64,000 nucleotides of DNA, taken from Desmonostoc geniculatum HA4340-LM1. GTDB lineage: Bacteria > Cyanobacteriota > Cyanobacteriia > Cyanobacteriales > Nostocaceae. Position numbers and translations under genes: made by a program. Of this stretch, positions 1 through 64,000 are shown one piece after another (the first letter of the stretch is position 1; each line of letters opens with the position of its first letter). Under the pieces are notes generated by a model, which was not told where the DNA came from, searched no databases, and saw nothing but the letters and a program-made list of their open reading frames with translations. The stretch covers positions 1-64,000 of the forward strand of contig JAHHHB010000001.1 of NCBI GenBank assembly GCA_019359545.1, given 5' to 3'.

Positions 1-431
1 TCATTTATGTAAATCCTTTACCATTGTCAAGCGTTTATTTGAACTCGCTGTTGAGCATGAAATTTTCAATTTTCCGAAAATATTTATGTATGATTGATTT
101 TCACAAATGATTTAGGATTGCTATAGACCTCTTGCATAAGTCGAATAGACCCCCCTTAATCCCCCCTTATAAAGGGGGGAAACTTGAAATCTTGCCCCCT
201 CCCCTTCACAAGGGGAGGGTTGGGGAGGGGTGATTCAAGGATTTTTGCAAGAGGTCTATTGAAACAAACCGGAGTGAATCTGAAGAATGTCTAATAACTT
301 ATACGATACGGTATTTATCCAAGTCCTATTGAATAAACACGCTCTCAAAAAATGCGTAGTTTACCGCCGTAGGCATCGCCATGCTTCAACGTTAAACTAT
401 TGCTACACCCTAAAGTTTTTAATTTATCATC
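1..431. other. Non-coding leader with one inverted-repeat element
   Basis: I see no convincing gene here. Positions 123-259 hold a compact repeat element, listed separately. The only open frame (287-487) runs into the DUF29 gene in another frame and resembles nothing. Confidence 0.5.
123..259. repeat. 137-bp MITE-like element with 14-bp perfect terminal inverted repeats
   Basis: The left arm ATAGACCTCTTGCA (123-136) is exactly the reverse complement of the right arm (246-259). The interior is made of C-rich and G-rich blocks that can pair with each other, and similar blocks occur at 9760-9980, 31060-31190 and 38850-38930. There is no room for a transposase, so it would be a non-autonomous element. 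I could not see a clear target duplication. Confidence 0.65.
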
Positions 432-878
432 ATGACTCAATCGCCAGTAAAAACTCTTTATGTAACAGACTTTGCTTTGTGGATTGAGCAAACTGTCAGC
501 AGTTTAAAATCCCAAGATTATAGCAATGTGGACTGGGAAAATTTAATTGAGGAAATAGAAGCATTGGGGAGGAGAGATAGACGAGAATTAGAAAGTCGTT
601 TGACAACTTTATTTGAACACGCCTTAAAACGGAATTATGTAAATTTACCAGAATGTTATGGCGGTTGGGAAGCAACCATTAGCCGCACACAACAGGAATT
701 AAACCGTATTCTTCGAGATTCTCCTAGTTTGCGTAATTATTTCTTAACTGTTTGTGATGAATATTATCAAAATGCCCGTAAAAACATGAGTCAGGAATAT
801 GAAGCAAAATTTCCTGATGATTGCCCTTTTCCTCATGATGTAGAAACATTATTGAATGAAAGTTTTTGGTGTCGTTAA
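432..878 (+). CDS. DUF29 family protein
   Basis: 148 aa, the usual length for this family, which is abundant in filamentous cyanobacteria. The N-terminal stretch with LYVTDFALWIEQT and the NLIEEIEALGRRDRRELESR segment are typical DUF29 features, followed by a helical region rich in Arg and Gln. No signal peptide or membrane segment is present. The function of DUF29 is not established. The gene stands alone, with no partner on the same strand nearby. The start is the first ATG of the frame, with no strong Shine-Dalgarno sequence. Confidence 0.8.
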   Translation: MTQSPVKTLYVTDFALWIEQTVSSLKSQDYSNVDWENLIEEIEALGRRDRRELESRLTTLFEHALKRNYVNLPECYGGWEATISRTQQELNRILRDSPSLRNYFLTVCDEYYQNARKNMSQEYEAKFPDDCPFPHDVETLLNESFWCR

Positions 879-1071
879 AAATCTCTAGTTATTAGTTTTC
901 CGTCACTATACCAAAAATCTAAAATTCCGTGACTAATAATTCAGATTTCCCTTGCTCAGGCATACAAAATCATTAACAAGGGTTGTTACTGAATTCCCTG
1001 GTGATTCCAGCTTATCCTTAGTTGAATGGCTGGCATCAGCTTTGTTGTGGCCTGAGTTTAAAGTGTGATAG

Positions 1072-1350
1072 TTGCAGATGAATATAGGAATAATCGAGCC
1101 TTACAATAGCGGATTTTTGGAAGTTATACCAGAGGGTGAAGACAGCGACTATTATCAGATTGCAGCCATACATATTAATGGCCAAGCCTACTGTCCTACT
1201 CCTGCACTTTATCGTTCGGAAAAAGCGGCATTAGCAAAAGCTGCAAAAATTTATGATTGGCTAGCCGACCGCGAACACCAAATCAGTAACGGGACTTGCT
1301 ACTGTCCTCAATTGAAACTCATCTTATGGCAGCAACCGAAAGCATCTTAA
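1072..1350 (+). CDS. Small conserved-type hypothetical protein
   Basis: 92 aa, acidic N-terminal half. It contains IAAIHINGQAYCPTPALYRSEKAALAKAAKIYDWLADR and so looks like a compact alpha/beta soluble domain. The ALYRSEKAALAKA part resembles the Ser/Lys-rich helix of small cyanobacterial hypothetical proteins, but I cannot name a family. The start could be ATG 1078 instead of 1072 (second Met in MQMNIG). No promoter or ribosome binding site stands out. Confidence 0.6.
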   Translation: MQMNIGIIEPYNSGFLEVIPEGEDSDYYQIAAIHINGQAYCPTPALYRSEKAALAKAAKIYDWLADREHQISNGTCYCPQLKLILWQQPKAS

Positions 1351-1423
1351 GTAAGAGGGAAGAGGGAACAGGCAACTTGTACTGAGCGAAGCGACGGTCA
1401 ATGATGTTTGGTGCCGTACTTTC

Positions 1424-1510
1424 AATAGGGTTCGGTTAAGGCACCAGACGCGATAAATCGCGTCTTTGCAATGTAGAATTTTCATCAAAAAACCTTAACC
1501 GAACCGTATT
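1424..1510. repeat. 87-bp MITE-like element inserted in another repeat
   Basis: The left end AATAGGGTTCGGTTAAGG (1424-1441) and the right end (1493-1510) are inverted repeats matching at 17 of 18 positions. The interior carries an inverted pair around GACGCGATAAATCGCGTC. The flanks CGTACTTTC (1415-1423) and CGTATTTTC (1514-1522) look like a slightly diverged 9-bp target duplication. The host repeat is continuous at 42608-42638, which supports an insertion. Confidence 0.7.
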
Positions 1511-1564
1511 GCCCGTATTTTCGCCGATAACGCACCCTACCAAACTTGGTTTATAAATTTAAAC

Positions 1565-1636
1565 TTACTCAAACCAATCTTTACCTCCTGGTAATTCTGC
1601 TAAATGGTGTCTTAATTCTATTAATTCTTGTGTCAT
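1565..1636 (-). CDS. Possible 23-aa small protein, weak
   Basis: An ATG-initiated frame of 23 codons just downstream of the Uma2 gene reads MTQELIELRHHLAELPGGKD plus three residues. The MTQEL start resembles openings of small cyanobacterial proteins, but there is no Shine-Dalgarno sequence. It may be a degraded start of a longer gene. Confidence 0.2.
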   Translation of the reverse strand: MTQELIELRHHLAELPGGKDWFE

Positions 1637-1657
1637 TTATTTTGATAAATAGCCAGT

Positions 1658-2293
1658 CTAAAAAGTACCTTTTTCAAATTCATCAATAGCTTGAATGTCA
1701 TCTGAAATCTGGACGCATTGTTCTAATAAAACAATATTTAGTTCTGGCAATAATTCACTTGAGGTTATCTGTTGGTAACCGTAAGTATCTAAAAAATCAG
1801 ATGGTGTTTCTTCGCGTAAATGATAAAGTTTGAGTCGATTCATTTGCCAAATCCAAACTTCAGCAACTCCCAAACGCCGATAAATTTCTAATTTCTCAAT
1901 GCTGCCACTGGTGATGTTGACTTCTATAGCTAAGTCTGGGATATTTTTCTTCTCAAAAATCGAGTAGCATTCATCTGGTTCAACTCCAGCTTGCTTGAGT
2001 TGTTTTCTAATTGTAGAACTGCCCATTGGGCTGAATCGAATTCGCTTTAAATAAAAATAGCGTTCTATTAAAATAGCCAACCGTTTTTTAATGTTTTCAT
2101 GTCTAATAGACGGTGACACAATTTCTAAAATTCCATCTAAATAAGTGACACGGTAATGAGAGTTATCTTCTAGTTTGGCTAGTAAGGCTTCATACATTTG
2201 CCAGCTTACCCCACTAGTGACGAATTTTTCCTCTGGATCGTCAATATCTGCAAGTTCGGGGTCGTCTAAGAGTTCTTTGAGGCTGGTAACCAT
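1658..2293 (-). CDS. Uma2 family protein (DUF820, PD-(D/E)XK nuclease fold)
   Basis: 211 aa from the chosen start. The family core is visible: the SWQMYEALLAKL helix, YLDGILEIVSPS, HENIKKRLAILIERY, and the PD-(D/E)XK-like stretch IPDLAIEVNITSG followed by LEIYRRLGVAEVWIW. These are the usual Uma2 landmarks (E in the early strand, D and E in PDLAIEV). Members are very numerous in cyanobacteria and are predicted nucleases of unknown role, sometimes linked to mobile DNA. I chose ATG 2293 because AGGAGAG lies just upstream; the frame stays open ten codons further (to 2323) without a better site. Confidence 0.85.
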   Translation of the reverse strand: MVTSLKELLDDPELADIDDPEEKFVTSGVSWQMYEALLAKLEDNSHYRVTYLDGILEIVSPSIRHENIKKRLAILIERYFYLKRIRFSPMGSSTIRKQLKQAGVEPDECYSIFEKKNIPDLAIEVNITSGSIEKLEIYRRLGVAEVWIWQMNRLKLYHLREETPSDFLDTYGYQQITSSELLPELNIVLLEQCVQISDDIQAIDEFEKGTF

Positions 2294-2342
2294 TGTTTTT
2301 TCTCTCCTAGTACAACAAGGCAAAAGTTGATTAAATTTTTCG

Positions 2343-3056
2343 CTAAACAGACTCTACAACAGAAGCACCAAAACGATAGCCTTTGCCATAAACTGTGTGA
2401 ATCAGCGTTGTTTCTTTCCCGACTTCAATCTTACGCCGCAGCAGGCGAATTAATGCCGCTATAACGTTGCTGCTTGGTTGTTCTTCTTCTGTCCACAAAG
2501 TTTCCATAATCTGGGCATGAGTCAGCAGTTGTCCAGTATGTTCCATAAAATATTGCAATAGCTGACTTTCTTTTTGCGAAAGTTCAATAATTCTTCCTTG
2601 GCGATAAGCTACTTGATTTTCACAATCAAGTTCTAAATCAGCTACAGTCAGTCGTCCGGTGGTGGTTTCATAAGTTTGGGAACCGGAACGACGCAACAAA
2701 GCCCGGACTCTGGCTAGTAGTTCCCGCAGTTCAAAAGGTTTCACCAAATAATCGTCTGCACCAGCATCTAAACCTTCTACGCGGTCATCTAAAGTATCTT
2801 TAGCTGTGAGAAATAGCACAGGAGTAGTTTTGCCTTGCCGTCGCAATTCTTGACAAATTTCTAAGCCTGTTTTTCCTGGCAGCATCCAATCTAAAATTAG
2901 TAGGTCGTAACTGCCTCGTGCAAGTTCGCTACCGCTTGTTCCATCATAAGCAGCGTCTACAGCATAACCCTCACGAGTTAACAAGCGACTCAAGGGTTGA
3001 GTTAGTTCAACTTCATCATCAACTAATAAAATTCTCATGCTGCTTGTGGTAAGCAT
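2343..3056 (-). CDS. rppA: OmpR/PhoB-family response regulator, RppA-like
   Basis: 237 aa. It has an N-terminal receiver domain (about residues 7-120; MRILLVDDE, phospho-acceptor Asp in LLILDWMLPG, conserved Lys in DYLVKPF) and a C-terminal winged helix (about 135-232) of the OmpR class with the final YGKGYRF motif. Such proteins bind promoter DNA after phosphorylation by a sensor kinase. The receiver sequence resembles cyanobacterial regulators annotated RppA, but the symbol is from memory of family sequences. No kinase gene adjoins it. Translation may begin at Met7 (3038). It is divergently oriented to hisG with 55 bp between them, so the two promoters are close. Confidence 0.75.
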   Translation of the reverse strand: MLTTSSMRILLVDDEVELTQPLSRLLTREGYAVDAAYDGTSGSELARGSYDLLILDWMLPGKTGLEICQELRRQGKTTPVLFLTAKDTLDDRVEGLDAGADDYLVKPFELRELLARVRALLRRSGSQTYETTTGRLTVADLELDCENQVAYRQGRIIELSQKESQLLQYFMEHTGQLLTHAQIMETLWTEEEQPSSNVIAALIRLLRRKIEVGKETTLIHTVYGKGYRFGASVVESV

Positions 3057-3111
3057 ATAGAGATATTCTCAATATTATTGAACGCAAAGACGCAGGATAC
3101 TAGGAAAAAGA

Positions 3112-3756
3112 ATGCTGACTGTTGCATTACCAAAAGGGGAACTTCTTAAACATAGCATCCGGTTGCTACAAGCCGTCGGCTTAGATTTTAGTGCTTTTTT
3201 AGATTCAGGAAATCGCCAACTTCAAATTACTGACGCTAAGGGAGTTGCAAAAGCGCTATTGGTGCGGGCACAGGATGTACCTGTTTATGTAGAATATGGT
3301 CAGGCTCAATTGGGTATTGTTGGTTACGATGTGCTGCGAGAGAAACAACCGCAAGTTGCCCACTTAGTCGATTTGCAGTTTGGATATTGTCGCATGTCGG
3401 TGGCGGTAAAAGCATCGAGTTCTTACCGATCGCCGCTACATTTACCAACTCATGGTAGAGTTGCTTCTAAATATGTCAACTGCGCTCGTGAATATTTCCA
3501 CAGTCTGGATTTACCCGTGGAAATAGTGCCGTTGTATGGTTCAGTGGAACTAGGACCAATTACTGGTATGTCAGAAGCGATCGTGGATTTAGTTTCCACA
3601 GGGCGGACTCTACGCGAAAATGGTTTGATTGAAATCGCTACTCTCTATGAAAGTACAGGACGGTTAATTGCCCATCCCCTCAGTTACCGTCTGAACACTG
3701 GTAATTTGAGTGATTTGATTAACAAGCTGCGGGAGGCTGTTTTGCTTAAGGTTTAA
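3112..3756 (+). CDS. hisG: ATP phosphoribosyltransferase, short form
   Basis: 214 aa, the length of the short HisG that lacks the C-terminal regulatory domain and normally works with HisZ. It catalyses the first step of histidine synthesis, joining ATP and PRPP. Visible motifs are [11 protein letters not shown] at the start, ARAQ-like [24 protein letters not shown], the ASKY strand, and the PRPP-binding region [18 protein letters not shown]. The start ATG is preceded by AGGAAAAAG. It is a single gene here; hisZ is not in the window. Confidence 0.95.
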
Positions 3757-4124
3757 TAGTCATTGGTCATTAGTCATTGGGCATTGGGCATTGGGCATTA
3801 GCAAAGGACAAAATTCTGTAGGGTAGCACAGCTGTGCTACCCTACGCTGCTGATGCACATTAATGTTTATTTGTAAATAATATCCGTGCCAAATTTGTCT
3901 ACACTAGGATTATGGCGATCGCTAAAGTTAGCGATGTAGACAGGATACTTGACTGCTGGGCATGGCTTTTCTCAAATTTAAAACAGGCCTTGTGCCTTCT
4001 TTTCAAAACTACTCTGAATAACCACAAGCAAACAAATAGTTAACTATTAAAAAAGGTTAATCTATTTTTGGGGTAGTGGTGCTGCTCACTGGATATCATA
4101 ATTGAGATTTATTAAGAAAAGTTC
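3757..4124. other. Intergenic region with tandem ATTGGGC repeats and a palindrome
   Basis: After hisG, short tandem repeats of the type CATTGGGCATTGGG (about 3766-3800) are followed by a 28-bp palindrome at 3818-3845. The rest shows no coding potential and should carry the promoter of the sensor kinase. Confidence 0.5.
3818..3845. repeat. 28-bp perfect palindrome
   Basis: The sequence from GTAGGGTAGCACAG to its exact reverse complement forms a perfect inverted repeat with no loop. Related half-sites lie at about 9551 (GTAGGGTAGTACAGCTG) and 10026. It is likely a dispersed cyanobacterial repeat. It could also act as a hairpin after hisG, but there is no T-run. Confidence 0.6.
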
Positions 4125-6746
4125 ATGAAAACTGGAGACATGATTACAGAAGAGGCGAGGCTAGAAGCCCTGCGTCAGTATCAAATTCTTGATACTGAAC
4201 CTGAAGAAGCCTACGACAATCTTGCTCAGTTAGCGGCATTTATTTGTAACACCTCCATATCCTTAGTAAATTTTATTGATGAAAATCGTCAATGGTTTAA
4301 GGCAAAAGTAGGTTTAAATGTGTCAGAAATGCCCCGGAGTGTTGGGTTATCTTACCTTTGCCAAGAACGGCGTAACGTTGTGGTGGTTCCAGATACGCTA
4401 GCTGATGAAAAGTTGACGAAGAATGCGGTAGTAATTGGCTATCCTTATGTGCGATTTTATGCAGGTGTACCTCTAATCACTCCCAGAGGAGATATGCTGG
4501 GAACTCTGTGCGTAATTGACCAAGTTCCCAAAGAATTGAGCCAAAAACAAGTCGAGGCGCTTGTGGCTTTGAGTCGTCTAGTGATTGACCAACTAGAACT
4601 CAGGCGTCATGTGACTGAAGTATCTGAAATTACCGAGAAACTAGTGGCGCAGGAGCAAACAGCACGCGCCCAGTCGGAAGCAGCCAGAACTCGTATCACC
4701 AATCTTCTTGAAAGTATCACTGATGCCTTTTTTGCCTTGGATAAAAAATGGCGATTTACCTACGTTAATGGTCAAGCAGAACAACTGTTGCAAAAAACCC
4801 AGAATCAGCTTTTGGGTAAAAGTATCTGGACAGTTTTTCAGAAAATTATCGGCACAACATTTGAAAAGCAGTACCGTAAGGCAGTTTTAGAACAAGTGAG
4901 TGTGGAATTTGAGGAGTTTTTTGTGCCCCTCAACCGCTGGTTTCAAGTCCACGCTTATCCAGGAAAAGACGGCTTATCTGTTTATTTTCAAGACATTACT
5001 GAACGACGAAGAACAGTAGAAGCACTTCAAGAAAGTGAACAACGTTGGCAATTAGCATTACAGGGTAATAATGATGGTATTTGGGACTGGAACCTCAAGA
5101 CTAATGAAGTGTTCTTCTCAACTCGGTGGAAGGAAATGCTGGGGTATGAAGACCACGAAATTTGCAATTGTTGGCATGAATGGACAAAACGAATCCATCC
5201 CGATGAGCGAGATTTGGTAGTTCAGACCTTTCAGGATCACTTTGCCAAGAAAACACCGTTTTATGTCTGTGAGTATCGAGTCCAATGCCAAGACGGCAGC
5301 TATAAATGGATTCTGGATCGAGGACAGGCGCTTTGGGACGCATTAGGTGATGTAGTGCGAATGGTTGGTTCTTATACTGATATCACAGATCGCAAGAGAA
5401 CAGAAGAAGAATTACAGCGGCAGAATCTGCGATCGCAATTATTCTCCGAAATTACGCTCAAAATTCGAGAATCTTTACAAATAGACGAAATTCTCCAAAT
5501 CACCGTTACAGAAGTACAAAAACTACTGCAAGCTGACCGAGTTTTAATTTTCCAACTTTCCCCTGACGGTTCGGGAACAGTAGTACAAGAAGCTGTACTA
5601 CCTGGTTGGCCAGTAATTTTAGGAGAAAATATTATCGACCCCTGCTTTAAAGAAGAATACCTAGAAAGATATCGCCAGGGAAGAATCAGTGCAATTGAAG
5701 ACATTCAAACTGCTTATATTCAACCTTGCCATCGAGAATTTTTGGAGCAGTTTGCAGTTAAGGCTAACCTCGTAGTGCCAATTCTTGTCAGAGAGGGCAT
5801 TTGGGGCTTGTTGTTAGCTCACCAATGTGCTGCACCTCGAAAGTGGAATAACTTTGAGACAGAGTTGTTACAGCAACTAGGTAACCAAATTGGCATTGCT
5901 TTATCTCAAGGGCAACTACTAGAACAACAAACCCGCCAAAGCCAAGAACTCGCCCGTTCCAATGCCGAATTAGAACAATTTGCCTACGTAGCTTCCCATG
6001 ACTTGCAAGAGCCGTTGCGGATGGTAACCAGTTATTTACAATTGCTGGAGCAAAGATACAAAAATCAACTCGATATTAATGCCGACGAGTTTATCAACTA
6101 CGCTGTAGATGGGGCACGGCGGATGCAGACCTTAATCAATGATTTGTTGAATTACTCCCGCGTCAGCACCCGTGGACAGCCCTTTAAGAGAGTTGATTGT
6201 AATATTGTTTTAAAACAGGCGATCGCAAATCTCAAACTGGCGATCGCAGATAGTAAAGCAGTTATCACCTATGATACTTTACCTGAAGTCATAGCTGATG
6301 CGACCCAATTGACACAAGTCTTTCAAAACCTCATCGCTAACGCCATCAAATTTTGCCAAAATCAGCAGCCAGAAATTCACATTGGAGTTGGGAGTGGAGA
6401 TGGAGAGATGGGGAGTAGGAGACCAGAGGAGCAAGGGAGCAATCAAGAATCTTTCCCCTCTGCCCCCCTGCCCCTCTGCCCCCCTGCCCCTTTGCCACCC
6501 CCCATTCAACCCAACGAATATATTTTCTCGGTGCGCGATAATGGTATTGGTTTAGAATCCCAGTATGCTGAACGTATTTTTATAATTTTTCAACGCTTGC
6601 ACGGTAGAGATAAGTATCCAGGTACTGGTATTGGTCTAGCAATTTGTAAAAAAATTATAGAACGCCACGACGGCCGTATCTGGGTTGAGTCGAAAGTGGG
6701 TCAAGGCTCAACTTTCTACTTTACACTTCCAGATAAAAGCTCTTAA
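4125..6746 (+). CDS. Multidomain sensor histidine kinase (GAF-PAS-PAS-GAF-HisKA-HATPase)
   Basis: 873 aa, soluble. Order: GAF (about 10-160), PAS (190-300), PAS with PAC (305-425), GAF (440-605), dimerisation domain with His625 in ASHDLQEPLRMV (the type found in phytochrome-like kinases), then HATPase (about 700-870) with N-box IANAIKF, G1 DNGIGL and G2 GTGIGLAI. Neither GAF has an obvious bilin-binding Cys. Oddly, about 45 residues of Pro/Leu-rich low-complexity sequence (about 754-800) lie between N-box and G1, encoded by a C-rich repeat. It sits 12 bp before an Rcp1-like regulator, the usual arrangement for this kinase class. The start may be Met6. Confidence 0.85.
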   Translation: MKTGDMITEEARLEALRQYQILDTEPEEAYDNLAQLAAFICNTSISLVNFIDENRQWFKAKVGLNVSEMPRSVGLSYLCQERRNVVVVPDTLADEKLTKNAVVIGYPYVRFYAGVPLITPRGDMLGTLCVIDQVPKELSQKQVEALVALSRLVIDQLELRRHVTEVSEITEKLVAQEQTARAQSEAARTRITNLLESITDAFFALDKKWRFTYVNGQAEQLLQKTQNQLLGKSIWTVFQKIIGTTFEKQYRKAVLEQVSVEFEEFFVPLNRWFQVHAYPGKDGLSVYFQDITERRRTVEALQESEQRWQLALQGNNDGIWDWNLKTNEVFFSTRWKEMLGYEDHEICNCWHEWTKRIHPDERDLVVQTFQDHFAKKTPFYVCEYRVQCQDGSYKWILDRGQALWDALGDVVRMVGSYTDITDRKRTEEELQRQNLRSQLFSEITLKIRESLQIDEILQITVTEVQKLLQADRVLIFQLSPDGSGTVVQEAVLPGWPVILGENIIDPCFKEEYLERYRQGRISAIEDIQTAYIQPCHREFLEQFAVKANLVVPILVREGIWGLLLAHQCAAPRKWNNFETELLQQLGNQIGIALSQGQLLEQQTRQSQELARSNAELEQFAYVASHDLQEPLRMVTSYLQLLEQRYKNQLDINADEFINYAVDGARRMQTLINDLLNYSRVSTRGQPFKRVDCNIVLKQAIANLKLAIADSKAVITYDTLPEVIADATQLTQVFQNLIANAIKFCQNQQPEIHIGVGSGDGEMGSRRPEEQGSNQESFPSAPLPLCPPAPLPPPIQPNEYIFSVRDNGIGLESQYAERIFIIFQRLHGRDKYPGTGIGLAICKKIIERHDGRIWVESKVGQGSTFYFTLPDKSS

Positions 6747-6758
6747 GCCATCGTAAAC

Positions 6759-7196
6759 ATGCAAGCCATTATGCCTATTGAGGTTTTGTTAGTAGAGGAT
6801 AATCCTGGCGACGCCCAACTTACACGCATCGCCCTGGAAGATAGCAAAATCTCGATTCACCTGAACGTGGTGGAAGATGGTGTCGAAGCAATGGCATTCT
6901 TGCGAAAACAGGAAAAATATGTCAACGCAGCCCATCCAGATATTGTGCTGCTGGATTTGAATCTCCCTAAAAAAGATGGGCGAGAAGTATTGGCAGAAAT
7001 TAAAGCAGATGAAAACCTCAAGCGAATTCCCGTAGTCGTCTTGACGACTTCCCAAGCCGAAGAAGACATTATCAAAGCTTATAATCTATCAGCAAACTGT
7101 TACATAACTAAGCCAGTAGACTTCGATCAATTCGTTAAAATTGTAAAATCAATAGAAAATTTTTGGTTTGCGATCGTAAAACTGCCACCGGAGTAA
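6759..7196 (+). CDS. Rcp1-type single-domain response regulator
   Basis: 145 aa, receiver domain only. The acidic pocket is in VLLVEDNPGD, the phospho-acceptor Asp in IVLLDLNLPKKDG, and the switch Thr and Lys in VVLTTS and YITKPVDF. This long-loop receiver type (LNLPKKDG) is the usual partner of cyanobacterial phytochrome-like kinases such as Cph1-Rcp1. It begins 12 bp after the sensor kinase and its TAA stop overlaps the start region of the next kinase, so the three genes look translationally coupled. The start may be Met5 (6771). Confidence 0.88.
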   Translation: MQAIMPIEVLLVEDNPGDAQLTRIALEDSKISIHLNVVEDGVEAMAFLRKQEKYVNAAHPDIVLLDLNLPKKDGREVLAEIKADENLKRIPVVVLTTSQAEEDIIKAYNLSANCYITKPVDFDQFVKIVKSIENFWFAIVKLPPE

Positions 7197-7201
7197 TGGC
7201 A

Positions 7202-9484
7202 ATGGCAGGTGAACATATTAAAGTCTTGTTAGTAGAAGACAACCCTGGTGATGTATTTTTGTTACAGGAGTTTTTAAAGGAAGTTAACACAGTTGTAGTT
7301 GAGTTGATGCCAGTTGAGCGGCTTGAGAAAGCACTCAACCACCTAGCAAAGGAAATTTTTGATGTCATTCTTTTAGACCTTTCCCTGCCAGATAGTCAGG
7401 GAATAGAAACTTTTGTCACTGCTTACCAACAGGCAAAAGCAACTCCAATCATTGTGCTGACGGGTATAGACGATGAAACCCTGGCAACTAGGGCAATGCA
7501 GGAAGGAGCGCAGGATTATTTAGTCAAAGGGCAAGTAACTGGGGATTTGTTGGTGCGTTCTATGCGTTATGCAATTGAGCGTCAACGAGCAGATAACGCA
7601 CTGCGACAGAGTGAGGAGCGATTTCGCGTAGCCCTAAAAAACTCTCCGATTTTTGTCTACAACCAAGATCGGGAGTTACGCTACACTTGGATTTACAATC
7701 CTTCCTATGAATTGACTGTTGAGCAAATATTAGGCAAAAAAGACTCGGATATCATTCCAGTTGAAGATGCTCAACGCCTCACCACTATCAAACTTCGGGT
7801 ATTGAACAGTGGCATCGGGACACGAGAAGAAGTATCAATTACAACTAAAGAAATAACTCGATATTATGATTTGACAATTGAGCCATTGCGGAATGAGTCC
7901 CAAGAAGTTGTCGGGGTGACTTGCGCCAGTATCGATATTACCGAACGGCAAGCCGCATTGCGCGAACACAAATTAGCCCAAGAAAAAATCAAAGAACAAG
8001 CAGCATTACTTGATGTCACCACAGATGCTATTTTGGTGCGAGATTTAAAGAATCAAATTCTCTTCTGGAACAAAGGCGCAGAAACACTTTATGGTTGGCG
8101 AACTACGGAGGCTATGGGAAAAAGTGTCAGCGAGCTTTTGTTTGACGAAGCTTCACCAGAAATCGAAGCAGCTCTTTTAGAAGTTATTAGTAAAGGTAAG
8201 TGGCAAGGGGAGTTAACTAAACTTAGTAAAACTGGCAAAGAAATCCTCGTCGCCAGTCGCTGGAGTTTGGTGTGTGATGAACAGGGAAAACCCAAATCAA
8301 TTCTCAGCGTTGACACAGATATTACTGAGAAAAAACACTTAGAAGCCCAATTATTTCGCGCTCAACGCTTAGAAAGCATCGGCACCTTAGCCAGTGGCAT
8401 TGCTCACGACCTCAACAATATTCTGACGCCGATTTTGGCAGGAGCGCAACTATTACCACTGAAATTTCCCGATGCAGATGAACGGACTCGCCATTTACTG
8501 GAGATTTTGGAAATCAACGCCAAACGCGGAGCAGATTTAGTCAAGCAGGTGCTGTCCTTTGCACGGGGTGTGGAAGGAAAACGCATCACTTTGCAAGTCA
8601 GGCATTTAATTGTAGAACTTGCCAAGATTCTCAAAGAAACATTTCCCAAATCTATAGAAGTTAGCATTGACATACCACAGGATTTGTGGATGGTTTCTGG
8701 AGATAGTACCCAACTCCATCAAGTACTGATGAACCTCTGCGTTAATGCCCGTGATGCTATGCCCAATGGCGGTATTTTGAGAATCTCTGCGGAAAATCTG
8801 TTTATTGACGAAAATTATGCCCGGATGAACCTAGAAGCCAAGGTTGGTCCTTATACAGTGATTAGCGTCTCCGATAATGGAGTTGGCATTCCTAGTGAAA
8901 TTTTAGATAGAATTTTCGAGCCATTTTATACCACAAAAGATGTCGGACAAGGCACAGGGTTAGGACTTTCCACGGCGCTGGGAATCATTAAAAGCCACGG
9001 AGGTTTTGTGAACGTGTACAGCGAACCCGGAAGTGGCACTAGTTTTAAAGTTTACTTACCAGCCGTAGGGGGAATGGAAACATTCACCATAGAAAATTCG
9101 ATACCAGAGACAGGACATGGAGAATTGATTTTGGTTGTGGATGATGAAGTTGCCATTCAGGAGATTACTAAATCATCACTGGAAGCTCACAACTACAAGA
9201 CTTTAATTGCTGGTGATGGCATTGAGGCGATCGCAATATACGCTAAAAATATCGACAAAATTAGTGCCGTATTAATCGACATTATGCTGCCCTCCCTAGA
9301 TGGTTTAACTGCCATCCGTACCTTAAAAAAAATCAACCCAGAAGTCAAAATTATTGCCAGCAGTGGATTGATGTCCGATCGTAAGCTAAGCGCAGTAACT
9401 GAGGCTGGTGTTAATACGTTTTTGTCCAAACCCTATACTGTCAAAGAATTATTGGTTTGTTTACAGAAAGTACTTTCAATGTGA
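7202..9484 (+). CDS. Hybrid histidine kinase (REC-PAS-PAS-HisKA-HATPase-REC)
   Basis: About 760 aa. Domains: receiver (1-125, Asp in VILLDLSLPDSQG), PAS (about 145-260), PAS (about 270-385), HisKA with His402 in ASGIAHDLNNIL, HATPase (about 515-630; N-box VNARDAM, G1 DNGVGI, G2 GTGLGLS) and a C-terminal receiver (about 640-755, Asp in AVLIDIMLPSLDG). The HDLNN motif marks the NtrB-like class. Input through an N-terminal receiver suggests it takes phosphate from the upstream pair. I chose ATG 7202 because GGAG at 7190-7193 is 8 nt upstream; ATG 7196 overlaps the previous stop as TAATG and is also possible. Confidence 0.85.
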   Translation: MAGEHIKVLLVEDNPGDVFLLQEFLKEVNTVVVELMPVERLEKALNHLAKEIFDVILLDLSLPDSQGIETFVTAYQQAKATPIIVLTGIDDETLATRAMQEGAQDYLVKGQVTGDLLVRSMRYAIERQRADNALRQSEERFRVALKNSPIFVYNQDRELRYTWIYNPSYELTVEQILGKKDSDIIPVEDAQRLTTIKLRVLNSGIGTREEVSITTKEITRYYDLTIEPLRNESQEVVGVTCASIDITERQAALREHKLAQEKIKEQAALLDVTTDAILVRDLKNQILFWNKGAETLYGWRTTEAMGKSVSELLFDEASPEIEAALLEVISKGKWQGELTKLSKTGKEILVASRWSLVCDEQGKPKSILSVDTDITEKKHLEAQLFRAQRLESIGTLASGIAHDLNNILTPILAGAQLLPLKFPDADERTRHLLEILEINAKRGADLVKQVLSFARGVEGKRITLQVRHLIVELAKILKETFPKSIEVSIDIPQDLWMVSGDSTQLHQVLMNLCVNARDAMPNGGILRISAENLFIDENYARMNLEAKVGPYTVISVSDNGVGIPSEILDRIFEPFYTTKDVGQGTGLGLSTALGIIKSHGGFVNVYSEPGSGTSFKVYLPAVGGMETFTIENSIPETGHGELILVVDDEVAIQEITKSSLEAHNYKTLIAGDGIEAIAIYAKNIDKISAVLIDIMLPSLDGLTAIRTLKKINPEVKIIASSGLMSDRKLSAVTEAGVNTFLSKPYTVKELLVCLQKVLSM

Positions 9485-9581
9485 CCAGAAATAAAAAGGT
9501 ACAGAGCAACTAAATTTATTTATACAATCTTTGCAACACATCGATCATCTGTAGGGTAGTACAGCTGTCATTGGTGTGAAC

Positions 9582-9699
9582 TTACAGCAGTTTTCATGTA
9601 TTTAGACCACAGTCTTGTTTCTTATTTTCTTCCTTTGCGCCTTTGCGTCTTTGCGTGAGATAAAAATAGTGTGGTTCATTTACCTGAAAATTGCTGTAA
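9582..9699. repeat. 118-bp dispersed repeat, copy 1
   Basis: By eye it is base-for-base identical to 26769-26886. The ends TTACAGCAGTTTTCATGT and ACCTGAAAATTGCTGTAA are imperfect inverted repeats (16 of 18), as in a MITE. The interior has the CCTTTGCGCCTTTGCG motif, common in cyanobacterial repeats. This copy is intergenic, the other is coding. Confidence 0.85.
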
Positions 9700-9734
9700 C
9701 GTGAAATCCTTGTCAAGACGTGATGCATGAATTC

Positions 9735-9881
9735 ATATCATGTCCGCTTGATTACTTATTAAACCCCAAGAACCCCACCCCGCCAAAGCTACGCTTTGTC
9801 TCCCCTCCCGAAGAGCGGGGAGGGGTTGGGGGTGGGGTGCAATGACTTTGGGAATCATAACTAATTATCCGGACATGATAT
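9735..9881. repeat. 147-bp MITE-like element
   Basis: Terminal 12-bp perfect inverted repeats ATATCATGTCCG (9735-9746) and its complement (9870-9881) enclose a long C-rich/G-rich hairpin. There is no open frame. The ends differ from those of the other elements in the window, so it belongs to a separate family. Confidence 0.6.
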
Positions 9882-10068
9882 CACTCACTCCCCATCACTA
9901 CCCGCATTACCCCACCCCGGTTTTGTCTAAAGCCAAAACCTCCCCTCCCCTTGGCAAGGGGAGGGGTTGGGGGTGGGGTAAAACGTCTGTCGGGTAAGCG
10001 TTTGAGCTTAAGTTGACACCTATGCACAGCTGTGCGCCCCTACCCAGCGTATTTGTCGCATTCTTTTT

Positions 10069-12300
10069 TCAAATTGGTATTAGAGATTTTGCGAGAAGCT
10101 GACCATCCAAAACCAGGCTAAGTTGCCCATTGCCAAGAATGCTAGTTCCTTGGATATAAGCAGCAACTGGGATTGCTTCCCCCAAAGGATGGATCGCAGC
10201 GGATTGCTTGCCGATGATGGAATCTACTTCTAAAGCACATCGTTTGTCTAAGTAACGAAATACTAATAAAGCCTTATCCTGCTTGAAAGCATTTGCTGTA
10301 TCTGTGCTGTAAGTAGTAACTGAGGTAGGAAGCTGGTTAGGACAAGTCAGCACATCAGTCAATAAGTGGATAGGGACGAGCGTTTCTGTTGTTACATGCT
10401 CATCAGTACAACCAAGGAAGCCACTGGAGCTGCCAGAAGACTGCAAAAATAACATGCGTCCCGCTTGAGTTTGGATAATTTGTTCGGACTGGGATAGACA
10501 AATCTGCTCTACAGAATCGGCAATAAATGCATAGACTCTGGAGTTAGCTTGAAAGACGATAAGTTGAGCAATTTTTTGATCGAGGGGGATTTGGAGCGAG
10601 AAGGCTGTACCATGTCCAACTTTAGACTTCAATACTATTCTTCCCTGAATAGCTGTTAATTGCTTGCAAACTTCAGTTAATTCTACTCCTAACTCTAAGG
10701 CAGCACGATCGCATAAAACAGATGAAACCTCTGGTTCAAGTACCAGTTCTTGTAAGATATCCCCTGGTTTTGTCAGGGCGAGTCCTTGGGCTAAAGCCGG
10801 TTGATAAATTTGAGATAAGTTAATTCCTACGCCATCATCACAGCCATCAATAATCAGTTGATTTCCCTGCTGGTAAACTTGAATTTCAATAATACCGCTG
10901 CTATTTTTACCTAGCTGTTGGCGTGTTTGGCAAGACTCAATACTTTGCTCTAGTAAATAGCAACTTATATGCAATAGGAGAGCATGGAGGCGATCGCTAA
11001 ATGCCCGATCGACTTGGATATCACTAATTTGTAAATGTAGTTTAGCAGACTTATCTTGTAGAGCTTGTAACTGAGACCAAAGCCGATGCAAGGGTTCTAA
11101 GGCTACTTTTAAAGGAATAGTTGTAACTTTTTTGACTAAATTGGAGGAATGGTTAAGTAGCTTTTCCTGGTGTATCAGTTCTTGTTTGAGTTGATGATGA
11201 TTGTTATTCAGCGAATCAACAGTTGATGCCACCTGAGACGCTTGGGCTAAAACAGATTGCAGAGTACTGTATAATTGCTGAGAGCGAGAAGCAGCTAGAG
11301 GAGAAAGAGTATCTGAAATTGCTGCTAAACGTCCTGACCATTCCTGTAGATTATCGAGCAGGTGTTGTAATCGTTTAACTTGTCTGAGCAACCGCCCGAT
11401 CGTATGTTGTTGTTCTTCTTCTTGACAGGCTTGCTGATTATATGTAGTTAATAATGTTGCAACTAGCACCTTTAGTTGTTCGAGATGCTTAATATTGATG
11501 GGTGTGGCGGCTGGAATACTTGTTGCAACAATGGTAGAAATGGATTCTTGCAAAGAGAGTGGATGGCGATCGCTAACAGATTTAACCAGGGATGCAACAG
11601 AAGTTTCAGTAGGCAGGGAAAAATCCCCCAACCAAGCATGAAAATCTTCTTCTCCATACTCCTTCGGGTTTGCTAGTTCCCCTACCTTGGCGGGAAGCTG
11701 CTCGGTATCTACGCGAACAAGGCTGCCAGACTGGAGGCTAGTTTCATCTATTAGTTCCCTGTCAAGACTTTCCTTGTCTTTAACGATAACTTGCTTTGCA
11801 CAAGATTCTACCTTGGGCAAGCGATCGCCAAACTGAATAACTGGTTGATATTCCTGCGGTTGCTCTATCAATGTCTCAAGGTTTGTTGCCTGGGAATCGC
11901 CAAACTCTGCTTGCAAACGAGCAACAATGGCAGACATCCGCTCCAGAATTTCTACTTCGTCAATTTGCGAGGCTGTTAAAAATGCCATCAATAGCATCTG
12001 TAGGCAATCTAATCCTTCCGACAACAGGGAGGCGATTGGGGCGTTGACAGTTGCCCGATACTGATGCAAAAGCTGAAAAATCTCTTCTAGTGCAGCCGCA
12101 ACTATGGCAATGGCATCTAACTCAGCTGCTATGGCAATCGAATGCAGAGAGCTAGCAGCTTCCATGAGAGCCAAAGCTGTAGCAGGGTTACTGTCTTTTG
12201 TATAGTTAGGCAACTCCTGCTCCAAGAACAGTAACAGATCGATCGCTTCTTCTAGAAAGCGATCGTCGTTCTGCGGTTGGGGGACAAAATCGGTACTCAT
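10069..12300 (-). CDS. CheA-like protein with degenerate HPt and ATPase motifs
   Basis: 743 aa. It has an HPt-like N-terminus (1-130) where His53 sits in SSLHSIAIAAE, so the Lys-Gly after the phosphorylated His of CheA is absent. A coiled-coil middle follows, then an HATPase-like region in which the N-box Asn is replaced (LLHISCYLLEQSIES against the usual RNAFDHGIE) while G1 survives as DDGVGINL, then a CheW-like C-terminus (about 600-743). There is no receiver. It probably does not phosphorylate and may act as an adaptor. It is the last gene of the ptx operon. ATG 12300 follows CAGGAGTTGTTC; the frame opens at 12315. Confidence 0.75.
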   Translation of the reverse strand: MSTDFVPQPQNDDRFLEEAIDLLLFLEQELPNYTKDSNPATALALMEAASSLHSIAIAAELDAIAIVAAALEEIFQLLHQYRATVNAPIASLLSEGLDCLQMLLMAFLTASQIDEVEILERMSAIVARLQAEFGDSQATNLETLIEQPQEYQPVIQFGDRLPKVESCAKQVIVKDKESLDRELIDETSLQSGSLVRVDTEQLPAKVGELANPKEYGEEDFHAWLGDFSLPTETSVASLVKSVSDRHPLSLQESISTIVATSIPAATPINIKHLEQLKVLVATLLTTYNQQACQEEEQQHTIGRLLRQVKRLQHLLDNLQEWSGRLAAISDTLSPLAASRSQQLYSTLQSVLAQASQVASTVDSLNNNHHQLKQELIHQEKLLNHSSNLVKKVTTIPLKVALEPLHRLWSQLQALQDKSAKLHLQISDIQVDRAFSDRLHALLLHISCYLLEQSIESCQTRQQLGKNSSGIIEIQVYQQGNQLIIDGCDDGVGINLSQIYQPALAQGLALTKPGDILQELVLEPEVSSVLCDRAALELGVELTEVCKQLTAIQGRIVLKSKVGHGTAFSLQIPLDQKIAQLIVFQANSRVYAFIADSVEQICLSQSEQIIQTQAGRMLFLQSSGSSSGFLGCTDEHVTTETLVPIHLLTDVLTCPNQLPTSVTTYSTDTANAFKQDKALLVFRYLDKRCALEVDSIIGKQSAAIHPLGEAIPVAAYIQGTSILGNGQLSLVLDGQLLAKSLIPI

Positions 12301-12317
12301 GAACAACTCCTGCATTT

Positions 12318-13553
12318 CTATGGCTTCGATATTGTTTGGAGGCTACAAGCAGCGATGTCGGCGATCGCTCTAAATTGCTCCTGGATTTGGGCGATTGACT
12401 CCAGCCCCGCACTGATTTGGCGATCGCACGGTTCGATCGCAGAAGCAACATCTCCTGCTGCCACCTGTAGTTCCTGGAACCATTCCTCTATATTTAAGGT
12501 GCTGTCGCGGGCTTGACGGGCAAGAATTTCCACCTGTTCAGCAGCAGCTAGCAAACCTCGTTCCTGATCGCTAGCTTTTGTGGCTTCGATGGCTGTATTC
12601 AGGGACAAAATCTGAATTTTGCTACTCAAGCCTTCCACAAGGCGAATAAAGCCAGAAGCTTGCTGGCAAAATTCACCAAGGTATTCCAGTTGTTTATTAG
12701 TAATAGCAACAGTATCTTGAATAGACATTAAATGCTCGCCGGCAAGCTCAGCGATTCTTGCTCCTGCTTGTACCGACTGGCTCACCTGCTGAAATGGCAC
12801 TAGTAACTCAGAGCGATCGCAAGATTCAGCCTTTTGCTGTTGAGCAGGTGGAGCTACTATTTCAGCCCAGCGCAAGTTAATTGTCAACATCATTCCTACT
12901 TGTTGCAGCAAACTGCGCTCTGCTTCCTGCCATTGTCGGGGTTGGAGGCAATGATGAATAACTAAAAAACCCCAAGGCTGTTGTTTGACAATCAAGGGCA
13001 AGCAGAGGCTAGCCTGCACCTGAAAGCGTTGCCAAAATTGCTGTTGGCGGGGAGTTAGTTCTAATACTTCAGTTCCGTCGCCAACATCGGGTTTATTAAC
13101 AAACAAATTTATCGGTAGGGATTGGTTGAGCAGGGATGTCCAACCCGCTTGTATCGTTTCAGCGATCGCCCGACTGCGATTATCTTCCTCAAAACGATAA
13201 ATCAAAACGCGATCGGCGTTGAGAACATCTCGCAGGGCGGTGACTGTAACCTCCAAAAGTGCAGTTTGACCTTTTGCCTGTTGCATTTGCCGATCGATTG
13301 CCGCAAGTTGTTCTCGCTGGAGTTGAAAAGCCCCTCGAACATTTTCATCATTGTCACTGGGCGAATCCTTAGCCAAAGCTTGGATAAAAGCTTCGATTTG
13401 ACTTACCTTCTGCTGCAATTGAGCGACCTTTGGCCCCTTAGCAGATTGAAAGACTGCTTTGATTACAGCCACATTAGCCAAAATTTCTTCTATCTGGATT
13501 TCATTTTCAACAGGCTGGGTTTCAGAATTAGGGTCTAAGGTTGCGATCGTCAC
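12318..13553 (-). CDS. Soluble GAF-domain methyl-accepting protein
   Basis: 411 aa, no membrane segment. An N-terminal helical region (1-95) precedes a GAF domain (about 95-245; ALRDVLNADRVLIYRFEED) that lacks the bilin Cys found in PtxD. The C-terminal part is a short, diverged MCP signalling hairpin with SSKIQILSLNTAIEATKASD in the tip position (canonical [16 protein letters not shown]). It should therefore dock onto CheA/CheW complexes, perhaps modifying a PtxD array. It lies 17 bp before the degenerate CheA gene and 28 bp after the double-CheW gene. In Nostoc punctiforme the ptx operon also has further genes after ptxE. Confidence 0.75.
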   Translation of the reverse strand: MTIATLDPNSETQPVENEIQIEEILANVAVIKAVFQSAKGPKVAQLQQKVSQIEAFIQALAKDSPSDNDENVRGAFQLQREQLAAIDRQMQQAKGQTALLEVTVTALRDVLNADRVLIYRFEEDNRSRAIAETIQAGWTSLLNQSLPINLFVNKPDVGDGTEVLELTPRQQQFWQRFQVQASLCLPLIVKQQPWGFLVIHHCLQPRQWQEAERSLLQQVGMMLTINLRWAEIVAPPAQQQKAESCDRSELLVPFQQVSQSVQAGARIAELAGEHLMSIQDTVAITNKQLEYLGEFCQQASGFIRLVEGLSSKIQILSLNTAIEATKASDQERGLLAAAEQVEILARQARDSTLNIEEWFQELQVAAGDVASAIEPCDRQISAGLESIAQIQEQFRAIADIAACSLQTISKP

Positions 13554-13581
13554 AGAAAACTCCTTGCAGCATCAAGTTAAA

Positions 13582-14607
13582 TCAGTGGGTTTGCCATTGC
13601 AATGTCTGGGCGATCGCTCTGGTGTCTAAAATCCAGCGATCGCCTGACAGAATACCTCGAACAAAATTTAGCAGTTTGTTTGGGGAAAAGTCGGTTGGTG
13701 CCGATTGTGCTTGCTGTAAATCCTGCCACTCTACATCTAAGACATGAGCCACCAAAAACCCGATTACCTGATTTTGCACTTCGAGAACCAGAACCATTGG
13801 CTTTTCTGGTGGTGACTGCCGCTTCAAAAGCGGCGCATAACCAAGCAAATGTTCCAAGTCAACCAGCCGCAGCATCTGTCCTCGCCAATTATAGAAACCT
13901 AAAATCCAACTTGGTAAGGCCGGGGCTGGAGAAATTTCTTGGCTAGCGAGATGAATAATGTCCAGTAATGAGTGGAATGGTAGCAATCCACTTCCTTGAT
14001 TCCCCAAGGGAAAACGGAGAAATCTTTGCTGTTGTTCGCCTGATGTCAGCCCAGGAACCAAGGTTGGGGTTGTTCCGGGCAGCCCCAACTTATCAGCCAA
14101 TATCTGGCTCATGCCTAGAAGAAGTACTTTGAGTGGTTCCTCGTTTGGTGCTACAGACAAAACAGCCATGTGACTAACAAAGTTTAACTCCGCCACTTGC
14201 TGATAAGACCAAGGCACCGGACGCACTGTTTCCAAAGGAATATCGATTAAGGCAGGGGGCTTGTCCACAGGAATGCCACAAATTTCCCCAGTCCGGGTTT
14301 GAGTCAGAAGTAAGAAGCGCCCTGGAGTGTCAACCGCAGAGGGAACTTGATGCGCCTGTTGGTCTTGTACTTGCTGAATGAACTTCTGGCGCAAGTCCAC
14401 AATCGTAATAGTTTGCGCTCCCAAATCAACCATCCCAATACCACTTTCAACCGTACTGCTAATAGGGGGACAAGCCATCACCTTGAGAACTGCACCAACT
14501 GGCAGGGCAAATAAATAGTCTGCGATCGCAAAAACAACGACTCGTAATGAGTCGCGCTCGCTCACAGCGCCAGATAATCGCTTAAACGGAAAGGGAGTGT
14601 TAAGCAT
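13582..14607 (-). CDS. Protein with two CheW domains
   Basis: 341 aa. The first CheW domain (about 18-165) begins RVVVFAIADYLFALPVGAVLKV; the second (about 190-335) carries the typical ILGFYNWRGQMLRLVDLEHLLG and VLVLEVQNQVIGFLV. Tandem CheW proteins bridge receptors and CheA. It belongs to the ptx operon but is separated from the CheA gene by a low-complexity block and an inserted four-helix-bundle gene. Start chosen at the only ATG before the domain; no strong Shine-Dalgarno. Confidence 0.85.
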   Translation of the reverse strand: MLNTPFPFKRLSGAVSERDSLRVVVFAIADYLFALPVGAVLKVMACPPISSTVESGIGMVDLGAQTITIVDLRQKFIQQVQDQQAHQVPSAVDTPGRFLLLTQTRTGEICGIPVDKPPALIDIPLETVRPVPWSYQQVAELNFVSHMAVLSVAPNEEPLKVLLLGMSQILADKLGLPGTTPTLVPGLTSGEQQQRFLRFPLGNQGSGLLPFHSLLDIIHLASQEISPAPALPSWILGFYNWRGQMLRLVDLEHLLGYAPLLKRQSPPEKPMVLVLEVQNQVIGFLVAHVLDVEWQDLQQAQSAPTDFSPNKLLNFVRGILSGDRWILDTRAIAQTLQWQTH

Positions 14608-14636
14608 AAGTCGGTCGGTGTTGAAAACTGTGGTTA

Positions 14637-14793
14637 GGGGGCAGGGGGGCAGGGGGGCAGGGGGGCAGGGGAGCGGGGGGGCAGGGGAGCGGGGGGGCAG
14701 GGGGGCAGGGGAGCGGGGGGGCAGGGGGGCAGGGGAGCAGGGGAGCAGGGGGAGCGGGGGGGCAGGGGGAGCGGGGGGGCAGGGGGGCAGGGG
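14637..14793. repeat. G-rich low-complexity tract (GGGGGGCAGGGGAGC type)
   Basis: About 155 bp of repeated GGGGGCA and GGGGAGC units on the plus strand, C-rich in the sense of the ptx transcript. Runs of four to seven G at short spacing could form G-quadruplexes. Similar units occur at 15196-15255, 18430-18465 and 49085-49105. Confidence 0.85.
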
Positions 14794-14803
14794 AGAAAGA
14801 ATA

Positions 14804-15190
14804 TTAACGCTTTATTAGCCAAGGTGAGGGGTCAGTAATCATATTTACCAAACCACCTAAGATCCGATTGTAGATTCCATATAATTCTCTGCCTAATTCA
14901 ACATCCAAATAATTGCACTTAACAGCAAATTCAATCCATGTTTGTGTTTCTGCTGCCTCTGCTTCAGAGTCATTGAGTTTAGCCACAAAAGCTGCTTCAT
15001 ATCTACGCTTTCTCCAAGCTTCAGCTAGATTTGCACAAACAGAACGTGATGATCTACGAATCTGATCAGTTAATGAATACCGCTCCTCGACAGGAAACTT
15101 TTTAGAGATTTCAAAGATTTTCATGGCTGCATCAAATGCCATTTGATAAACTTTCAAGTCTTGATGATTTTTAATTGGTTCTTTTTCCAT
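14804..15190 (-). CDS. Four-helix bundle protein (23S rRNA intervening-sequence family)
   Basis: About 128 aa. Family landmarks are the opening NHQDLKVYQMAFDAAMKIFE, then FPVEERYSLTDQIRRSSRSVCANLAEAW, and the closing helix region. Homologues occur in spirochaete 23S rRNA intervening sequences and, widely, as stand-alone genes in cyanobacteria; the function is unknown. It is inserted within the ptx operon between CheA and CheW. Both flanks are low-complexity repeat, and the Shine-Dalgarno GAGGAG is supplied by that repeat. ATG 15190 is 9 nt from GGAG; ATG 15196 is the alternative. Confidence 0.85.
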   Translation of the reverse strand: MEKEPIKNHQDLKVYQMAFDAAMKIFEISKKFPVEERYSLTDQIRRSSRSVCANLAEAWRKRRYEAAFVAKLNDSEAEAAETQTWIEFAVKCNYLDVELGRELYGIYNRILGGLVNMITDPSPWLIKR

Positions 15191-15193
15191 CTC

Positions 15194-15256
15194 CATCTAC
15201 TCCTCTGCCCCTCTGCCCCTTTGCCCCCCTGCCCCCCTGCGCCCTGCCCCCCGCCT
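15194..15256. repeat. Low-complexity CCCCTCTG/CCCCCCTG tract
   Basis: About 60 bp, pyrimidine-rich on plus, of the same unit type as 44826-44878 and 6440-6500. It contributes the ribosome binding site of the four-helix-bundle gene. Confidence 0.75.
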
Positions 15257-15260
15257 TATC

Positions 15261-18200
15261 TCAGGTATGAACCAGTTCAGCGATCGTGGACAGGAAATTC
15301 TGTTCTGAATAGGGTTTGGTCATGTAAGCTTTTGCTCCTAGAGCTAAAGCTAATTGGCGGTGCTTCTGTCCGCTACGGGTAGTCAGCATCACCACAGGAA
15401 TCCCGGACAAACGCTCGTCTTGGCGACGGTGTTCTAAAAACTCAAATCCATTCATCTGCGGCATTTCAATGTCACAAATCACTAAATCAACATCACCGTG
15501 TTGCAGTATTTGTGCGATCGCCTCTCGACCATCGCCTGCTTGCAACACTTGATAATGGGCTTTCTGGAGCGTCTGCACCAAACTTTGCCTTTGTACAACC
15601 GAATCTTCCACCACTAACACCATCAGCCGGTTAGGTTGAGCAACGGCTGTATTGACTTCCATCGGCTGTTGTTGCGGTTGCGTACTTAGCTCGGATTGCT
15701 GCCCCTCTAGAGCAAGAACAGGCTCAGGCGCAGGTAATAGTTTAGTTGCAAGACTTGATGCCGGAGAAGTTGGCATCATATCTGTCTCCCAAGTTTGCCG
15801 AACTAACTCCAACGGGTCAACGATTAGGGTAAGACTACCATTTCCCAACACACTGTAGCCTTGGATGTAACTAGGTAAAGTTAGGACTCTGCCGAGGGAT
15901 TTAATTACTAATTCCTGCTCGACTAAAATCTGATCGACTTGCAAACACAGGTATTGATGCTCTGTTTTCAACAGCAGCAGAGGTTCGATGGTGTTTCGTT
16001 GTTTGACTGGAAAAGGACTTAGGTTTAAATTGTGGTCTTGGGTGAATAAAGGATATTTGTAATCCAGCAAATTGGCAAGCGGGCGGATGGGAACTAGTTG
16101 CTGACTTTGCCCTTCTCCCCACTGCCAGAATTTTTGACTGCCTTGCCCGTGCAAAGATTGCTGGACTTGAATCTGCTCTGGCTGCGGTAATAAAACCTGG
16201 CTAATTCCTTCAGACAGCAAGCCATAAGTAATACCTTGAGATTGACAAACGAGCAAGCGTGCCGTTGTCAAGCTCAGGGGCAATTGCAGGATGAAGGTGG
16301 TTCCCTGCCCCCAAAGCGATCGCACCACAATGGAACCTTGTAAAGCTTGCAATTGAGTGCGAACCACATCTAAGCCGATACCACGGCCAGATAACTCACC
16401 AATCTGCTTGGCGGTAGAAAAGCCTGGTTCAAATAATAAGTCTGCCAGTTGGTCTTCTGAGGCGTAGGCGGCTTGTTCGGGAGTCAGCAGGTGTTTTTCT
16501 ATAGCTCGCTGACGAATGGATTCCCAGTTTAAGCCTCGGCCATCATCCCGTACCTCAATAGTGGTGCGGTTGCCTTGATGATAAGCTTGAATTGTAATTG
16601 TTCCGGTTTCGGGTTTACCCTGCTGGCGACGGGTTTCTACCGGCTCAATGCCGTGATCGAAGGCATTGCGAATCATATGCAGCAAGGGATCGTACAACTG
16701 CTCAGAAATGGCTTTATCCACCAGTACCTTCGTACCGCCAAGCTTGAGTTCAACAGGCTTATGATAAGTTGCTACCATCTGTTGCAGGAGGCGGGGTAAT
16801 CGATTCAACACTGTTCCCAGTGGCACCATTCTGGCTTGCAGCAAATCTTCCTGCGCTCCTGAAAGCAGTTGCTTGCGCTTTGGGAGACTGAAGCGAGATT
16901 GCTGAACTAAGCCATTAACAGCCTCAATCCGTTCTCCTAATTGCACCATGTCTTCTGTCAGATTTTGCAGGAGAATGTGCAACTCGCTATAGTTATCCAT
17001 TTCTAAGGCATCAAAATTGGATTGTGCCTCGGTAGCAGAGATAACTCGTGGAGATACATGCATGTGTCGCTGCTTGCGTTCGGGAAGCAACAGATGTCGA
17101 TCCGACCAAGTAAAAACTTTACTAAGTTGTTGTTGACAGTACAAAAACTGTAGTAGAGTGTCTTGAGCTGCTTTGTGGATGTGGTTAGATTGCAGGTTTT
17201 GTTGGTTTTCGCTGATTAGCAATTCCCCAATTGTATGGCTGAGGCGATCAAGCTGTTCTATCGCTACTCGGATACTGGGAAGTGATGCCGATGATTGAGC
17301 CTGGAGGCTTGGTGGTGGTGGAGAGGCTGGCCGATCTGAGTCTGAGTATCGGTAACATATCTGTGGATCTCCTATCCAGATTGACTGTAAAATCCGATCT
17401 ATGGCAGAGGGGGCTACTACCGAATCCTGAGAAATAGGTGCCAGTACCTCCGGTGCTTTCGCTACGGAGTTATCAGTCCGCTTCGGGAAAAACGACCAAA
17501 TTGATTCCGCTTCGCTGGCGCCCAGGAGGGGGGATGGCTGATTCTCAGTTGTAGTCGTTTGTGTTGGTTGGGCAGCTATGGAAATTGGCTGTTCTTGCGG
17601 TTCTGGGACAGGAGTAGTTATTCCTGCCCATTCTCGCAATTGTGGAGATATTTCTCCCCCTTGAGTGCGATCGCCTGCAAGTACCGCTGCTTGAGCTGCT
17701 TTAAAATTTTCTAAAGCCACCGGAGCGATTTGCAATACTTTGTCTGGATGTGCTTTGAGCGCGTTTAGGGTCGCTTGAGCAATTTCTTCTAATCCAGATA
17801 AGCCATAGGATGCTGCTAGTTCAGCAAAAAATTCTGCTTGGGAGTTGAGTGTTGTTTGAATTTGTTGCGGATCTTGGCTTTGGATGTCAGCTTCAAGTTG
17901 TTGCAAATCCTGGAGTACACTCCCGGAAAAGATTGACTCTACCACATCAAAGCCAAGTTCTTCCGAACTGGGAAGCGGAGCCTCACGACCAAAAAAGTCG
18001 CCTAGTTTATGCTGAAGTTGGGCAAAGATTGAGGCAGTGCGATCGAGTATTTCTGCCTCATTGCAGGATAAGCCCATCAAGGCTGCACTCAATGGAGTTC
18101 GCAGGCATTCATAAGCATCTAGAAGCAAAGCACCCAATTCTGGATCGATTTCCAGTTCTGGAGCGTATAACGCTTGGAATACATCTTCCAAATGATGGGC

Positions 18201-18392
18201 AATTGTCTGAATAGTTTCTTGCCCAACACTGGCAGCACTCCCTTTGATAGTATGGGCGCTTCGCATCAAGGCATGAACTTTTTCTATTGTTTTTTCATCA
18301 AGTAGACCGATTAGATTCTGCTCAATGGTTTGTAACAACTCTGCCGCTTCCGCAAGAAAAGCCTGCTCTTGATTACTGGGATCGGGGTTCAT
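15261..18392 (-). CDS. ptxE: Hybrid CheA histidine kinase of the phototaxis operon (HPt-HATPase-CheW-REC)
   Basis: 1043 aa. The HPt domain has His47 in RSAHTIKGSAAS. A linker with Pro-rich parts follows, then the dimerisation helices, HATPase with N-box MIRNAFDHGIEPVE, G1 DDGRGLNW, and GRGIGLDVV, a CheW domain (about 720-860), and a C-terminal receiver (about 920-1040; Asp in LVICDIEMPQMNG, Lys in AYMTKPY). All catalytic motifs are present. The architecture matches PixL/PtxE-type kinases that relay light signals to PatA/CheY-type regulators and pili. It follows ptxD by 116 bp that include a G-rich repeat. Confidence 0.88.
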   Translation of the reverse strand: MNPDPSNQEQAFLAEAAELLQTIEQNLIGLLDEKTIEKVHALMRSAHTIKGSAASVGQETIQTIAHHLEDVFQALYAPELEIDPELGALLLDAYECLRTPLSAALMGLSCNEAEILDRTASIFAQLQHKLGDFFGREAPLPSSEELGFDVVESIFSGSVLQDLQQLEADIQSQDPQQIQTTLNSQAEFFAELAASYGLSGLEEIAQATLNALKAHPDKVLQIAPVALENFKAAQAAVLAGDRTQGGEISPQLREWAGITTPVPEPQEQPISIAAQPTQTTTTENQPSPLLGASEAESIWSFFPKRTDNSVAKAPEVLAPISQDSVVAPSAIDRILQSIWIGDPQICYRYSDSDRPASPPPPSLQAQSSASLPSIRVAIEQLDRLSHTIGELLISENQQNLQSNHIHKAAQDTLLQFLYCQQQLSKVFTWSDRHLLLPERKQRHMHVSPRVISATEAQSNFDALEMDNYSELHILLQNLTEDMVQLGERIEAVNGLVQQSRFSLPKRKQLLSGAQEDLLQARMVPLGTVLNRLPRLLQQMVATYHKPVELKLGGTKVLVDKAISEQLYDPLLHMIRNAFDHGIEPVETRRQQGKPETGTITIQAYHQGNRTTIEVRDDGRGLNWESIRQRAIEKHLLTPEQAAYASEDQLADLLFEPGFSTAKQIGELSGRGIGLDVVRTQLQALQGSIVVRSLWGQGTTFILQLPLSLTTARLLVCQSQGITYGLLSEGISQVLLPQPEQIQVQQSLHGQGSQKFWQWGEGQSQQLVPIRPLANLLDYKYPLFTQDHNLNLSPFPVKQRNTIEPLLLLKTEHQYLCLQVDQILVEQELVIKSLGRVLTLPSYIQGYSVLGNGSLTLIVDPLELVRQTWETDMMPTSPASSLATKLLPAPEPVLALEGQQSELSTQPQQQPMEVNTAVAQPNRLMVLVVEDSVVQRQSLVQTLQKAHYQVLQAGDGREAIAQILQHGDVDLVICDIEMPQMNGFEFLEHRRQDERLSGIPVVMLTTRSGQKHRQLALALGAKAYMTKPYSEQNFLSTIAELVHT

Positions 18393-18429
18393 AACACACG
18401 GTTCAGTTAAGGAGATTTATCTGTTAAGG

Positions 18430-18466
18430 CAGGCAGGGGGAGCAGGGGAGGCAGGGGGAGAGAAAA
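18430..18466. repeat. Short G-rich low-complexity tract
   Basis: GGCAGGGGGAGCAGGGG-type sequence between ptxE and ptxD, the same unit type as 14637-14793. Confidence 0.6.
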
Positions 18467-18508
18467 AAGCTTAAGTGAATGGTATTGGTTCATAACAGTT
18501 ATGCGAGA

Positions 18509-21500
18509 TTAGTCAACTTTGAACTGGCTAACGCTGGTTTCCAGTTGTTGTGAAGTCATCCGTAGTTCCTCAAAAGACTCGGAAATGTGGATGGCACTTT
18601 CTGAAGTCTTGCGGGCGATCGCCGAAACATCCATCATCGCCTCTGTCAACATCTGAGATTGCTGACTTTGATGGGAAACTGCTTGGGTAATTCCTTGTAC
18701 CAGTCCACCAATTTCGTTGGTAGCTGCCACGATCGCACTCAGGGAATGACGAGTCTCATCGATCAAGTTCGAGCCTTGGACAACTTGGCTAATACCCACT
18801 TCCATTGCTTCGGTAACTTCGTTGGTACCAGCTTGAATTTCTTGCACGAGTCGCTCAATTTCTGTGGTGGCACTAGCGGACTGATAAGCCAGGGAACGAA
18901 CTTCATCTGCAACCACCGCAAAGCCTTTGCCATACTCTCCAGCACGGGTAGCCTCAATGGCAGCATTGAGTGCCAGCAAATTAGTTTGAGTGGCAAAGTT
19001 TTCAATCAAACTTACTACTTTCGAGATTTTCTGAGAAGCTTCACCGAGGCGTTTAATCTTCTTCGCTGTTTCCGACACGGTTTCCCGAATCTCCAAAATC
19101 CCATCTACGGTTTTTTCCATCAGGGAATCACCAGCTTGGACGGTGCTATTAGCTCTTTGAACCGCCTGTCCTACTTTTTGAGCATCAGCAGCGACTATCT
19201 GGGTGGAAGTTACCATCACTTGTAATTGTTCCAGAGCGTGTTCCAGCCGTTCTGCCTGCTGTTGAGCTTGGTCAGATAGTTTTACTACTGAGGTAGTATT
19301 ATTGCTGGAATTTTCACTCACCCTGCCAGCAGCAATCTGCACTTGTCGCACTAAATCTCGCAAACTTTGGATCGTAGTATTGTAACCATCGGCGATCGTC
19401 CCAATTTCATCTTCAGATAGGGGCGCTCGAACGGTAAGATCGCCTCTGAAGGATGGTTCCAAAGCCATGAGAACGCGGATAGCTCCTTGTTGGAGTTTTT
19501 CGCGGGCGGTGCGTTCGCGCTCTGCTGCTTCTGCTAGTTGCTGCTCTTGAATACGCACCTGTGTTAGGTAATCTGCAAGATTGAGGGCAATACCAATCTG
19601 GACGCTGGCTTGGTTGAGAACATCCTCCTCGGATTGCTCCCACTGGCGCGGTGCGCTATTTTGATAAACTCCCATCAGCCCCCATAGCCGATTTTCTTGA
19701 AAAATCGGAGAAATCATGTAGGCTTTAGTTCCCCACATTTCTAACAATTGAATGTGACATTCGTCATGACCGACACTATATATATTGTCAACCCGCAAAC
19801 TTTCTTTGCGGACATAACGCCCTCCTTGGTTGTACTGGAGATAGGTATCTCTAACTCTGGCCAGGCTAGTTCCCACCAACTTAGGCCAATCCCCAGTCAC
19901 AGACTCAACTACAAATTCTCCAGACCAATCAGGCTCAAAACGGTAAACTCCAACTCGATCTACTTTGAGTAGCTGACGAAGTTCGTGGGTGGCAAACTGG
20001 ACAAATTCCAGAACATCACCATGACTTTGGGCCATCTCTGTTAACCGACTTGGCAGGCGATAGGAAAATCGGGCGTTTGCTACTTCCCGTTCTGCCAGTT
20101 TTGTCAGTTCCTCATTCTTGTTTAAGGTTTGTTGTAAGTATTGCGATTGCTGGACGGCAACCCCAAACTGCGTGCCGATTTTCGTTACCAAGTTGACTTC
20201 ATTCTCTTGCCATTGCCGCGGCCTATCATTCTGATATGCTCCTAACAATCCCCAGAGCTTGTTTCCGGCAATAATCGGGGTGATGATATAGGCTCTCATC
20301 TGGAATTGCTCGAGAATTTTTATGTGGCACTGGGCATGACCAGAAGTGTAAATGTCATTGATAACAAACGTCTCGTTGTGGCGATAGCGTCCACCTTGGG
20401 TTTGTTGGAGGTGTTCGTCTTCCCATACAGTCCTGATATCGGGGCCAACCAAAGCCACCCATTCACGACTGACGGATTCGGCAATAAACTCGCCACCCCA
20501 ATCTGGATTGAAGCGATACACTGCCAGACGATCGCATTCCAAATGCGATCGCAATTCTGGTAAGGCATTGCGGAAAATCGTATCTAGCTCTTGAACTTGG
20601 CGGATTTTTTCTGCCAGCCGTGTCAATGCTCGTTCCCCTTCTGCGGTTCTGGCTAATTCTGCATTCTTCTTCTTGAGCTGTTCGATATAGTTAATCTGCT
20701 GCAAGCCTATACCCATTTGCACAGCTACTTTTCGCAACAGTTGCACATCCTTGGATTTCCACTGCCGAGGGCCAGTATTTTGGTATGCTCCTAAAAAGCC
20801 CCAGAGTTTGTTTCCAGTAAAGATAGGAGCGATCGCGTAAGCTTTGGCCTGGATTTTTTCTAATATTTCTAAGTAGCACTGAACGTGACCGACAGTGTAA
20901 ATATCATCGACAACAAAAGTTTCATGATTGCGATAGCGTCCGCCCTGAGTTTCTTGTAAGTGATCGTCCATCCAAATCGTTTTGATGTCGGAACCAGCTA
21001 AAGACAGCCATTTATCTTTTACGGATTCGGCAACAAATTCTACACTCCAGTCGGGATGAAAGCGAAATACTGCTAGGCGATCGCACTGTAGTTGTTTGCG
21101 TAAACTTGGCAGCACATTCAGGAAAATTGTATCTGCCTCTTGAGCTTGGCGAATTTTTTCCACCATCCCTGTTAGCACCTGTTCCTCTTCTGCTGCCCGC
21201 GCCAACTCTGCATTCTTAGTTTTCAGTTCTTCAATGTACTCAACTTGCAGCATACTAAACCCCAACTGAATGCCCAATTTGGTTAGCAATCGCACCTCCT
21301 CGGAATTCCACTGGCGCGGGCTGCTATTTTGGTAAACTCCTAACAAGCCCCAAAGTTTGTTTCCAGCAAAAATAGGGGCGATGATGTAAGCTTTAACTTG
21401 GAATTGCTCTAACAGGTCGATGTGGCACTGGGCATAACCAACAGTATAGATGTCATTGACGGTCAAGGTTTCATTGTTGCGATAGCGTCCGCCTTGGGTT

Positions 21501-23755
21501 TGCTGTAGGTGTTCGTCTTCCCATACGGTTTTGATATCGGGGCCAACCAGAGCCACCCAGTCACTTCCTACAGATTCGGCAATAAATTCACCACCCCAGT
21601 CAGAGTTGAAGCGATATATTGCGAGGCGATCGCATTTGAACAAATGCCGCAATTCTGCCAAGGTAGTGCGATAGATGGTTTCTAGCTGTTGGGACTGACG
21701 CATTCTATCCGCCATTCGGGCGATCGCGTTTTCTACTTCAGCTACTTGTGTCATTTCGATATTTTTTAACCGTAGCTGTTCGATATATTCAGCTTGCTGG
21801 AGGGCAATGCTCAACGGTTCGCCGATCTGCAACAAAGCACCGATCTCTTCCTCAGTCCATTTCCGCACATCAGAATTCTGATAAGCTGCTAACAAACCCC
21901 AAAGATTACCAGCGCGGAAGATGGGAACATTAATGTATGCTTTGGCTTGGAACTTCTCTAATGTTTCTAAATAACAAGGTGAAAAACCAGCAGCAGAAAT
22001 ATCGTTGACTTTACGAAAGCGCGTTCCTTTGGCGTACATTCCACCCTGGGTTTCCTTCAGATAGGTATCGGCATCAGGTTTAACAGGGGAGCCATAGTCT
22101 TTAACATTACAACGCTCTGAAGATATCAGACCTGTTTTTAAAATGCTGTCTTGTTCCTGCATCTCCAACAGTGACGGCCAACCAGCAGCCACAGATTCAG
22201 CGATCACTTCTCCACTCCAGTCTGGATAAATTTGATAAACGACAACGCGATCGCATTTTAAAAATCGCCGCAACTCTTGGGTTGTAGTGCGGAAAAGAGT
22301 GCGAAGATCCGTTGCTTGCCCAATCTTTTCAATGATGCGGAAAACAGTACGTTCTCGTTCCACAAGTTTGGCTGACTCCTCAGAGCGGTGATAAAGTTGT
22401 TGCTGATATTGCAACTGTTGAATAGCAATACCAGACAGAGATGCAACCTGCACCATTAGGCGAACTTCACTATCTTTCCACTGACGAGGCTGAGAATTTT
22501 GATAGGCAGCCAGCAAGCCCCACAACTTTTCTCCCTGGAAGATGGCAACAATAATGTATGCTTTGGCTTGATAGGTTTCTAAAACTTTGATATAGCAGTC
22601 AGAAAAACCAGCACTGTAGATATCATTAGTGACTCGATAAATCTGTCCGCGATGGAAATTTTTGCCTTGGGTGTGCTGAATGTAGCTATCTGCACTGGGC
22701 GATCGCCCTGTTGTCCCAACCAATCCGCCTTCGTCTGCAAAGTTCCTCACACTGCAATAGTTAACGTTATTGACAATTGCTGGGTTGTTTCGCTGTTCTT
22801 CTAATAGAGAAACCCACTCAGATCCAACAGATTCAGCGACAAATTCCCCACTCCAATCTGGCTGGAAACGATAGATTGTCACGCGATCGCATTTTAGTGA
22901 CTGTCTTACTTCTTGGGTAGCAATGCGAAAGATGGTATCCAAATCTTTGGACTGGAGAATTTTATTCGCTACACCAGTAAGGATTTGGTCTTTTTCCACT
23001 TCTTGTTGCAACGTAGCCTGAATCACGGCAACTTGCAGTTGCGCTTGTAATTCCTGGGCGATTAATTTTAGTAACTGAATTTCAGCATTCTGCCACTGGC
23101 GAGGAGCGGTGCATTGCTGTACTACCAACAAACCCCAAACCCCATCTTTTGCTAAGATTGGCAAGCTCACACAAGCTCTGATCTGAAACCGATCCACGAG
23201 CTGCTTTTGGTAAGGAGACAAACTTGCAATGTAGGTATCCGCGATCGCTGCTAATTTTTCTTGTTGATAAAGCTTGGCAGAACCTAACCCAAAAGTGACG
23301 GCGGGCAGTTTTTCCTTCAGCATTGGGGTAAACCCATCCCTCATCGCCTCCGCAACAACTATCCCCAGCGTCGGATTCGTAAACTCATACAGCACCACGC
23401 GATCGGCTTGCAGGGCGCTTTGTACCTCCATGACAGCAGTAGCCAGCAAGGTATCTAGATCGGAAAATTGGCGGATTTTGCTGGCGATCGCCTCTACTTG
23501 CTCTACTTCTAATGCATCTCCTCCGTCTTGATATGGCAACACACTTACCAGTTCTTTTAACTTGCGGATTCTCTCTCGCAAAGGCCCTGTTTCCACCCAA
23601 TCAGCTTGATCCAGTTCAGTTCGTAATTCTTCTAGAGCGGAGGTGATTTGCTGTTTTGCTGGTACATCAACGGTATGCCCGTTATCAGTTTCCTTATAAC
23701 CGTTCCTGGGATTTGAGTGAGGTTGGCTGGATCTAAGATTGTGTTGCGCTACCAT
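18509..23755 (-). CDS. ptxD: Seven-GAF cyanobacteriochrome methyl-accepting protein (phototaxis photoreceptor)
   Basis: 1748 aa, no transmembrane segment. GAF1 (about 98-240) has no chromophore Cys. GAF2-GAF7 each have the bilin-binding Cys before His or Tyr: Cys387, Cys594, Cys777, Cys960, Cys1143 and Cys1333. GAF2 and GAF3 also have a second Cys (Cys334 and Cys549) in an inserted loop, as in insert-Cys CBCRs. GAF4-GAF6 have the red/green type signature with TQGGRYRN or TQGGRYRH and Asp before Ile-Tyr. A HAMP-like segment (about 1440-1500) and the MCP hairpin with [16 protein letters not shown] follow. The layout equals N. punctiforme PtxD (NpF2164). It would sense light direction and drive PtxE. 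Confidence 0.92.
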
Positions 23756-23844
23756 GATCTTTCTTGCTATGAAGGTTGTCGGAGTTAAGAAGTAGAATGC
23801 TTCAGAGGGCTACTTAGGGATTACCAAGAAATAAATTATCCACT

Positions 23845-23905
23845 CTTGTGGGGTGGACATCTTGTCCGCCCTATGATCTGGGCGGACAGATGTCCACCCC
23901 ACAAG
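23845..23905. repeat. Long hairpin repeat in the ptxC-ptxD gap
   Basis: Arms at 23845-23871 and 23880-23905 are inverted complements over 26 bp with one unpaired base and an 8-nt loop (TATGATCT). The arm starts CTTGTGGGGTGGACATC. A related pair lies inside the element at 42639-42764. In the ptx mRNA it would make a very stable stem just before ptxD. Confidence 0.8.
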
Positions 23906-23927
23906 AAAATAGGCAAGTCTGAGTAGT

Positions 23928-24461
23928 TCACAGAGGCTGAAGGGCTTGAATCACAACATGGGTGTCAAGTAACATCAAAGGGCTACCTTGAGAATCCACA
24001 AAGTAACCCTGTAAGAACGAGCCTAATCTGGCGGGTAACATCGATGCCGAAATCGCTAACCGCTCTTGGGGATCGTAAACTTCAATGGTATTGACTTGTT
24101 CCACCAACAGCCCGACGGTTTGATTCTGGACTTGAACAAGCATCGCCATACCAGAGTTACGCACACCTTCTCGCCGACACCAGTGTGTTGCTCCCAACAA
24201 ACATGCTAAATCAAGAATCCAGATCGCTTCTCCCCGCCAATTCATTATGCCTAATAAGAATTCTGCTACCTGCGGTACTGGTAAAATCTCGGTGAGTGCA
24301 ACCTGAATTACTCCCCGCAAATCAGCTAATGGGAGTAACCCATTTACCTTTCCATTCAACGGAAATCTTAAAAACCTCTGGTTGTTTCCTTGAGGAGAGT
24401 TTTCAAGTCGAAATTGGCTATTTATGGGTAGTTCTCTAAAGCTATTATTGCCCTGTACCAT
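23928..24461 (-). CDS. ptxC: CheW-like adaptor of the phototaxis operon
   Basis: 177 aa, one CheW domain. Visible: RFLRFPLNGKVNGLLPLADLRGVI, the conserved EFLLGIMNWRGEAIWILDLACLLG, and MLVQVQNQTVGLLVEQV. It couples PtxD to PtxE. It lies 14 bp after the CheY-type gene and 172 bp before ptxD, and that gap holds a long hairpin. The position matches PixI/PtxC in known phototaxis operons; the symbol rests on order and domain type. Confidence 0.85.
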   Translation of the reverse strand: MVQGNNSFRELPINSQFRLENSPQGNNQRFLRFPLNGKVNGLLPLADLRGVIQVALTEILPVPQVAEFLLGIMNWRGEAIWILDLACLLGATHWCRREGVRNSGMAMLVQVQNQTVGLLVEQVNTIEVYDPQERLAISASMLPARLGSFLQGYFVDSQGSPLMLLDTHVVIQALQPL

Positions 24462-24475
24462 TGCCCCAGTTTCCT

Positions 24476-24838
24476 TTAGCGAATAAATTTATTAACAGTC
24501 TGGAGCAAGGTATTTTCATCTACAGGTTTGACTAAATAGCCATCAGCACCACTCATAGTGCCCCAAGTTTTATCAACATCTGTGTTTTTAGTTGAGCAAA
24601 TCACTACCGGGATTGCTTTTGTTGTCGGATCGGCTTTCAACTTACGGCAGAACTCAAATCCACTTTGTCCTGGCAAAATCAAATCTAGTAGAATCAAGTC
24701 AGGTTTTTGTTGTTTTAACCGCAGTTGAGCCTCTTCACCACTGCGAACTTCATAAACTGAATATCCTCCTTGCTCTAGGTAACGTGTCATCTTTTCGGAT
24801 TCTGTGAGGCTATCTTCAACTAAAAGAACTTTTTTCAT
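24476..24838 (-). CDS. ptxB: CheY-type response regulator of the phototaxis operon
   Basis: 120 aa, receiver only: KKVLLVEDSLTE, Asp in LILLDLILPGQSG, Thr/Ser in VVICSTKNTD, Lys in GYLVKPVDE. It is of the PixH/PilH type found second in PatA-CheY-CheW-MCP-CheA operons. In such systems it is thought to compete with the PatA-type regulator for phosphate. It precedes ptxC by 14 bp. Confidence 0.88.
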   Translation of the reverse strand: MKKVLLVEDSLTESEKMTRYLEQGGYSVYEVRSGEEAQLRLKQQKPDLILLDLILPGQSGFEFCRKLKADPTTKAIPVVICSTKNTDVDKTWGTMSGADGYLVKPVDENTLLQTVNKFIR

Positions 24839-24840
24839 TT

Positions 24841-24924
24841 TTTCCTAATTATTTAATTGAGAATTTGAAAAATAATTGCGTTTATTTCCTAACTATTTCA
24901 TTCAGTATTTGAAAAATAATTGCG
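24841..24924. repeat. 40-bp direct repeat in the ptxA-ptxB gap
   Basis: 24841-24880 and 24885-24924 both begin TTTCCTAA and end TTGAAAAATAATTGCG, with about five mismatches. The pair lies immediately upstream of ptxB. It may be a tandem duplication of a binding site or an old repeat; I see no hairpin. Confidence 0.7.
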
Positions 24925-25027
24925 ACAAATGAATTAACACCAACCCAGATGTAGAAACCAATTCCCAATCCAAAATCTTTTTTGAAAATGGATATAGAGG
25001 AGCCACTGAAATGACTACCGCTTCAAC

Positions 25028-26359
25028 CTAAACGCTTAAATACTTGTGAAGCACATTGAGTACTTTCTCTGCTTCTACCGGTTTACCCAAAAAGTCAGTT
25101 GCCCCTACTAATTTTGCTCGCATCCGATCTACTATTCCATCTTTCCCGGTTAAGATGACAACCGGCACATCTTTGAGACTTGGAGTTTTACGGATTTGAG
25201 AACAAATTTCATAGCCATTGACTTTTGGCATCAACAGATCCAAAAAAATGAAGTCGGGCTTGCTTTTAATTAGGTTTAAAACTGCCGTCAAGGACTCTTG
25301 AATGCCAACAAAGCGATAACCTTGATGGGTGAGAATTTCCTCCAAACTGCGACAGATTGTCGGACTATCATCCACACAGGCTACTAAAGGTCTTGAGACA
25401 TCAATAATTGCTTTACTAGCTGCTGGGGGACCAACTTGTATAACAGTGTTCTCTTCTTTCTTCAGTGAAGAATTGAAATTATTAACTGCACTGGATGGGC
25501 TGACAATTTCTTTACTAGTCGCTGCTGGAGCAACTTTGTTGAAATTGGGCGCAACTTGTATAACAGTGTCCTCTTCTGTCTTGAGTGAAGAATTGGAATT
25601 ATTAACTGCATTGGATGGGTTGCCAGTTTCTTGACTAATCCCAACCTGCCTGAGCTTTGGGGTGGGTGAAAAAGCGATCGCCCCTGTTTTTACCAATGTC
25701 ATCAATAACCGAGTCAAAGCTAAGACATCCCGACCGCTTTTTTGCCCTAGACCTCGTAAAGTTTTTGTGCCATCAACTAGAGCAATAATCTGTTTAGAGG
25801 ATGCTTGTCCTTGGAGTAGCTCAATTTGTTGAATGATCGGAAATAAATTGGGCGAGTAGGTTGCCAGTCCTGCATCTCGCCATTCTTGCCATGCTTGTGT
25901 AGCCTGTTTCAAGACTTCCTCTGTTGGTATTACAGCTAGGAGAACCCCAGGAACTTCACCAACAACGGTAGTATGTGACAACTGCCCTGCTGGATTGTCG
26001 CCATTTCTTTTGGCTTCAATGTGCTGCATTATATCAAACAGGACTTCAGCTATTGAGCTTGTAATCAGGCTAACAAGTTGTTGTTGTTCGATTAATTTTT
26101 GTTCTCGCAATTTAACAAGAATAGAATACTCTCGATAATTTTCCTGGGGAGAGACAAGCTGCTCCAACTGTGTCACATCCAGATTAGAACAGTACCGCAA
26201 CAAGTGTCGTCGCCATCGCTCATCGGCATTAGAACCGCCAGCCTGCCAAATTAATCTTCCTAAACGAAAATATAGCGTCCAAGTCGGCCCATCTCTTGCT
26301 TCAAGATTCAGCCTGCCTGTAAATAATTTAGTTTGAAGTTGGTTGATCAATTGATTCAC
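25028..26359 (-). CDS. ptxA: PatA-family response regulator of the phototaxis operon
   Basis: 443 aa from GTG 26359. The N-terminal PatA domain (about 1-190) has LFTGRLNLEARDG and LYFRLGRLIWQAGGSNADERWRRHL; the C-terminal receiver (about 325-440) has Asp in FIFLDLLMPKVNG and Lys in DFLGKPVEAE. Proteins of this type (PixG, TaxP1, PtxA) form the output of phototaxis systems acting on type IV pili. Start: AAGGAGG at 26371-26377 is a near-perfect Shine-Dalgarno and GTG 26359 is the next start; the frame runs open to a TTG at 26446, but those 29 codons show no family similarity. The linker contains an internal duplication (NNSNSSLKTEED and NNFNSSLKKEEN). Confidence 0.85.
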   Translation of the reverse strand: MNQLINQLQTKLFTGRLNLEARDGPTWTLYFRLGRLIWQAGGSNADERWRRHLLRYCSNLDVTQLEQLVSPQENYREYSILVKLREQKLIEQQQLVSLITSSIAEVLFDIMQHIEAKRNGDNPAGQLSHTTVVGEVPGVLLAVIPTEEVLKQATQAWQEWRDAGLATYSPNLFPIIQQIELLQGQASSKQIIALVDGTKTLRGLGQKSGRDVLALTRLLMTLVKTGAIAFSPTPKLRQVGISQETGNPSNAVNNSNSSLKTEEDTVIQVAPNFNKVAPAATSKEIVSPSSAVNNFNSSLKKEENTVIQVGPPAASKAIIDVSRPLVACVDDSPTICRSLEEILTHQGYRFVGIQESLTAVLNLIKSKPDFIFLDLLMPKVNGYEICSQIRKTPSLKDVPVVILTGKDGIVDRMRAKLVGATDFLGKPVEAEKVLNVLHKYLSV

Positions 26360-26768
26360 AATAGATCGCACCTCCTTATATATCTTGAGTTTTGCATTTA
26401 CATTAGAATTCCTCAAACAATCCAGCTTACTAACTTCATCGTGCAATTGCCAATAGCACAGTTCAAAACCTTGATTGAGCTACCTAAACTTGTTATATCC
26501 CTTTCCAATCTGGATATTTTTAAAGTTAAAAACCGGAAACTTGAACAAAGATTTAAGCTCTTTTTCTAATTATCAATAGGTTAACTTTTTGCCATATTAC
26601 ATCTACTGAGCAAATTGCTTGTCAATACAGACCTGAAAAAGATGGAAATGTTGAATACTACAAAGCATAGACCAGCTTTAATGTTTATCGATTGTGTACT
26701 ATGCGTGCTGAAGGCCAAAGACACAAGCGATCGCCAGCTAGTCTGCAAATACAAAAAATGAACTGCAA
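26360..26768. promoter_or_regulatory. Region upstream of the ptx operon
   Basis: About 400 bp without a gene separates the phototaxis operon from the gvp genes on the same strand. It holds the strong Shine-Dalgarno AAGGAGG of ptxA (26371-26377) and, farther up, AT-rich sequence likely to contain the operon promoter. I could not assign -10 and -35 boxes with confidence. Confidence 0.45.
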
Positions 26769-26886
26769 TTACAGCAGTTTTCATGTATTTAGACCACAGT
26801 CTTGTTTCTTATTTTCTTCCTTTGCGCCTTTGCGTCTTTGCGTGAGATAAAAATAGTGTGGTTCATTTACCTGAAAATTGCTGTAA
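26769..26886. repeat. 118-bp dispersed repeat, copy 2, overlapping a coding end
   Basis: Identical to 9582-9699. Read on the minus strand, positions 26886-26781 are in frame with the GvpC-like gene and provide its last 35 codons and stop. Confidence 0.85.
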
Positions 26887-27590
26887 GTTTGTCCAGAAAT
26901 TGCTTGTTGCCGAATAAAGTATTGGCGATCGCGTTGTTCTAGTACGCCTTGCTTGATCAAGGAGCGCAGAATATCTATCGTTTGCACCCGGCTTAAGCCT
27001 ATGACTTCTTCAATTTCTATTAGAGTAGCTCCTTGGGCTTGCTGAATGTATTGCTGCACTTTAGATTTAGCAGTATCCGCATTCAAGGTAGGCACTTTCT
27101 TAGTCATGGTATTGACGGCAGGACGAAAACCATTGGCTTTAATTGCAGAACGGGAGATTGACCATTTTGGAACTGTTGCAACTAATTTCTCTTCTTTAGC
27201 AGGAGTCGGGGAAACTGCTTGTTCATGACTGTAATCGCCCCAAACACTGTTATGCAAGATTTCCCGGAAATTTTGCAAGTTTTGGAATAATGCCTGAGCT
27301 TTTGCTGCCCGCTGTTGGCGGTATTCTTGCTGGCGTTGCCAGACATCTGTTTTTATTTGCAATATTTCCAATTGCCGGTCTACAATCTCTTGCTGAAATT
27401 GCTGCTGTTGTAGCTTTCTGTTGTTGTCAAGCGTGCTAACAAAACTGCTCAATTCTTGATGAAGCACATCTGCTTGCAACTGAAATTCTTGTTGAATTAG
27501 CTGTTTCCATTGGTTAACTTTTTGACGGCGTTCAGCAGTTATTTGCAATCGCTGCGATCGCTCTTGTTCCCATAAATTCTTGAGAGCCAT
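26781..27590 (-). CDS. GvpC-like coiled-coil protein with C-terminal winged helix
   Basis: 269 aa. Residues 1-120 are helical, Gln/Arg-rich and loosely repetitive (MALKNLWEQERSQRLQITAE, then QQEFQLQADVLHQELSSFV and similar), as in GvpC-like proteins of cyanobacteria, and it follows gvpA where gvpC normally lies. The strict 33-residue GvpC repeats are not seen. Residues about 165-232 look like a winged helix (QQAQGATLIEIEEVIGLSRV, then LIKQGVLEQRDRQYFIR). The last 35 residues (235-269) are encoded by a dispersed repeat. It may strengthen the vesicle wall, but the winged helix is unexpected for that role. The identification rests on position and composition. Confidence 0.6.
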   Translation of the reverse strand: MALKNLWEQERSQRLQITAERRQKVNQWKQLIQQEFQLQADVLHQELSSFVSTLDNNRKLQQQQFQQEIVDRQLEILQIKTDVWQRQQEYRQQRAAKAQALFQNLQNFREILHNSVWGDYSHEQAVSPTPAKEEKLVATVPKWSISRSAIKANGFRPAVNTMTKKVPTLNADTAKSKVQQYIQQAQGATLIEIEEVIGLSRVQTIDILRSLIKQGVLEQRDRQYFIRQQAISGQTYSNFQVNEPHYFYLTQRRKGAKEENKKQDCGLNT

Positions 27591-27932
27591 CAGCTGAAAT
27601 CTCCTATTTTGTTAACTAGAAATATTAAAACAGAATTCTGAATTCTGAATTCTGAATTCTGAATCAATTTGGTGGGGGACTTAAACCCACTTATTCAGAC
27701 GCAACGCTCGAGTACTCGCTAACGCTCCGCTATCGAGGACTCGCTCTAAGGGAAGCCATGCCGTTGGCGTTGGCGTTGGCGAAGCCTCTCTTCGAGAAGC
27801 CTCTCGTAGAGAAGGCTTTACGCTGCGTTATCCACCAGTCATACTGAATACCCAACTGAATTCTGACTCCTGACTCCTGAATTCTTTCTTGTTAAATAGG
27901 AGCCATAAAGACTCCCTTTTTCTAATGTGGTG
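27591..27932. other. gvpA to gvpC-like gap with short tandem repeats
   Basis: Positions 27633-27660 carry four copies of GAATTCT. About 27764-27784 has three or more GTTGGC units followed by GAAGCCTCTC repeats that can fold back. No gene is visible. In other cyanobacteria a stem-loop after gvpA limits read-through into gvpC; these repeats could do the same. Confidence 0.5.
27633..27660. repeat. Four tandem copies of GAATTCT
   Basis: Heptamer repeats follow without interruption and continue as a partial fifth copy. The short tandemly repeated repetitive (STRR) sequences of heterocystous cyanobacteria are typically heptamers. Confidence 0.8.
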
Positions 27933-28154
27933 TTAAGCAGCAGATGGAACAGCAGCCTGGGATGTTAAACCAACTGCTTCGGCATATCTTAAGTAAGTTT
28001 CAACTGAAGCAATCACAATCCGAGCTTCTATTGATAGCAGTTCAATCCCAACTAAAGAAACACGTACCCAAGCATCAACTACAATTCCTTTGTCTAAAAT
28101 GCGGTCAATAACTTCAGCCAGACTTGAAGATGAGTTAACTTTTTCAACAGCCAT
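27933..28154 (-). CDS. gvpA: Gas vesicle structural protein GvpA
   Basis: 73 aa, practically the canonical sequence: [40 protein letters not shown], then [22 protein letters not shown]. GvpA monomers form the ribs of the hollow, gas-filled protein shell that gives buoyancy. AGAGGA lies a few bases before the ATG. The gene stands downstream of gvpN-J-K-F and the AAA+ gene, whereas in most cyanobacteria gvpA leads the operon. The 204-bp gap upstream is long enough for an own promoter. Confidence 0.98.
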
Positions 28155-28358
28155 TTTCTTTTCCTCTCACAACTCTAATTATTGATTTAATCTTGCTCTG
28201 ATTGAGCAGTAGGTAAAACTTACACAATGTGTTTTATTCTTCCTGGGTTTAGTGTTCCCAAAAATATAAGATAAATATAAGAAAATAAAAAAATTAAATA
28301 AAAAATTAGATCGTCTTTATTCTTTCTGGGAAAGTTTTAAATATTATTTTTTATGAAT
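28155..28358 (-). promoter_or_regulatory. gvpA: gvpA upstream region with a 16-bp direct repeat
   Basis: Very AT-rich. TTTTATTCTTCCTGGG (28232-28247) and CTTTATTCTTTCTGGG (28315-28330) agree at 14 of 16 bases and are 83 bp apart. GvpA is needed in large amounts, so a dedicated promoter with a duplicated regulator site is plausible, but that is inference. Several TATAAT-like stretches exist, and I cannot choose between them. Confidence 0.4.
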
Positions 28359-29048
28359 TTATGTGAGAGTATTTTCTAGAAAATGATAGGGTGGCAGAGG
28401 TTCGCTCAGTGCCAATTGCCAGTGCGAGCATTGTACTTGCCAGAGGGAAAACAGCTGCGTACTGAGCGTTGAATCGTTACGTTGTGCCAAAAAGTGGATT
28501 TGCCGCACATCTGGCTGTCGAGTTTCACAGATAACGTTTGTATATGTTTTGAGAATTAACTCGTTTAAGAGTTCCCACTGTTGGCATTGTTGTGTTTGAA
28601 ATGCTTGCTGTGTTTGGTAGCGTTGTTTTTTCGCTAATAAATAGGCTTTTCCCCTAGCATCAATAGTTTCAGAATCGTCAAGTAAAGAACAGGGTGTCAT
28701 TTTTAAAGTGTACTCAACGTTGTCTGCTAGCTGAGTTAGGGCTTCTAGATATTGCTCTTGCTGCTTTTCTAGATGATTCAGCAGTTTTTCTTGCGAGGTA
28801 AAACCCCTCCCAAAGCGTAGGGGAAGAAGGGGAGTTTGTTGAAAAAGTTCTCGAATTACGCGATCGTGGTTTAATACAGCTTGAAGTAAACGCTCATCCG
28901 TTGCCTGTATTGCCTCCAGTGAGATTTCTGGCTCTACGATCGCAGCTAAACCAGAAGAGTAAACGAGTTCAATATTCCTTTCCATCCCGAAGGGTAGAAC
29001 AAGTGGTGATGCGGTGGGGGCTAGAAGAGCATAGGCGTATATTGACAT
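28359..29048 (-). CDS. GvpL/GvpF family gas vesicle protein
   Basis: 229 aa. The family pattern is present: IYAYALLAPTASP at the start, VYSSGLAAIVEPE, LNHDRVIRELFQQTPLLPLRFGRGFTSQE in the middle (the conserved H, LP and RFG), and a C-terminal ferredoxin-like half. GvpF/L proteins contact GvpA and help nucleate the vesicle. It is a second, diverged family member next to the one at 31421-32170. It could be the gene called gvpL or gvpW elsewhere; I leave the symbol open. The gene precedes gvpA on the same strand. Confidence 0.85.
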   Translation of the reverse strand: MSIYAYALLAPTASPLVLPFGMERNIELVYSSGLAAIVEPEISLEAIQATDERLLQAVLNHDRVIRELFQQTPLLPLRFGRGFTSQEKLLNHLEKQQEQYLEALTQLADNVEYTLKMTPCSLLDDSETIDARGKAYLLAKKQRYQTQQAFQTQQCQQWELLNELILKTYTNVICETRQPDVRQIHFLAQRNDSTLSTQLFSLWQVQCSHWQLALSEPLPPYHFLENTLT

Positions 29049-29117
29049 AAACTTGGGATACTTATTAAGTAATTAAGTCTGTATAAATACTGAAATTCTG
29101 CGTTTTTTGCGGGTGTT

Positions 29118-29152
29118 TAGATCCCCGACTTCTTAAAGAAGTCGGGGATCTA
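29118..29152. repeat. Perfect hairpin between the AAA+ and GvpL/F genes
   Basis: 17-bp arms starting TAGATCCCCGACTTCTT meet at a single central A. A related but imperfect CCCGACTTCT hairpin is near 47732. There is no T-run, so it is more likely a dispersed repeat or an mRNA-stabilising stem than a terminator. Confidence 0.7.
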
Positions 29153-29177
29153 TAAGCCCTCATAATACGATGAACCA

Positions 29178-31001
29178 CTATTGAGATTGATGCTGATTCG
29201 CAAGCATTTGGTATGTAACTTGGAAATCATCATTTGTAATCTGAATCAAGCTGGAGTCGCTTAATCCCTGGGCGCGGTATCTACGAATTGCGCTTAAAGC
29301 AGCTTGATTGCTCAATAAAGCCAAGTCTGCGCCGTTCCAACCCTCGGTAACTGTCGCCCAGGTTTCTAAATCGACATCAACCAGGGGACGATCTAGATTG
29401 TGAACTCCTAAAATCGCTAATCGGCTGGCTCGATCTGGGAGATCGATTTTGATTTGTAAGTCCAATCTTCCGGCTCTGAGCAAGGCAGGATCGATCACTT
29501 CTGGACGATTGGTTGCTCCTACTAACAGTACTTTCGGGCATTCATGCAACCCATCGAGTTCGGTGAGTAGTTGACCGACAACGCGATCGCTAACTCCAGA
29601 ATCACCAGTGAATCTTCCCCGTGCTGGTGCTAAGGTATCAATTTCATCTATAAACACAACGCAAGGAGCTGCTTGCCGAGCTTTGCGAAAGAGTTCTCTG
29701 ACTGCCTGTTCTGCGGCACCTACCCATCGGCTGAGTAATTCCGGGCCATTCACAGCAATAAAGTTGGCTCTAGCCTGGGAAGCGATCGCTTTTGCCAGTA
29801 AAGTTTTTCCCGTTCCCGGCGGCCCCCACAACAGAATCCCACGGGGAGGCTTGGCTTTGGTTTGCTCGTATAGTTCGGGATAAAGGAGTGCGCCTTCCAC
29901 AGATTCTTGAAGTTTTTGTTTAACATCATCCAAACCACCAATGTCATCCCAACTGACACTAGGTACTTCAATTGCTACATCCCTGAGAACTGAGGGTTTT
30001 ATCTCCTTAATTGCTTCGAGAAAATCCTGCTGCATAACAGTCATGTTCTCAGGAATCGGACTGTTGAGGGAAGGGACTTGACGACGCAGGGCAATGTAGG
30101 CTGCTTTTTGACAAAGAGCTTTGATATCGGCACCGACAAAACCAACGGCCAAATCGGCGATCGCTCCTAAATCAACCGCAGTCTCCAAGGGCATGGCACT
30201 TGTTAAAATCGTCAGAATTTCCAATCGTCCATTGCGATCGGGAACCCGAAACTGAACTTCGCGATCGAAGCGTCCCGGACGACGCAGCGCCGGATCGAGA
30301 TGATCGGGACGATTTGTTGCCGCTAATACAATTACGCCCTCGGTTTTGGCAAACCCATCCATTAACCCAAGCAACTGCGCCACTAGTCTTTTTTCAACTT
30401 CACCTTCCACTTGACTGCGATCTGGGGCGAGACTGTCAATTTCATCAATAAATATCAGACAGGGAGCAGAACGAGTTGCTTTCTCAAAAATGCTTCGCAA
30501 ACGAGCTTCTGCTTCCCCGTAATACTTGCTCATCACCTCTGGACCATTGATGGCAATGTAGTTTAACTCCAACTCTTCTGCCAAAACACGGGCTGTTAAA
30601 GTTTTTCCCGTACCGGGCGGGCCAACAAGCAAAACCCCACGCGGAGGCTCTAACCCTAATTTCACCAATAAGTCTGGACGTTTAAGTGGAATTTCAACTA
30701 ACTCTCTGATTTCTTGGAGAACATCAGCCAAGCCGCCGATACCTTGCCAAGAAGTTTTTGAGTTCGTCCGAGCTGATGGGGGAGTGACATCAGCATCATC
30801 CATTGGTGTAGTGCCAACGGTGGAATTGGATCTGACTCGGCTGGAATTATTTGTTCTCGGAATATTGCCTTGCCGGGGAATACTACTGAGATTATGAGAG
30901 CGAATTTGAATAGAAGTTTTTAATTCGCCTTTTTCTGCTTTTTCTTCTAAAGCTTTGGCAATTTCTAATAGCTGTTCAAATCCTTTAAATATGTCGTCCA
31001 T
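29178..31001 (-). CDS. Two-domain AAA+ ATPase of the CDC48/VCP class in the gvp locus
   Basis: 607 aa. An N-terminal region (1-85) has one helix (FEQLLEIAKALEEKAEKGE) and a Ser/Asn-rich linker. AAA domain 1 has Walker A GPPGTGKT (127-134) and Walker B LIFIDEID; AAA domain 2 has Walker A at about 391-398 and VVFIDEID. The double ring and the GGL, NRPD and PGR motifs fit CDC48/VAT proteins. Neither ClpX-type nor protease domains are present. It lies between GvpF and GvpL/F genes on the same strand, so it likely remodels or disassembles vesicle proteins. That role is inference. The short helix in place of the CDC48 N-domain may be a vesicle-specific adaptor. Confidence 0.85.
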   Translation of the reverse strand: MDDIFKGFEQLLEIAKALEEKAEKGELKTSIQIRSHNLSSIPRQGNIPRTNNSSRVRSNSTVGTTPMDDADVTPPSARTNSKTSWQGIGGLADVLQEIRELVEIPLKRPDLLVKLGLEPPRGVLLVGPPGTGKTLTARVLAEELELNYIAINGPEVMSKYYGEAEARLRSIFEKATRSAPCLIFIDEIDSLAPDRSQVEGEVEKRLVAQLLGLMDGFAKTEGVIVLAATNRPDHLDPALRRPGRFDREVQFRVPDRNGRLEILTILTSAMPLETAVDLGAIADLAVGFVGADIKALCQKAAYIALRRQVPSLNSPIPENMTVMQQDFLEAIKEIKPSVLRDVAIEVPSVSWDDIGGLDDVKQKLQESVEGALLYPELYEQTKAKPPRGILLWGPPGTGKTLLAKAIASQARANFIAVNGPELLSRWVGAAEQAVRELFRKARQAAPCVVFIDEIDTLAPARGRFTGDSGVSDRVVGQLLTELDGLHECPKVLLVGATNRPEVIDPALLRAGRLDLQIKIDLPDRASRLAILGVHNLDRPLVDVDLETWATVTEGWNGADLALLSNQAALSAIRRYRAQGLSDSSLIQITNDDFQVTYQMLANQHQSQ

Positions 31002-31012
31002 TGATTTTACTT

Positions 31013-31307
31013 AGAGGTTGTTTGAAAAGTGTTTCACTGTGATTTTGGGCACTTTTAGATCCCCCCTAACCCCCCTTAATCCCCCCTTTACAAGGGGGGA
31101 AACCGGAAAATCTAGTTCCCTCCCCTTGTAAAGGGGAGAAACCGGAAAATCTAGTTCCCTCCCCTTTACAAGGGGAGGGTTAGGGTGGGGTAATTCAATG
31201 ACTGGTAGTGATTCCATAACTTGTGCGTACACCGTAGCTTTACAAGGGGGATTTGGGGGGTTCTAGAACGTTTTGCTATCGACAAGAGGACTTTTCAAAC
31301 ATCCTCT
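31013..31307. repeat. 295-bp MITE-like element inside the gvp operon
   Basis: The ends AGAGGTTGTTTGAAAAGT (31013-31030) and its near complement (31290-31307) match at 17 of 18 bases. The interior has C-rich/G-rich pairing blocks, including a direct duplication of the GGGAGAAACCGGAAAATC type. It ends 12 bp before the AAA+ start codon and so replaces that gene's normal leader. Confidence 0.7.
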
Positions 31308-31420
31308 TAAATAAAAGGTAGAGAAAAATTTAATTGAAAATTAAATTTCCCCAAAAATTAAAAGTTTCAATAATTTTTGATTTTCAATTTTTATTGCTGT
31401 TCAACAGGGAAAGGAATTAA

Positions 31421-32170
31421 TCAATTGGAAGTGGATAATCGCAGACGAGCAAAGTTATACGGGGCAGTGAAATTGTTGTAACGAATTCGCAAACGGTTTT
31501 CAAATTGACGATCGAGTGCTTCAACGTGTTCGCTAAATTGTGATTCTGCTTCCCAAGGAATTAGGTAGGCTGAATTGTAGATCATTGTGTCCATTTGGGG
31601 AGTATTTTCCACTACATCGATCGCAATGGAGTTGAGCGTGCCTTGAAATATGTCTATGATGCCTTGTTTGCGATCGCTCATTCCCTGTTCGATGGTTTGC
31701 CCTATTTGGATTACCCGCTCCATACTCAGGGGTTGGCCTACTAGCTTATCCCTTTCGGTTTTGAGATTTGGGTGTTCTGCCAATAGTCCCTGAATTTCTG
31801 CCTCGGTATCCCAAAAAACTTTGATACTAACTTCTCGGCAACCCGATAACTTCGCAAGCAATTGCGTCAATTCTTCTTGATGAGGACGAATTAATTGCTC
31901 TGAAACCTTTTCCCAACTGGAAACCAAAAGTCCAAATTGCACGGGCAGTAAATAGCGATCGCCTCCTTGCATGATCTCCTCAAGGACTTTTTCATGACTT
32001 AACAGGTTACGACGGCTGGCCAAATAACGCTCTTGCTGTGCTTCCGAGTAGATGACTGCAAAATCATCCAAAATTTTAATTTGTACCGGTTGCCGATCTA
32101 AGCCCTCTAAATTTAAATTTTGTGGAGCAGGCAACGTCAAAATTCCATAAATGTAAAAGCCATAACTCAT
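31421..32170 (-). CDS. gvpF: Gas vesicle protein GvpF/GvpL family
   Basis: 249 aa. It strongly resembles cyanobacterial GvpF: FYIYGILTLPAPQ, LEGLDRQPVQIKILDDFAVIYSEA, YLASRRNLLSHEKVLEEIM, LLPVQFGLLV, and the C-terminal RLRIRYNNFTAPYNFARL. It binds GvpA and is essential for assembly in species studied. It lies downstream of gvpK after a small mobile element (32208-32362) and upstream of the AAA+ gene after a larger one (31013-31307), so transcription must pass two repeats. Confidence 0.93.
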   Translation of the reverse strand: MSYGFYIYGILTLPAPQNLNLEGLDRQPVQIKILDDFAVIYSEAQQERYLASRRNLLSHEKVLEEIMQGGDRYLLPVQFGLLVSSWEKVSEQLIRPHQEELTQLLAKLSGCREVSIKVFWDTEAEIQGLLAEHPNLKTERDKLVGQPLSMERVIQIGQTIEQGMSDRKQGIIDIFQGTLNSIAIDVVENTPQMDTMIYNSAYLIPWEAESQFSEHVEALDRQFENRLRIRYNNFTAPYNFARLRLSTSN

Positions 32171-32207
32171 AAGAATGTATTACCAAGAAGAATGTAGATA
32201 AAAAAGT

Positions 32208-32362
32208 TGGCGTTGCTGAATCAGAATATGAAATGCCAAAATATTATTTTTTCTTTGTACCTTTGCGCCTTTGCGCGGCAGTCGCTTCAAGTCGGGGAAC
32301 CCCCCCAACGCGCTGCCTTGCCTTTGCGTGAGTTAGATTCATATTTTCAATCAGTAATGCCA
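32208..32362. repeat. 155-bp MITE with 6-bp target duplication at the end of gvpK
   Basis: The inverted ends TGGCGTTGCTGAATCAGAAT (left, continuing to 32232) and 32338-32362 match at about 20 of 25 bases. AAAAGT flanks both sides (32202-32207 and 32363-32368), a convincing target-site duplication. The right duplication includes the last base of the gvpK stop codon. The interior contains the TTTGCGCCTTTGCG motif and a nested CGGCAGTCGCTTCAAG block. Confidence 0.8.
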
Positions 32363-32367
32363 AAAAG

Positions 32368-32802
32368 TTACAGTGGTTTAGAAGTGAGTACTAATCTTAA
32401 CTTGGCATGAACTAAGCTTAACTGAGCCAGTCCTAAGTCCAAGTCACCTTCAACTACCACACCCGTATTTAATAGGCGATCGAGAAGTTCTAAAATAGAG
32501 GGTTGACTAGAGGTTTCACCGGGGTAATATCCTCCAGATTGGGGAAGTAAAGTTCCTATTTCACCCAAGTTAATATTCAAATCGCTTGGGTCAATATCAA
32601 ATACCTCGCAAAGCTGAATAACTTGTTGTTCTAGCTGTCGCAGACTTTCGGCAGCTCGATCTAACTCATAGTCGCTGAGGTTGCCAGCATCCATGCGCCG
32701 AATCACCTGAGCTTCCATGAGTTGGCGTATCAGTTCAACAACCGTCAGTAATAACGGTGCTAAACCTGAATCGGAACCTTTTGATTTGCTAATCGCCTGC
32801 AT
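32368..32802 (-). CDS. gvpK: Gas vesicle protein GvpK
   Basis: 144 aa, within the usual range. Motifs: APLLLTVVELIRQLMEAQVIRRMDAGNLSD, AAESLRQLEQQVIQLCEVFDI, DLNINLGEIGTLLP and the closing LLDRLLNTGVVVEGDLDLGLAQLSLVHAKLRLVL, which is GvpA-like. The start overlaps the 3' end of gvpJ by 14 bp, so translation is probably coupled. A mobile element sits directly after the stop codon. Confidence 0.95.
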   Translation of the reverse strand: MQAISKSKGSDSGLAPLLLTVVELIRQLMEAQVIRRMDAGNLSDYELDRAAESLRQLEQQVIQLCEVFDIDPSDLNINLGEIGTLLPQSGGYYPGETSSQPSILELLDRLLNTGVVVEGDLDLGLAQLSLVHAKLRLVLTSKPL

Positions 32803-33136
32803 TCTGATGATGAATAGGATTGAGTGCTTTGAGCGATCGCAGTTCTGTTTCTAGACTGGCAACACGCTCTTGAAGTTGTTGATTAGTTGTTAATAAGGTG
32901 CGAGTTTGACTATTAAGATAGGGGTCGCTCTCCCACCAATTAATTCCAATCTCTTTGGCTTTATCAACAGAAGAAATCAACAAACGAATCCGAATGTTGA
33001 GCAATTCTGTGGAGCCTACGGAAATAGAAATATCTCCTGCTATAACAATGCCTTTATCCAGAACCCGTTCGAGAATATCTGCCAAGGTAGAACCTTGAGT
33101 TGCTGTAATAACTCCTCGGTTAGTATTAGTACTCAT
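32789..33136 (-). CDS. gvpJ: Gas vesicle protein GvpJ (GvpA paralogue)
   Basis: 115 aa. The GvpA-like core [20 protein letters not shown] and [20 protein letters not shown] is followed by a longer helical tail ([20 protein letters not shown]). GvpJ is a minor shell or tip protein. ATGA overlap with gvpN (4 bp) and 14-bp overlap with gvpK show a tight gvpN-J-K unit. Confidence 0.95.
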
Positions 33137-34308
33137 TTGTTTATTAAATGGCCAGAATCAAAAGCAACTGTTTGTGATATGCTCGGCGGCTCGGCATTGC
33201 CCTGCATTTGTACTAATACTCCCTGTTCCCTGAGAGACTTGAGTGCAGCTACAATTTGACTGCGATCGATCCCTAATTCTGCTGCCAAATCAGAGAAACG
33301 CCTTCCTGGAGACTTGCACAGGTAGTTATAGACTTCATGCTCGTAAGGTACTCGTTGTTCCAGTGCAATTTGATTTTGGCTGTCTGGTATTATCTCTTCT
33401 GCCGGCTGAGATTGAGTGTTTGTACTACGATACAATTCACGCAAAACCTCTTCCAGTAGCCGAGTTGCTTCCATACGAGGTTGATTTGTGCGAGTAAGCA
33501 GGATATCGGCACAAATATCTTGGAAGTTAGGCTCTTCAAAGTTTACGGAAATTTCGTGTTCGTGGCAGACTCTAGCAATCATCAGACAGGAACGTAAGCC
33601 ACCGCCTTGCCCAGAGCCAGAACGACTCCAAAACATCCGCACTAAGCGCACGATTTTGTCTGCTTTGTCGGAATCTATGCCTGTTTTCTGAACTACAATT
33701 TCCTGCTGAGTCAATTCATCAGGTGGAGGCATATCGATGGTAATAACACGATCCATCAAAGCATCCTGAGTTGCATGAACTCCACAATACTCTTGAGGAT
33801 TTGATGTTAAGATTGCCCGAAACTGGGGATGAACCCGGATATACTCGGCTCGATGTTGGTTTGTTGGCAATACTAACAACCTCTCCTCAAGTACCGAGAG
33901 TAAAACGTTATTTACCTCCGGGTGCGATCGATTGAATTCGTCGTAAACCAGCGTAAATCCTTCTTTACAAGCTAGGGTTAATCGGGCATCAACCCAGTGT
34001 TGTCGCAGTTCATCTTCAACTTTCACAACGCTGTGGATGAAGTTATCAACAACCTTTTTGCGGGTGTAACCTAATTGATTACCAATCAAGTCTGAGGTTT
34101 TAAACTCATCATCTCCAAATAACAGGATGATAGGCTGGTTGAGCAAATCAGCTAGATGCATTGCCAGAGTAGTTTTTCCGACTCCGGCGGCACCACGTAA
34201 ATGTACCGAAAAACCTGATTGTAGATAGCGCAAAGCACGTTGAGCGACGCGTTGAATAGCAGGGGTATTGACAAATCGCTGGGGAGATGCATTTAATACT
34301 GTTGTCAA
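33133..34308 (-). CDS. gvpN: Gas vesicle MoxR-type ATPase GvpN with C-terminal winged helix
   Basis: 391 aa. It has an AAA+ core (about 15-275) with Walker [10 protein letters not shown] (39-47), Walker [10 protein letters not shown], and sensor [22 protein letters not shown], typical of GvpN. In some species GvpN works with GvpC in vesicle enlargement. Residues about 318-375 form a winged-helix-like tail ([20 protein letters not shown], then [19 protein letters not shown]) not needed for the MoxR fold. It is the first gene of the minus-strand gvp unit and divergent from gvpG. Confidence 0.93.
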
Positions 34309-34520
34309 GCTCTAAGTACCTCCTCAATAGGAATTTTATAAAAAAGTAATTTTTCGCACATCTGATATATAAAATACGGATGTCAATAAGCCTTAACTGG
34401 ACTCAAATCCCACGCATTTTGGCATCAACACAAGACTAGTAATGTTTAATATTTATGTCATCAGCATGATTACGGTCTTGCGAGGACAGCTTTAATTAAT
34501 CCACACGAGTGTAAACTGAT

Positions 34521-34772
34521 ATGGTTCTGCGTTTCTTACTATTACCGATTACCGGCCCATTAATGGGGGTAACGTGGCTTGGGGAAAAAATTTTAGAACA
34601 AGCGAGTACTGAAATTGATGATAAGGAAAATCTCAGCAAGCAGCTTCTTGCACTGCAACTTGCTTTTGATATGGGAGAAATTCCGGAAGAAGAGTTTGAA
34701 ATTCAGGAAGAAGCCCTTTTATTAGCGATTCTGGAAGCAGAAAAGCAAGAACGCGATCGGACACAAGAGTAG
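34521..34772 (+). CDS. gvpG: Gas vesicle protein GvpG
   Basis: 83 aa. It opens MVLRFLLLPITGPLMGVTWL and continues with helices rich in Glu (GEIPEEEFEIQEEALLLAIL), the normal GvpG pattern; GvpG is a small assembly factor that acts with GvpF/L. It is the only recognisable gvp gene on the plus strand, divergent from gvpN across a 212-bp gap that must hold both promoters. No strong Shine-Dalgarno precedes the ATG. Confidence 0.93.
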   Translation: MVLRFLLLPITGPLMGVTWLGEKILEQASTEIDDKENLSKQLLALQLAFDMGEIPEEEFEIQEEALLLAILEAEKQERDRTQE

Positions 34773-35274
34773 TAGATCTCTTGCAAAATTATTTTATGGT
34801 AAATTAGAAGACTTTGGCTTGGTTAAACTTACCTATGCGATACGAGCAAACAAAAAAGCTATCATTACTTTGGCTTGCTCCAGCAACAGATAGAATGCGA
34901 CAACCCAACGAGAATTTTGAATTACCTTTTAATTGACCTAAAGCTTAAAGACTATTCGTTCTTGCCCGAATATTAATATGTCTCCCATATACCATAATAA
35001 CCCCAAAATCTTGAATTACCCCGAATTAAATATTTATACGGGAAAATCCCATATAATGGGCGGATATTGATGATATGCTCAGTATTTATATTATCGTTAG
35101 ATTGCCTCTAATGCTTTCCCTACTTGAATCGCTAAGTATGATATAGGGAAAGTTTTCCGAGAATAAATAGTTAAACGCTGTTCAATCAATATCTCTTAAA
35201 AAAGCGACTTAAATGGCAATAAACTTGGAGAATGCTAAGGTGCTGACAATTCAAACTACTAGAGGAGATTCATT
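34773..35274. other. Intergenic region, no clear gene
   Basis: AT-rich. A 33-codon frame from 34834 (MRYEQTKKLS...) has no Shine-Dalgarno and no clear relatives. TAGATCTCTTGCA near 34774 resembles one end of the 123-259 element. The Shine-Dalgarno of the next gene (GAGGAG, about 35261) is strong. Confidence 0.45.
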
Positions 35275-36246
35275 ATGGAAGGTCAATCCATACCACAGCT
35301 ACCTATAGATCCTGGAGATCTAATCTTTGCACCGCGTATTCTGGCTGAACGGGCAATCAATCAAAAAGTTCCTTTGTACATCGGTTTTATTGGACAGCCT
35401 GTGTCTGATTTGATAGAGTACGCAACAGACAGCTTTGTCCAACGATATGAGTACGGCTCTATGTACTGGAAACGGGAGACAAAAGCACTTTGTGTCTACG
35501 GTGGAATCTATCAACACTACCAGTCTCTTGGAAGCGAGGGAAGTTGGCTTGGCTATCCGGTTACAGACGAGACTGATTTTTCAGAGAATGGAAGAATAAG
35601 TGTCTTTGAGCGCGGTGCAATTTATTGGTGGCCTGACACTGGAGCTATCGAACTGAATGATCTGGTCGTTAATTACACTGGTCTTGTGTGTTTTGGTGAA
35701 ACTACCGAATTATCAAGCGCCGACGAACCTTATGTTGCGATGGGAATAATTACCCCAGCCGGAACTTTGGAACTGCGAAGCCAGATATACGAGGATGTCG
35801 ATGCTGGCGAAAGCCGACCGGATCTTATTGAGATCTATCGGGGAAAGCCTTGTGGATTAACTGTCAGCGTTCTTCTCATGGAACACGACCTAGGCGACCC
35901 GAACAAATACAAGGAGGTAGTGGGAGCCGCTGTCAGAACAGCCGCCCCAGGCTTAGTTTCACTCATTAAGGTTATCCCAGTAATCGGACCAATCCTTGCA
36001 CCTGTGGCGGGACCGATCTACGATGCAATTTCTCCAAAGATTACTGAAATACTGAATGAAACGCTTGGTACTGGAGACGACAAAATCGGTGAAACAACAC
36101 TCATCATCACTGCCAAACAAATGGTCGTTCTCGCTGGACGAACTCGAAACTCGGAAGAAAGGGGCGTTAGTTTCAAGTTAGCCACGCCCTTACTTAGTGA
36201 CGGTGACGGTTCCTATAAGCTTTATTTTGGACTTGATCGCACATGA
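35275..36246 (+). CDS. LGFP-repeat protein of unknown function
   Basis: 323 aa, no signal peptide. Two LGFP-type repeats are visible: IGQPVSDLIEYATDSFVQRY with YGSMYWKRE (about 40-72), and WLGYPVTDETDFSENGR with ISVFERGAIYWWP (about 91-122). LGFP repeats are usually cell-wall binding or linked to hydrolases. The C-terminal half is different and unrecognised, with a small-residue hydrophobic stretch (about 215-245, PGLVSLIKVIPVIGPILAPV) that might insert into a membrane. AGAGGAG before the ATG supports the start. It interrupts the gas-vesicle locus on the opposite strand to gvpV; its link to vesicles is only positional. Confidence 0.7.
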   Translation: MEGQSIPQLPIDPGDLIFAPRILAERAINQKVPLYIGFIGQPVSDLIEYATDSFVQRYEYGSMYWKRETKALCVYGGIYQHYQSLGSEGSWLGYPVTDETDFSENGRISVFERGAIYWWPDTGAIELNDLVVNYTGLVCFGETTELSSADEPYVAMGIITPAGTLELRSQIYEDVDAGESRPDLIEIYRGKPCGLTVSVLLMEHDLGDPNKYKEVVGAAVRTAAPGLVSLIKVIPVIGPILAPVAGPIYDAISPKITEILNETLGTGDDKIGETTLIITAKQMVVLAGRTRNSEERGVSFKLATPLLSDGDGSYKLYFGLDRT

Positions 36247-36467
36247 TTTGTTAACCCAATATAAGGTACAAAACTAGCAAAGCTGATGTAAACCGAAAAG
36301 TATAACTTGAGATGTTTGCTGTCGGTGGAAACATAATATTGCCGTTTTTACATCACGGGAAAATCCCAAAACCAAGGATGAAAAAGGTTTTTTCCCTACA
36401 CTCCACACTCTACACCCTACAACCTTTTTCAAGTTAGGAGGGAAGAGATTTTCTTGTGAAGGATTAC

Positions 36468-36749
36468 TTAGTATTCCAATGTTATGGTGTTGAATTTTGG
36501 TGTATTGTCCTCTAAGTCAGTATTTACTTGCTGATGAGTGTCCTCTTCAGCAATTGTTTGACTATTTAAAATAGCAAGACGCTGCTGAATCTGATGTCGG
36601 CGTACTTCGAGTTTCTCTAGTTCCTGCTCTAAACGCTCTTTTTCCAACATCATTTTGTAAGCATTTAAGTAAACTCTTGCTTGAGAACGTTGAGGAGGCA
36701 TTGAGCTAAGTTTGGCTTGAATTTGTCCACGGTTTGGAGTGCGATGCAT
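36468..36749 (-). CDS. gvpV: Gas vesicle protein GvpV
   Basis: 93 aa. It resembles GvpV of Anabaena: QARVYLNAYKMMLEKERLEQ then a coiled coil with RRHQIQQRLAILNSQ and an ending with EY. GvpV is an accessory gas vesicle protein of poorly known role. It lies 45 bp downstream of the ArsA-like ATPase gene on the same strand, which suggests a two-gene operon and makes that ATPase a likely gas-vesicle factor. Confidence 0.85.
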   Translation of the reverse strand: MHRTPNRGQIQAKLSSMPPQRSQARVYLNAYKMMLEKERLEQELEKLEVRRHQIQQRLAILNSQTIAEEDTHQQVNTDLEDNTPKFNTITLEY

Positions 36750-36794
36750 AATAAATTTCTCTCTGGGTATGAAAGTATTTAGTCTAATTAGTCT

Positions 36795-38678
36795 TTAAAA
36801 TAAACAGCCGGCTGCTGCTTGGATGCGTTCTAAAGGCTGAACTGAGCGAGGAAGCACTGGTAAGCGAACCATTGTCAAACCGGGAAAATCGCAATTAATG
36901 GTTGCTGTAGAAGTAAAGCGGTTGAGAACAAGGTAATTCTGGCTTACACCTGTTTCTTGCAGAGATTTGAATAGGCGTTGTTGTTCGGCAAGTACGCTAG
37001 TCTGGTTAAGTGTAACTCCAATGAACTCTGCTTGCTGTGGGTCTTTTAGCACTTTTTGGGCTTTGACTACGCGCTGTCGCAAAGTTCGCAAACGCCCCAT
37101 AAACTCTGTACGACCAAGGACATTTTGATACTTGATCCAGAGTTTGAAAATCCAAGCTAGCCAGTCTGCTAGTGCAGTTGGCATTTCTAGAAAACGCAGA
37201 AGATGACCTGTAGGAGCAGTGTCTAAAATAATCAAGTCTTCTTCTTGTTGCTCTAGCAATTCCATTACTGTTAACAGAGAAAGCATTTCATCAATCCCTG
37301 GTAAGGCTTGATCGACAATTTTGCGCCAGGCAACAGGAGCATAGGCCATTTCAATAGCCTCGCTTGTTTGTGTTTCGCCACTCATCATTTCGGCCAGTTC
37401 CCACAGGTAATCGGCTCTGAATTGATTGAGAATGCGATCGCTATCTACTTCCTGACCTCGAAGATTGGGAGTTATTTGATATGGTTCGTGTCCAAAACTC
37501 AGACCAAAGGCATCACCCAAGGAGTGGGCTGGATCGATAGAAACCATGCGAATTTTACGCTCAGGATGTTGTTGAGCCATAGCCCAACCAATGGCAGCGG
37601 CTACTGTGGTCTTGCCTACTCCACCTTTACCGCCAATTAGTAACAGGCGGCGACCTTTGGTTAGAAAATCTCCAAAGCTAGGAGGAATTGTTTCAGGCCA
37701 TTGAACTGGGAGTAGATCAATAGAAGATAGCGGTTCAAGCTGAGGAACATGGATTTGGTTGATGAGATGGCTGAGGGCTACAATTCCCAAAGGCTCCTCA
37801 TCTTGCTGTGGCACAATAAACATCGGCTTTCCGCTAGCAAGAGCCGTATACTGGCTGATGAGCGGTTGTTGTTCTTGGTAACGATCGCGGTCAGTTGCAC
37901 TGGCAAGGACTTGGTTGACAAACAATCCTCCGCAAGGCATCTGCATGGTTTGTAAGGCTTCTAGGAATCGTTTTGACTCCAACCAACTCATTGGTTCGGC
38001 GATCGCAACTAACAAACAAGCTGTATGCTTAGGATCTTGAAGCAGACGACGACCTTGCGATAGTTCTGCTTTTAGGGTTTGCAAAAATTCGTCGGCGCGA
38101 TCGGGTGTGTAACTCCCGGCAAAGGTCTTGCTAATATACCGATGCTTTTCTTGAAACAGTTCCAGAGAGTGCAGGAAAGTGTCTAAAAAATCCATCAAGC
38201 CAAACAAGTTGAGAGTATGACCGCTAGGAGCCATATCCACTACTACTCGATCTATCTGCTGTTCGTTGAAAAGGCGTTGGATCTCTAACAAACCCATCAA
38301 CTCGTCCAGTCCAGGCCAATTTAAATCCCAAACTGGAGATAAGTCTTCTCCTTCAACAAAACTACCCCGTTCCACCAGCAGTTCTAAAACCTGACCGTAA
38401 CGTTCTTTAAACTTTTGTAACAGAAGCTTTGCATCCAACGCCCTGACTAGTAGATTGGGTAGTTCCGCTATGGGACGAGGAATGTCATCAACGCTAACTT
38501 GTAAGACATCTCCAAGAGAGTGAGCCGGATCGGTTGAGATTAAAAGAATTTGCTCATTGGCAAATTTCTGCGCCCAACGACATGCAAAGGTGCAGGAGAT
38601 TGTCGTTTTTCCGACTCCACCTTTGCCGCTAAACATAGCAAGGTGTAGGTTATCAAAAATTTCCATCTCGTTTGTCAT
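36795..38678 (-). CDS. Tandem ArsA/GET3-like ATPase next to gvpV
   Basis: 627 aa with two fused ArsA-type halves. Half 1 has the deviant Walker A SGKGGVGKTT (17-26) and DPAHSLGDVL; half 2 has GGKGGVGKTT (about 348) and DPAHSLGDAF, plus DTAPTGHLLRFLEMP. The fused layout equals ArsA, but there are no arsenic genes (arsB, arsC, arsR) nearby. GET3/TRC40 relatives deliver tail-anchored or hydrophobic proteins. Placement in a gas-vesicle locus suggests chaperoning of the very hydrophobic GvpA or its relatives; this is inference. The start may be Met5 (38666). Confidence 0.82.
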   Translation of the reverse strand: MTNEMEIFDNLHLAMFSGKGGVGKTTISCTFACRWAQKFANEQILLISTDPAHSLGDVLQVSVDDIPRPIAELPNLLVRALDAKLLLQKFKERYGQVLELLVERGSFVEGEDLSPVWDLNWPGLDELMGLLEIQRLFNEQQIDRVVVDMAPSGHTLNLFGLMDFLDTFLHSLELFQEKHRYISKTFAGSYTPDRADEFLQTLKAELSQGRRLLQDPKHTACLLVAIAEPMSWLESKRFLEALQTMQMPCGGLFVNQVLASATDRDRYQEQQPLISQYTALASGKPMFIVPQQDEEPLGIVALSHLINQIHVPQLEPLSSIDLLPVQWPETIPPSFGDFLTKGRRLLLIGGKGGVGKTTVAAAIGWAMAQQHPERKIRMVSIDPAHSLGDAFGLSFGHEPYQITPNLRGQEVDSDRILNQFRADYLWELAEMMSGETQTSEAIEMAYAPVAWRKIVDQALPGIDEMLSLLTVMELLEQQEEDLIILDTAPTGHLLRFLEMPTALADWLAWIFKLWIKYQNVLGRTEFMGRLRTLRQRVVKAQKVLKDPQQAEFIGVTLNQTSVLAEQQRLFKSLQETGVSQNYLVLNRFTSTATINCDFPGLTMVRLPVLPRSVQPLERIQAAAGCLF

Positions 38679-39219
38679 TTCCGGCGTTTTAGGATCAAGT
38701 TACTACATATTTTTGAAAGTTACTTAAGTAATTTTGCTGAATAAAGCTATTAAAAACTTTAATTTTTCACGGATGGGATTTACAAAACTTCTATCCTATG
38801 GGCTACCGCGTACACATAAGTCTGAAATGCTGATTAGCCAAGCTTTTACCCCACCCTAACCCTGCCCTTGTCAAGGGGAGGGAACTGGATTTCTTGTTTC
38901 CCCCATTTCCAAGGGGGGATTAAGGGGGGTAATTGGACTTGCGATCCTATAGGGTGGCGACAGGGAAAGCTTCACAAAAGATGTAATTAATTTTGTTGAG
39001 TTACTTACAAAGATTAGCCAAGGAACTATAACTGTAAGAATTCAGGAGTCAGAATTCAGGAGCCAGAATACTTAAAGAATTAAGAAAAAATTTGATAAGT
39101 AAATGTAATGTTTATGCTGAATTCCTTCTAAATTCTGGCTTCTGACTCCTGGGTGCTGAATTCTTACCTATAACTGAGGTAAAGATTTAGCCAGAGATGT
39201 CCAAAGGTAAGGAGATAAG
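38679..39219. other. Intergenic region with two repeat blocks
   Basis: 38846-38936 has C-rich/G-rich blocks of the type seen at 123-259. 39038-39069 and 39132-39163 are imperfect inverted repeats with shared ends GAATTCAG and AGCCAGAAT. No gene is visible. AAGGAG at 39209-39214 is the ribosome binding site of the WD40 protein. Confidence 0.55.
39038..39163. repeat. 126-bp imperfect inverted repeat of the AGGAGTCAGAATTC type
   Basis: The two ends pair over their first 8 and last 9 bases. The interior GGAGTCAGAATTCAGG resembles GACTCCTGACTCCTGAATTC at about 27865-27884, so it is a dispersed repeat. Confidence 0.5.
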
Positions 39220-42200
39220 ATGGTTAACAGTTCTGAAGGCAATGTAAATATTGGGTGTAATGTCCAAGGTATTTCTGAATACAACTTTTTTTCTGACAGT
39301 AAATTTGAGGACATTAATTGTCGTCCACTTAAAACAGACTCTCCCTACTTAGGACTAAAAACTTTTGAAATTAAAGATCGAGACAAATTTTTTGGTCGGG
39401 AGAAGTGGATTGCTAATCTGGGTGATCGCTTAAACCAAGATAATGTTCTCTTGCTTTTAGGAGCAGCGGACAGTGGCAAATCATCATTGATTCGGGCAGG
39501 TTTAATTCCTTATTTAGGAAATAATAACAATTCATTAATTAATATAAGTTTTCATCCAGATGATAATCCTTTTAAATCTCTTTATCAATGTCTTGCTTTT
39601 ACTTATGGGAAAAAATCGCCAATAGCGGATATTGCCAGAGAAATCAGAGAAAATACTCTAATTAAAATTGTCACATTCCTCAAACAAGATTATCAGTGCG
39701 TTCTGATTTTTATTGACCAATTTGAAGAACTGTTTACGAAAACTCAAAAGCCGGAACGTGAGAAATTTGTTGCTAGTCTCTTTCAACTGTTCCAGCAGCA
39801 GGATAGCTCTGTCAAAATTGTTTTAACAATGCGGTCTGATTTTTTGGATAAATTTAGTGAGTATCCCCAACTTGCGAAGATCCACGATCGCTATAGTTGT
39901 ATTCTCACTAGAATGATCGATGGAGAATTAAAATTAGCGATCGCTGAACCTGCTGCTAGAAATGGCGTTACCTTTGAACCAGGACTCGTTGAGCAAATTA
40001 TTGATGATTTTCACCAACAAGATGATTCTTTACCACTTCTGGCATACACCCTGAACGTATTGTGGGAAAGAGAAAATATTGCAAACCGGGTTCTGAAGAT
40101 AAAGACTTATCAAGAACTAAAAGAGCAAACGTTTGGTTATTTCAGCGAACAAGCTAATCAATTTATGAATGCTCGTGTCGGATGGTGCGATCGCCAGGAA
40201 CAAGAGATTCAAAAGTTAAACCTTGCACTGACTGAATTAAAACTGCGCGAGCAATCCGCCAGGGTTTTGAATTTACTTCCTGTCCAACCGCTAGAGGGTT
40301 TGGTGCTGGCAATTCAAACAATGGGTGAGAATCTAGAGAAATACCCAAACCAGCTTCTAGCTCCTGTTTTGGGAAGCTTAAAGCAAGCAATGAACACACC
40401 CACAGAGACGAATAGCTTGCGCGGACACGAGCAAGAGGTTAATTGTGTAGCCTTTAGTCCTGATGGCAAGTTTATTGCCAGTGGCAGTAGCGATTCTACG
40501 GTGTGCTTGTGGAATATCATGGGCAATCCTACTGCTAAATTTTTGTTGGGGCACGAGCAAGAGGTGAATTGTCTAGCCTTTAGTCGTGATGGCAAGTTTA
40601 TTGTTAGTGGCAGTATTGACGGAATTTTATGTTTATGGGATCTAGAAGGTAATCTCATTACTCAACCGTGGCAGGGACATGAGGAAGGAGTTATTGCCGT
40701 CGCCTTTAACTCAAATGGCGATTCTATTATCAGTGTTGGTTTTGACGGAACAGTGTGTTTGTGGGATTTAGAAAGTAACGCCATTACTCAACCTTGGCGC
40801 GGACATAAGGAAGGAGTTATTTCCGTCGCCTTTAGTCCAAATGGCAATTCCATTATCAGTGTTGGTTTTGACGGAACGGTGTGTTTGTGGGATTTACAAG
40901 GTAACACCATCACTCAACCCTGGCACAAACATGAGGCAAAAATTATTTGCGCCGCCTTTAGCCCCGATCGCAAGTTTATTGTCAGTGGTAGTAGTGATTC
41001 TACAGTGCGGTTGTGGGACATCCAAGGTAATCCTATCGGTCAACCTTGGCGCGGACATGAAGGAAGTGTAAATTCTGTAGCGTTTAGCCCTGATGGCAAG
41101 TTTATTATTAGTGGTAGCAGCGATCGCACAATCCGCTTGTGGAATATCAATGGCAACCCCGTAACTCAACCTTGGCGGGGACATGAAGGACAGGTTAATT
41201 CCCTAGCCTTTAGCCCTGATGGCAAGCTGATTGTCAGTGGTGGCGATCGCACTGTGCGTTTGTGGGAGCTACATCAAATACTACAAGATCGAGTCATCGG
41301 GCGATCGCAGCGCAAATATGAGAATTGGGTTAATTCTGTCAGCTTTAGCCCTGATGGTCAGTGGATTGTCAGTGCCAGCAATGATTCCACAGTGCGCTTA
41401 TGGGATAGCAACGGCAACCCCATTGGTGAACCTTGGCGCGGACATGAAAAAGAAGTTAATTCTGTCAGCTTTAGCCCTGATGGTCAGTGGATTGTCAGTG
41501 CCAGCAATGATTCCACAGTGCGCTTATGGGATATTCACGGCAACCCCATTGGTCAACCTTGGCGCGGACATGAAAAAGAAGTTAATTCTGTTGCCTTTAG
41601 CCCTGATGGTCAGTGGATTGTCAGTGCCAGCAATGATTCCACAGTGCGGTTGTGGGATAGCAACGGCAACCCCATTGGTCAACCTTGGCGCGGACATGAA
41701 AAAGAAGTTAATTCTGTGGCCTTTAGCCCTGATGGTCAGTGGATTGTCAGTGCCAGCAATGATTCCACAGTGCGGTTGTGGGATAGCAACGGCAACCCCA
41801 TTGGTCAACCTTGGCGCGGACATGAAAAAGAAGTTAATTCTGTGGCCTTTAGCCCTGATGGTCAGTGGATTGTCAGTGCCAGCAATGATTCCACAGTGCG
41901 GTTGTGGGATAGCAACGGCAACCCCATTGGTCAACCTTGGCGCGGACATGAAAAAGAAGTTAATTCTGTGGCCTTTAGCCCTGATGGTCAGTGGATTGTC
42001 AGTGCCAGCAATGATTCCACAGTGCGCTTGTGGGATATTCACGGCAACCCCATTGGTAGACCTTGGCGCGGGCATGAGTATTGGGTAAATTCCGCAGCTT
42101 TTAGCCCTGATGGTAAACTGATTGCCAGTGGTAGTCTTGATGGAACAGTCCGCTTGTGGCACTGTGGGTGGCAAGAATGGTTGCAAGTTTGCTGCAACAG

Positions 42201-42450
42201 GTTACATTATCATCCCCTCTTTCAAAATCCTGAAAATGGCAGTGATGTAGAAATTGCCCACCAAACTTGTCAAAAATATGTATGGAATCCACAATGCCCT
42301 AAACAGTTGAACAACCAAGGTGAGCTAAAAGAGAAAACTTTTTCAGCAGCTTTGGAGGACTTTAACCAAGCAGTTCAACTTAATTTCACATCACACTGGA
42401 AACATCGCCTTGCTTGGCAATCAGTACCTACAGAGAACCAATTGCACTAA
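39220..42450 (+). CDS. STAND NTPase with 14 WD40 repeats (nSTAND1-WD40)
   Basis: 1076 aa. A short N-terminus (1-40) is followed by SPYLGLKTFEIKDRDKFFGRE, the usual entry to nSTAND1, Walker A GAADSGKSS (81-89), Walker B LIFIDQFEEL (about 160-170), and a STAND helical part to about 400. Then come 14 WD40 repeats (about 404-990) of 41-42 residues, enough for two seven-bladed propellers; repeats 8-13 are nearly identical. Such proteins are sensors that oligomerise on ligand binding, and many act in defence or cell-death pathways. There is no obvious effector domain, so a small partner is expected. AAGGAG lies 5 nt before the ATG. Confidence 0.88.
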   Translation: MVNSSEGNVNIGCNVQGISEYNFFSDSKFEDINCRPLKTDSPYLGLKTFEIKDRDKFFGREKWIANLGDRLNQDNVLLLLGAADSGKSSLIRAGLIPYLGNNNNSLINISFHPDDNPFKSLYQCLAFTYGKKSPIADIAREIRENTLIKIVTFLKQDYQCVLIFIDQFEELFTKTQKPEREKFVASLFQLFQQQDSSVKIVLTMRSDFLDKFSEYPQLAKIHDRYSCILTRMIDGELKLAIAEPAARNGVTFEPGLVEQIIDDFHQQDDSLPLLAYTLNVLWERENIANRVLKIKTYQELKEQTFGYFSEQANQFMNARVGWCDRQEQEIQKLNLALTELKLREQSARVLNLLPVQPLEGLVLAIQTMGENLEKYPNQLLAPVLGSLKQAMNTPTETNSLRGHEQEVNCVAFSPDGKFIASGSSDSTVCLWNIMGNPTAKFLLGHEQEVNCLAFSRDGKFIVSGSIDGILCLWDLEGNLITQPWQGHEEGVIAVAFNSNGDSIISVGFDGTVCLWDLESNAITQPWRGHKEGVISVAFSPNGNSIISVGFDGTVCLWDLQGNTITQPWHKHEAKIICAAFSPDRKFIVSGSSDSTVRLWDIQGNPIGQPWRGHEGSVNSVAFSPDGKFIISGSSDRTIRLWNINGNPVTQPWRGHEGQVNSLAFSPDGKLIVSGGDRTVRLWELHQILQDRVIGRSQRKYENWVNSVSFSPDGQWIVSASNDSTVRLWDSNGNPIGEPWRGHEKEVNSVSFSPDGQWIVSASNDSTVRLWDIHGNPIGQPWRGHEKEVNSVAFSPDGQWIVSASNDSTVRLWDSNGNPIGQPWRGHEKEVNSVAFSPDGQWIVSASNDSTVRLWDSNGNPIGQPWRGHEKEVNSVAFSPDGQWIVSASNDSTVRLWDSNGNPIGQPWRGHEKEVNSVAFSPDGQWIVSASNDSTVRLWDIHGNPIGRPWRGHEYWVNSAAFSPDGKLIASGSLDGTVRLWHCGWQEWLQVCCNRLHYHPLFQNPENGSDVEIAHQTCQKYVWNPQCPKQLNNQGELKEKTFSAALEDFNQAVQLNFTSHWKHRLAWQSVPTENQLH
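41326..42081 (+). repeat. Six tandem 126-bp WD40-coding repeats
   Basis: Units start at about 41326, 41452, 41578, 41704, 41830 and 41956, each exactly 126 bp. They are almost identical at DNA level, including silent positions. Differences are mainly GATAGCAAC against GATATTCAC (Ser-Asn or Ile-His) and a few codons in the first unit. The outer repeats (before 41326 and after 42082) are much more diverged. Confidence 0.92.
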
Positions 42451-43129
42451 TTTCGAGTTCGTTATCGGTGATGATGATAAGATTTGAAATTTGCAGCATA
42501 ACTTAATATATATAGGAATCATATTTGATTTCTGAAAAATCTAAGTATTTGTAGTATTTGTAGGGTGTGTTAGGCGTAAGCCGTAACGCACCATTCTTAG
42601 GGCTTTGGTGCCGTACTCTCGCCGATAACGCACCCTACTGGCGTGGCAAGGCTAAAATAGTGCATTACAAAACTCTTGTGGGATGGGCGTCTTGCCCGTC
42701 CGGTGCAGACAAGATGTCCACACCACAAGAAAAATTATTGCAACATTTTAGCCTTGTCACGCCACTACTAGATGAAGAATTTGGCGATCGCCAACTCCGC
42801 GCTGTGGGATGATTTGGATAGTGCCATCACTCCCAATGTTCAGATCATCTGCTACTCTCTGAAATAGACTCGAATCCAGAGAAACTAAGAGAAATTTTAT
42901 TTCCTGATGCCAACGCGCTTGAGTCGGAATACCCTTCGGAGTGACGTTAACCAAACCTCTTCTCATTTGCGTACTCTGTAACTTTCCACCTCCTAGCCGC
43001 CAATCTATTTGACAAGCTGGTTTAGAGATATCATCATGTTGGGATAATCAGTATCTCGGCAGACATCCTATTCGACAGATACCTTTTTGATGAATAAAAT
43101 AGGCGTACTTTTATCTGCTTGTATTATTT
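42451..43129. other. Intergenic region with dispersed repeats
   Basis: This gap holds the GTGCCGTACTCTCGCC repeat (42608-42638), the element at 42639-42764, and about 350 bp of unassigned sequence. A minus-strand frame at 42757-42966 was considered and not accepted. Confidence 0.5.
42639..42764. repeat. 126-bp MITE-like element
   Basis: The ends TGGCGTGGCAAGGCTAAAAT (from 42639) and the complement ending at 42764 match at about 23 of 26 bases. The interior has CTTGTGGGATGGGCGTC, which matches the hairpin family seen at 23845-23905. It could be one repeat placed inside another. Confidence 0.65.
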
Positions 43130-43528
43130 ATGGGATTCGTCCTCTTATTTGTCTTGATCGTTTGGGCAGTCGTAAATTTTGTAGGGTTATGCTCGGTTGT
43201 GATCTCACTTATTTGTTGTCGCACTGTACCAGGATACCGAAATATTGCGATTATAGGAGCAGTTTTCATACCAGCCTTTCTTTTATTTTTAACCTTCTTG
43301 GATGTCTCAACCAATAAACTGCCTCCTAGTCCAACCTATGATATTCAGCTAATGGCAACTATCGTATGGTCTAAAACTTTTTTAATTTGCTTTTTGGGTG
43401 CTTGTGTAACTACGGCAATTGCCTTCTTTCAACGCAATGCTATTCGCCGTTACTCAGCACTTGGCTGGGGTTTTCTGATTTCATCCCTTTCTGCTTCTGC
43501 ATTTCTCTTTATAAAACTGAGTATCTAA
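43130..43528 (+). CDS. Small membrane protein, hypothetical
   Basis: 132 aa with four predicted membrane helices (about 2-24, 38-58, 76-98, 111-130): FVLLFVLIVWAVVNFVGLCS, IIGAVFIPAFLLFLTFL, TFLICFLGACVTTAIAFF and LGWGFLISSLSASAFLFI. No family recognised. The start is not well supported (no Shine-Dalgarno). It converges on rtcB with an 80-bp gap. Confidence 0.5.
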   Translation: MGFVLLFVLIVWAVVNFVGLCSVVISLICCRTVPGYRNIAIIGAVFIPAFLLFLTFLDVSTNKLPPSPTYDIQLMATIVWSKTFLICFLGACVTTAIAFFQRNAIRRYSALGWGFLISSLSASAFLFIKLSI

Positions 43529-43609
43529 TTATACTGTCTATTCGTTTTGACATAGGTGTAACTGTGGATTTAAAAAATAAAAAAGGTGGGCATTACCCAC
43601 CTAGCTAAT

Positions 43610-45916
43610 TTATCCTTTCACACACATAACTTGCTTGAGCGTTGCTACGACTTCAACCAAATCCGCTTGATTTGCCATCACTTGTTCTATCGGTTTATAT
43701 GCACCAGGAATTTCATCCAAAACACCAGTATCTTTACGGCATTCTACCCCTTGAGTTTGCTCAATCAAATCATCAAGTGTATAGATATTTTTTGCCTTAT
43801 TTCTAGACAATAACCGACCAGCACCGTGAGAGCAAGAACAAAAACTGTGGGCATTACCTTTGCCTTTAACAATGAAAGATTTTGCCCCCATTGAACCAGG
43901 AATAATGCCATAATCTTCTGTTTTTGCTCGGACTGCACCTTTACGAGTAACGTACACATCCTCGTCAAAATGCACTTCTTTTTCAGCATAATTGTGATGA
44001 CAATTCACCTGCAATAAAGGTTTAGTCGCCTTTCCACCTACGAGATGCTTTTCGACTATGTGCTTAAAACGCGCCATCATCACATCACGGTTGACACGCG
44101 CATACTCTTGTGCCCACTGCAAATCGTGCCAGTATGCTTGAAATTCCGGTGTACCAGCGACAAAATGAGCCAAATCAGGGTCAGGTAATTTATTACCTGC
44201 CATCTTCGCTAATTCCTTGGCTGTGTTAATGTGACACTGAGCTAGATTATTGCCAATATTGCGCGAACCAGAATGCAGCATTAACCAAACTTGATTCTCT
44301 GCATCGAGGCATACTTCAATAAAATGATTCCCTCCACCCAGAGAACCCATTTGTTTCATCGCTTTGCCTTGCAGATCTTGGACACCGCGATGCAAGTCTT
44401 TAAATTCATTCCATTTTTGCCAGTTGGTAACAGATTTTTCAACGTCTTTGTTTTCGTTGAATCCTGTAGGAATTGCTGCTTCAATATCCAAGCGAATTTT
44501 TTTGAGTTTACCTTCTAATTGTTGAGCAGTAAATGGCGTTTTCATTGCCATCATGCCACAGTTGTGAACGAAGACACCTGCTTTCAAAGCAAAGTTGTGA
44601 TATTCAGGTACTGTCAGGCAATAAACATCTTGTGTATAGTCTAAAAACACAACGGCTACAACTTTGTGATTACACTGATGTTCTTTTTTCCGATGATTGT
44701 GTAAACCAATTGGAGTCTTGACTTGTGCATTACAAATATCATAGCCCGGATTTCTCACCACATCTCTCAAAACCTTGTGCTCTTGAGCAGGGGTGCTCTT
44801 GAGCAGAGGAGAGTTCAATGTGCCAAGTTCAATCCCCTCTGCCCCTCTGCCCCTCTGCCCCTCTGCCCCTCTGCATTTCAAACTTGTGAGAAATGCGGGA
44901 TAGGTATAGTACCTGTTAGCAATTTCTTGAGATTTCGCTCTACCCTTATCACTTTGGTTGTACGTCACTAAATAATGCTTACCACGCTCACCATTACCAG
45001 CAACCGCTTGTCTAAAGTGTTCTGACTGTTGCTGCATATAATTCCGGATATGTTGAGTTCCTCTAGCAGCATAGTACTCATATCCTTCTGGTGTTGCTGC
45101 TTTTCTAGCAAGTGCCGCTAGTCGTTTCTTTTCAAACTGTGGAGATTGCCAGTGTTGGTTATGTTCCACTAAGCTACGATGATATGCAGAATGGTCGCGA
45201 TCGCGCATGAATTTTAAATTCTCAGGCCGGTTATCTGATTCATTAAAATTTTGATGATGAATAACTGTTCTTTGCCCTTCAAATTTGGCAACCTTTGCCA
45301 GCAAACCCGATCTAGCAATAATCCAATGTGCTTTTTGCCATCTACCTGAGTGGGGTTGAGCGATTAAGGTATAACCATCTTTGTCAGTTTTTGAGTAGAA
45401 CGGCATTAAGGATGTTCCAGATTGAAGATGTTGTGCTTCCTCATAGTTTCCATCCCGCAGCATAAATTGGTGATCGGGGGTGCAGATAATTTCTTCACCA
45501 TTGTCTAGAATCACTTTTAAAAGAGGGGCATTACGTCTAGTTAACCTTGCTTTTGCCTTAGCTGCTACCACTTTTCCAGTGGAAGTGCAAGAGTAAACTA
45601 TAAACTCTTCATTAGATTCAGCTAAATCCTTGATGGAATATAATTTACCATCGACTAGAGGAATAAGAGTATCGCCGACAAAGCAGCCAATATCCACTCC
45701 GATCGCAGCAGGTATAATTGCTTCTTTGGTGGCTATTACAGAACCGACTAAAGCACCTTTACCTAAGTGGACATCTGGCATCAAGGCTACGTGCTTAAAT
45801 ACAAATGGCAGGGATGCCACATTCTTTGCCATCTTGGTTTCTTCTGGTCCCAAAGGGTGATTCGCCCAAGATAAAACGGGTGCTGGTGTGGTAATTTCTA
45901 ACTTTTCGTAGGGCAT
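43610..45916 (-). CDS. rtcB: RNA ligase RtcB containing an intein
   Basis: 768 aa precursor. The host is RtcB, the GTP- and Mn-dependent ligase that joins 2',3'-cyclic phosphate (or 3'-phosphate) to 5'-OH RNA ends; visible are LMPDVHLGKGALVGSVIAT, GVDIG then CGMMAMKT, GSLGGGNHFIEV and HGAGRLLSR. An intein of 375 residues (78-452) is inserted before the conserved Cys of GVDIGCG. Removing it leaves 393 aa, a plausible short RtcB. Without splicing the metal-site Cys would be displaced, so splicing should be needed for activity. The gene is single, with a 158-bp gap to cruF. Confidence 0.95.
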   Translation of the reverse strand: MPYEKLEITTPAPVLSWANHPLGPEETKMAKNVASLPFVFKHVALMPDVHLGKGALVGSVIATKEAIIPAAIGVDIGCFVGDTLIPLVDGKLYSIKDLAESNEEFIVYSCTSTGKVVAAKAKARLTRRNAPLLKVILDNGEEIICTPDHQFMLRDGNYEEAQHLQSGTSLMPFYSKTDKDGYTLIAQPHSGRWQKAHWIIARSGLLAKVAKFEGQRTVIHHQNFNESDNRPENLKFMRDRDHSAYHRSLVEHNQHWQSPQFEKKRLAALARKAATPEGYEYYAARGTQHIRNYMQQQSEHFRQAVAGNGERGKHYLVTYNQSDKGRAKSQEIANRYYTYPAFLTSLKCRGAEGQRGRGAEGIELGTLNSPLLKSTPAQEHKVLRDVVRNPGYDICNAQVKTPIGLHNHRKKEHQCNHKVVAVVFLDYTQDVYCLTVPEYHNFALKAGVFVHNCGMMAMKTPFTAQQLEGKLKKIRLDIEAAIPTGFNENKDVEKSVTNWQKWNEFKDLHRGVQDLQGKAMKQMGSLGGGNHFIEVCLDAENQVWLMLHSGSRNIGNNLAQCHINTAKELAKMAGNKLPDPDLAHFVAGTPEFQAYWHDLQWAQEYARVNRDVMMARFKHIVEKHLVGGKATKPLLQVNCHHNYAEKEVHFDEDVYVTRKGAVRAKTEDYGIIPGSMGAKSFIVKGKGNAHSFCSCSHGAGRLLSRNKAKNIYTLDDLIEQTQGVECRKDTGVLDEIPGAYKPIEQVMANQADLVEVVATLKQVMCVKG
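44561..45685 (-). mobile_element. Intein with HNH endonuclease region inside rtcB
   Basis: 375 codons. Block A starts with Cys (CFVGDTLIPLVDGK), block B is ICTPDHQFML with the conserved T and H, and the end is YCLTVPEYHNFALKAGVFVHN followed by Cys, so the splicing residues Cys1, penultimate His and terminal Asn, and Cys+1 are all present. An HNH-like segment (VIHHQNFNESDNRPENLKFM) points to a homing endonuclease. A low-complexity insert (GAEGQRGRGAEG) lies at 44826-44878. Inteins at this RtcB Cys are known in other organisms, for example Pyrococcus. Confidence 0.9.
44826..44878. repeat. CCCCTCTG repeat inside the intein
   Basis: At least five CCCCTCTG-type units in frame within the intein. 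They code for the GAEGQRGRGAEG stretch on the minus strand. Confidence 0.8.
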
Positions 45917-46074
45917 AATTTTTTTTATTTTGGATTTTTAATTTTAGATTTTAGATTGGGAATTTGGCATCGGGAATTAAAAGGAGTGGGGAGTGGGGAC
46001 TGAGGACTGGGGACTGGGAGTGTGGGAAAGGTAGGAAGCTTTTTTATAAGCTCCCACACTCCCCATCTATTTGC

Positions 46075-46983
46075 TTATTTCAAAACAACTTTAACGCTTG
46101 GCACTGAGACTTCTTCAGTTACTGGTTCAATAGCAACTTGAACAGGTGTGGTTGAACTCCTCAACCACAGCGCCACGGCGGGAATTACACCCAATACTGA
46201 GCCGAGTAACACAGGGATGAAGAAGCCACCCGCCAAGCTGAGTCCGGCGGCAAAGGCAAAGTTAGTTAAATAAACTACTAAAGGAAGATTGAGTTGCGAT
46301 CGCTGTAATTTTATCGAAGTTTTTCCCCACAATAATCCTGCCACACTCATAAACACCGCACTAGTGCCAAACCAACCTGCATAGTTTTGGTAAGGTGTTC
46401 CAAAGAAAGCCCCTGGTTGCTGCCAATACCAAAAGGGTAGAGAAGATTGACTCATTGCTGGCTCAAGGGCAAAGTCCCAGCAAGTGAAGAGCAAAGCACC
46501 AATGGCTACAGCCGCAATATGGCGTCCCCAACTGGGTTTTTCGGCCACCTTCAAACCAGTTCTGGCAATTAAGTAAGACGACAGCCCAACATAAAACCAA
46601 GATAAAGGAATTGTAAAAGGAACTAACCCCCCAATCTTGTAACCCAAGCCACTCAAGTAGCTATAATCACCAAATGGAAAACCTGTGCTAGTTCCCAATA
46701 ATTCACTTCCCAAAGAGATAGACACAGCCGGGAGCATAAATGCCAGCCAAGTTCCTAATCCCAGCGCCCGGTAGGCATAAATAGAAACGGCTATTGTTCC
46801 CAAGATGATATCAACTACACCGCCACCAGCCATACTTAACTGTATGGCAGTTTCTCCAACCTGGGATAAGTTTAAAATTATTTCGGCATGAGGTAAGACC
46901 AGTAACATCCCTACTAGCCCAAAAGCCTTCGACAAGATATGAGCAATGAGGCATACGCGCTCAGCAATAACAAGTTGTCTCAT
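46075..46983 (-). CDS. cruF: Gamma-carotene 1'-hydroxylase CruF
   Basis: 302 aa with about seven to eight membrane helices. Typical for CruF/DUF422: GGGVVDIILGTIAVSIYAYR, TGFPFGDYSYLSGLGYKIGG, PFTIPLSWFYVGLSSYLIAR, FTCWDFALEPAMS and FFGTPYQNYAGWFGTS, with conserved acidic and aromatic residues. The enzyme adds water to the psi-end of gamma-carotene on the way to myxol glycosides (myxoxanthophyll) in membranes. Its frequent partner cruG is not next to it. No operon partner is visible. Confidence 0.92.
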   Translation of the reverse strand: MRQLVIAERVCLIAHILSKAFGLVGMLLVLPHAEIILNLSQVGETAIQLSMAGGGVVDIILGTIAVSIYAYRALGLGTWLAFMLPAVSISLGSELLGTSTGFPFGDYSYLSGLGYKIGGLVPFTIPLSWFYVGLSSYLIARTGLKVAEKPSWGRHIAAVAIGALLFTCWDFALEPAMSQSSLPFWYWQQPGAFFGTPYQNYAGWFGTSAVFMSVAGLLWGKTSIKLQRSQLNLPLVVYLTNFAFAAGLSLAGGFFIPVLLGSVLGVIPAVALWLRSSTTPVQVAIEPVTEEVSVPSVKVVLK

Positions 46984-47194
46984 GATAATTCCTTAATCAG
47001 ATGTGACACGAGGCTACTCGGCTGCTAACAGGTTACAAATCTTTATCAACATATTTAACTACTTTATGCTGTATTCTGTACAAACTTGTTTGCCTTGCTT
47101 GGCAAAAGTATGACAGGCTATAAGTTAAATCGAGTCTTTAGTTACTCGACTTAGCGATCAAATAATGCTCTAGCCCTGTACTGGCAATCAACCC

Positions 47195-47644
47195 ATGTCA
47201 ATTTTGAAAAGAGTTCCTTGGGTGTCCCTGGCGCTAGTACTGCTTAGCTACAGTACTTTGGGCTGGGTAATATCTGAAACACATCCTCCTATGTTTGTGT
47301 GGTCGGTGATTGTAATTGCTATCTTGCTGTTAATACTAACTTTGACAACTCCTTGGCCAAAGGTGACATACTACTACACTATTGTGTTTGAATCAAATGT
47401 CAGAGCTTTTGGCGTTGCCGTTTTAGGAGCTTTCTTGTTCTTTATTATGCTTGCCTGGTTTAGGATATTTCTTGATACCTTACTCATTATTTCGGCAACT
47501 ATACTTGTCAGGATAGACTTTCAAGTAGCAGGTCTGAAGAAAAAACTAGCTTTTTGGAGTGCGTCTATTGTTTCATTGACAGGTTTGGTCTTGGGTGTCC
47601 TCATCTACAAGTTAGTAAATTCTGAAATTTTACTAACCTTATGA
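47195..47644 (+). CDS. Membrane protein, hypothetical (cyanobacterial type)
   Basis: 149 aa, four predicted helices (VSLALVLLSYSTLGWVIS; FVWSVIVIAILLLILTL; AFGVAVLGAFLFFIMLAWF; FWSASIVSLTGLVLGVLIY). The N-terminal RVPWVSLALVLLSYSTLGW pattern recurs in short cyanobacterial membrane proteins of unknown role. It is divergent from cruF with a 211-bp gap. Confidence 0.65.
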   Translation: MSILKRVPWVSLALVLLSYSTLGWVISETHPPMFVWSVIVIAILLLILTLTTPWPKVTYYYTIVFESNVRAFGVAVLGAFLFFIMLAWFRIFLDTLLIISATILVRIDFQVAGLKKKLAFWSASIVSLTGLVLGVLIYKLVNSEILLTL

Positions 47645-47765
47645 AATAGAGAGTATCATCAGTAATTCCTAAAAATTCAGAATCTAGAACACAGAAGATT
47701 TTGATACCCAAGCTGACTCACAGATAAGATTCCCGACTTCTGGGGAAAGTTGGGAATTTGATTGT

Positions 47766-48539
47766 TCAAAATCCAACGTGTTCAAACAGCAGCAGAGACA
47801 GAAAAAAATCCATGATAAAAATTGACACCCAACTAGTAACAACTGCTTTTGTTGCCGATTCTCCCACTTCCTTTGCTCCCCCCTTAGTAGTTAATCCCCA
47901 ACTACAGCCAATGACAGCAACTAGCACCCCAAAAAGAAATCCTTTGAGCAAAATAATCAACAAATCTGAGGGTTCTAAAAAATTTCTGACTGATTCTAGA
48001 AAGGTTTCTGGAACAATTTGGTAAAATTGCCATGCAGCAACAACTCCGCCGATGATACCCATAACTAAAGCAAAAACCGTCATCAAAGGCATCATCAAGC
48101 AACAAGCAATTACTCTAGGAAGTACTAGATAATCAATTGGATCAGTTTTCAGCATATAAAGTGCATCAATTTGCTCTGTGACTCGCATTGCGCCTATTTC
48201 GGCTGCAAAAGCAGAACCTACTTGTCCCGCCATAATGCTAGCGGTCAAAATTGGAGCCAATTCTCTGCAAAAAGCTAATGCAAAAGCACCTCCCACAGCA
48301 TTGACAGCACCAAATCGCACTAATTCTCTCGCTGTCTGAATAGTAAAAATCATTCCTGCAAAACCACCCACAAGCAAAACTGGAGAGATAGAAGCTGGCC
48401 CAGCGGTCACCATATGTTGCAAAATCTTCCGGTAGTACGTTTTTCCCTGGAGTAAATGCAGCCACACTTGACCAAAGAGCAGTAGTGCTGCACAACAGCG
48501 TACAATCCAACATTGTTCAAAATTTGTTTTTGGTTGCAA
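47766..48539 (-). CDS. MlaE-family ABC transporter permease
   Basis: 257 aa, five or so membrane helices. Signature parts: GPASISPVLLVGGFAGMIFTIQTARELVRFGA, ALAFCRELAPILTASIMAGQVGSAFAAEIGAMRVTEQIDAL, and PRVIACCLMMPLMTVFALVMGI. MlaE-type permeases work with an MCE substrate protein and an ATPase to move lipids between the two membranes (TGD1-like in plastids). Neither partner gene adjoins it here, which is normal for cyanobacteria. The start is the first ATG. Confidence 0.92.
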   Translation of the reverse strand: MQPKTNFEQCWIVRCCAALLLFGQVWLHLLQGKTYYRKILQHMVTAGPASISPVLLVGGFAGMIFTIQTARELVRFGAVNAVGGAFALAFCRELAPILTASIMAGQVGSAFAAEIGAMRVTEQIDALYMLKTDPIDYLVLPRVIACCLMMPLMTVFALVMGIIGGVVAAWQFYQIVPETFLESVRNFLEPSDLLIILLKGFLFGVLVAVIGCSWGLTTKGGAKEVGESATKAVVTSWVSIFIMDFFLSLLLFEHVGF

Positions 48540-48595
48540 TTCAAAGGGGTGGCAATTTAATAATATTTACCATAATGTAATGTTAATAATCGTTT

Positions 48596-48904
48596 ATGAA
48601 CAGGATAAAAAATGTCATTTTTGTGTTAATATTAATACTCTATTTTTTAATAGAGCCTCCAGCTTTTGCATCTGTGTGCCGGAATTATGAGCGCCACCAG
48701 ATTTGTATTCTCAGTATTAACCGAAGTGCTAAAAATTATTGGGAATACAGGGCAGCCGTTAGTGTAGATGGAGTAAAAACACCCATTGAGGTCTACAATT
48801 GTCGTCGAAGAGTTAAGTTTCAACAAAACGGAACTATTTTGCCTTTTGAGCAAAAAAGCGCTGGTGAAATGATATGCAGCTTTTTTAATTCTTCTGGGCG
48901 CTAA
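48596..48904 (+). CDS. Small secreted protein, hypothetical
   Basis: 102 aa. A clear signal peptide is present: MNRIKNVIFVLILILYFLIE then PPAFAS, with likely cleavage after AFA. The mature part is about 77 residues with four Cys (VCRNYERHQICILSI, VYNCRRRV and MICSFF) that may form two disulfides. No family recognised. It is divergent from the MlaE-type gene with 56 bp between starts. Confidence 0.65.
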   Translation: MNRIKNVIFVLILILYFLIEPPAFASVCRNYERHQICILSINRSAKNYWEYRAAVSVDGVKTPIEVYNCRRRVKFQQNGTILPFEQKSAGEMICSFFNSSGR

Positions 48905-48989
48905 ACACGCGCCAGATAATCAAGACGGTGAAACCTAGATAGGCTAGTACAGTTAACCATTCTTGCCAGCTACCAAATGTATTGTTCAT
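48885..48989 (-). CDS. Possible 34-aa single-helix membrane protein
   Basis: An ATG frame of 34 codons: MNNTFGSWQEWLTVLAYLGF, then TVLIIWRVFSAQKN. It looks like a one-helix membrane microprotein with a positively charged C-terminus. It overlaps the end of the secreted-protein gene tail to tail by 20 bp. No Shine-Dalgarno is visible, and I cannot name a family. Confidence 0.4.
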   Translation of the reverse strand: MNNTFGSWQEWLTVLAYLGFTVLIIWRVFSAQKN

Positions 48990-49048
48990 CAGCAAAAGCC
49001 GAAAATAAATATCTCTAAATCCTACACCTCATTGACCTCTCCCCGACC

Positions 49049-49166
49049 CAATACTGCTCGGTTAAGGAATTTCTTGGTTGAGGCAAGCAGGGGGAGCAGG
49101 GGGAGAAATGGAGGCTGGCGTTGAGTTTTGCCTCCCCTGCCTCCCCTGCTTATCCGAGCAGTATTG
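49049..49166. repeat. 118-bp MITE-like element
   Basis: Perfect 13-bp inverted ends CAATACTGCTCGG (49049-49061) and 49154-49166. The interior is a GGGGGAGCAGGGGGAG stretch that pairs with CTCCCCTGCCTCCCCTG. Confidence 0.65.
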
Positions 49167-49383
49167 CTCGCCGACCTGAAGGAAAGGATTCTAATGACTT
49201 TTGCCTTGGGGTACTAGTTGCTTGCTGTATTTTGCTTATAGGGATTGGAGATGAAAATTACTCTAAAAATTTTTCGCTAATTTTCCGGAATCAATAATAC
49301 TCAAGTGGTATTACATATCAGAGCATCGATAATTATACTGAACTTCTATAACTAACCTTCGGGGAATATAGCCCCATTATTTC

Positions 49384-49412
49384 AAAAGCCCGGTCATCAA
49401 AACCGGGCTTTT
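49384..49412. terminator. Bidirectional rho-independent terminator
   Basis: Stem AAAAGCCCGGT / ACCGGGCTTTT with a 7-nt loop (CATCAAA) and a T-rich flank. It directly follows the DUF4351 remnant on the minus strand and can work in both directions. Confidence 0.8.
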
Positions 49413-49416
49413 GATT

Positions 49417-49555
49417 TTACTTTTGTCGATGTGCTTGTAACCAGCGAAGCAAATCAACAATTTCTGTAAAATCTAACAAAGCTTCGCCCAATGATTCTAA
49501 ATTCCCCAGTGAAAGAGCCTGTACTTCTTTTTTTGAATTAAGTACAACAGCGGAC
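49417..49555 (-). pseudogene. C-terminal remnant of a DUF4351 protein
   Basis: A frame without a start codon ends in KKEVQALSLGNLESLGEALL, then DFTEIVDLLRWLQAHRQK and a stop. This is the characteristic C-terminus of DUF4351, usually joined to a PD-(D/E)XK transposase-like nuclease domain that is missing here. The native terminator follows. The gene was probably cut when the SpoIID-like neighbour region was joined to it. Confidence 0.6.
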
Positions 49556-50701
49556 TTACTTTGCTTGAATTGGTGTTAGAGCTACACCTTTGTAATAATG
49601 CCCCAAAATTTGTAGGTGGTTGACTCCTTGACGAGCCAAATTGTACGCTCCCCATTGACTCATGCCTAAACCATGACCGAAGCCAAGTCCTTGGAGGACA
49701 AAACTACCATCTGCTCCTTTGGAGATGCTAAAACGGGTACTTTTTAGTTTGAGCGCTGTCCGTACTTGTTCGCCCTGTAACATTTTCGTGCCTTTGTTGC
49801 CGACAATTTTCAATACTTTGACACTCCTAAAAGGCGAAAATGTTTCTGGAATCATCGCCGTTACACTACCTACTTCAGGAAATTTAGCGCTAATTTCACT
49901 GGGCGAGAAGGTTTTCACCCAATTACACTGTTTGATATTTTGGTCGTAGTCTTGAACAGCACGCAGGTACGGTAAGGTATTTCCCCAAACATCTTCCACA
50001 TTTTCGGTGTGTCCACCGGAACAAGCGTGGAAAACTGAGAGAATAATTTTGTTTTTGTAAGTTAGTACCTGGTTAGCTGTTTCATCAACTGCTTTGTAAG
50101 TAGCAGGAGATTCACTAATCACACCTTTGTAAATTTGCCAGCGATCGGGGGTGTTGCCTAAATCGTAAATGGGATTATTGCGCTGTTTTTCTCGTTCGTA
50201 CAGGGCGTAGGTGCGGGCTGCGATCGCCTGGGCTTTCAAAGCTTCAACAGGCCAGCTAGCATCCATTTCGCCACCAAGAACGCTGTAGAGATACTCTTGG
50301 TCATCAACCCAGTTAACAGCAGTTAAACCTTTTTCTGTGGGGACAACCAGAGTTCTGCCCCGATACCAGCGATCGCCAATATAAACGAATCCTTTACCTG
50401 TCGGCTCAATCCAAAATAAACCAGACTGCCACTTATCTAAAGCCACTCCCCCAGGAACCGCTTGAGCATAAAATGCACTCATGGCCGGTAACTGTCCCAA
50501 AGTCCGGCCAGTGCTATCCTTAACAATCCCAGTTGTGGAACTGCCCACTTTTACCTGATTAACCCCCCTCTCAATTGCTACGCGCAAGATTACAGACGCT
50601 TGAGCTGGGGCAACCAAAGCTATCCATAAGAGGACACTTACCCACCAATGACGCACTTTAATCTGGGAAAATAAAGAGCCTAAGTAAAGTTGGAATTTCA
50701 T
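49556..50701 (-). CDS. SpoIID/LytB domain protein
   Basis: About 381 aa. An N-terminal signal sequence (WWVSVLLWIALVAPAQAS) precedes a short SH3-like or amidase-enhancer region, then the SpoIID core: EYLYSVLGGEMDASWPVEALKAQAIAARTYAL, FHACSGGHTENVEDVWGN, and LGFGHGLGMSQWGAYNLA near the end. SpoIID proteins are lytic transglycosylases acting on denuded glycan strands; the catalytic Glu in GGEM is kept. It would act in the periplasm on peptidoglycan. Start at Met4 (50701) or 50710. Confidence 0.88.
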   Translation of the reverse strand: MKFQLYLGSLFSQIKVRHWWVSVLLWIALVAPAQASVILRVAIERGVNQVKVGSSTTGIVKDSTGRTLGQLPAMSAFYAQAVPGGVALDKWQSGLFWIEPTGKGFVYIGDRWYRGRTLVVPTEKGLTAVNWVDDQEYLYSVLGGEMDASWPVEALKAQAIAARTYALYEREKQRNNPIYDLGNTPDRWQIYKGVISESPATYKAVDETANQVLTYKNKIILSVFHACSGGHTENVEDVWGNTLPYLRAVQDYDQNIKQCNWVKTFSPSEISAKFPEVGSVTAMIPETFSPFRSVKVLKIVGNKGTKMLQGEQVRTALKLKSTRFSISKGADGSFVLQGLGFGHGLGMSQWGAYNLARQGVNHLQILGHYYKGVALTPIQAK

Positions 50702-50710
50702 GTTGATCAT

Positions 50711-51252
50711 CTAATCATCACATTAGTATCTGTTTGACGCTCTGAATTATGGCGTCTACTACTTTAAGATGAGACACTTCTCCAACACAGGAGGTTGCCA
50801 CCTCCTACTAATTATGCATTTTGGTTTAGTTATGGGGTAGAAATTGGGGAGTGGGGAGTGGGGAGTGGGGAGATGAGGGAAATGAGGGAGATTATAAAAA
50901 AGCTTCCCACACCTCCCAATGCCCAATCCCCAATGCCCCATACCCCATATCCCATGCCCAATTCCCATTATTTTCTTGTAAAAAATCGTCTACAGTGCTG
51001 GTGGAGACTGCTACAGCTAAACCGTTAGCAATCATGGTATTAATACCCACAACTCGACCGATAGTTTTTAGCTGGGTTGAGGCTCAACTGTCGAGTTTTA
51101 ATCTCAAAGTTCCGAAGTAGGTCCTTCACCAACTACGATCGCTAACTCAATGAACACGCCACCCACACCCCTTGGATTTCTCACTTGTGAGAAATCCAGG
51201 TTAAGAGTATTCTCCCCCTGCCTCCCTACTCCCTTTTTCAATAAAATTACTA
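50711..51252. other. Intergenic region with GGGGAGT repeats and a protease remnant
   Basis: About 50846-50870 has tandem GGGGAGTGG units, and 50918-50955 has CCCAATGCCCC-type units. On the minus strand, about 50965-51090, a protease remnant is visible. The hemD start follows at 51253. Confidence 0.5.
50965..51078 (-). pseudogene. Fragment of a trypsin-like (S1C/HtrA-like) protease
   Basis: Read on the minus strand, a frame of about 38 codons reads LKTIGRVVGINTMIANGLAV, then AVSTSTVDDFLQ. This resembles the strand after the active-site Ser of HtrA-like proteases (typical GRVIGINTMI...GLAVAVP). Stops lie upstream in frame and repeat sequence follows, so only a remnant is left. Confidence 0.45.
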
Positions 51253-52092
51253 ATGCATATCAAATCAACAGAAATTAACTTGCTCACTCCATCTAACAAA
51301 TTACCTCTATATAACAAGAGAATTTTAGTTACAGCACCAAGAAATTATGCTTATCGGTTATCTGAACAAATCATCAAAAAAGGTGGTCTACCTGTTTTGA
51401 TGCCTACTATCGAAACCTGTCATTTATCAAACTATACTCAGTTAGACACCGCTCTGAGCCACATAAAAGAATTTGATTGGATTATCTTTACAAGCAGAAA
51501 TGGAATCACTGCATTTTTTCACCGGATGAATGATTTAGATATTCCCGTATCTGTGCTAAAAAATTGTCAATTATGTGCATTGGGAAAAGATTCCGAGAGC
51601 TTATTATCTTTTAGTGGCAAAGTGGATTTAATTCCCAGAGAATCTAGCCCAAGCGGAATTGTAGCTGAATTAAGCAAACTTCGGCAGATTCACGAAAAAA
51701 AAGTGCTGATACCTGCTCCGGAGGTTGTGGGCTTGCCGGAACCTAATGTTATACCCAATTTAATTACAGACTTAGAGAATTTGGGCATCGAAGTAACTCG
51801 CGTACCTACTTATGTTACGCAGGGTTTAGATAAAAATATGTACAGTATTGAATTAAACCTGATTCGTCAAGGAAACATCAATGTAATTGCTTTTAGTAGC
51901 ACAGCGGAAATAGAAAGCTTTTTGAGAATGGTCAACTCTCCAAGGGATTACGGTGATTGTGCGATCGCCTGTTTTGGTCCCTATACAGCAGCCAATGCTC
52001 AAAAGTTGGGAGTCAACGTTTCTATAGTGTCTGAAGATTATAGTTCATTTGAGGGATTTGCAGAAGCGATCGCCAAATTTTTCGCTGTGTGA
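51253..52092 (+). CDS. hemD: Uroporphyrinogen-III synthase family protein
   Basis: 279 aa. The two-domain HemD fold is suggested by RILVTAPRNYAYRLSEQIIKKGG at the start, DWIIFTSRNGITAFF, LCALGKDSESLL, VLIPAPEVVGLPEP, and the second-half FSSTAEIESFL and ACFGPYTAANAQKLG. HemD closes hydroxymethylbilane to uroporphyrinogen III in haem and chlorophyll synthesis. The sequence is more diverged than a usual housekeeping HemD, and a paralogue is possible. No other tetrapyrrole gene adjoins it. Confidence 0.85.
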   Translation: MHIKSTEINLLTPSNKLPLYNKRILVTAPRNYAYRLSEQIIKKGGLPVLMPTIETCHLSNYTQLDTALSHIKEFDWIIFTSRNGITAFFHRMNDLDIPVSVLKNCQLCALGKDSESLLSFSGKVDLIPRESSPSGIVAELSKLRQIHEKKVLIPAPEVVGLPEPNVIPNLITDLENLGIEVTRVPTYVTQGLDKNMYSIELNLIRQGNINVIAFSSTAEIESFLRMVNSPRDYGDCAIACFGPYTAANAQKLGVNVSIVSEDYSSFEGFAEAIAKFFAV

Positions 52093-52238
52093 TTTTCGTG
52101 TCCAGCTTTTGGTACATGTAAACTAGCTCCACTACTTGCTTCTTGAATTTACAACACTCAACCACAATTAACTCTAGACTAGCAGCACATAAACCCGTAG
52201 TATCGAAAATGGAGTTTATATTAGTTAGGGATTTTTAC

Positions 52239-52541
52239 ATGGCAACTTACAAGGTCACATTAAAGACCCCAGATGGTGAAAAAACAATTGAAGTTGATGA
52301 AGATGACTACATCCTAGAGATTGCTAACGAGGATAACGGTCTGGACTTGCCCTACTCCTGTAACGCTGGTTCTTGCTCTACCTGCGCCGGGAAGCTGATT
52401 TCAGGCGAAATTGACCAAGACGATCAGAATTTCTTAGACGACGACCAAATTGACGCGGGATGGGTGCTTACCTGTGTGGCTAAGCCCCTTTCTGATTGCG
52501 TCATCCAAACCCATCAAGAAGAAGCGCTGCAAAACGCTTAA
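52239..52541 (+). CDS. Plant-type [2Fe-2S] ferredoxin
   Basis: 100 aa. It starts [20 protein letters not shown] and has the cluster motif C-x4-C-x2-C in [14 protein letters not shown] with the fourth Cys in [20 protein letters not shown] is typical PetF-like sequence. It carries electrons from photosystem I or other donors. It differs from the main PetF in several positions ([17 protein letters not shown]), so it may be a secondary isoform. ATG 52239 matches the family start and has AGGG upstream; the frame opens earlier at 52143 without support. Confidence 0.93.
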
Positions 52542-52929
52542 CTAAGAAATCTGGATTTAATAAAGAGCAAGTTTATCGGGTGCGTTACGGATATTCTTCC
52601 TAACGCACCTAAAATCTCAAGTGGTGAGTTACCCTACGCGATAACACAACGCTCTTTGGGTGACGCTCCTTCTGAAGCGAGACGCTTCTCTATGAGAGGC
52701 TCCGCCGACGCGAAGGTGGCTAAGGCTGCGCTAAAACCAGTCGCCTACAGCAGGAAACCTTCTTGCATCACTGGTTCACAAGTTACTACAACTTTGGCAA
52801 CCAAAGCAACGCACTAGCTCGCTTACAAGATTTAAAATTTTGCCCTTTCCTAAAAAACCTGTATAGGCTCAGCAAATAAGACAAAAAAGCGCTCTCTAAA
52901 AAGGAGCGCTTTTTATTACGTTTAATATT
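52542..52929. other. Intergenic region ending in a terminator
   Basis: It contains AACGCACC repeats (about 52580-52612) and GC-rich fold-back sequence around 52670-52730 (GAGACGCTTCTC and similar). A strong terminator follows at 52884-52914, 340 bp after the ferredoxin stop, so a longer 3' UTR or a small RNA may end there. Confidence 0.5.
52884..52914 (+). terminator. Rho-independent terminator
   Basis: Stem AAAAAGCGCTC / GAGCGCTTTTT, 9-nt loop, T-run on the plus strand. It stands just before the following gene. Confidence 0.85.
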
Positions 52930-53346
52930 ATGTCCGGTAATACCAATTTTGTTATGAACTTGCATAGAATGAGAAAGCTAAAACCTTTGTGCTGGATTTT
53001 ACTCATTTTATCGTTATTTTACGACCCGATTTCGCCATATTTCACACAGCCTACTACTGAGTGGAGTATTTTCCGTCTCAATCCGAATCTCTTAGACCCG
53101 ACGAAATGCCAAGAGGTTGTCACAGTCCAAGGAAAGTGTGTTGATGTGAAACCTTTTGCATTAGGAGCCAAAATCTTTTGGGGAATTGTAGTTCCTTGTG
53201 GAGTATTGATTATCTTTGTTTTAGGACATGAAACATGGCGGCGGATTTGTCCGTTATCTTTTCTATCACAAATTCCGAGAGCGTTAGGTAAGCAACGTCA
53301 ACGCAAAATCACTAATCCTCGCACAGGAGCAGTGCGATCTGGCTAG
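52930..53346 (+). pseudogene. N-terminal remnant of a large membrane redox/FHA protein
   Basis: 138 aa. It begins like a NapH-type membrane ferredoxin protein (RMRKLKPLCWILLILSLFYD, then GHETWRRICPLSFLSQIPRALG) with two membrane helices. It runs into a stop right after TNPRTGAVR, where homologues as I recall them go on for many hundred residues with 4Fe-4S, cyclic-nucleotide and FHA domains. From about 53330 the downstream sequence is FHA-like in another frame. I infer an internal deletion. The original start is probably Met9 (52954). Confidence 0.6.
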
Positions 53347-53557
53347 CCTGACTGGCTCCCGCATTAATGACCAAACGGCAGGTCTAAACCAAAAATATCT
53401 CCTGAAAAAGGATGACATTATTCGGATTGGCGAATTTATCCTCACTGTTGAAGCAACTGGATCGGCAACAGATAATGCAGAGGTCGCACCAGTTCGGGAA
53501 GTCCAAAGCCAAACACCAACTCTGCCACAGGCAACATACACCATCCCTGTTCCCCAA
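53330..53557 (+). pseudogene. C-terminal half of an FHA domain, without start
   Basis: The frame reads CDLASLTGSRINDQTAGLNQ, then KYLLKKDDIIRIGEFILTVE. The pattern D-L-x-S-x-x-G-S and LLKKDDIIRIG is the second half of an FHA fold. The frame is open into the reductase at 53558 and closed upstream at about 53290. It is the surviving end of the same damaged gene. Confidence 0.55.
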
Positions 53558-54784
53558 GTGAGTCAGCAAGCAAGTCAGCCGACTCGTTCGCCTAGTGAGT
53601 ATATGCCGATCGCACTTGTGCCGCCAGAACAAATCAGTCGGTGGACAAAAGGTGATTTAATGGTTCGTTGTGTGGCAATAATTGACGAAACTGATGATGT
53701 GAAGACGTTTCGCTTTGCTGCTGACGCACCAATATTATTTACCTACCAACCTGGTCAGTTTATGACGCTGAACCTGGAAATCAACGGTAAACCAGTCAAA
53801 CGCTCTTACTCAATCTCTTCAACTCCTTCACGACCCCACACTTTAGAAATTACAGTCAAGCGCGTTCCTGCACCACCAGATGTTTTGGATGTACCGCCTG
53901 GTTTAGTTTCCAATTGGTTGCACGACAATCTCAGAGTCGGTAGTGAAATCAAAGTCAGCGGCCCTTTGGGAAAATTCACTTGTTTTGCCAACCCCAGTGA
54001 AAAACTATTGTTTATTTCTGCTGGGAGTGGTATTACACCGATGATGTCTATGTCACGATGGATGATGGACACCGCTGCTGATTGCGATATTGTCTTTTTC
54101 CATTGCGCCCGCAGTCCTCGTGATATTATTTATCGCCAAGAACTAGAGTTAATATCTAGCCGCCAGCCTAAGTTTCGTTTAGCGATCGCCATTACCAGAC
54201 CCGAAGCAGGTCAAGCATGGTATGGCTTTATGGGCAGACTCAACGAACAAATGCTGTATGCGATCGCTCCTGATTTTTGGCAGCGCACAGTATATGTCTG
54301 CGGGCCGAGTCCTTTTATGCAAGGGGTAAAAACTATGCTAGAGCAAATCGGATTCCCCATGCAAAACTACTATGAAGAAAGTTTTGGCGGGGCGAAAAAG
54401 GCAAAACTCCAGCCATCGGTTCCGGCTCAAGTAATCACTGAGCAAGTTACCAAAGTAACAACAGTAGTACCAAAGCCAGTAATTTCCACCCCAGTTACTC
54501 TTCCAGTTAAAACAACAGGCTCTTTTACTCTAGTGTTTTCCAAGTCTGGCAAAGAAATTACCTGCACTGGAGAAGATCCCATTCTAGAGTTAGCTGAACA
54601 AGAAGGAGTGGCGATCGACAGTAGTTGTCGCAGTGGAGTTTGCGGTAGTTGTAAAACGCGGAAGCTTCAAGGAGAGGTGAAGTATTTAGAAGAACCTGAT
54701 GCTCTCGATGAAAGCGAACAGGAGGAAGGCTATATTCTTACTTGTATTGCTCACCCTAGAGAGCGAGTTGTGATCGATGCTTAG
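53558..54784 (+). CDS. FAD/NAD(P) oxidoreductase with C-terminal [2Fe-2S] ferredoxin domain
   Basis: 408 aa. It has an FNR-type FAD domain (about 25-140; RSYSISSTP), an NAD(P) domain (about 140-260; LLFISAGSGITPMMSM and VYVCGPSPFMQGV), and a ferredoxin domain (about 320-408) with CRSGVCGSCK and LTCIAHP. This is the layout of the HCP reductase Hcr. It is probably the C-terminal end of a once larger gene, because the frame is continuous with FHA-like sequence upstream. The catalytic part looks complete; translation may start at GTG 53558 or ATG 53603. Confidence 0.82.
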   Translation: MSQQASQPTRSPSEYMPIALVPPEQISRWTKGDLMVRCVAIIDETDDVKTFRFAADAPILFTYQPGQFMTLNLEINGKPVKRSYSISSTPSRPHTLEITVKRVPAPPDVLDVPPGLVSNWLHDNLRVGSEIKVSGPLGKFTCFANPSEKLLFISAGSGITPMMSMSRWMMDTAADCDIVFFHCARSPRDIIYRQELELISSRQPKFRLAIAITRPEAGQAWYGFMGRLNEQMLYAIAPDFWQRTVYVCGPSPFMQGVKTMLEQIGFPMQNYYEESFGGAKKAKLQPSVPAQVITEQVTKVTTVVPKPVISTPVTLPVKTTGSFTLVFSKSGKEITCTGEDPILELAEQEGVAIDSSCRSGVCGSCKTRKLQGEVKYLEEPDALDESEQEEGYILTCIAHPRERVVIDA

Positions 54785-54791
54785 AATCAAA

Positions 54792-54826
54792 TAAAATAAT
54801 TGCCTTGTTTTTGGGCAATTATTTTA
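54792..54826 (+). terminator. Terminator after the oxidoreductase
   Basis: Stem TAAAATAATTGCC / GGCAATTATTTTA with a short T-rich loop, 8 bp after the stop codon. Confidence 0.75.
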
Positions 54827-55065
54827 TACACCTAAATACTGGGAAAGTTAATTTATCAAAAAGATAGTGTCGCGCTTGGGGGCTACCATTAGTAGTGGCG
54901 ATGGCAAAAACTGCGATCGCTCCACTTTTGAGCATCCACACTGTATCCTAGTTATAAATTTATCTGTTCTCCAAAACTATACTCAACTAAAATATTCCAG
55001 CTTGAAGTAAGCAGCATTTAATCTGACTTTTACAAGGTGTTTCAGATGTTCGATTCCTAATAGAG

Positions 55066-55629
55066 ATGAATTCACAAAACCAACAAAACTGGCAATCACA
55101 GCAACTAGCCACAGAAGAGATACCATACATCAGTAGTAATTTTAGTGAAAGTGTTGCTAGGGTGAATAAATTTGTTCTAGCAGAGTTTGAGCGGGAAATT
55201 ATCCAAAAGCAATTGTACTACCATACAAAAGATCATTTGATGGCTGTACAGCAACGCGCTCAATTAATTTTTCAAGTCGTTCGCCCTTATTTGTCAGCAG
55301 ATGTAGAGACAATTAAGAAGATGGAATTGTTACTCGATGTTTGTGCGATCGCTCATGACTTAGTACAAATCTTTATACCCCACCAACCGGACACATCTAG
55401 ACGACGAGAAGCGGGTGTCAGTGAAAATGCAACTATAGAAATCCTATTGAATTATATACAAGTTTTAAATCAACAAATATCAGCATCTTATCCAAAAAGT
55501 ACGGCTCTTTTCACAGATGCAGATTTGAAAATCATTCAAGAAGCGATCGCCGCTACCATTTGCGATTATGATGCAACAGAGCAAGCCATTTATCAACCCT
55601 CTCTTTATAATCACTGGAGTTTAGACTAA
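55066..55629 (+). CDS. HD-domain protein, apparently truncated
   Basis: 187 aa. The His and His-Asp of an HD phosphohydrolase are visible in LYYHTKDHLMAVQQRAQL and VCAIAHDLVQ, followed by IIQEAIAATICDYDATEQAI. The frame ends shortly after, at the left arm of a 16-bp inverted repeat (55613-55628); the last residues WSLD come from that arm. I infer that the C-terminal part was lost. It stands at the head of the second chemosensory operon. Confidence 0.65.
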   Translation: MNSQNQQNWQSQQLATEEIPYISSNFSESVARVNKFVLAEFEREIIQKQLYYHTKDHLMAVQQRAQLIFQVVRPYLSADVETIKKMELLLDVCAIAHDLVQIFIPHQPDTSRRREAGVSENATIEILLNYIQVLNQQISASYPKSTALFTDADLKIIQEAIAATICDYDATEQAIYQPSLYNHWSLD

Positions 55630-55764
55630 TTTTACCCATTAAACCGCCAAATCCTTATCCAGACAGGCTTTGATAATTTATAGGCTTGATATAATTCCGA
55701 AGTCTAAAATACTTACCACACAAGGGTTGTAGCTTTAAAAAAAGAATTTAGTCTAAACTCCAGT
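55613..55764. repeat. 152-bp inverted-repeat element at a gene junction
   Basis: Perfect 16-bp arms ACTGGAGTTTAGACTA (55613-55628) and its complement (55749-55764). It lies exactly where HD similarity ends and CheW similarity (SPDYVAGLFNYRG) begins. Confidence 0.7.
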
Positions 55765-56142
55765 CCAGATTATGTAGCTGGTTTATTTAATTACCGGGGT
55801 AAAATTATACCAGTAATAGACTTGTGTCATTTGATTGGTGGTACATCTAGCCGCTTATGTCTAAGTACCCGCATTATTATGGTAAGCTACCCTAATCAGA
55901 ATTCTAGACAACAATATTTAGGATTAATAGCAGAAAAAATTACAGAAACATTAAATAAATCAGAAACAGATTTTATAGATTCCGGTATTCGTGTTAAAGA
56001 AGCACCATATTTCGGAGGGATGTTGATGGATGAGAAAGGCATAATTCAGCGCATTCATTTAGAGCAACTGTTTGCTGATACAGAAAATACCTATTTATTG
56101 ACAGCGGGAGAAGGTTATATAAATGAGTTGGGCAGAAATTGA
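55765..56142 (+). pseudogene. CheW-like protein lacking its N-terminus
   Basis: The frame reads SPDYVAGLFNYRGKIIPVID, LCHLIGG, then the rest of a CheW domain to EGYINELGRN. The first 30-40 residues of a CheW are missing. The frame is open back to 55708 but has no ATG; the first possible start is TTG 55822, which already removes the conserved YVAGLFNYRG. Residues RVVALKK encoded inside the inverted-repeat element could be CheW-derived, but spacing is off. It overlaps cheR by 20 bp. Confidence 0.7.
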
Positions 56143-57397
56143 GAACTTATTGCGCCAAAAAATTGGGATTGATGCAAATATTATTAGTTATAAGCTTGTT
56201 AAAGCTGTTGAAAATCGTCGTTCTATCTGCGGTATCAATAATCTAAACGATTATTTAAAGGTTTTACAAAATTCCAAGCAAGAATTTGATGAACTAGTTG
56301 AGTTGATAGTTGTTCCAGAAACTTGGTTTTTTCGAGATGGACAGCCTTATAAAGCGATCGCTAGCTATGTCCGTTCTCAATGGTTAAATAAATCTCACAT
56401 CGGCAAACTCCGCTTGTTAAGTGTTCCCTGTTCCACTGGAGAAGAACCTTATTCTCTAGCTATGACATTATTGGATTTAGGTTTACTGCCAAATCAGTTT
56501 AATATTGATGCAGTTGATATTAGTAAAAAGTCTTTAGATAAAGCCAAAAAAGGAATTTACGGCCGTCACTCTTTTAGAGGTGATAATTTAGAATTTCAAA
56601 CCCGCTACTTTCATCCTATAGGCAAGGAATATCAAATATGCGATCGCGTCAAGAATACTGTTAATTTCAGTCAGGGTAATTTGCTCGATCCGCAACTATT
56701 CTTACATAGAAAAGCTTATGATATTATTCTCTGTCGTAACGTCTTAATTTATTTTGATTCATTAGCCAGAGGAATCACCTTAAAAAATTTAAATTCTTTA
56801 TTAAAAACCGGAGGTATAATCTTAGTTGGCGCATCAGAAACCGGAGAACTAGCTAATTTAGACTGGGATATAATTCGTTTAAATAGTGTAATGGTGGGAC
56901 GGAAAAAAATCACCAATACAGAGCATATTAATTTCAATTATTCATCTGTAAACGATCGAAATTCAAAGGAGTATACAAAACATCTAAACCAACAAATTAA
57001 TTTCATAAAAAGACCTCTAGAATTACTAGATAATTCGCAAATTAACAACAATAAAATTATAGAAAATCAATTATCAAGACCAATAGAAAAATCTAATTCT
57101 AATCTAGACACAATTCGTAAATTAGCTGATGAAGGTAATTTAAACGAAGCTATATCACAATGTCAAAACTATTTACAAGCAAATTCTACCAATGCAGAAG
57201 TGTATGTTTTACTAGGTCAAGTTTATCAAGCCCAAAGACTAGAATTACAAGCGGAAGAATGCTTTAAAAAAGCGATTTACCTTGACCCCAAAAACTCTCA
57301 AGCTTTACTACATTTAACTTTACTAAAAGAACAAGGAGGAGACATAAGCAAAGCGAATATTTTACGCCAAAGATTACAACGTTTACAAAACTCATGA
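56123..57397 (+). CDS. cheR: CheR methyltransferase with C-terminal TPR
   Basis: 424 aa. N-terminal helical domain, then the SAM-binding domain (about 60-265): VVPETWFFRDGQPY, LRLLSVPCSTGEEPYSLAMT, NIDAVDISKKSLDKA, and YDIILCRNVLIYFD. The C-terminus (about 335-420) has two TPR-like repeats (AISQCQNYLQANSTNAEVYV, LEECF-like QAEECFKKAIYLDP). CheR methylates MCP glutamates. Its motifs look intact, unlike those of its neighbours. It is the second gene of the operon, overlapping the CheW fragment. Confidence 0.9.
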   Translation: MSWAEIENLLRQKIGIDANIISYKLVKAVENRRSICGINNLNDYLKVLQNSKQEFDELVELIVVPETWFFRDGQPYKAIASYVRSQWLNKSHIGKLRLLSVPCSTGEEPYSLAMTLLDLGLLPNQFNIDAVDISKKSLDKAKKGIYGRHSFRGDNLEFQTRYFHPIGKEYQICDRVKNTVNFSQGNLLDPQLFLHRKAYDIILCRNVLIYFDSLARGITLKNLNSLLKTGGIILVGASETGELANLDWDIIRLNSVMVGRKKITNTEHINFNYSSVNDRNSKEYTKHLNQQINFIKRPLELLDNSQINNNKIIENQLSRPIEKSNSNLDTIRKLADEGNLNEAISQCQNYLQANSTNAEVYVLLGQVYQAQRLELQAEECFKKAIYLDPKNSQALLHLTLLKEQGGDISKANILRQRLQRLQNS

Positions 57398-57690
57398 ACT
57401 AGTAAAAATCGTTTATAGCGCAATACAGTTCAGAATGAGCAACAAAACCCTCATGTAGAGACGCGATGAATCGCGTCTTCAAGACCAATATTCTACGCCA
57501 ATAACCCTTAACCCAACCGTCTTGTTTTATAGCGCTTCTGGTTTGAGTCCAATACAGACCTAACTATACCTACTAGCGTTGGGGAATAAAATTCAAATTC
57601 TATCTCTTAAAAGGAGAAACGTCAGAGTTTACTGCATCTCAACGATAATCCCTATATTGTCCAATTTTCAACCAAACACCAGGGTATTTT

Positions 57691-59091
57691 ATGCTCAAAA
57701 ATTTAAGCTTACAAAAGCGTTTAATCGTCGGATTTTTATTTATTGGGTTAATGGTATTAGTAGTGGGAATTGTCGGATGGATTGGTTCTACCCGAATGAA
57801 TGAAGACATTAAAACATTCTCAGATAAAACATTTCCTAGCACAGTTAATTTATGGAAAGTCAAAGAAGCACAGACTAGAGTACAAGCATCTGAGAACACC
57901 TTACTCTCACCAGTAGTAGGTACTGAATACAGAGAAAAAGAAATAACCAAAATTAAAACAGCTTTGCAGGATATGAAAAAAGGATGGGAGTCATACGAAA
58001 AGTTGTCTCGTGACTCTGAAGAAGACAGGATTTATCAAAAAGTTTTGAGTGCATGGGATAAATGGTCAGCCGTTAGCGAACAGTTTCTTCGGTTGAATGA
58101 CCAGTATATGAGCTTTGGGTTAACTAACCCTAGAAAAGTGCAGCAGCTATTATTACAACAGGGAAAAGCTAACACCCCTGAATTCACGAAAACCGAAATG
58201 GCTATTAAAGTAGATGTGGAAATGGTCGATTTTGCAATTGCTCAATTAGAACCCAGGTTCGATACAGCAGCTGAGGCAATATTTGAACTACTTACATATA
58301 ATGCTAATTTAGCAGATAAAGCCCAAAGAAAAGCCAATTTTGACGCAAAACAAACTAATTTATTAATATTAATCTGCTTAATAATTTGTCCTATAATTGC
58401 CATTGTCTTTGGTTTATACTTTAGTAAGCCCATTGTTCAAAAGCTGAGTGAATTAGTAAAAATTTCTCAGTTTATAGCTAATAGTAATTCTACTGGACAG
58501 ATGGAATTATTAGATAGGCAAGATGAAATCGATAAACTACAAACTGCTTTTTCTACAGTCGCATCTAAGATGGGTGAGTTGGTGAATACTGCCCAGAAAA
58601 TATCCAGTGGAGATTTAACAATACAAATTCAGCCTTCAGATAGTCAAGACGAAATTGGCAAACTACAAAATGCCTTTTACACGATGAACAAGAATTTAAA
58701 TGCCTTGATTCGTCGCGTTCAACAGTCAGGTGTACAAATTACCACTTCGAGTACACAAATTGCCGCTTCTGGAAAACAATTAGAAGCTACAGTCACAGAA
58801 CAATTAGCTTCTACCAATGAAGTTGCTGCTACTGCTCAAGAAATTGCTGCTACTTCTAGAAATTTAGTCAATATGATGAAGCAAGTGGCTGAATTAACTA
58901 AAATAACTGCTACTGGTGCAAGTGAAAGTCGTGATGAATTACAAGAGATGCAAAACACCATGCAGCAATTAACAGAGGCTTCTCAGCAAACAGTTGATGC
59001 TTTACGAGAGACTAATGATGCTTTAGAACAATTAGAAGAGGCCGCACAATCATTAAGAGAAGAAATTTCCCGTTTTCAGGTTAAAAATTGA
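57691..59091 (+). CDS. Membrane MCP without its signalling hairpin
   Basis: 466 aa. A first membrane helix (about 10-32; LIVGFLFIGLMVLVVGIVGW), a four-helix periplasmic sensor part (about 33-220), a second helix (about 226-246), HAMP-like repeats (about 247-345), then the descending MCP helix with AATAQEIAATSRNLVNMMKQ. It then passes straight into the ascending helix (SQQTVDALRETNDALEQLEE). The central 120-140 residues with the [11 protein letters not shown]-type tip that binds CheA/CheW are absent. The deletion is in frame near 58970-58985. It should be unable to signal normally. Confidence 0.82.
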   Translation: MLKNLSLQKRLIVGFLFIGLMVLVVGIVGWIGSTRMNEDIKTFSDKTFPSTVNLWKVKEAQTRVQASENTLLSPVVGTEYREKEITKIKTALQDMKKGWESYEKLSRDSEEDRIYQKVLSAWDKWSAVSEQFLRLNDQYMSFGLTNPRKVQQLLLQQGKANTPEFTKTEMAIKVDVEMVDFAIAQLEPRFDTAAEAIFELLTYNANLADKAQRKANFDAKQTNLLILICLIICPIIAIVFGLYFSKPIVQKLSELVKISQFIANSNSTGQMELLDRQDEIDKLQTAFSTVASKMGELVNTAQKISSGDLTIQIQPSDSQDEIGKLQNAFYTMNKNLNALIRRVQQSGVQITTSSTQIAASGKQLEATVTEQLASTNEVAATAQEIAATSRNLVNMMKQVAELTKITATGASESRDELQEMQNTMQQLTEASQQTVDALRETNDALEQLEEAAQSLREEISRFQVKN

Positions 59092-59111
59092 GCATAAAAA
59101 AGGTGATGCTC

Positions 59112-59861
59112 ATGGAAGAAGATAACAATATTAATATAGAACAGCCTATTTTCAATGATTGCTGGAATAAAATTGGTGTAATGGGCGATCGCTCTTGTAC
59201 CGAGTTAAAAACTGTCATCCATTGTTATGAATGTCTAGTGTATGCCGCAGTTGGTGATAGTTTACTAGAAAGAGAAGCACCAACAGATTATCTTGAAGAC
59301 TGGCTTCACATTCTTGAAGAAACATCTGATACACTTGTTTCCGATAGTAATGAACCAATTATTCGCACTACTGAAGCTGTTTCTACTATCATATTTAGGC
59401 TCGAAAATGAGAGATTAGCCTTACCAGTCCGAATGCTACAAGAAGTTAACCATCCTTGCGTTATTCAACCCCTACCACATCGCAGCAACCACTTATTTTT
59501 AGGTTTAGTCAACATTCGGGGAGAAATTTTACTTTGTGCTTCTCTCAAACATCTTTTACATATCCAACCCACTCAGGAGAATGTAAACAAGAAAGCAAAT
59601 AAAAATGATCGACCGACAGTTGAAGTAACTAATCTTCAACGGATGATTGTAGCAGGACAAGGAGAAGATAAATGGGTATTTCCTGTAGATGAAGTGCATG
59701 GAATTTTCCGCTTTCATCTCAATGAATTGCAAGATGCACCCGTCGTCATCACTAAATCTGAACAAGCTTATACCAAAGGAATCATCTACTGGGAAGGGAA
59801 GCAAGTAAATTATCTTGATTCTGACTTATTGTTTTATACCCTCAATCATAAAATTTTGTAA
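59112..59861 (+). CDS. CheW-like protein
   Basis: About 249 aa. An acidic N-terminal extension (1-85) precedes a CheW domain (about 90-245): STIIFRLENERLALPVRMLQ, NHLFLGLVNIRGEILLCASL, and WVFPVDEVHGIFRFHLNELQ. It follows the MCP at once. ATG 59112 has AAGG 8 nt upstream; the frame opens at TTG 59088 inside the MCP stop region. No lesion is obvious here. Confidence 0.82.
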   Translation: MEEDNNINIEQPIFNDCWNKIGVMGDRSCTELKTVIHCYECLVYAAVGDSLLEREAPTDYLEDWLHILEETSDTLVSDSNEPIIRTTEAVSTIIFRLENERLALPVRMLQEVNHPCVIQPLPHRSNHLFLGLVNIRGEILLCASLKHLLHIQPTQENVNKKANKNDRPTVEVTNLQRMIVAGQGEDKWVFPVDEVHGIFRFHLNELQDAPVVITKSEQAYTKGIIYWEGKQVNYLDSDLLFYTLNHKIL

Positions 59862-59997
59862 TTATCATTATATCTCTTGAAAAAGTTCTTCTTTACGCCT
59901 AAGAAAGCGGGAACACATAAAGGCGAATGTGTGAAACAAAAATTATTTATGCAAAAGACTCCAGGAGTTGCACTCACAAGCAACAATGAAAATTTAT

Positions 59998-60072
59998 TTC
60001 CCCTACTCCCTACTCCTTACTCCCTACTCCTTACTCCCTACTCCCTATTCCCTACTCCCTACTCCCTATTTT
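59998..60072. repeat. CCCTACT tandem repeats before cheA
   Basis: About ten units of TCCCTACT/TCCTTACT type in 75 bp, between the CheW and CheA genes. Pyrimidine-rich, with no coding role. Confidence 0.8.
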
Positions 60073-60131
60073 CAAGGCAGGTTTATTGGTAAAATTCCCC
60101 TCTATTTCCCAGTCACTATTCCTGGATACTT

Positions 60132-62150
60132 ATGAGCGATTACACCATTTTTGAACTGTTTCGTCAGGAATTAGATACTAATGTTGCTACCCTGAAACAA
60201 TGTCTTTCTAGATTACAAAATCAGCCGTTTTCAATAAATGAAAATGAGCGAGCAATACAAGCTGCTCATTCTCTCTGGGGAATTACCAGCATTCTAGAGA
60301 TGGAAGCAGCTGCCAATTTGTTGCATCTGATGAAAGATTGCTTCATGGCTGTTCAGAAACAAAGTATTAGCTTGAAGGAAGAAGAAATTGATACCTTACT
60401 TCATGCTAGTGATTTACTCTTAAACATGAGTAAAACTGCTGAAGATCAGTTAGATACTTGGATGACAAACCACGCTTGGGATTGGAATACAACTCAGAAA
60501 ACTATTGCTAATTTATTGATTAAAGAACAGGTGATAGGTGATAAAGAAAAGGAAAGAGAACAGGGAGCAGGGAGCAACGGGGAAAGTCTCTCTCCTCTGC
60601 ACCATGATGCACCCGTCGCATCTCCTCCTCTTGTGGAACTGTCACCCATAAATGGTGATGGTAGTTCGATGATGGATTTGTTTAGATTGGAGGCAGAAGC
60701 GCAAGTTAACATCTTGAATAATGGATTATTAGCTATAGAAAACAAGCCTCAATCAGCACAGGAATTAGAAGCTTTAATGCGGGCGGCTCATTCTATCAAA
60801 GGTGCTGCGAGAATTGTTGGCTTAGATGGAGTGGTAGAATTAGCGCATGTGATGGAAGATTGTTTTGTATCTGCTCAAAGCAAAACCATTACTTTAACTC
60901 CCGACGATGTGGACGTGCTTTTGCAAGGGGTAGACTTACTGCAAAGTATTAGTCAACTGAATGATGCAGAATTACCAGGTTGGTTAGGACAACATCAAGC
61001 CGATTTTACAAATATTCGTGATGATGTGGCGGCAATTTTACAACCGGGGGGTAGAAAACAAAAAGCACAAACTGATTTTGATGCGGATGCACATATACTC
61101 GATCAGTCGCCAATCCCCAGCCCCCAATCCCCAGCCCCCAATCCCCAGCCCCCAATCCCCAGCCCCCAATCCCCAGCCCCCAACCCCCAGCCCCCAATCC
61201 CCAGTCCCCAATCCCCAGTCATTACTCATGGGGTAGAAAATACTACAAAAAATCAAGATCGTGTGGTGCGGGTAAGTGCGGATAATTTGAATCGGATTAT
61301 GGGTTTAGCGGGAGAATCATTGATAGAGGCTAACTGGCTACAGCCTTTTGCAGATTCGATGATGTCCCTAAAGTCACGGATGTTGGATATTTCCCGCAGT
61401 TTGGAACAGTTGCAGGAGTCCCTCGATCAGAATTTATATGAGCAAGAGGGTAAAGAATATTTAGTGCAAGCGCGACAACAAAAACAGGAGTGTCTTGATT
61501 ATATTGGCGATCGCTTGAATGAGTTAGAGTTATATGTGCGTCGTACTGCTAGTTTATCAGATCGTCTTTATCGAGAAGTCATTAATTCTCACATGAGACC
61601 TTTTGAAGATGGTTTACAAGGTTTTCCGCGCATGATTCGGGACTTGGCACGCAAGTTAAATAAACAAGTTAAGTTAGAAATTATTGGTAAATCTATACCT
61701 GTTGACCGTGATATTCTCACAAAATTAGAAGCACCTTTAACCCATATTCTCAGAAACGCTGTAGATCATGGCATTGAACTTTCAGAAGAACGCATTGCCT
61801 CTGGTAAATCTTCTGAAGGTACAATTCGTTTAGAAGCCTTTCATCGTGGGGGAATGTTAGCAATTACTATTAGCGATGATGGTAGAGGTATAAATTGTGA
61901 AAAGTTACGCCAGAAAATCATCAGTAAAAACCTAGCAACACCAGACATGGTAGCTCAACTCTCAGATGTAGAGTTGATGGAATTTCTCTTTTTACCTGGC
62001 TTCTCCACAGTTAAACAGGTAACGGAAATTTCTGGGCGGGGTGTAGGTTTGGATATTGCCAAAAGTATGGCACTAGAAGTAGGGGGAACGGTACGTGCAA
62101 CTTCCCCTCACTTTGTCGGTAGTCAGAACACTATTAGTAGAAATTTCTGA
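60132..62150 (+). pseudogene. cheA: CheA kinase, N-terminal part, frameshifted in the ATPase domain
   Basis: 672 codons. HPt-like domain 1 has His46 in AAHSLWGITS (no Lys-Gly), and HPt domain 2 has His220 in AAHSIKGAARIVG (intact). A repeat-derived Pro/Ser/Gln linker (about 326-358) is followed by dimerisation helices and HATPase with LRNAVDHGIELSEER, DDGRGIN and GRGVGLDIAKSMALEVGGTV. After VRATSP the frame goes out and ends at TISRNF. The missing piece is the G2-like end (usually GQGTTFHFQLPL). The CheW-receiver part continues in another frame from about 62095. About 40 bp are lost, so the kinase is broken. Confidence 0.82.
61105..61221 (+). repeat. CCCCAGCCCCCAATC tandem repeat in the cheA linker
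   Basis: Units of about 15 bp (CCCCAGCCCCCAAT) repeat in frame and encode Pro-Ser-Pro-Gln-Ser/Asn-Pro-Gln-Pro-Pro stretches between the HPt part and the dimerisation part. Confidence 0.85.
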
Positions 62151-62955
62151 GAAACCCTATGCTATTCCTTTAGCGAGAATTGACCAAATTGTAAATTTGG
62201 AGAGAGCAGAAATTACTGATGTAGAAAATCGCCAATATTTCATCATGAATAAGCAAAATATCGGTTTAATTGCTGCCAACCAAGTTTTAGAATTACCAGC
62301 AGCAAGCCAGCAAAATACTACAGTTTCTATTGTTGTAATTAGCGATCAAAATAGTACCTACGGCTTAGTAGTAGATAAATTTTTAGGTGAGAGAGATTTG
62401 GTTGTGAGACCCTTAGATCCCCGTTTAGGTAAAGTTCCTGATATTAGTGCTACTGCTTTATTAGGAGATGGTTCACCCATTTTAATAATTGATGTTTCCG
62501 ATATGGTACGTTCTATGGATACCATCCTCAAAGCTGGTAATTTATCTAAAGTGATGATGCCAGATGAATTAGAAAGTATAACTCAACGCCGAAAAATTTT
62601 AGTAGTTGATGACTCTATTACTGTGAGAGAAATGGAACGCAAACTCTTAGAAAACCGTGGTTATCAAGTAGATACTGCTGTTAATGGTGTGGAAGGTTGG
62701 AATGCGGTACGTACTAACGAGTATGATTTAGTAATTAGTGATATTGATATGCCCCGCATGAACGGAATCGAATTAGTCAAGCAAATTAAAAATAGTCCTC
62801 GCTTAAATTCTTTACCTATAATTATTATTTCTTATCGCGATCGAGAAGAAGATAAAATTCAAGGTTTAGAAGCGGGTGCTGATTATTATCTAACTAAGAG
62901 TAGTTTTCATGATGATAGTTTAGTCAATGCGGTAATTGATTTAATTGGGAATTAG
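62095..62955 (+). pseudogene. CheA C-terminal part (CheW-like and receiver domains), shifted frame
   Basis: 286 codons, continuous with the end of the ATPase domain: QLPLTLSVVRTLLVEISEKP, YAIPLARIDQIVNLERAEI and ILIIDVSDMVRSM are the CheW-like domain; ILVVDDSITVREMERKLLEN, LVISDIDMPRMNG (Asp) and YYLTKSSF (Lys) are the receiver. It overlaps the first part by 56 bp in another frame. A GTG at 62095 could start translation, but more likely this is the stranded 3' half of cheA. Confidence 0.8.
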
Positions 62956-63032
62956 TCATCGCTCGTTGCTTATTGGGTTATTTGCCCAGTCCTTAGTCCC
63001 TAGTTTTCAATCCCCAGTCTCCAATTACCTAT

Positions 63033-64000
63033 ATGAAAATTGCTATTGTTAATGATACAAGTATCGCTGTAAATATACTACGACGTATTGTCCAAAATGT
63101 ACCAGATTATGAAGTAATTTGGACTGCTAAAAATGGTGAAGAAGCTATTAGCAAATGTCAAGAAAATCTTCCTGATTTAATCTTAATGGGTTTGCTGATG
63201 CCTGTGATGGATGGGGTAGAAGCAACTCAGCACATTATGAAATATACCCCTGCTGCGATTCTCATGGTCACTGGAAGTGCAGAAGATAATATTTCTAAAG
63301 TTTATGCAGCAATGGGTTATGGTGCTTTAGATGTTATTGAAATTCCGGTGATAGATACAGATAATTTTTCCGAGATAACTGATAAATTACTCGGTAAAAT
63401 AGCGAGAATTGCCAAATTAATTAAAAATAGTTCTACACCCAGCAAAATCAAGTTAGAAGGTCAAAATAAACTATTTACATCCATGCAATTAGTAGCAATT
63501 GGCGCTTCTACTGGTGGGCCAAAAGCACTAGCTACGATTTTATCAAAACTACCTACTAATTTTAATGCTGCTATTGCTATTATTCAGCACGTTGATGGCC
63601 ATTTTTCTAGCGGTTTTGCCGATTGGTTAAACCAACAAACACCTTTACCTGTAAGATTAGCAGTAGTAGGCGATCGCTTACAAAAAGGCACAATTTTAGT
63701 AGCAGGAACTAACGATCATCTCTGTTTAAAACCAGATTTAACTTTAGCTTATACTAAAAACCCTATTGATTACCCTTATCGTCCTTCTGTAGATGTATTT
63801 TTTCACAGTCTTGCTCAACATTGGGAAAAAAAAGGAACGGCAATTTTACTAACAGGTATGGGTAAAGATGGAGCAGAAGGATTAAATGCTTATTATTATC
63901 GTCAAGGAAACTTTGAACAGGCAAAAGTTTATTTGTCAAAAGTTTTAAGTATCAATTCTGCTGACAAAACTGCTGATTTATATCTGAGTCGAGTGAATTA
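63033..64000 (+). CDS. cheB: CheB methylesterase with mutated receiver, fused to a TPR tail, cut by the window edge
   Basis: At least 322 codons. Receiver domain (1-125) with [10 protein letters not shown], but the phospho-acceptor position reads [13 protein letters not shown], Gly53 instead of Asp. The methylesterase domain (about 150-288) keeps the catalytic Ser in [11 protein letters not shown], His in [13 protein letters not shown] and Asp in [12 protein letters not shown]. After GAEGL the last 40-50 residues of CheB are replaced by [20 protein letters not shown] and following, a TPR as found at the end of CHASE2/cyclase-type proteins. I infer a deletion that fused two genes. No stop codon is reached before 64000. 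Confidence 0.78.

Follow-up and report, generated by a model that had tools for sequence, protein, structure and literature searches.

A chemosensory and redox gene cassette, probably dead or dying, in Desmonostoc geniculatum HA4340-LM1

The window analyzed here, the first 64,000 nucleotides of contig JAHHHB010000001.1 from Desmonostoc geniculatum HA4340-LM1, contains toward its right end a ten-gene cassette that reads polyferredoxin-FHA-cNBD, FHA-FNR, HD-like, CheW, CheR-TPR, MCP, CheW, CheA-REC, CheB, and REC-cyclase (Table 1). The cassette sits between fdx and an SMR gene, which are 11.2 kb apart here; by our reading, fdx and SMR are neighbors (within 3.5 kb) in 30 of the 53 genomes of the genus. 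A ptx-like operon lies elsewhere in the window, at 10069–26446. The ptx and hmp operons of Nostoc punctiforme are chemotaxis-like; these resemble the cassette in their MCP/CheW/CheA phosphorelays and differ in being separate operons. Nostoc sp. FACHB-973 (G013), a close relative in which the operon is open throughout, was used as the reference. It carries a full-length ortholog for each damaged che gene, and two other strains (G014 and G002) carry full-length polyferredoxin and FNR genes.

Table 1. Features of the cassette in the window; full lengths of che and HD-like genes are those in G013.
Feature	Position	Strand	Remarks
Polyferredoxin-FHA-cNBD stump, 138-aa ORF	52930..53346	+	Homology stops at ~53337
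Deletion junction, about 3,093 bp	53336..53337	.	From codon 135 of polyferredoxin to codon 65 of FNR on the G014 sequence
FNR-type reductase with 2Fe-2S domain, 408-aa ORF	53558..54784	+	546 aa long in G013; lacks the FHA domain here
HD-like gene, 187-aa ORF of 330	55066..55629	+	Homology to residue 183, then element sequence
MITE-like element, 150 bp	55614..55763	.	16-bp perfect terminal inverted repeats; replaces 597 bp of G013
First CheW, 106-aa ORF of 160	55822..56142	+	N-terminal part lost
CheR with TPR, 424 aa	56123..57397	+	Intact; 95% identical to G013
MCP, 466 of 620 aa	57691..59091	+	Pfam MCPsignal match lost
Second CheW, 257 aa	59088..59861	+	Intact; full length against G013
CheA first part, 672 aa	60132..62150	+	Frame broken by deletion
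CheA second part, 286-aa ORF	62095..62955	+	CheW-like and receiver domains
CheB residues 1–286 fused to REC-cyclase tail	63033..64000	+	343-aa ORF runs past the window to contig position 64064

Comparison with G013 and G014 resolves the damage into five separate events, all within 10.6 kb and together affecting eight of the ten genes. Four are deletions, of about 3,093, 462, 38, and 1,543 bp; the fifth is a MITE-like element that replaces 597 bp. Shortened ORFs are concentrated in this block (7 of 9 matched ORFs, vs. 2 of 30 elsewhere in the first 90 kb of the contig; Fisher p = 7.5e-5); the two outside are a WD40 array whose number of repeats differs and a 52-aa piece of an ORF present in G014. 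Most compared neighbors are intact, including all compared ORFs of the ptx-like operon. The 13 other operons that could be read in the genus all lack the shapes seen here, so the original prediction is not refuted by orthologs of identical shape. Past 67 kb, the compared stretches of two relatives yielded just ~1.1 kb of homology, and a plasmid search with the region returned a single 104-base match. These results agree with the original prediction of a probably recent, multigene loss through several separate deletions, with the ptx system left intact. Its statement that nearly every gene was hit corresponds to the count of eight in ten; its restriction of decay to the chemosensory operon is not upheld, because the ~3.09-kb deletion at 53336, ahead of 55066, hits the polyferredoxin and FNR genes. 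Deletions were observed as described, but transposons could not be set aside, as one lesion holds a MITE-like element.

The full-length polyferredoxin comprises 1,095 aa in G013, G014, and G002, and no shared repeat was found at the ends of the 3,093-bp junction. Homology in the FNR frame begins at 53336, ahead of the start of the 408-aa ORF, and the remnant retains NAD, FAD, and 2Fe-2S domains. In G013, polyferredoxin and FNR are found on two contigs (C240 and C14) and are presumably adjacent. Short repeats occur at the left end of contig C14.

The HD-like and first CheW genes, both correctly described from the sequence as cut, flank the 150-bp element. Even the intact G013 HD-like protein scores below the Pfam HD cut-off (19.9 vs. 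22 bits). The element is short, bounded by terminal inverted repeats, and without a transposase, in the manner of MITEs. An identical second copy is present elsewhere in the genome, in a stretch with no ORF of at least 60 aa, and matches (E ≤ 1e-5; some partial) occur in 11 of 53 genomes of the genus, this strain counted. Bacterial MITEs, as portrayed in PMC10969869, are likewise short, carry terminal inverted repeats, and occur in several copies in related genomes; the window copy differs in having no flanking duplication. Among eight other copies inspected, five have a flanking duplication of 6–7 bp, two have one of 3 bp (one of these being a partial match), and one has none. The element may have inserted, and an adjacent deletion, or recombination with a second copy, would have removed the neighboring sequence. 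Stretches of G012 and G032 also have ends resembling those of the element.

CheR and the second CheW, predicted to be intact, are indeed full length, and CheR and TPR domain matches are found in the CheR of both the window and G013. The missing tip of the MCP and the frameshift in CheA were likewise borne out. The MCP has lost 462 bp, in frame, at 58963 between 13-bp repeats AGCAATTAACAGA; CheA, which is 938 aa long in G013, is split by the loss of 38 bp at 62097, again between repeats, here of 9 bp (CAACTTCCC). In G013, both of the segments deleted here are bordered exactly by these short direct repeats, and slippage or short-homology recombination may have removed them. The foreign tail reported for CheB stems from the 1,543-bp deletion at 63891, which leaves CheB residue 286 followed directly by residue 449 of the next gene, the REC-nucleotide cyclase, of which the last 56 residues remain; no shared repeat was found at the ends of this junction. 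A Gly at the CheB receiver site had also been read as a lesion. However, the full-length G013 CheB has the same Gly, with Asp in all 11 other readable CheBs of the genus; the substitution therefore predates the deletions and is ruled out as a product of decay.

Pooled dN/dS for the block remnants was 0.25, as compared with 0.15 for 16 flanking genes (Fisher p = 5.8e-5 on counts), in a comparison that sets different gene classes side by side, leaves out the first CheW, and measures one of the 16 flanking genes against G014 rather than G013. Against G013, dN/dS values for the two open genes were 0.33 (CheR) and 0.20 (second CheW). These low values suggest that the loss is recent; selection on the pathway would have lapsed only recently. 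Relaxed selection on the window branch was considered and rejected, as the codon changes found only in the window copies of FNR and HD showed no significant excess of nonsynonymous changes (nonsynonymous to synonymous, 16 to 14; in three other lineages, 28 to 35; p = 0.51). The absence of such a signal fits recency without proving it.

Features of ACF or Wsp-like pathways (two CheW, a hybrid CheA with receiver, CheB, and MCP) are present in G013, and the window has the same genes, mostly broken. In a published survey (PMC3447774), CheR-TPR pathways with such output architectures form an alternative cellular function class, and the outputs listed there include histidine kinase modules (about 40%) and mononucleotidyl cyclases. 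The ACF/Wsp-type pathways of that text resemble the cassette in CheR-TPR, two CheW, MCP, CheA with a receiver, CheB, and a multidomain response regulator; Wsp proper ends in REC-GGDEF (WspR), whereas the G013 operon ends in a REC-nucleotide cyclase and the window array is broken. By Pfam, the output is a REC-cyclase in G013, G046, G012, and G007 and REC-histidine kinase-like in all 8 other outputs of the genus that were scanned; a REC-GGDEF output, guessed from length in other genomes, was rejected by the same means. Judged from its domains, the intact cassette probably comprises a Wsp-like array that drives a nucleotide cyclase. MCP, CheW, and CheA would phosphorylate the receiver of the class III nucleotide cyclase, and CheR and CheB would set receptor methylation. 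More tentatively, the cyclase product might exert its effect via the cNBD that the adjacent polyferredoxin carries and via the FHA-FNR partner of that protein. Among the titles and abstract beginnings searched, none concerned a polyferredoxin-FHA-cNBD protein and none described a che-cyclase operon.

Taken from sequence comparison, the cassette in this strain appears to be dead or dying, having decayed by separate events, a reading to which we assign a probability of about 0.88. The two junctions between short direct repeats could instead have been produced during assembly or amplification, as joins that the organism does not contain. Such an artifact is highly improbable: the lesions cluster in one block inside a 215-kb contig, in the proportions given above; one of them holds a mobile element known from other genomes; and G014 (a closed-like genome) and G002 show independent partial loss of the same genes. 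It is also unlikely that the cassette has been remodeled rather than lost, with CheR, the second CheW, the CheA receiver fragment, and the shortened FNR kept for another role, such as modifying receptors of other chemosensory systems. Further CheW-domain systems are indeed present elsewhere in this genome, the reading frames of CheR and the second CheW remain open and their dN/dS is below 1, and the FNR remnant keeps its three domains; but the MCP signaling match is lost, CheA is split, and CheB is truncated, and a dN/dS below 1 against G013 is equally expected after very recent loss. Motility is among the roles of chemotaxis-like operons in cyanobacteria (some of them, such as ptx and hmp, serve it), and the original prediction took the cassette for an abandoned route of motility or pilus control. 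We found no evidence for this and regard it as rather improbable, since the gene content is of the CheR-TPR alternative-function type, the G013 output is a nucleotide cyclase with redox genes as neighbors, and no pilus or motility gene was noticed among the block ORFs.

Within the preferred reading of a decayed cassette, there is about an even chance that the polyferredoxin/FNR pair has nothing to do with the chemosensory operon beside it, the two decaying together only because the whole inserted block is dispensable. Outside the genus, 10 of 12 full-length polyferredoxin loci, some in short stretches, have no recognized che gene or cyclase beside them; in G046, which has a cyclase-type operon, polyferredoxin gave no match at E ≤ 1e-60; and the pair persists in G002 and G014, where the array is absent. 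Conversely, the first CheW is directly upstream of polyferredoxin in G012 and G007, MCP-CheW-CheA is directly upstream of polyferredoxin-FNR in G112 (from another family), and a single receptor cyclase replaces the chemosensory genes beside polyferredoxin-FNR-HD, at another site, in G002 and G014. The idea that polyferredoxin is tied to che genes or cyclases throughout the order was rejected (a che gene at 1 and a cyclase ORF at 1 of the 12 full-length loci); neither was recognized at 8 shorter-form loci, and the association is local only. A broader proposal, which we hold to be doubtful, is that of a portable signaling-to-redox module in which the cyclic nucleotide of the receiver cyclase would gate the membrane polyferredoxin and FHA-FNR; it would move as a block between sites, have an input exchangeable for a receptor cyclase (as in G002 and G014), and be repeatedly lost, with CheB damage a frequent step.

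Since an apparently dying chemosensory pathway is here seen beside a readable sister copy, its loss events (short-repeat deletions and a deletion bordering a small element) are directly legible. A nucleotide cyclase adjoining a redox pair with a cyclic-nucleotide-binding domain is, in addition, a predicted possible output for such pathways. The apparent exchange, in two related strains, of the whole array for one receptor cyclase constitutes a natural experiment on what the array contributes.

Querying the 53 genus genomes with the CheR protein, the Desmonostoc geniculatum assembly itself (G000; 7.36 Mb in 173 contigs, 99.87% complete, the window being C159:1-64000) included, returned full-length matches of at least 318 bits in 16. 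The nearest other CheR, that of Nostoc sp. FACHB-973 (G013; NZ_JACJSJ010000110), is 95% identical across all 424 residues, and ORF comparison and Pfam indicate that the G013 operon is open throughout. Lesions were mapped by aligning the window and its contig continuation to G013, with the polyferredoxin/FNR deletion measured on another relative, G014; eight of the ten genes of the window block are damaged. As compared with G013, Pfam matches to MCPsignal, FHA, cNBD, and cyclase domains are gone, and those to HATPase and CheB are shortened. The original prediction, a chemosensory operon decaying by small deletions at 55066..64000, is partly borne out: lesions b to d are deletions within that interval. 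Lesion a, also within it, is a replacement by a 150-bp element, which cuts off the HD frame after residue 183 and takes away the CheW start; lesion e precedes the interval.

Lesions of the block and corresponding or related features in relatives
Feature	Genome	Position	Size or change	Remark
Lesion a, HD-like/CheW	window	55613/55764	150-bp element in place of 597 bp	relative to G013
Lesion b, MCP	window	58963	462 bp missing	AGCAATTAACAGA at both ends in G013
Lesion c, CheA	window	62097	38 bp missing	CAACTTCCC at both ends
Lesion d, CheB and cyclase gene	window	63891	1,543 bp missing	no shared repeat at deletion ends, aligned to G013
Lesion e, polyferredoxin codon 135 to FNR codon 65	window	53336	~3,093 bp missing	full-length polyferredoxin 1,095 aa; no shared repeat at deletion ends, measured on G014
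FHA-FNR	G013		546 aa
HD-like	G013		330 aa	Pfam HD match under cut-off
CheW (first)	G013		160 aa
CheR-TPR	G013		424 aa
MCP	G013		620 aa
CheW (second)	G013		257 aa
CheA-REC	G013		938 aa
CheB	G013		337 aa
REC-cyclase	G013		504 aa
MCP	G033			stop
MCP-CheW2	G032	L043 5777-7456	in-frame fusion	MCPsignal match gone
CheB	G026, G021			stops, codons differ
MCP	G040			one of two broken or missing
dCache-HAMP-cyclase	G014	L050 7025-9760
dCache-HAMP-cyclase	G002	L139 4930-7455

Up to 90 kb into the contig, matches to G013/G014 ORFs (at least 100 aa, at least 85% identity) were compared for length, over stretches with fetched counterparts, which almost cease beyond ~67 kb; shortened ORFs make up 7/9 in the block versus 2/30 outside it (38.9 kb of ORFs; p = 7.5e-5). 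Outside the block, the shortened ORFs are a WD40 repeat array and a piece of 52 aa from an ORF that has 197 aa in G014. The WD40-repeat protein (39220-42450) carries near-identical tandem repeats, their number unlike that in G013. The decay of the inserted cassette is real. Two other chemosensory operons (G000:C1 ~18270-23200 and G000:C76:3399-5714; stretches L121 and L120) also encode proteins shorter than those of G013/G014 (1643 from 1859 aa; 771 from 941 aa), with in-frame losses at repeated domains, and a Uma2-like ORF of 254 aa in both relatives has just a 36-codon match; G000 therefore has further losses, none observed so dense as in the block. A short contig carries another CheW-domain match (G000:C152:9760-10128; L119), within a 641-aa frame, with no close counterpart among the compared G013/G014 stretches. 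A 768-aa ORF at 43610-45916 of the window resembles, by eye, an RtcB-type ligase split by an intein-like stretch.

Pooled dN/dS is 0.25 for eight block stretches (CheR and CheW2 included) as against 0.15 for sixteen genes flanking the block. In FNR and HD, the window has 16 nonsynonymous and 14 synonymous codon changes of its own, a ratio that does not differ from that in three further lineages (28 nonsynonymous, 35 synonymous; p = 0.51). These comparisons argue that selection was kept up through most of the divergence, so that the cassette was probably lost recently, as had been proposed.

The Gly in CheB, previously counted among the lesions, is no product of this decay, being present in the 337-aa CheB of G013 as well. 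The site is Asp in all 11 other readable genus CheBs, two of which have a stop elsewhere in the gene; the Gly thus predates the split of the window and G013. In Pseudomonas, the pathway is activated when the CheB-type WspF is lost, and by analogy the Gly may have activated the pathway here.

The element has 16-bp perfect terminal inverted repeats and a second, identical copy elsewhere in G000; it is matched, in some cases partially, in 11 of the 53 genus genomes, G000 included (E <= 1e-5). Among eight other copies inspected, five have flanking duplications of 6-7 bp, two of 3 bp (one a partial match), and one has none. No flanking duplication was found at the window copy. Either insertion followed by edge deletion or a recombination event involving two copies would account for this.

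Fourteen of the 16 operons are readable across the core genes, those of G035 and G019 being cut by contig ends. At least one core gene is broken or missing in seven of the 14, window included, though single stops may be sequencing errors. G011, one of the seven, yielded no CheB. The G032 fusion is a lesion of the kind seen in the window, but distinct from it. The other seven operons are those of G013 (CheB with Gly), G012, G007, G046, G048, G038, and G001.

Matches to fdx and the SMR gene, which flank the block, are 11.2 kb apart in the window contig with the block in between; in 30/53 genomes no more than 3.5 kb separates them (rows read by eye). The block of G014 sits at 8.58 Mb, whereas fdx and SMR adjoin each other at 6.96 Mb. 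In a further relative, G002, it is flanked on either side by transposase genes on an 807-kb contig, fdx and SMR adjoining each other on another contig; the block has therefore changed place. Both genomes retain polyferredoxin, FNR, and HD at full length; in G014 an IS-type transposase sets FNR apart from HD. The array persists as relics. Both genomes keep ~196-200 bp of MCP, stopping at one identical G013 base; in addition, G014 has 234 bp of CheR, and G002 has 59 bp around the start of CheW. Beside these, at the array's former place, follows in both a dCache-HAMP-cyclase of 733-734 aa. This array loss is separate from that in the window, and the cassette's input has apparently been swapped from array to receptor cyclase.

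No support was found for the proposal that a motility or pilus route had been given up; gene content agrees with the CheR-TPR/ACF kind of pathway, as described in PMC3447774. The output of the operon, by Pfam, is a REC-cyclase in four genomes (G013, G046, G012, and G007); in all eight others scanned it is a REC protein carrying a histidine-kinase ATPase domain. A redox module, in which the che genes and cyclase are linked to polyferredoxin/FNR, is possible. The odds are about even that the two gene sets are unrelated and merely adjoin: of 12 full-length polyferredoxin loci examined beyond the genus, taken from the best of 155 genomes with a match among 388 searched, 10 have neither a che gene nor a cyclase recognisable close by, and in G046 the cyclase operon occurs but polyferredoxin gave no match. 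However, CheW lies immediately upstream of polyferredoxin in G012 and G007, as does MCP-CheW-CheA, on the same strand, upstream of polyferredoxin and FHA-FNR in G112, from another family (L180 6537-17277); the receptor cyclase adjoins the polyferredoxin/FNR pair in G002 and G014; and in the window both sets decay jointly. FNR itself adjoins polyferredoxin in 10 of the 12 loci. In G276 (L178 5873-8240), the FNR adjoining a full-length polyferredoxin is split into three ORF pieces, possibly a pseudogene. FHA domains commonly bind phosphothreonine; two other genomes have Ser/Thr protein kinase genes close to the polyferredoxin/FNR pair (L182 2125-4251, L186 5296-6771).
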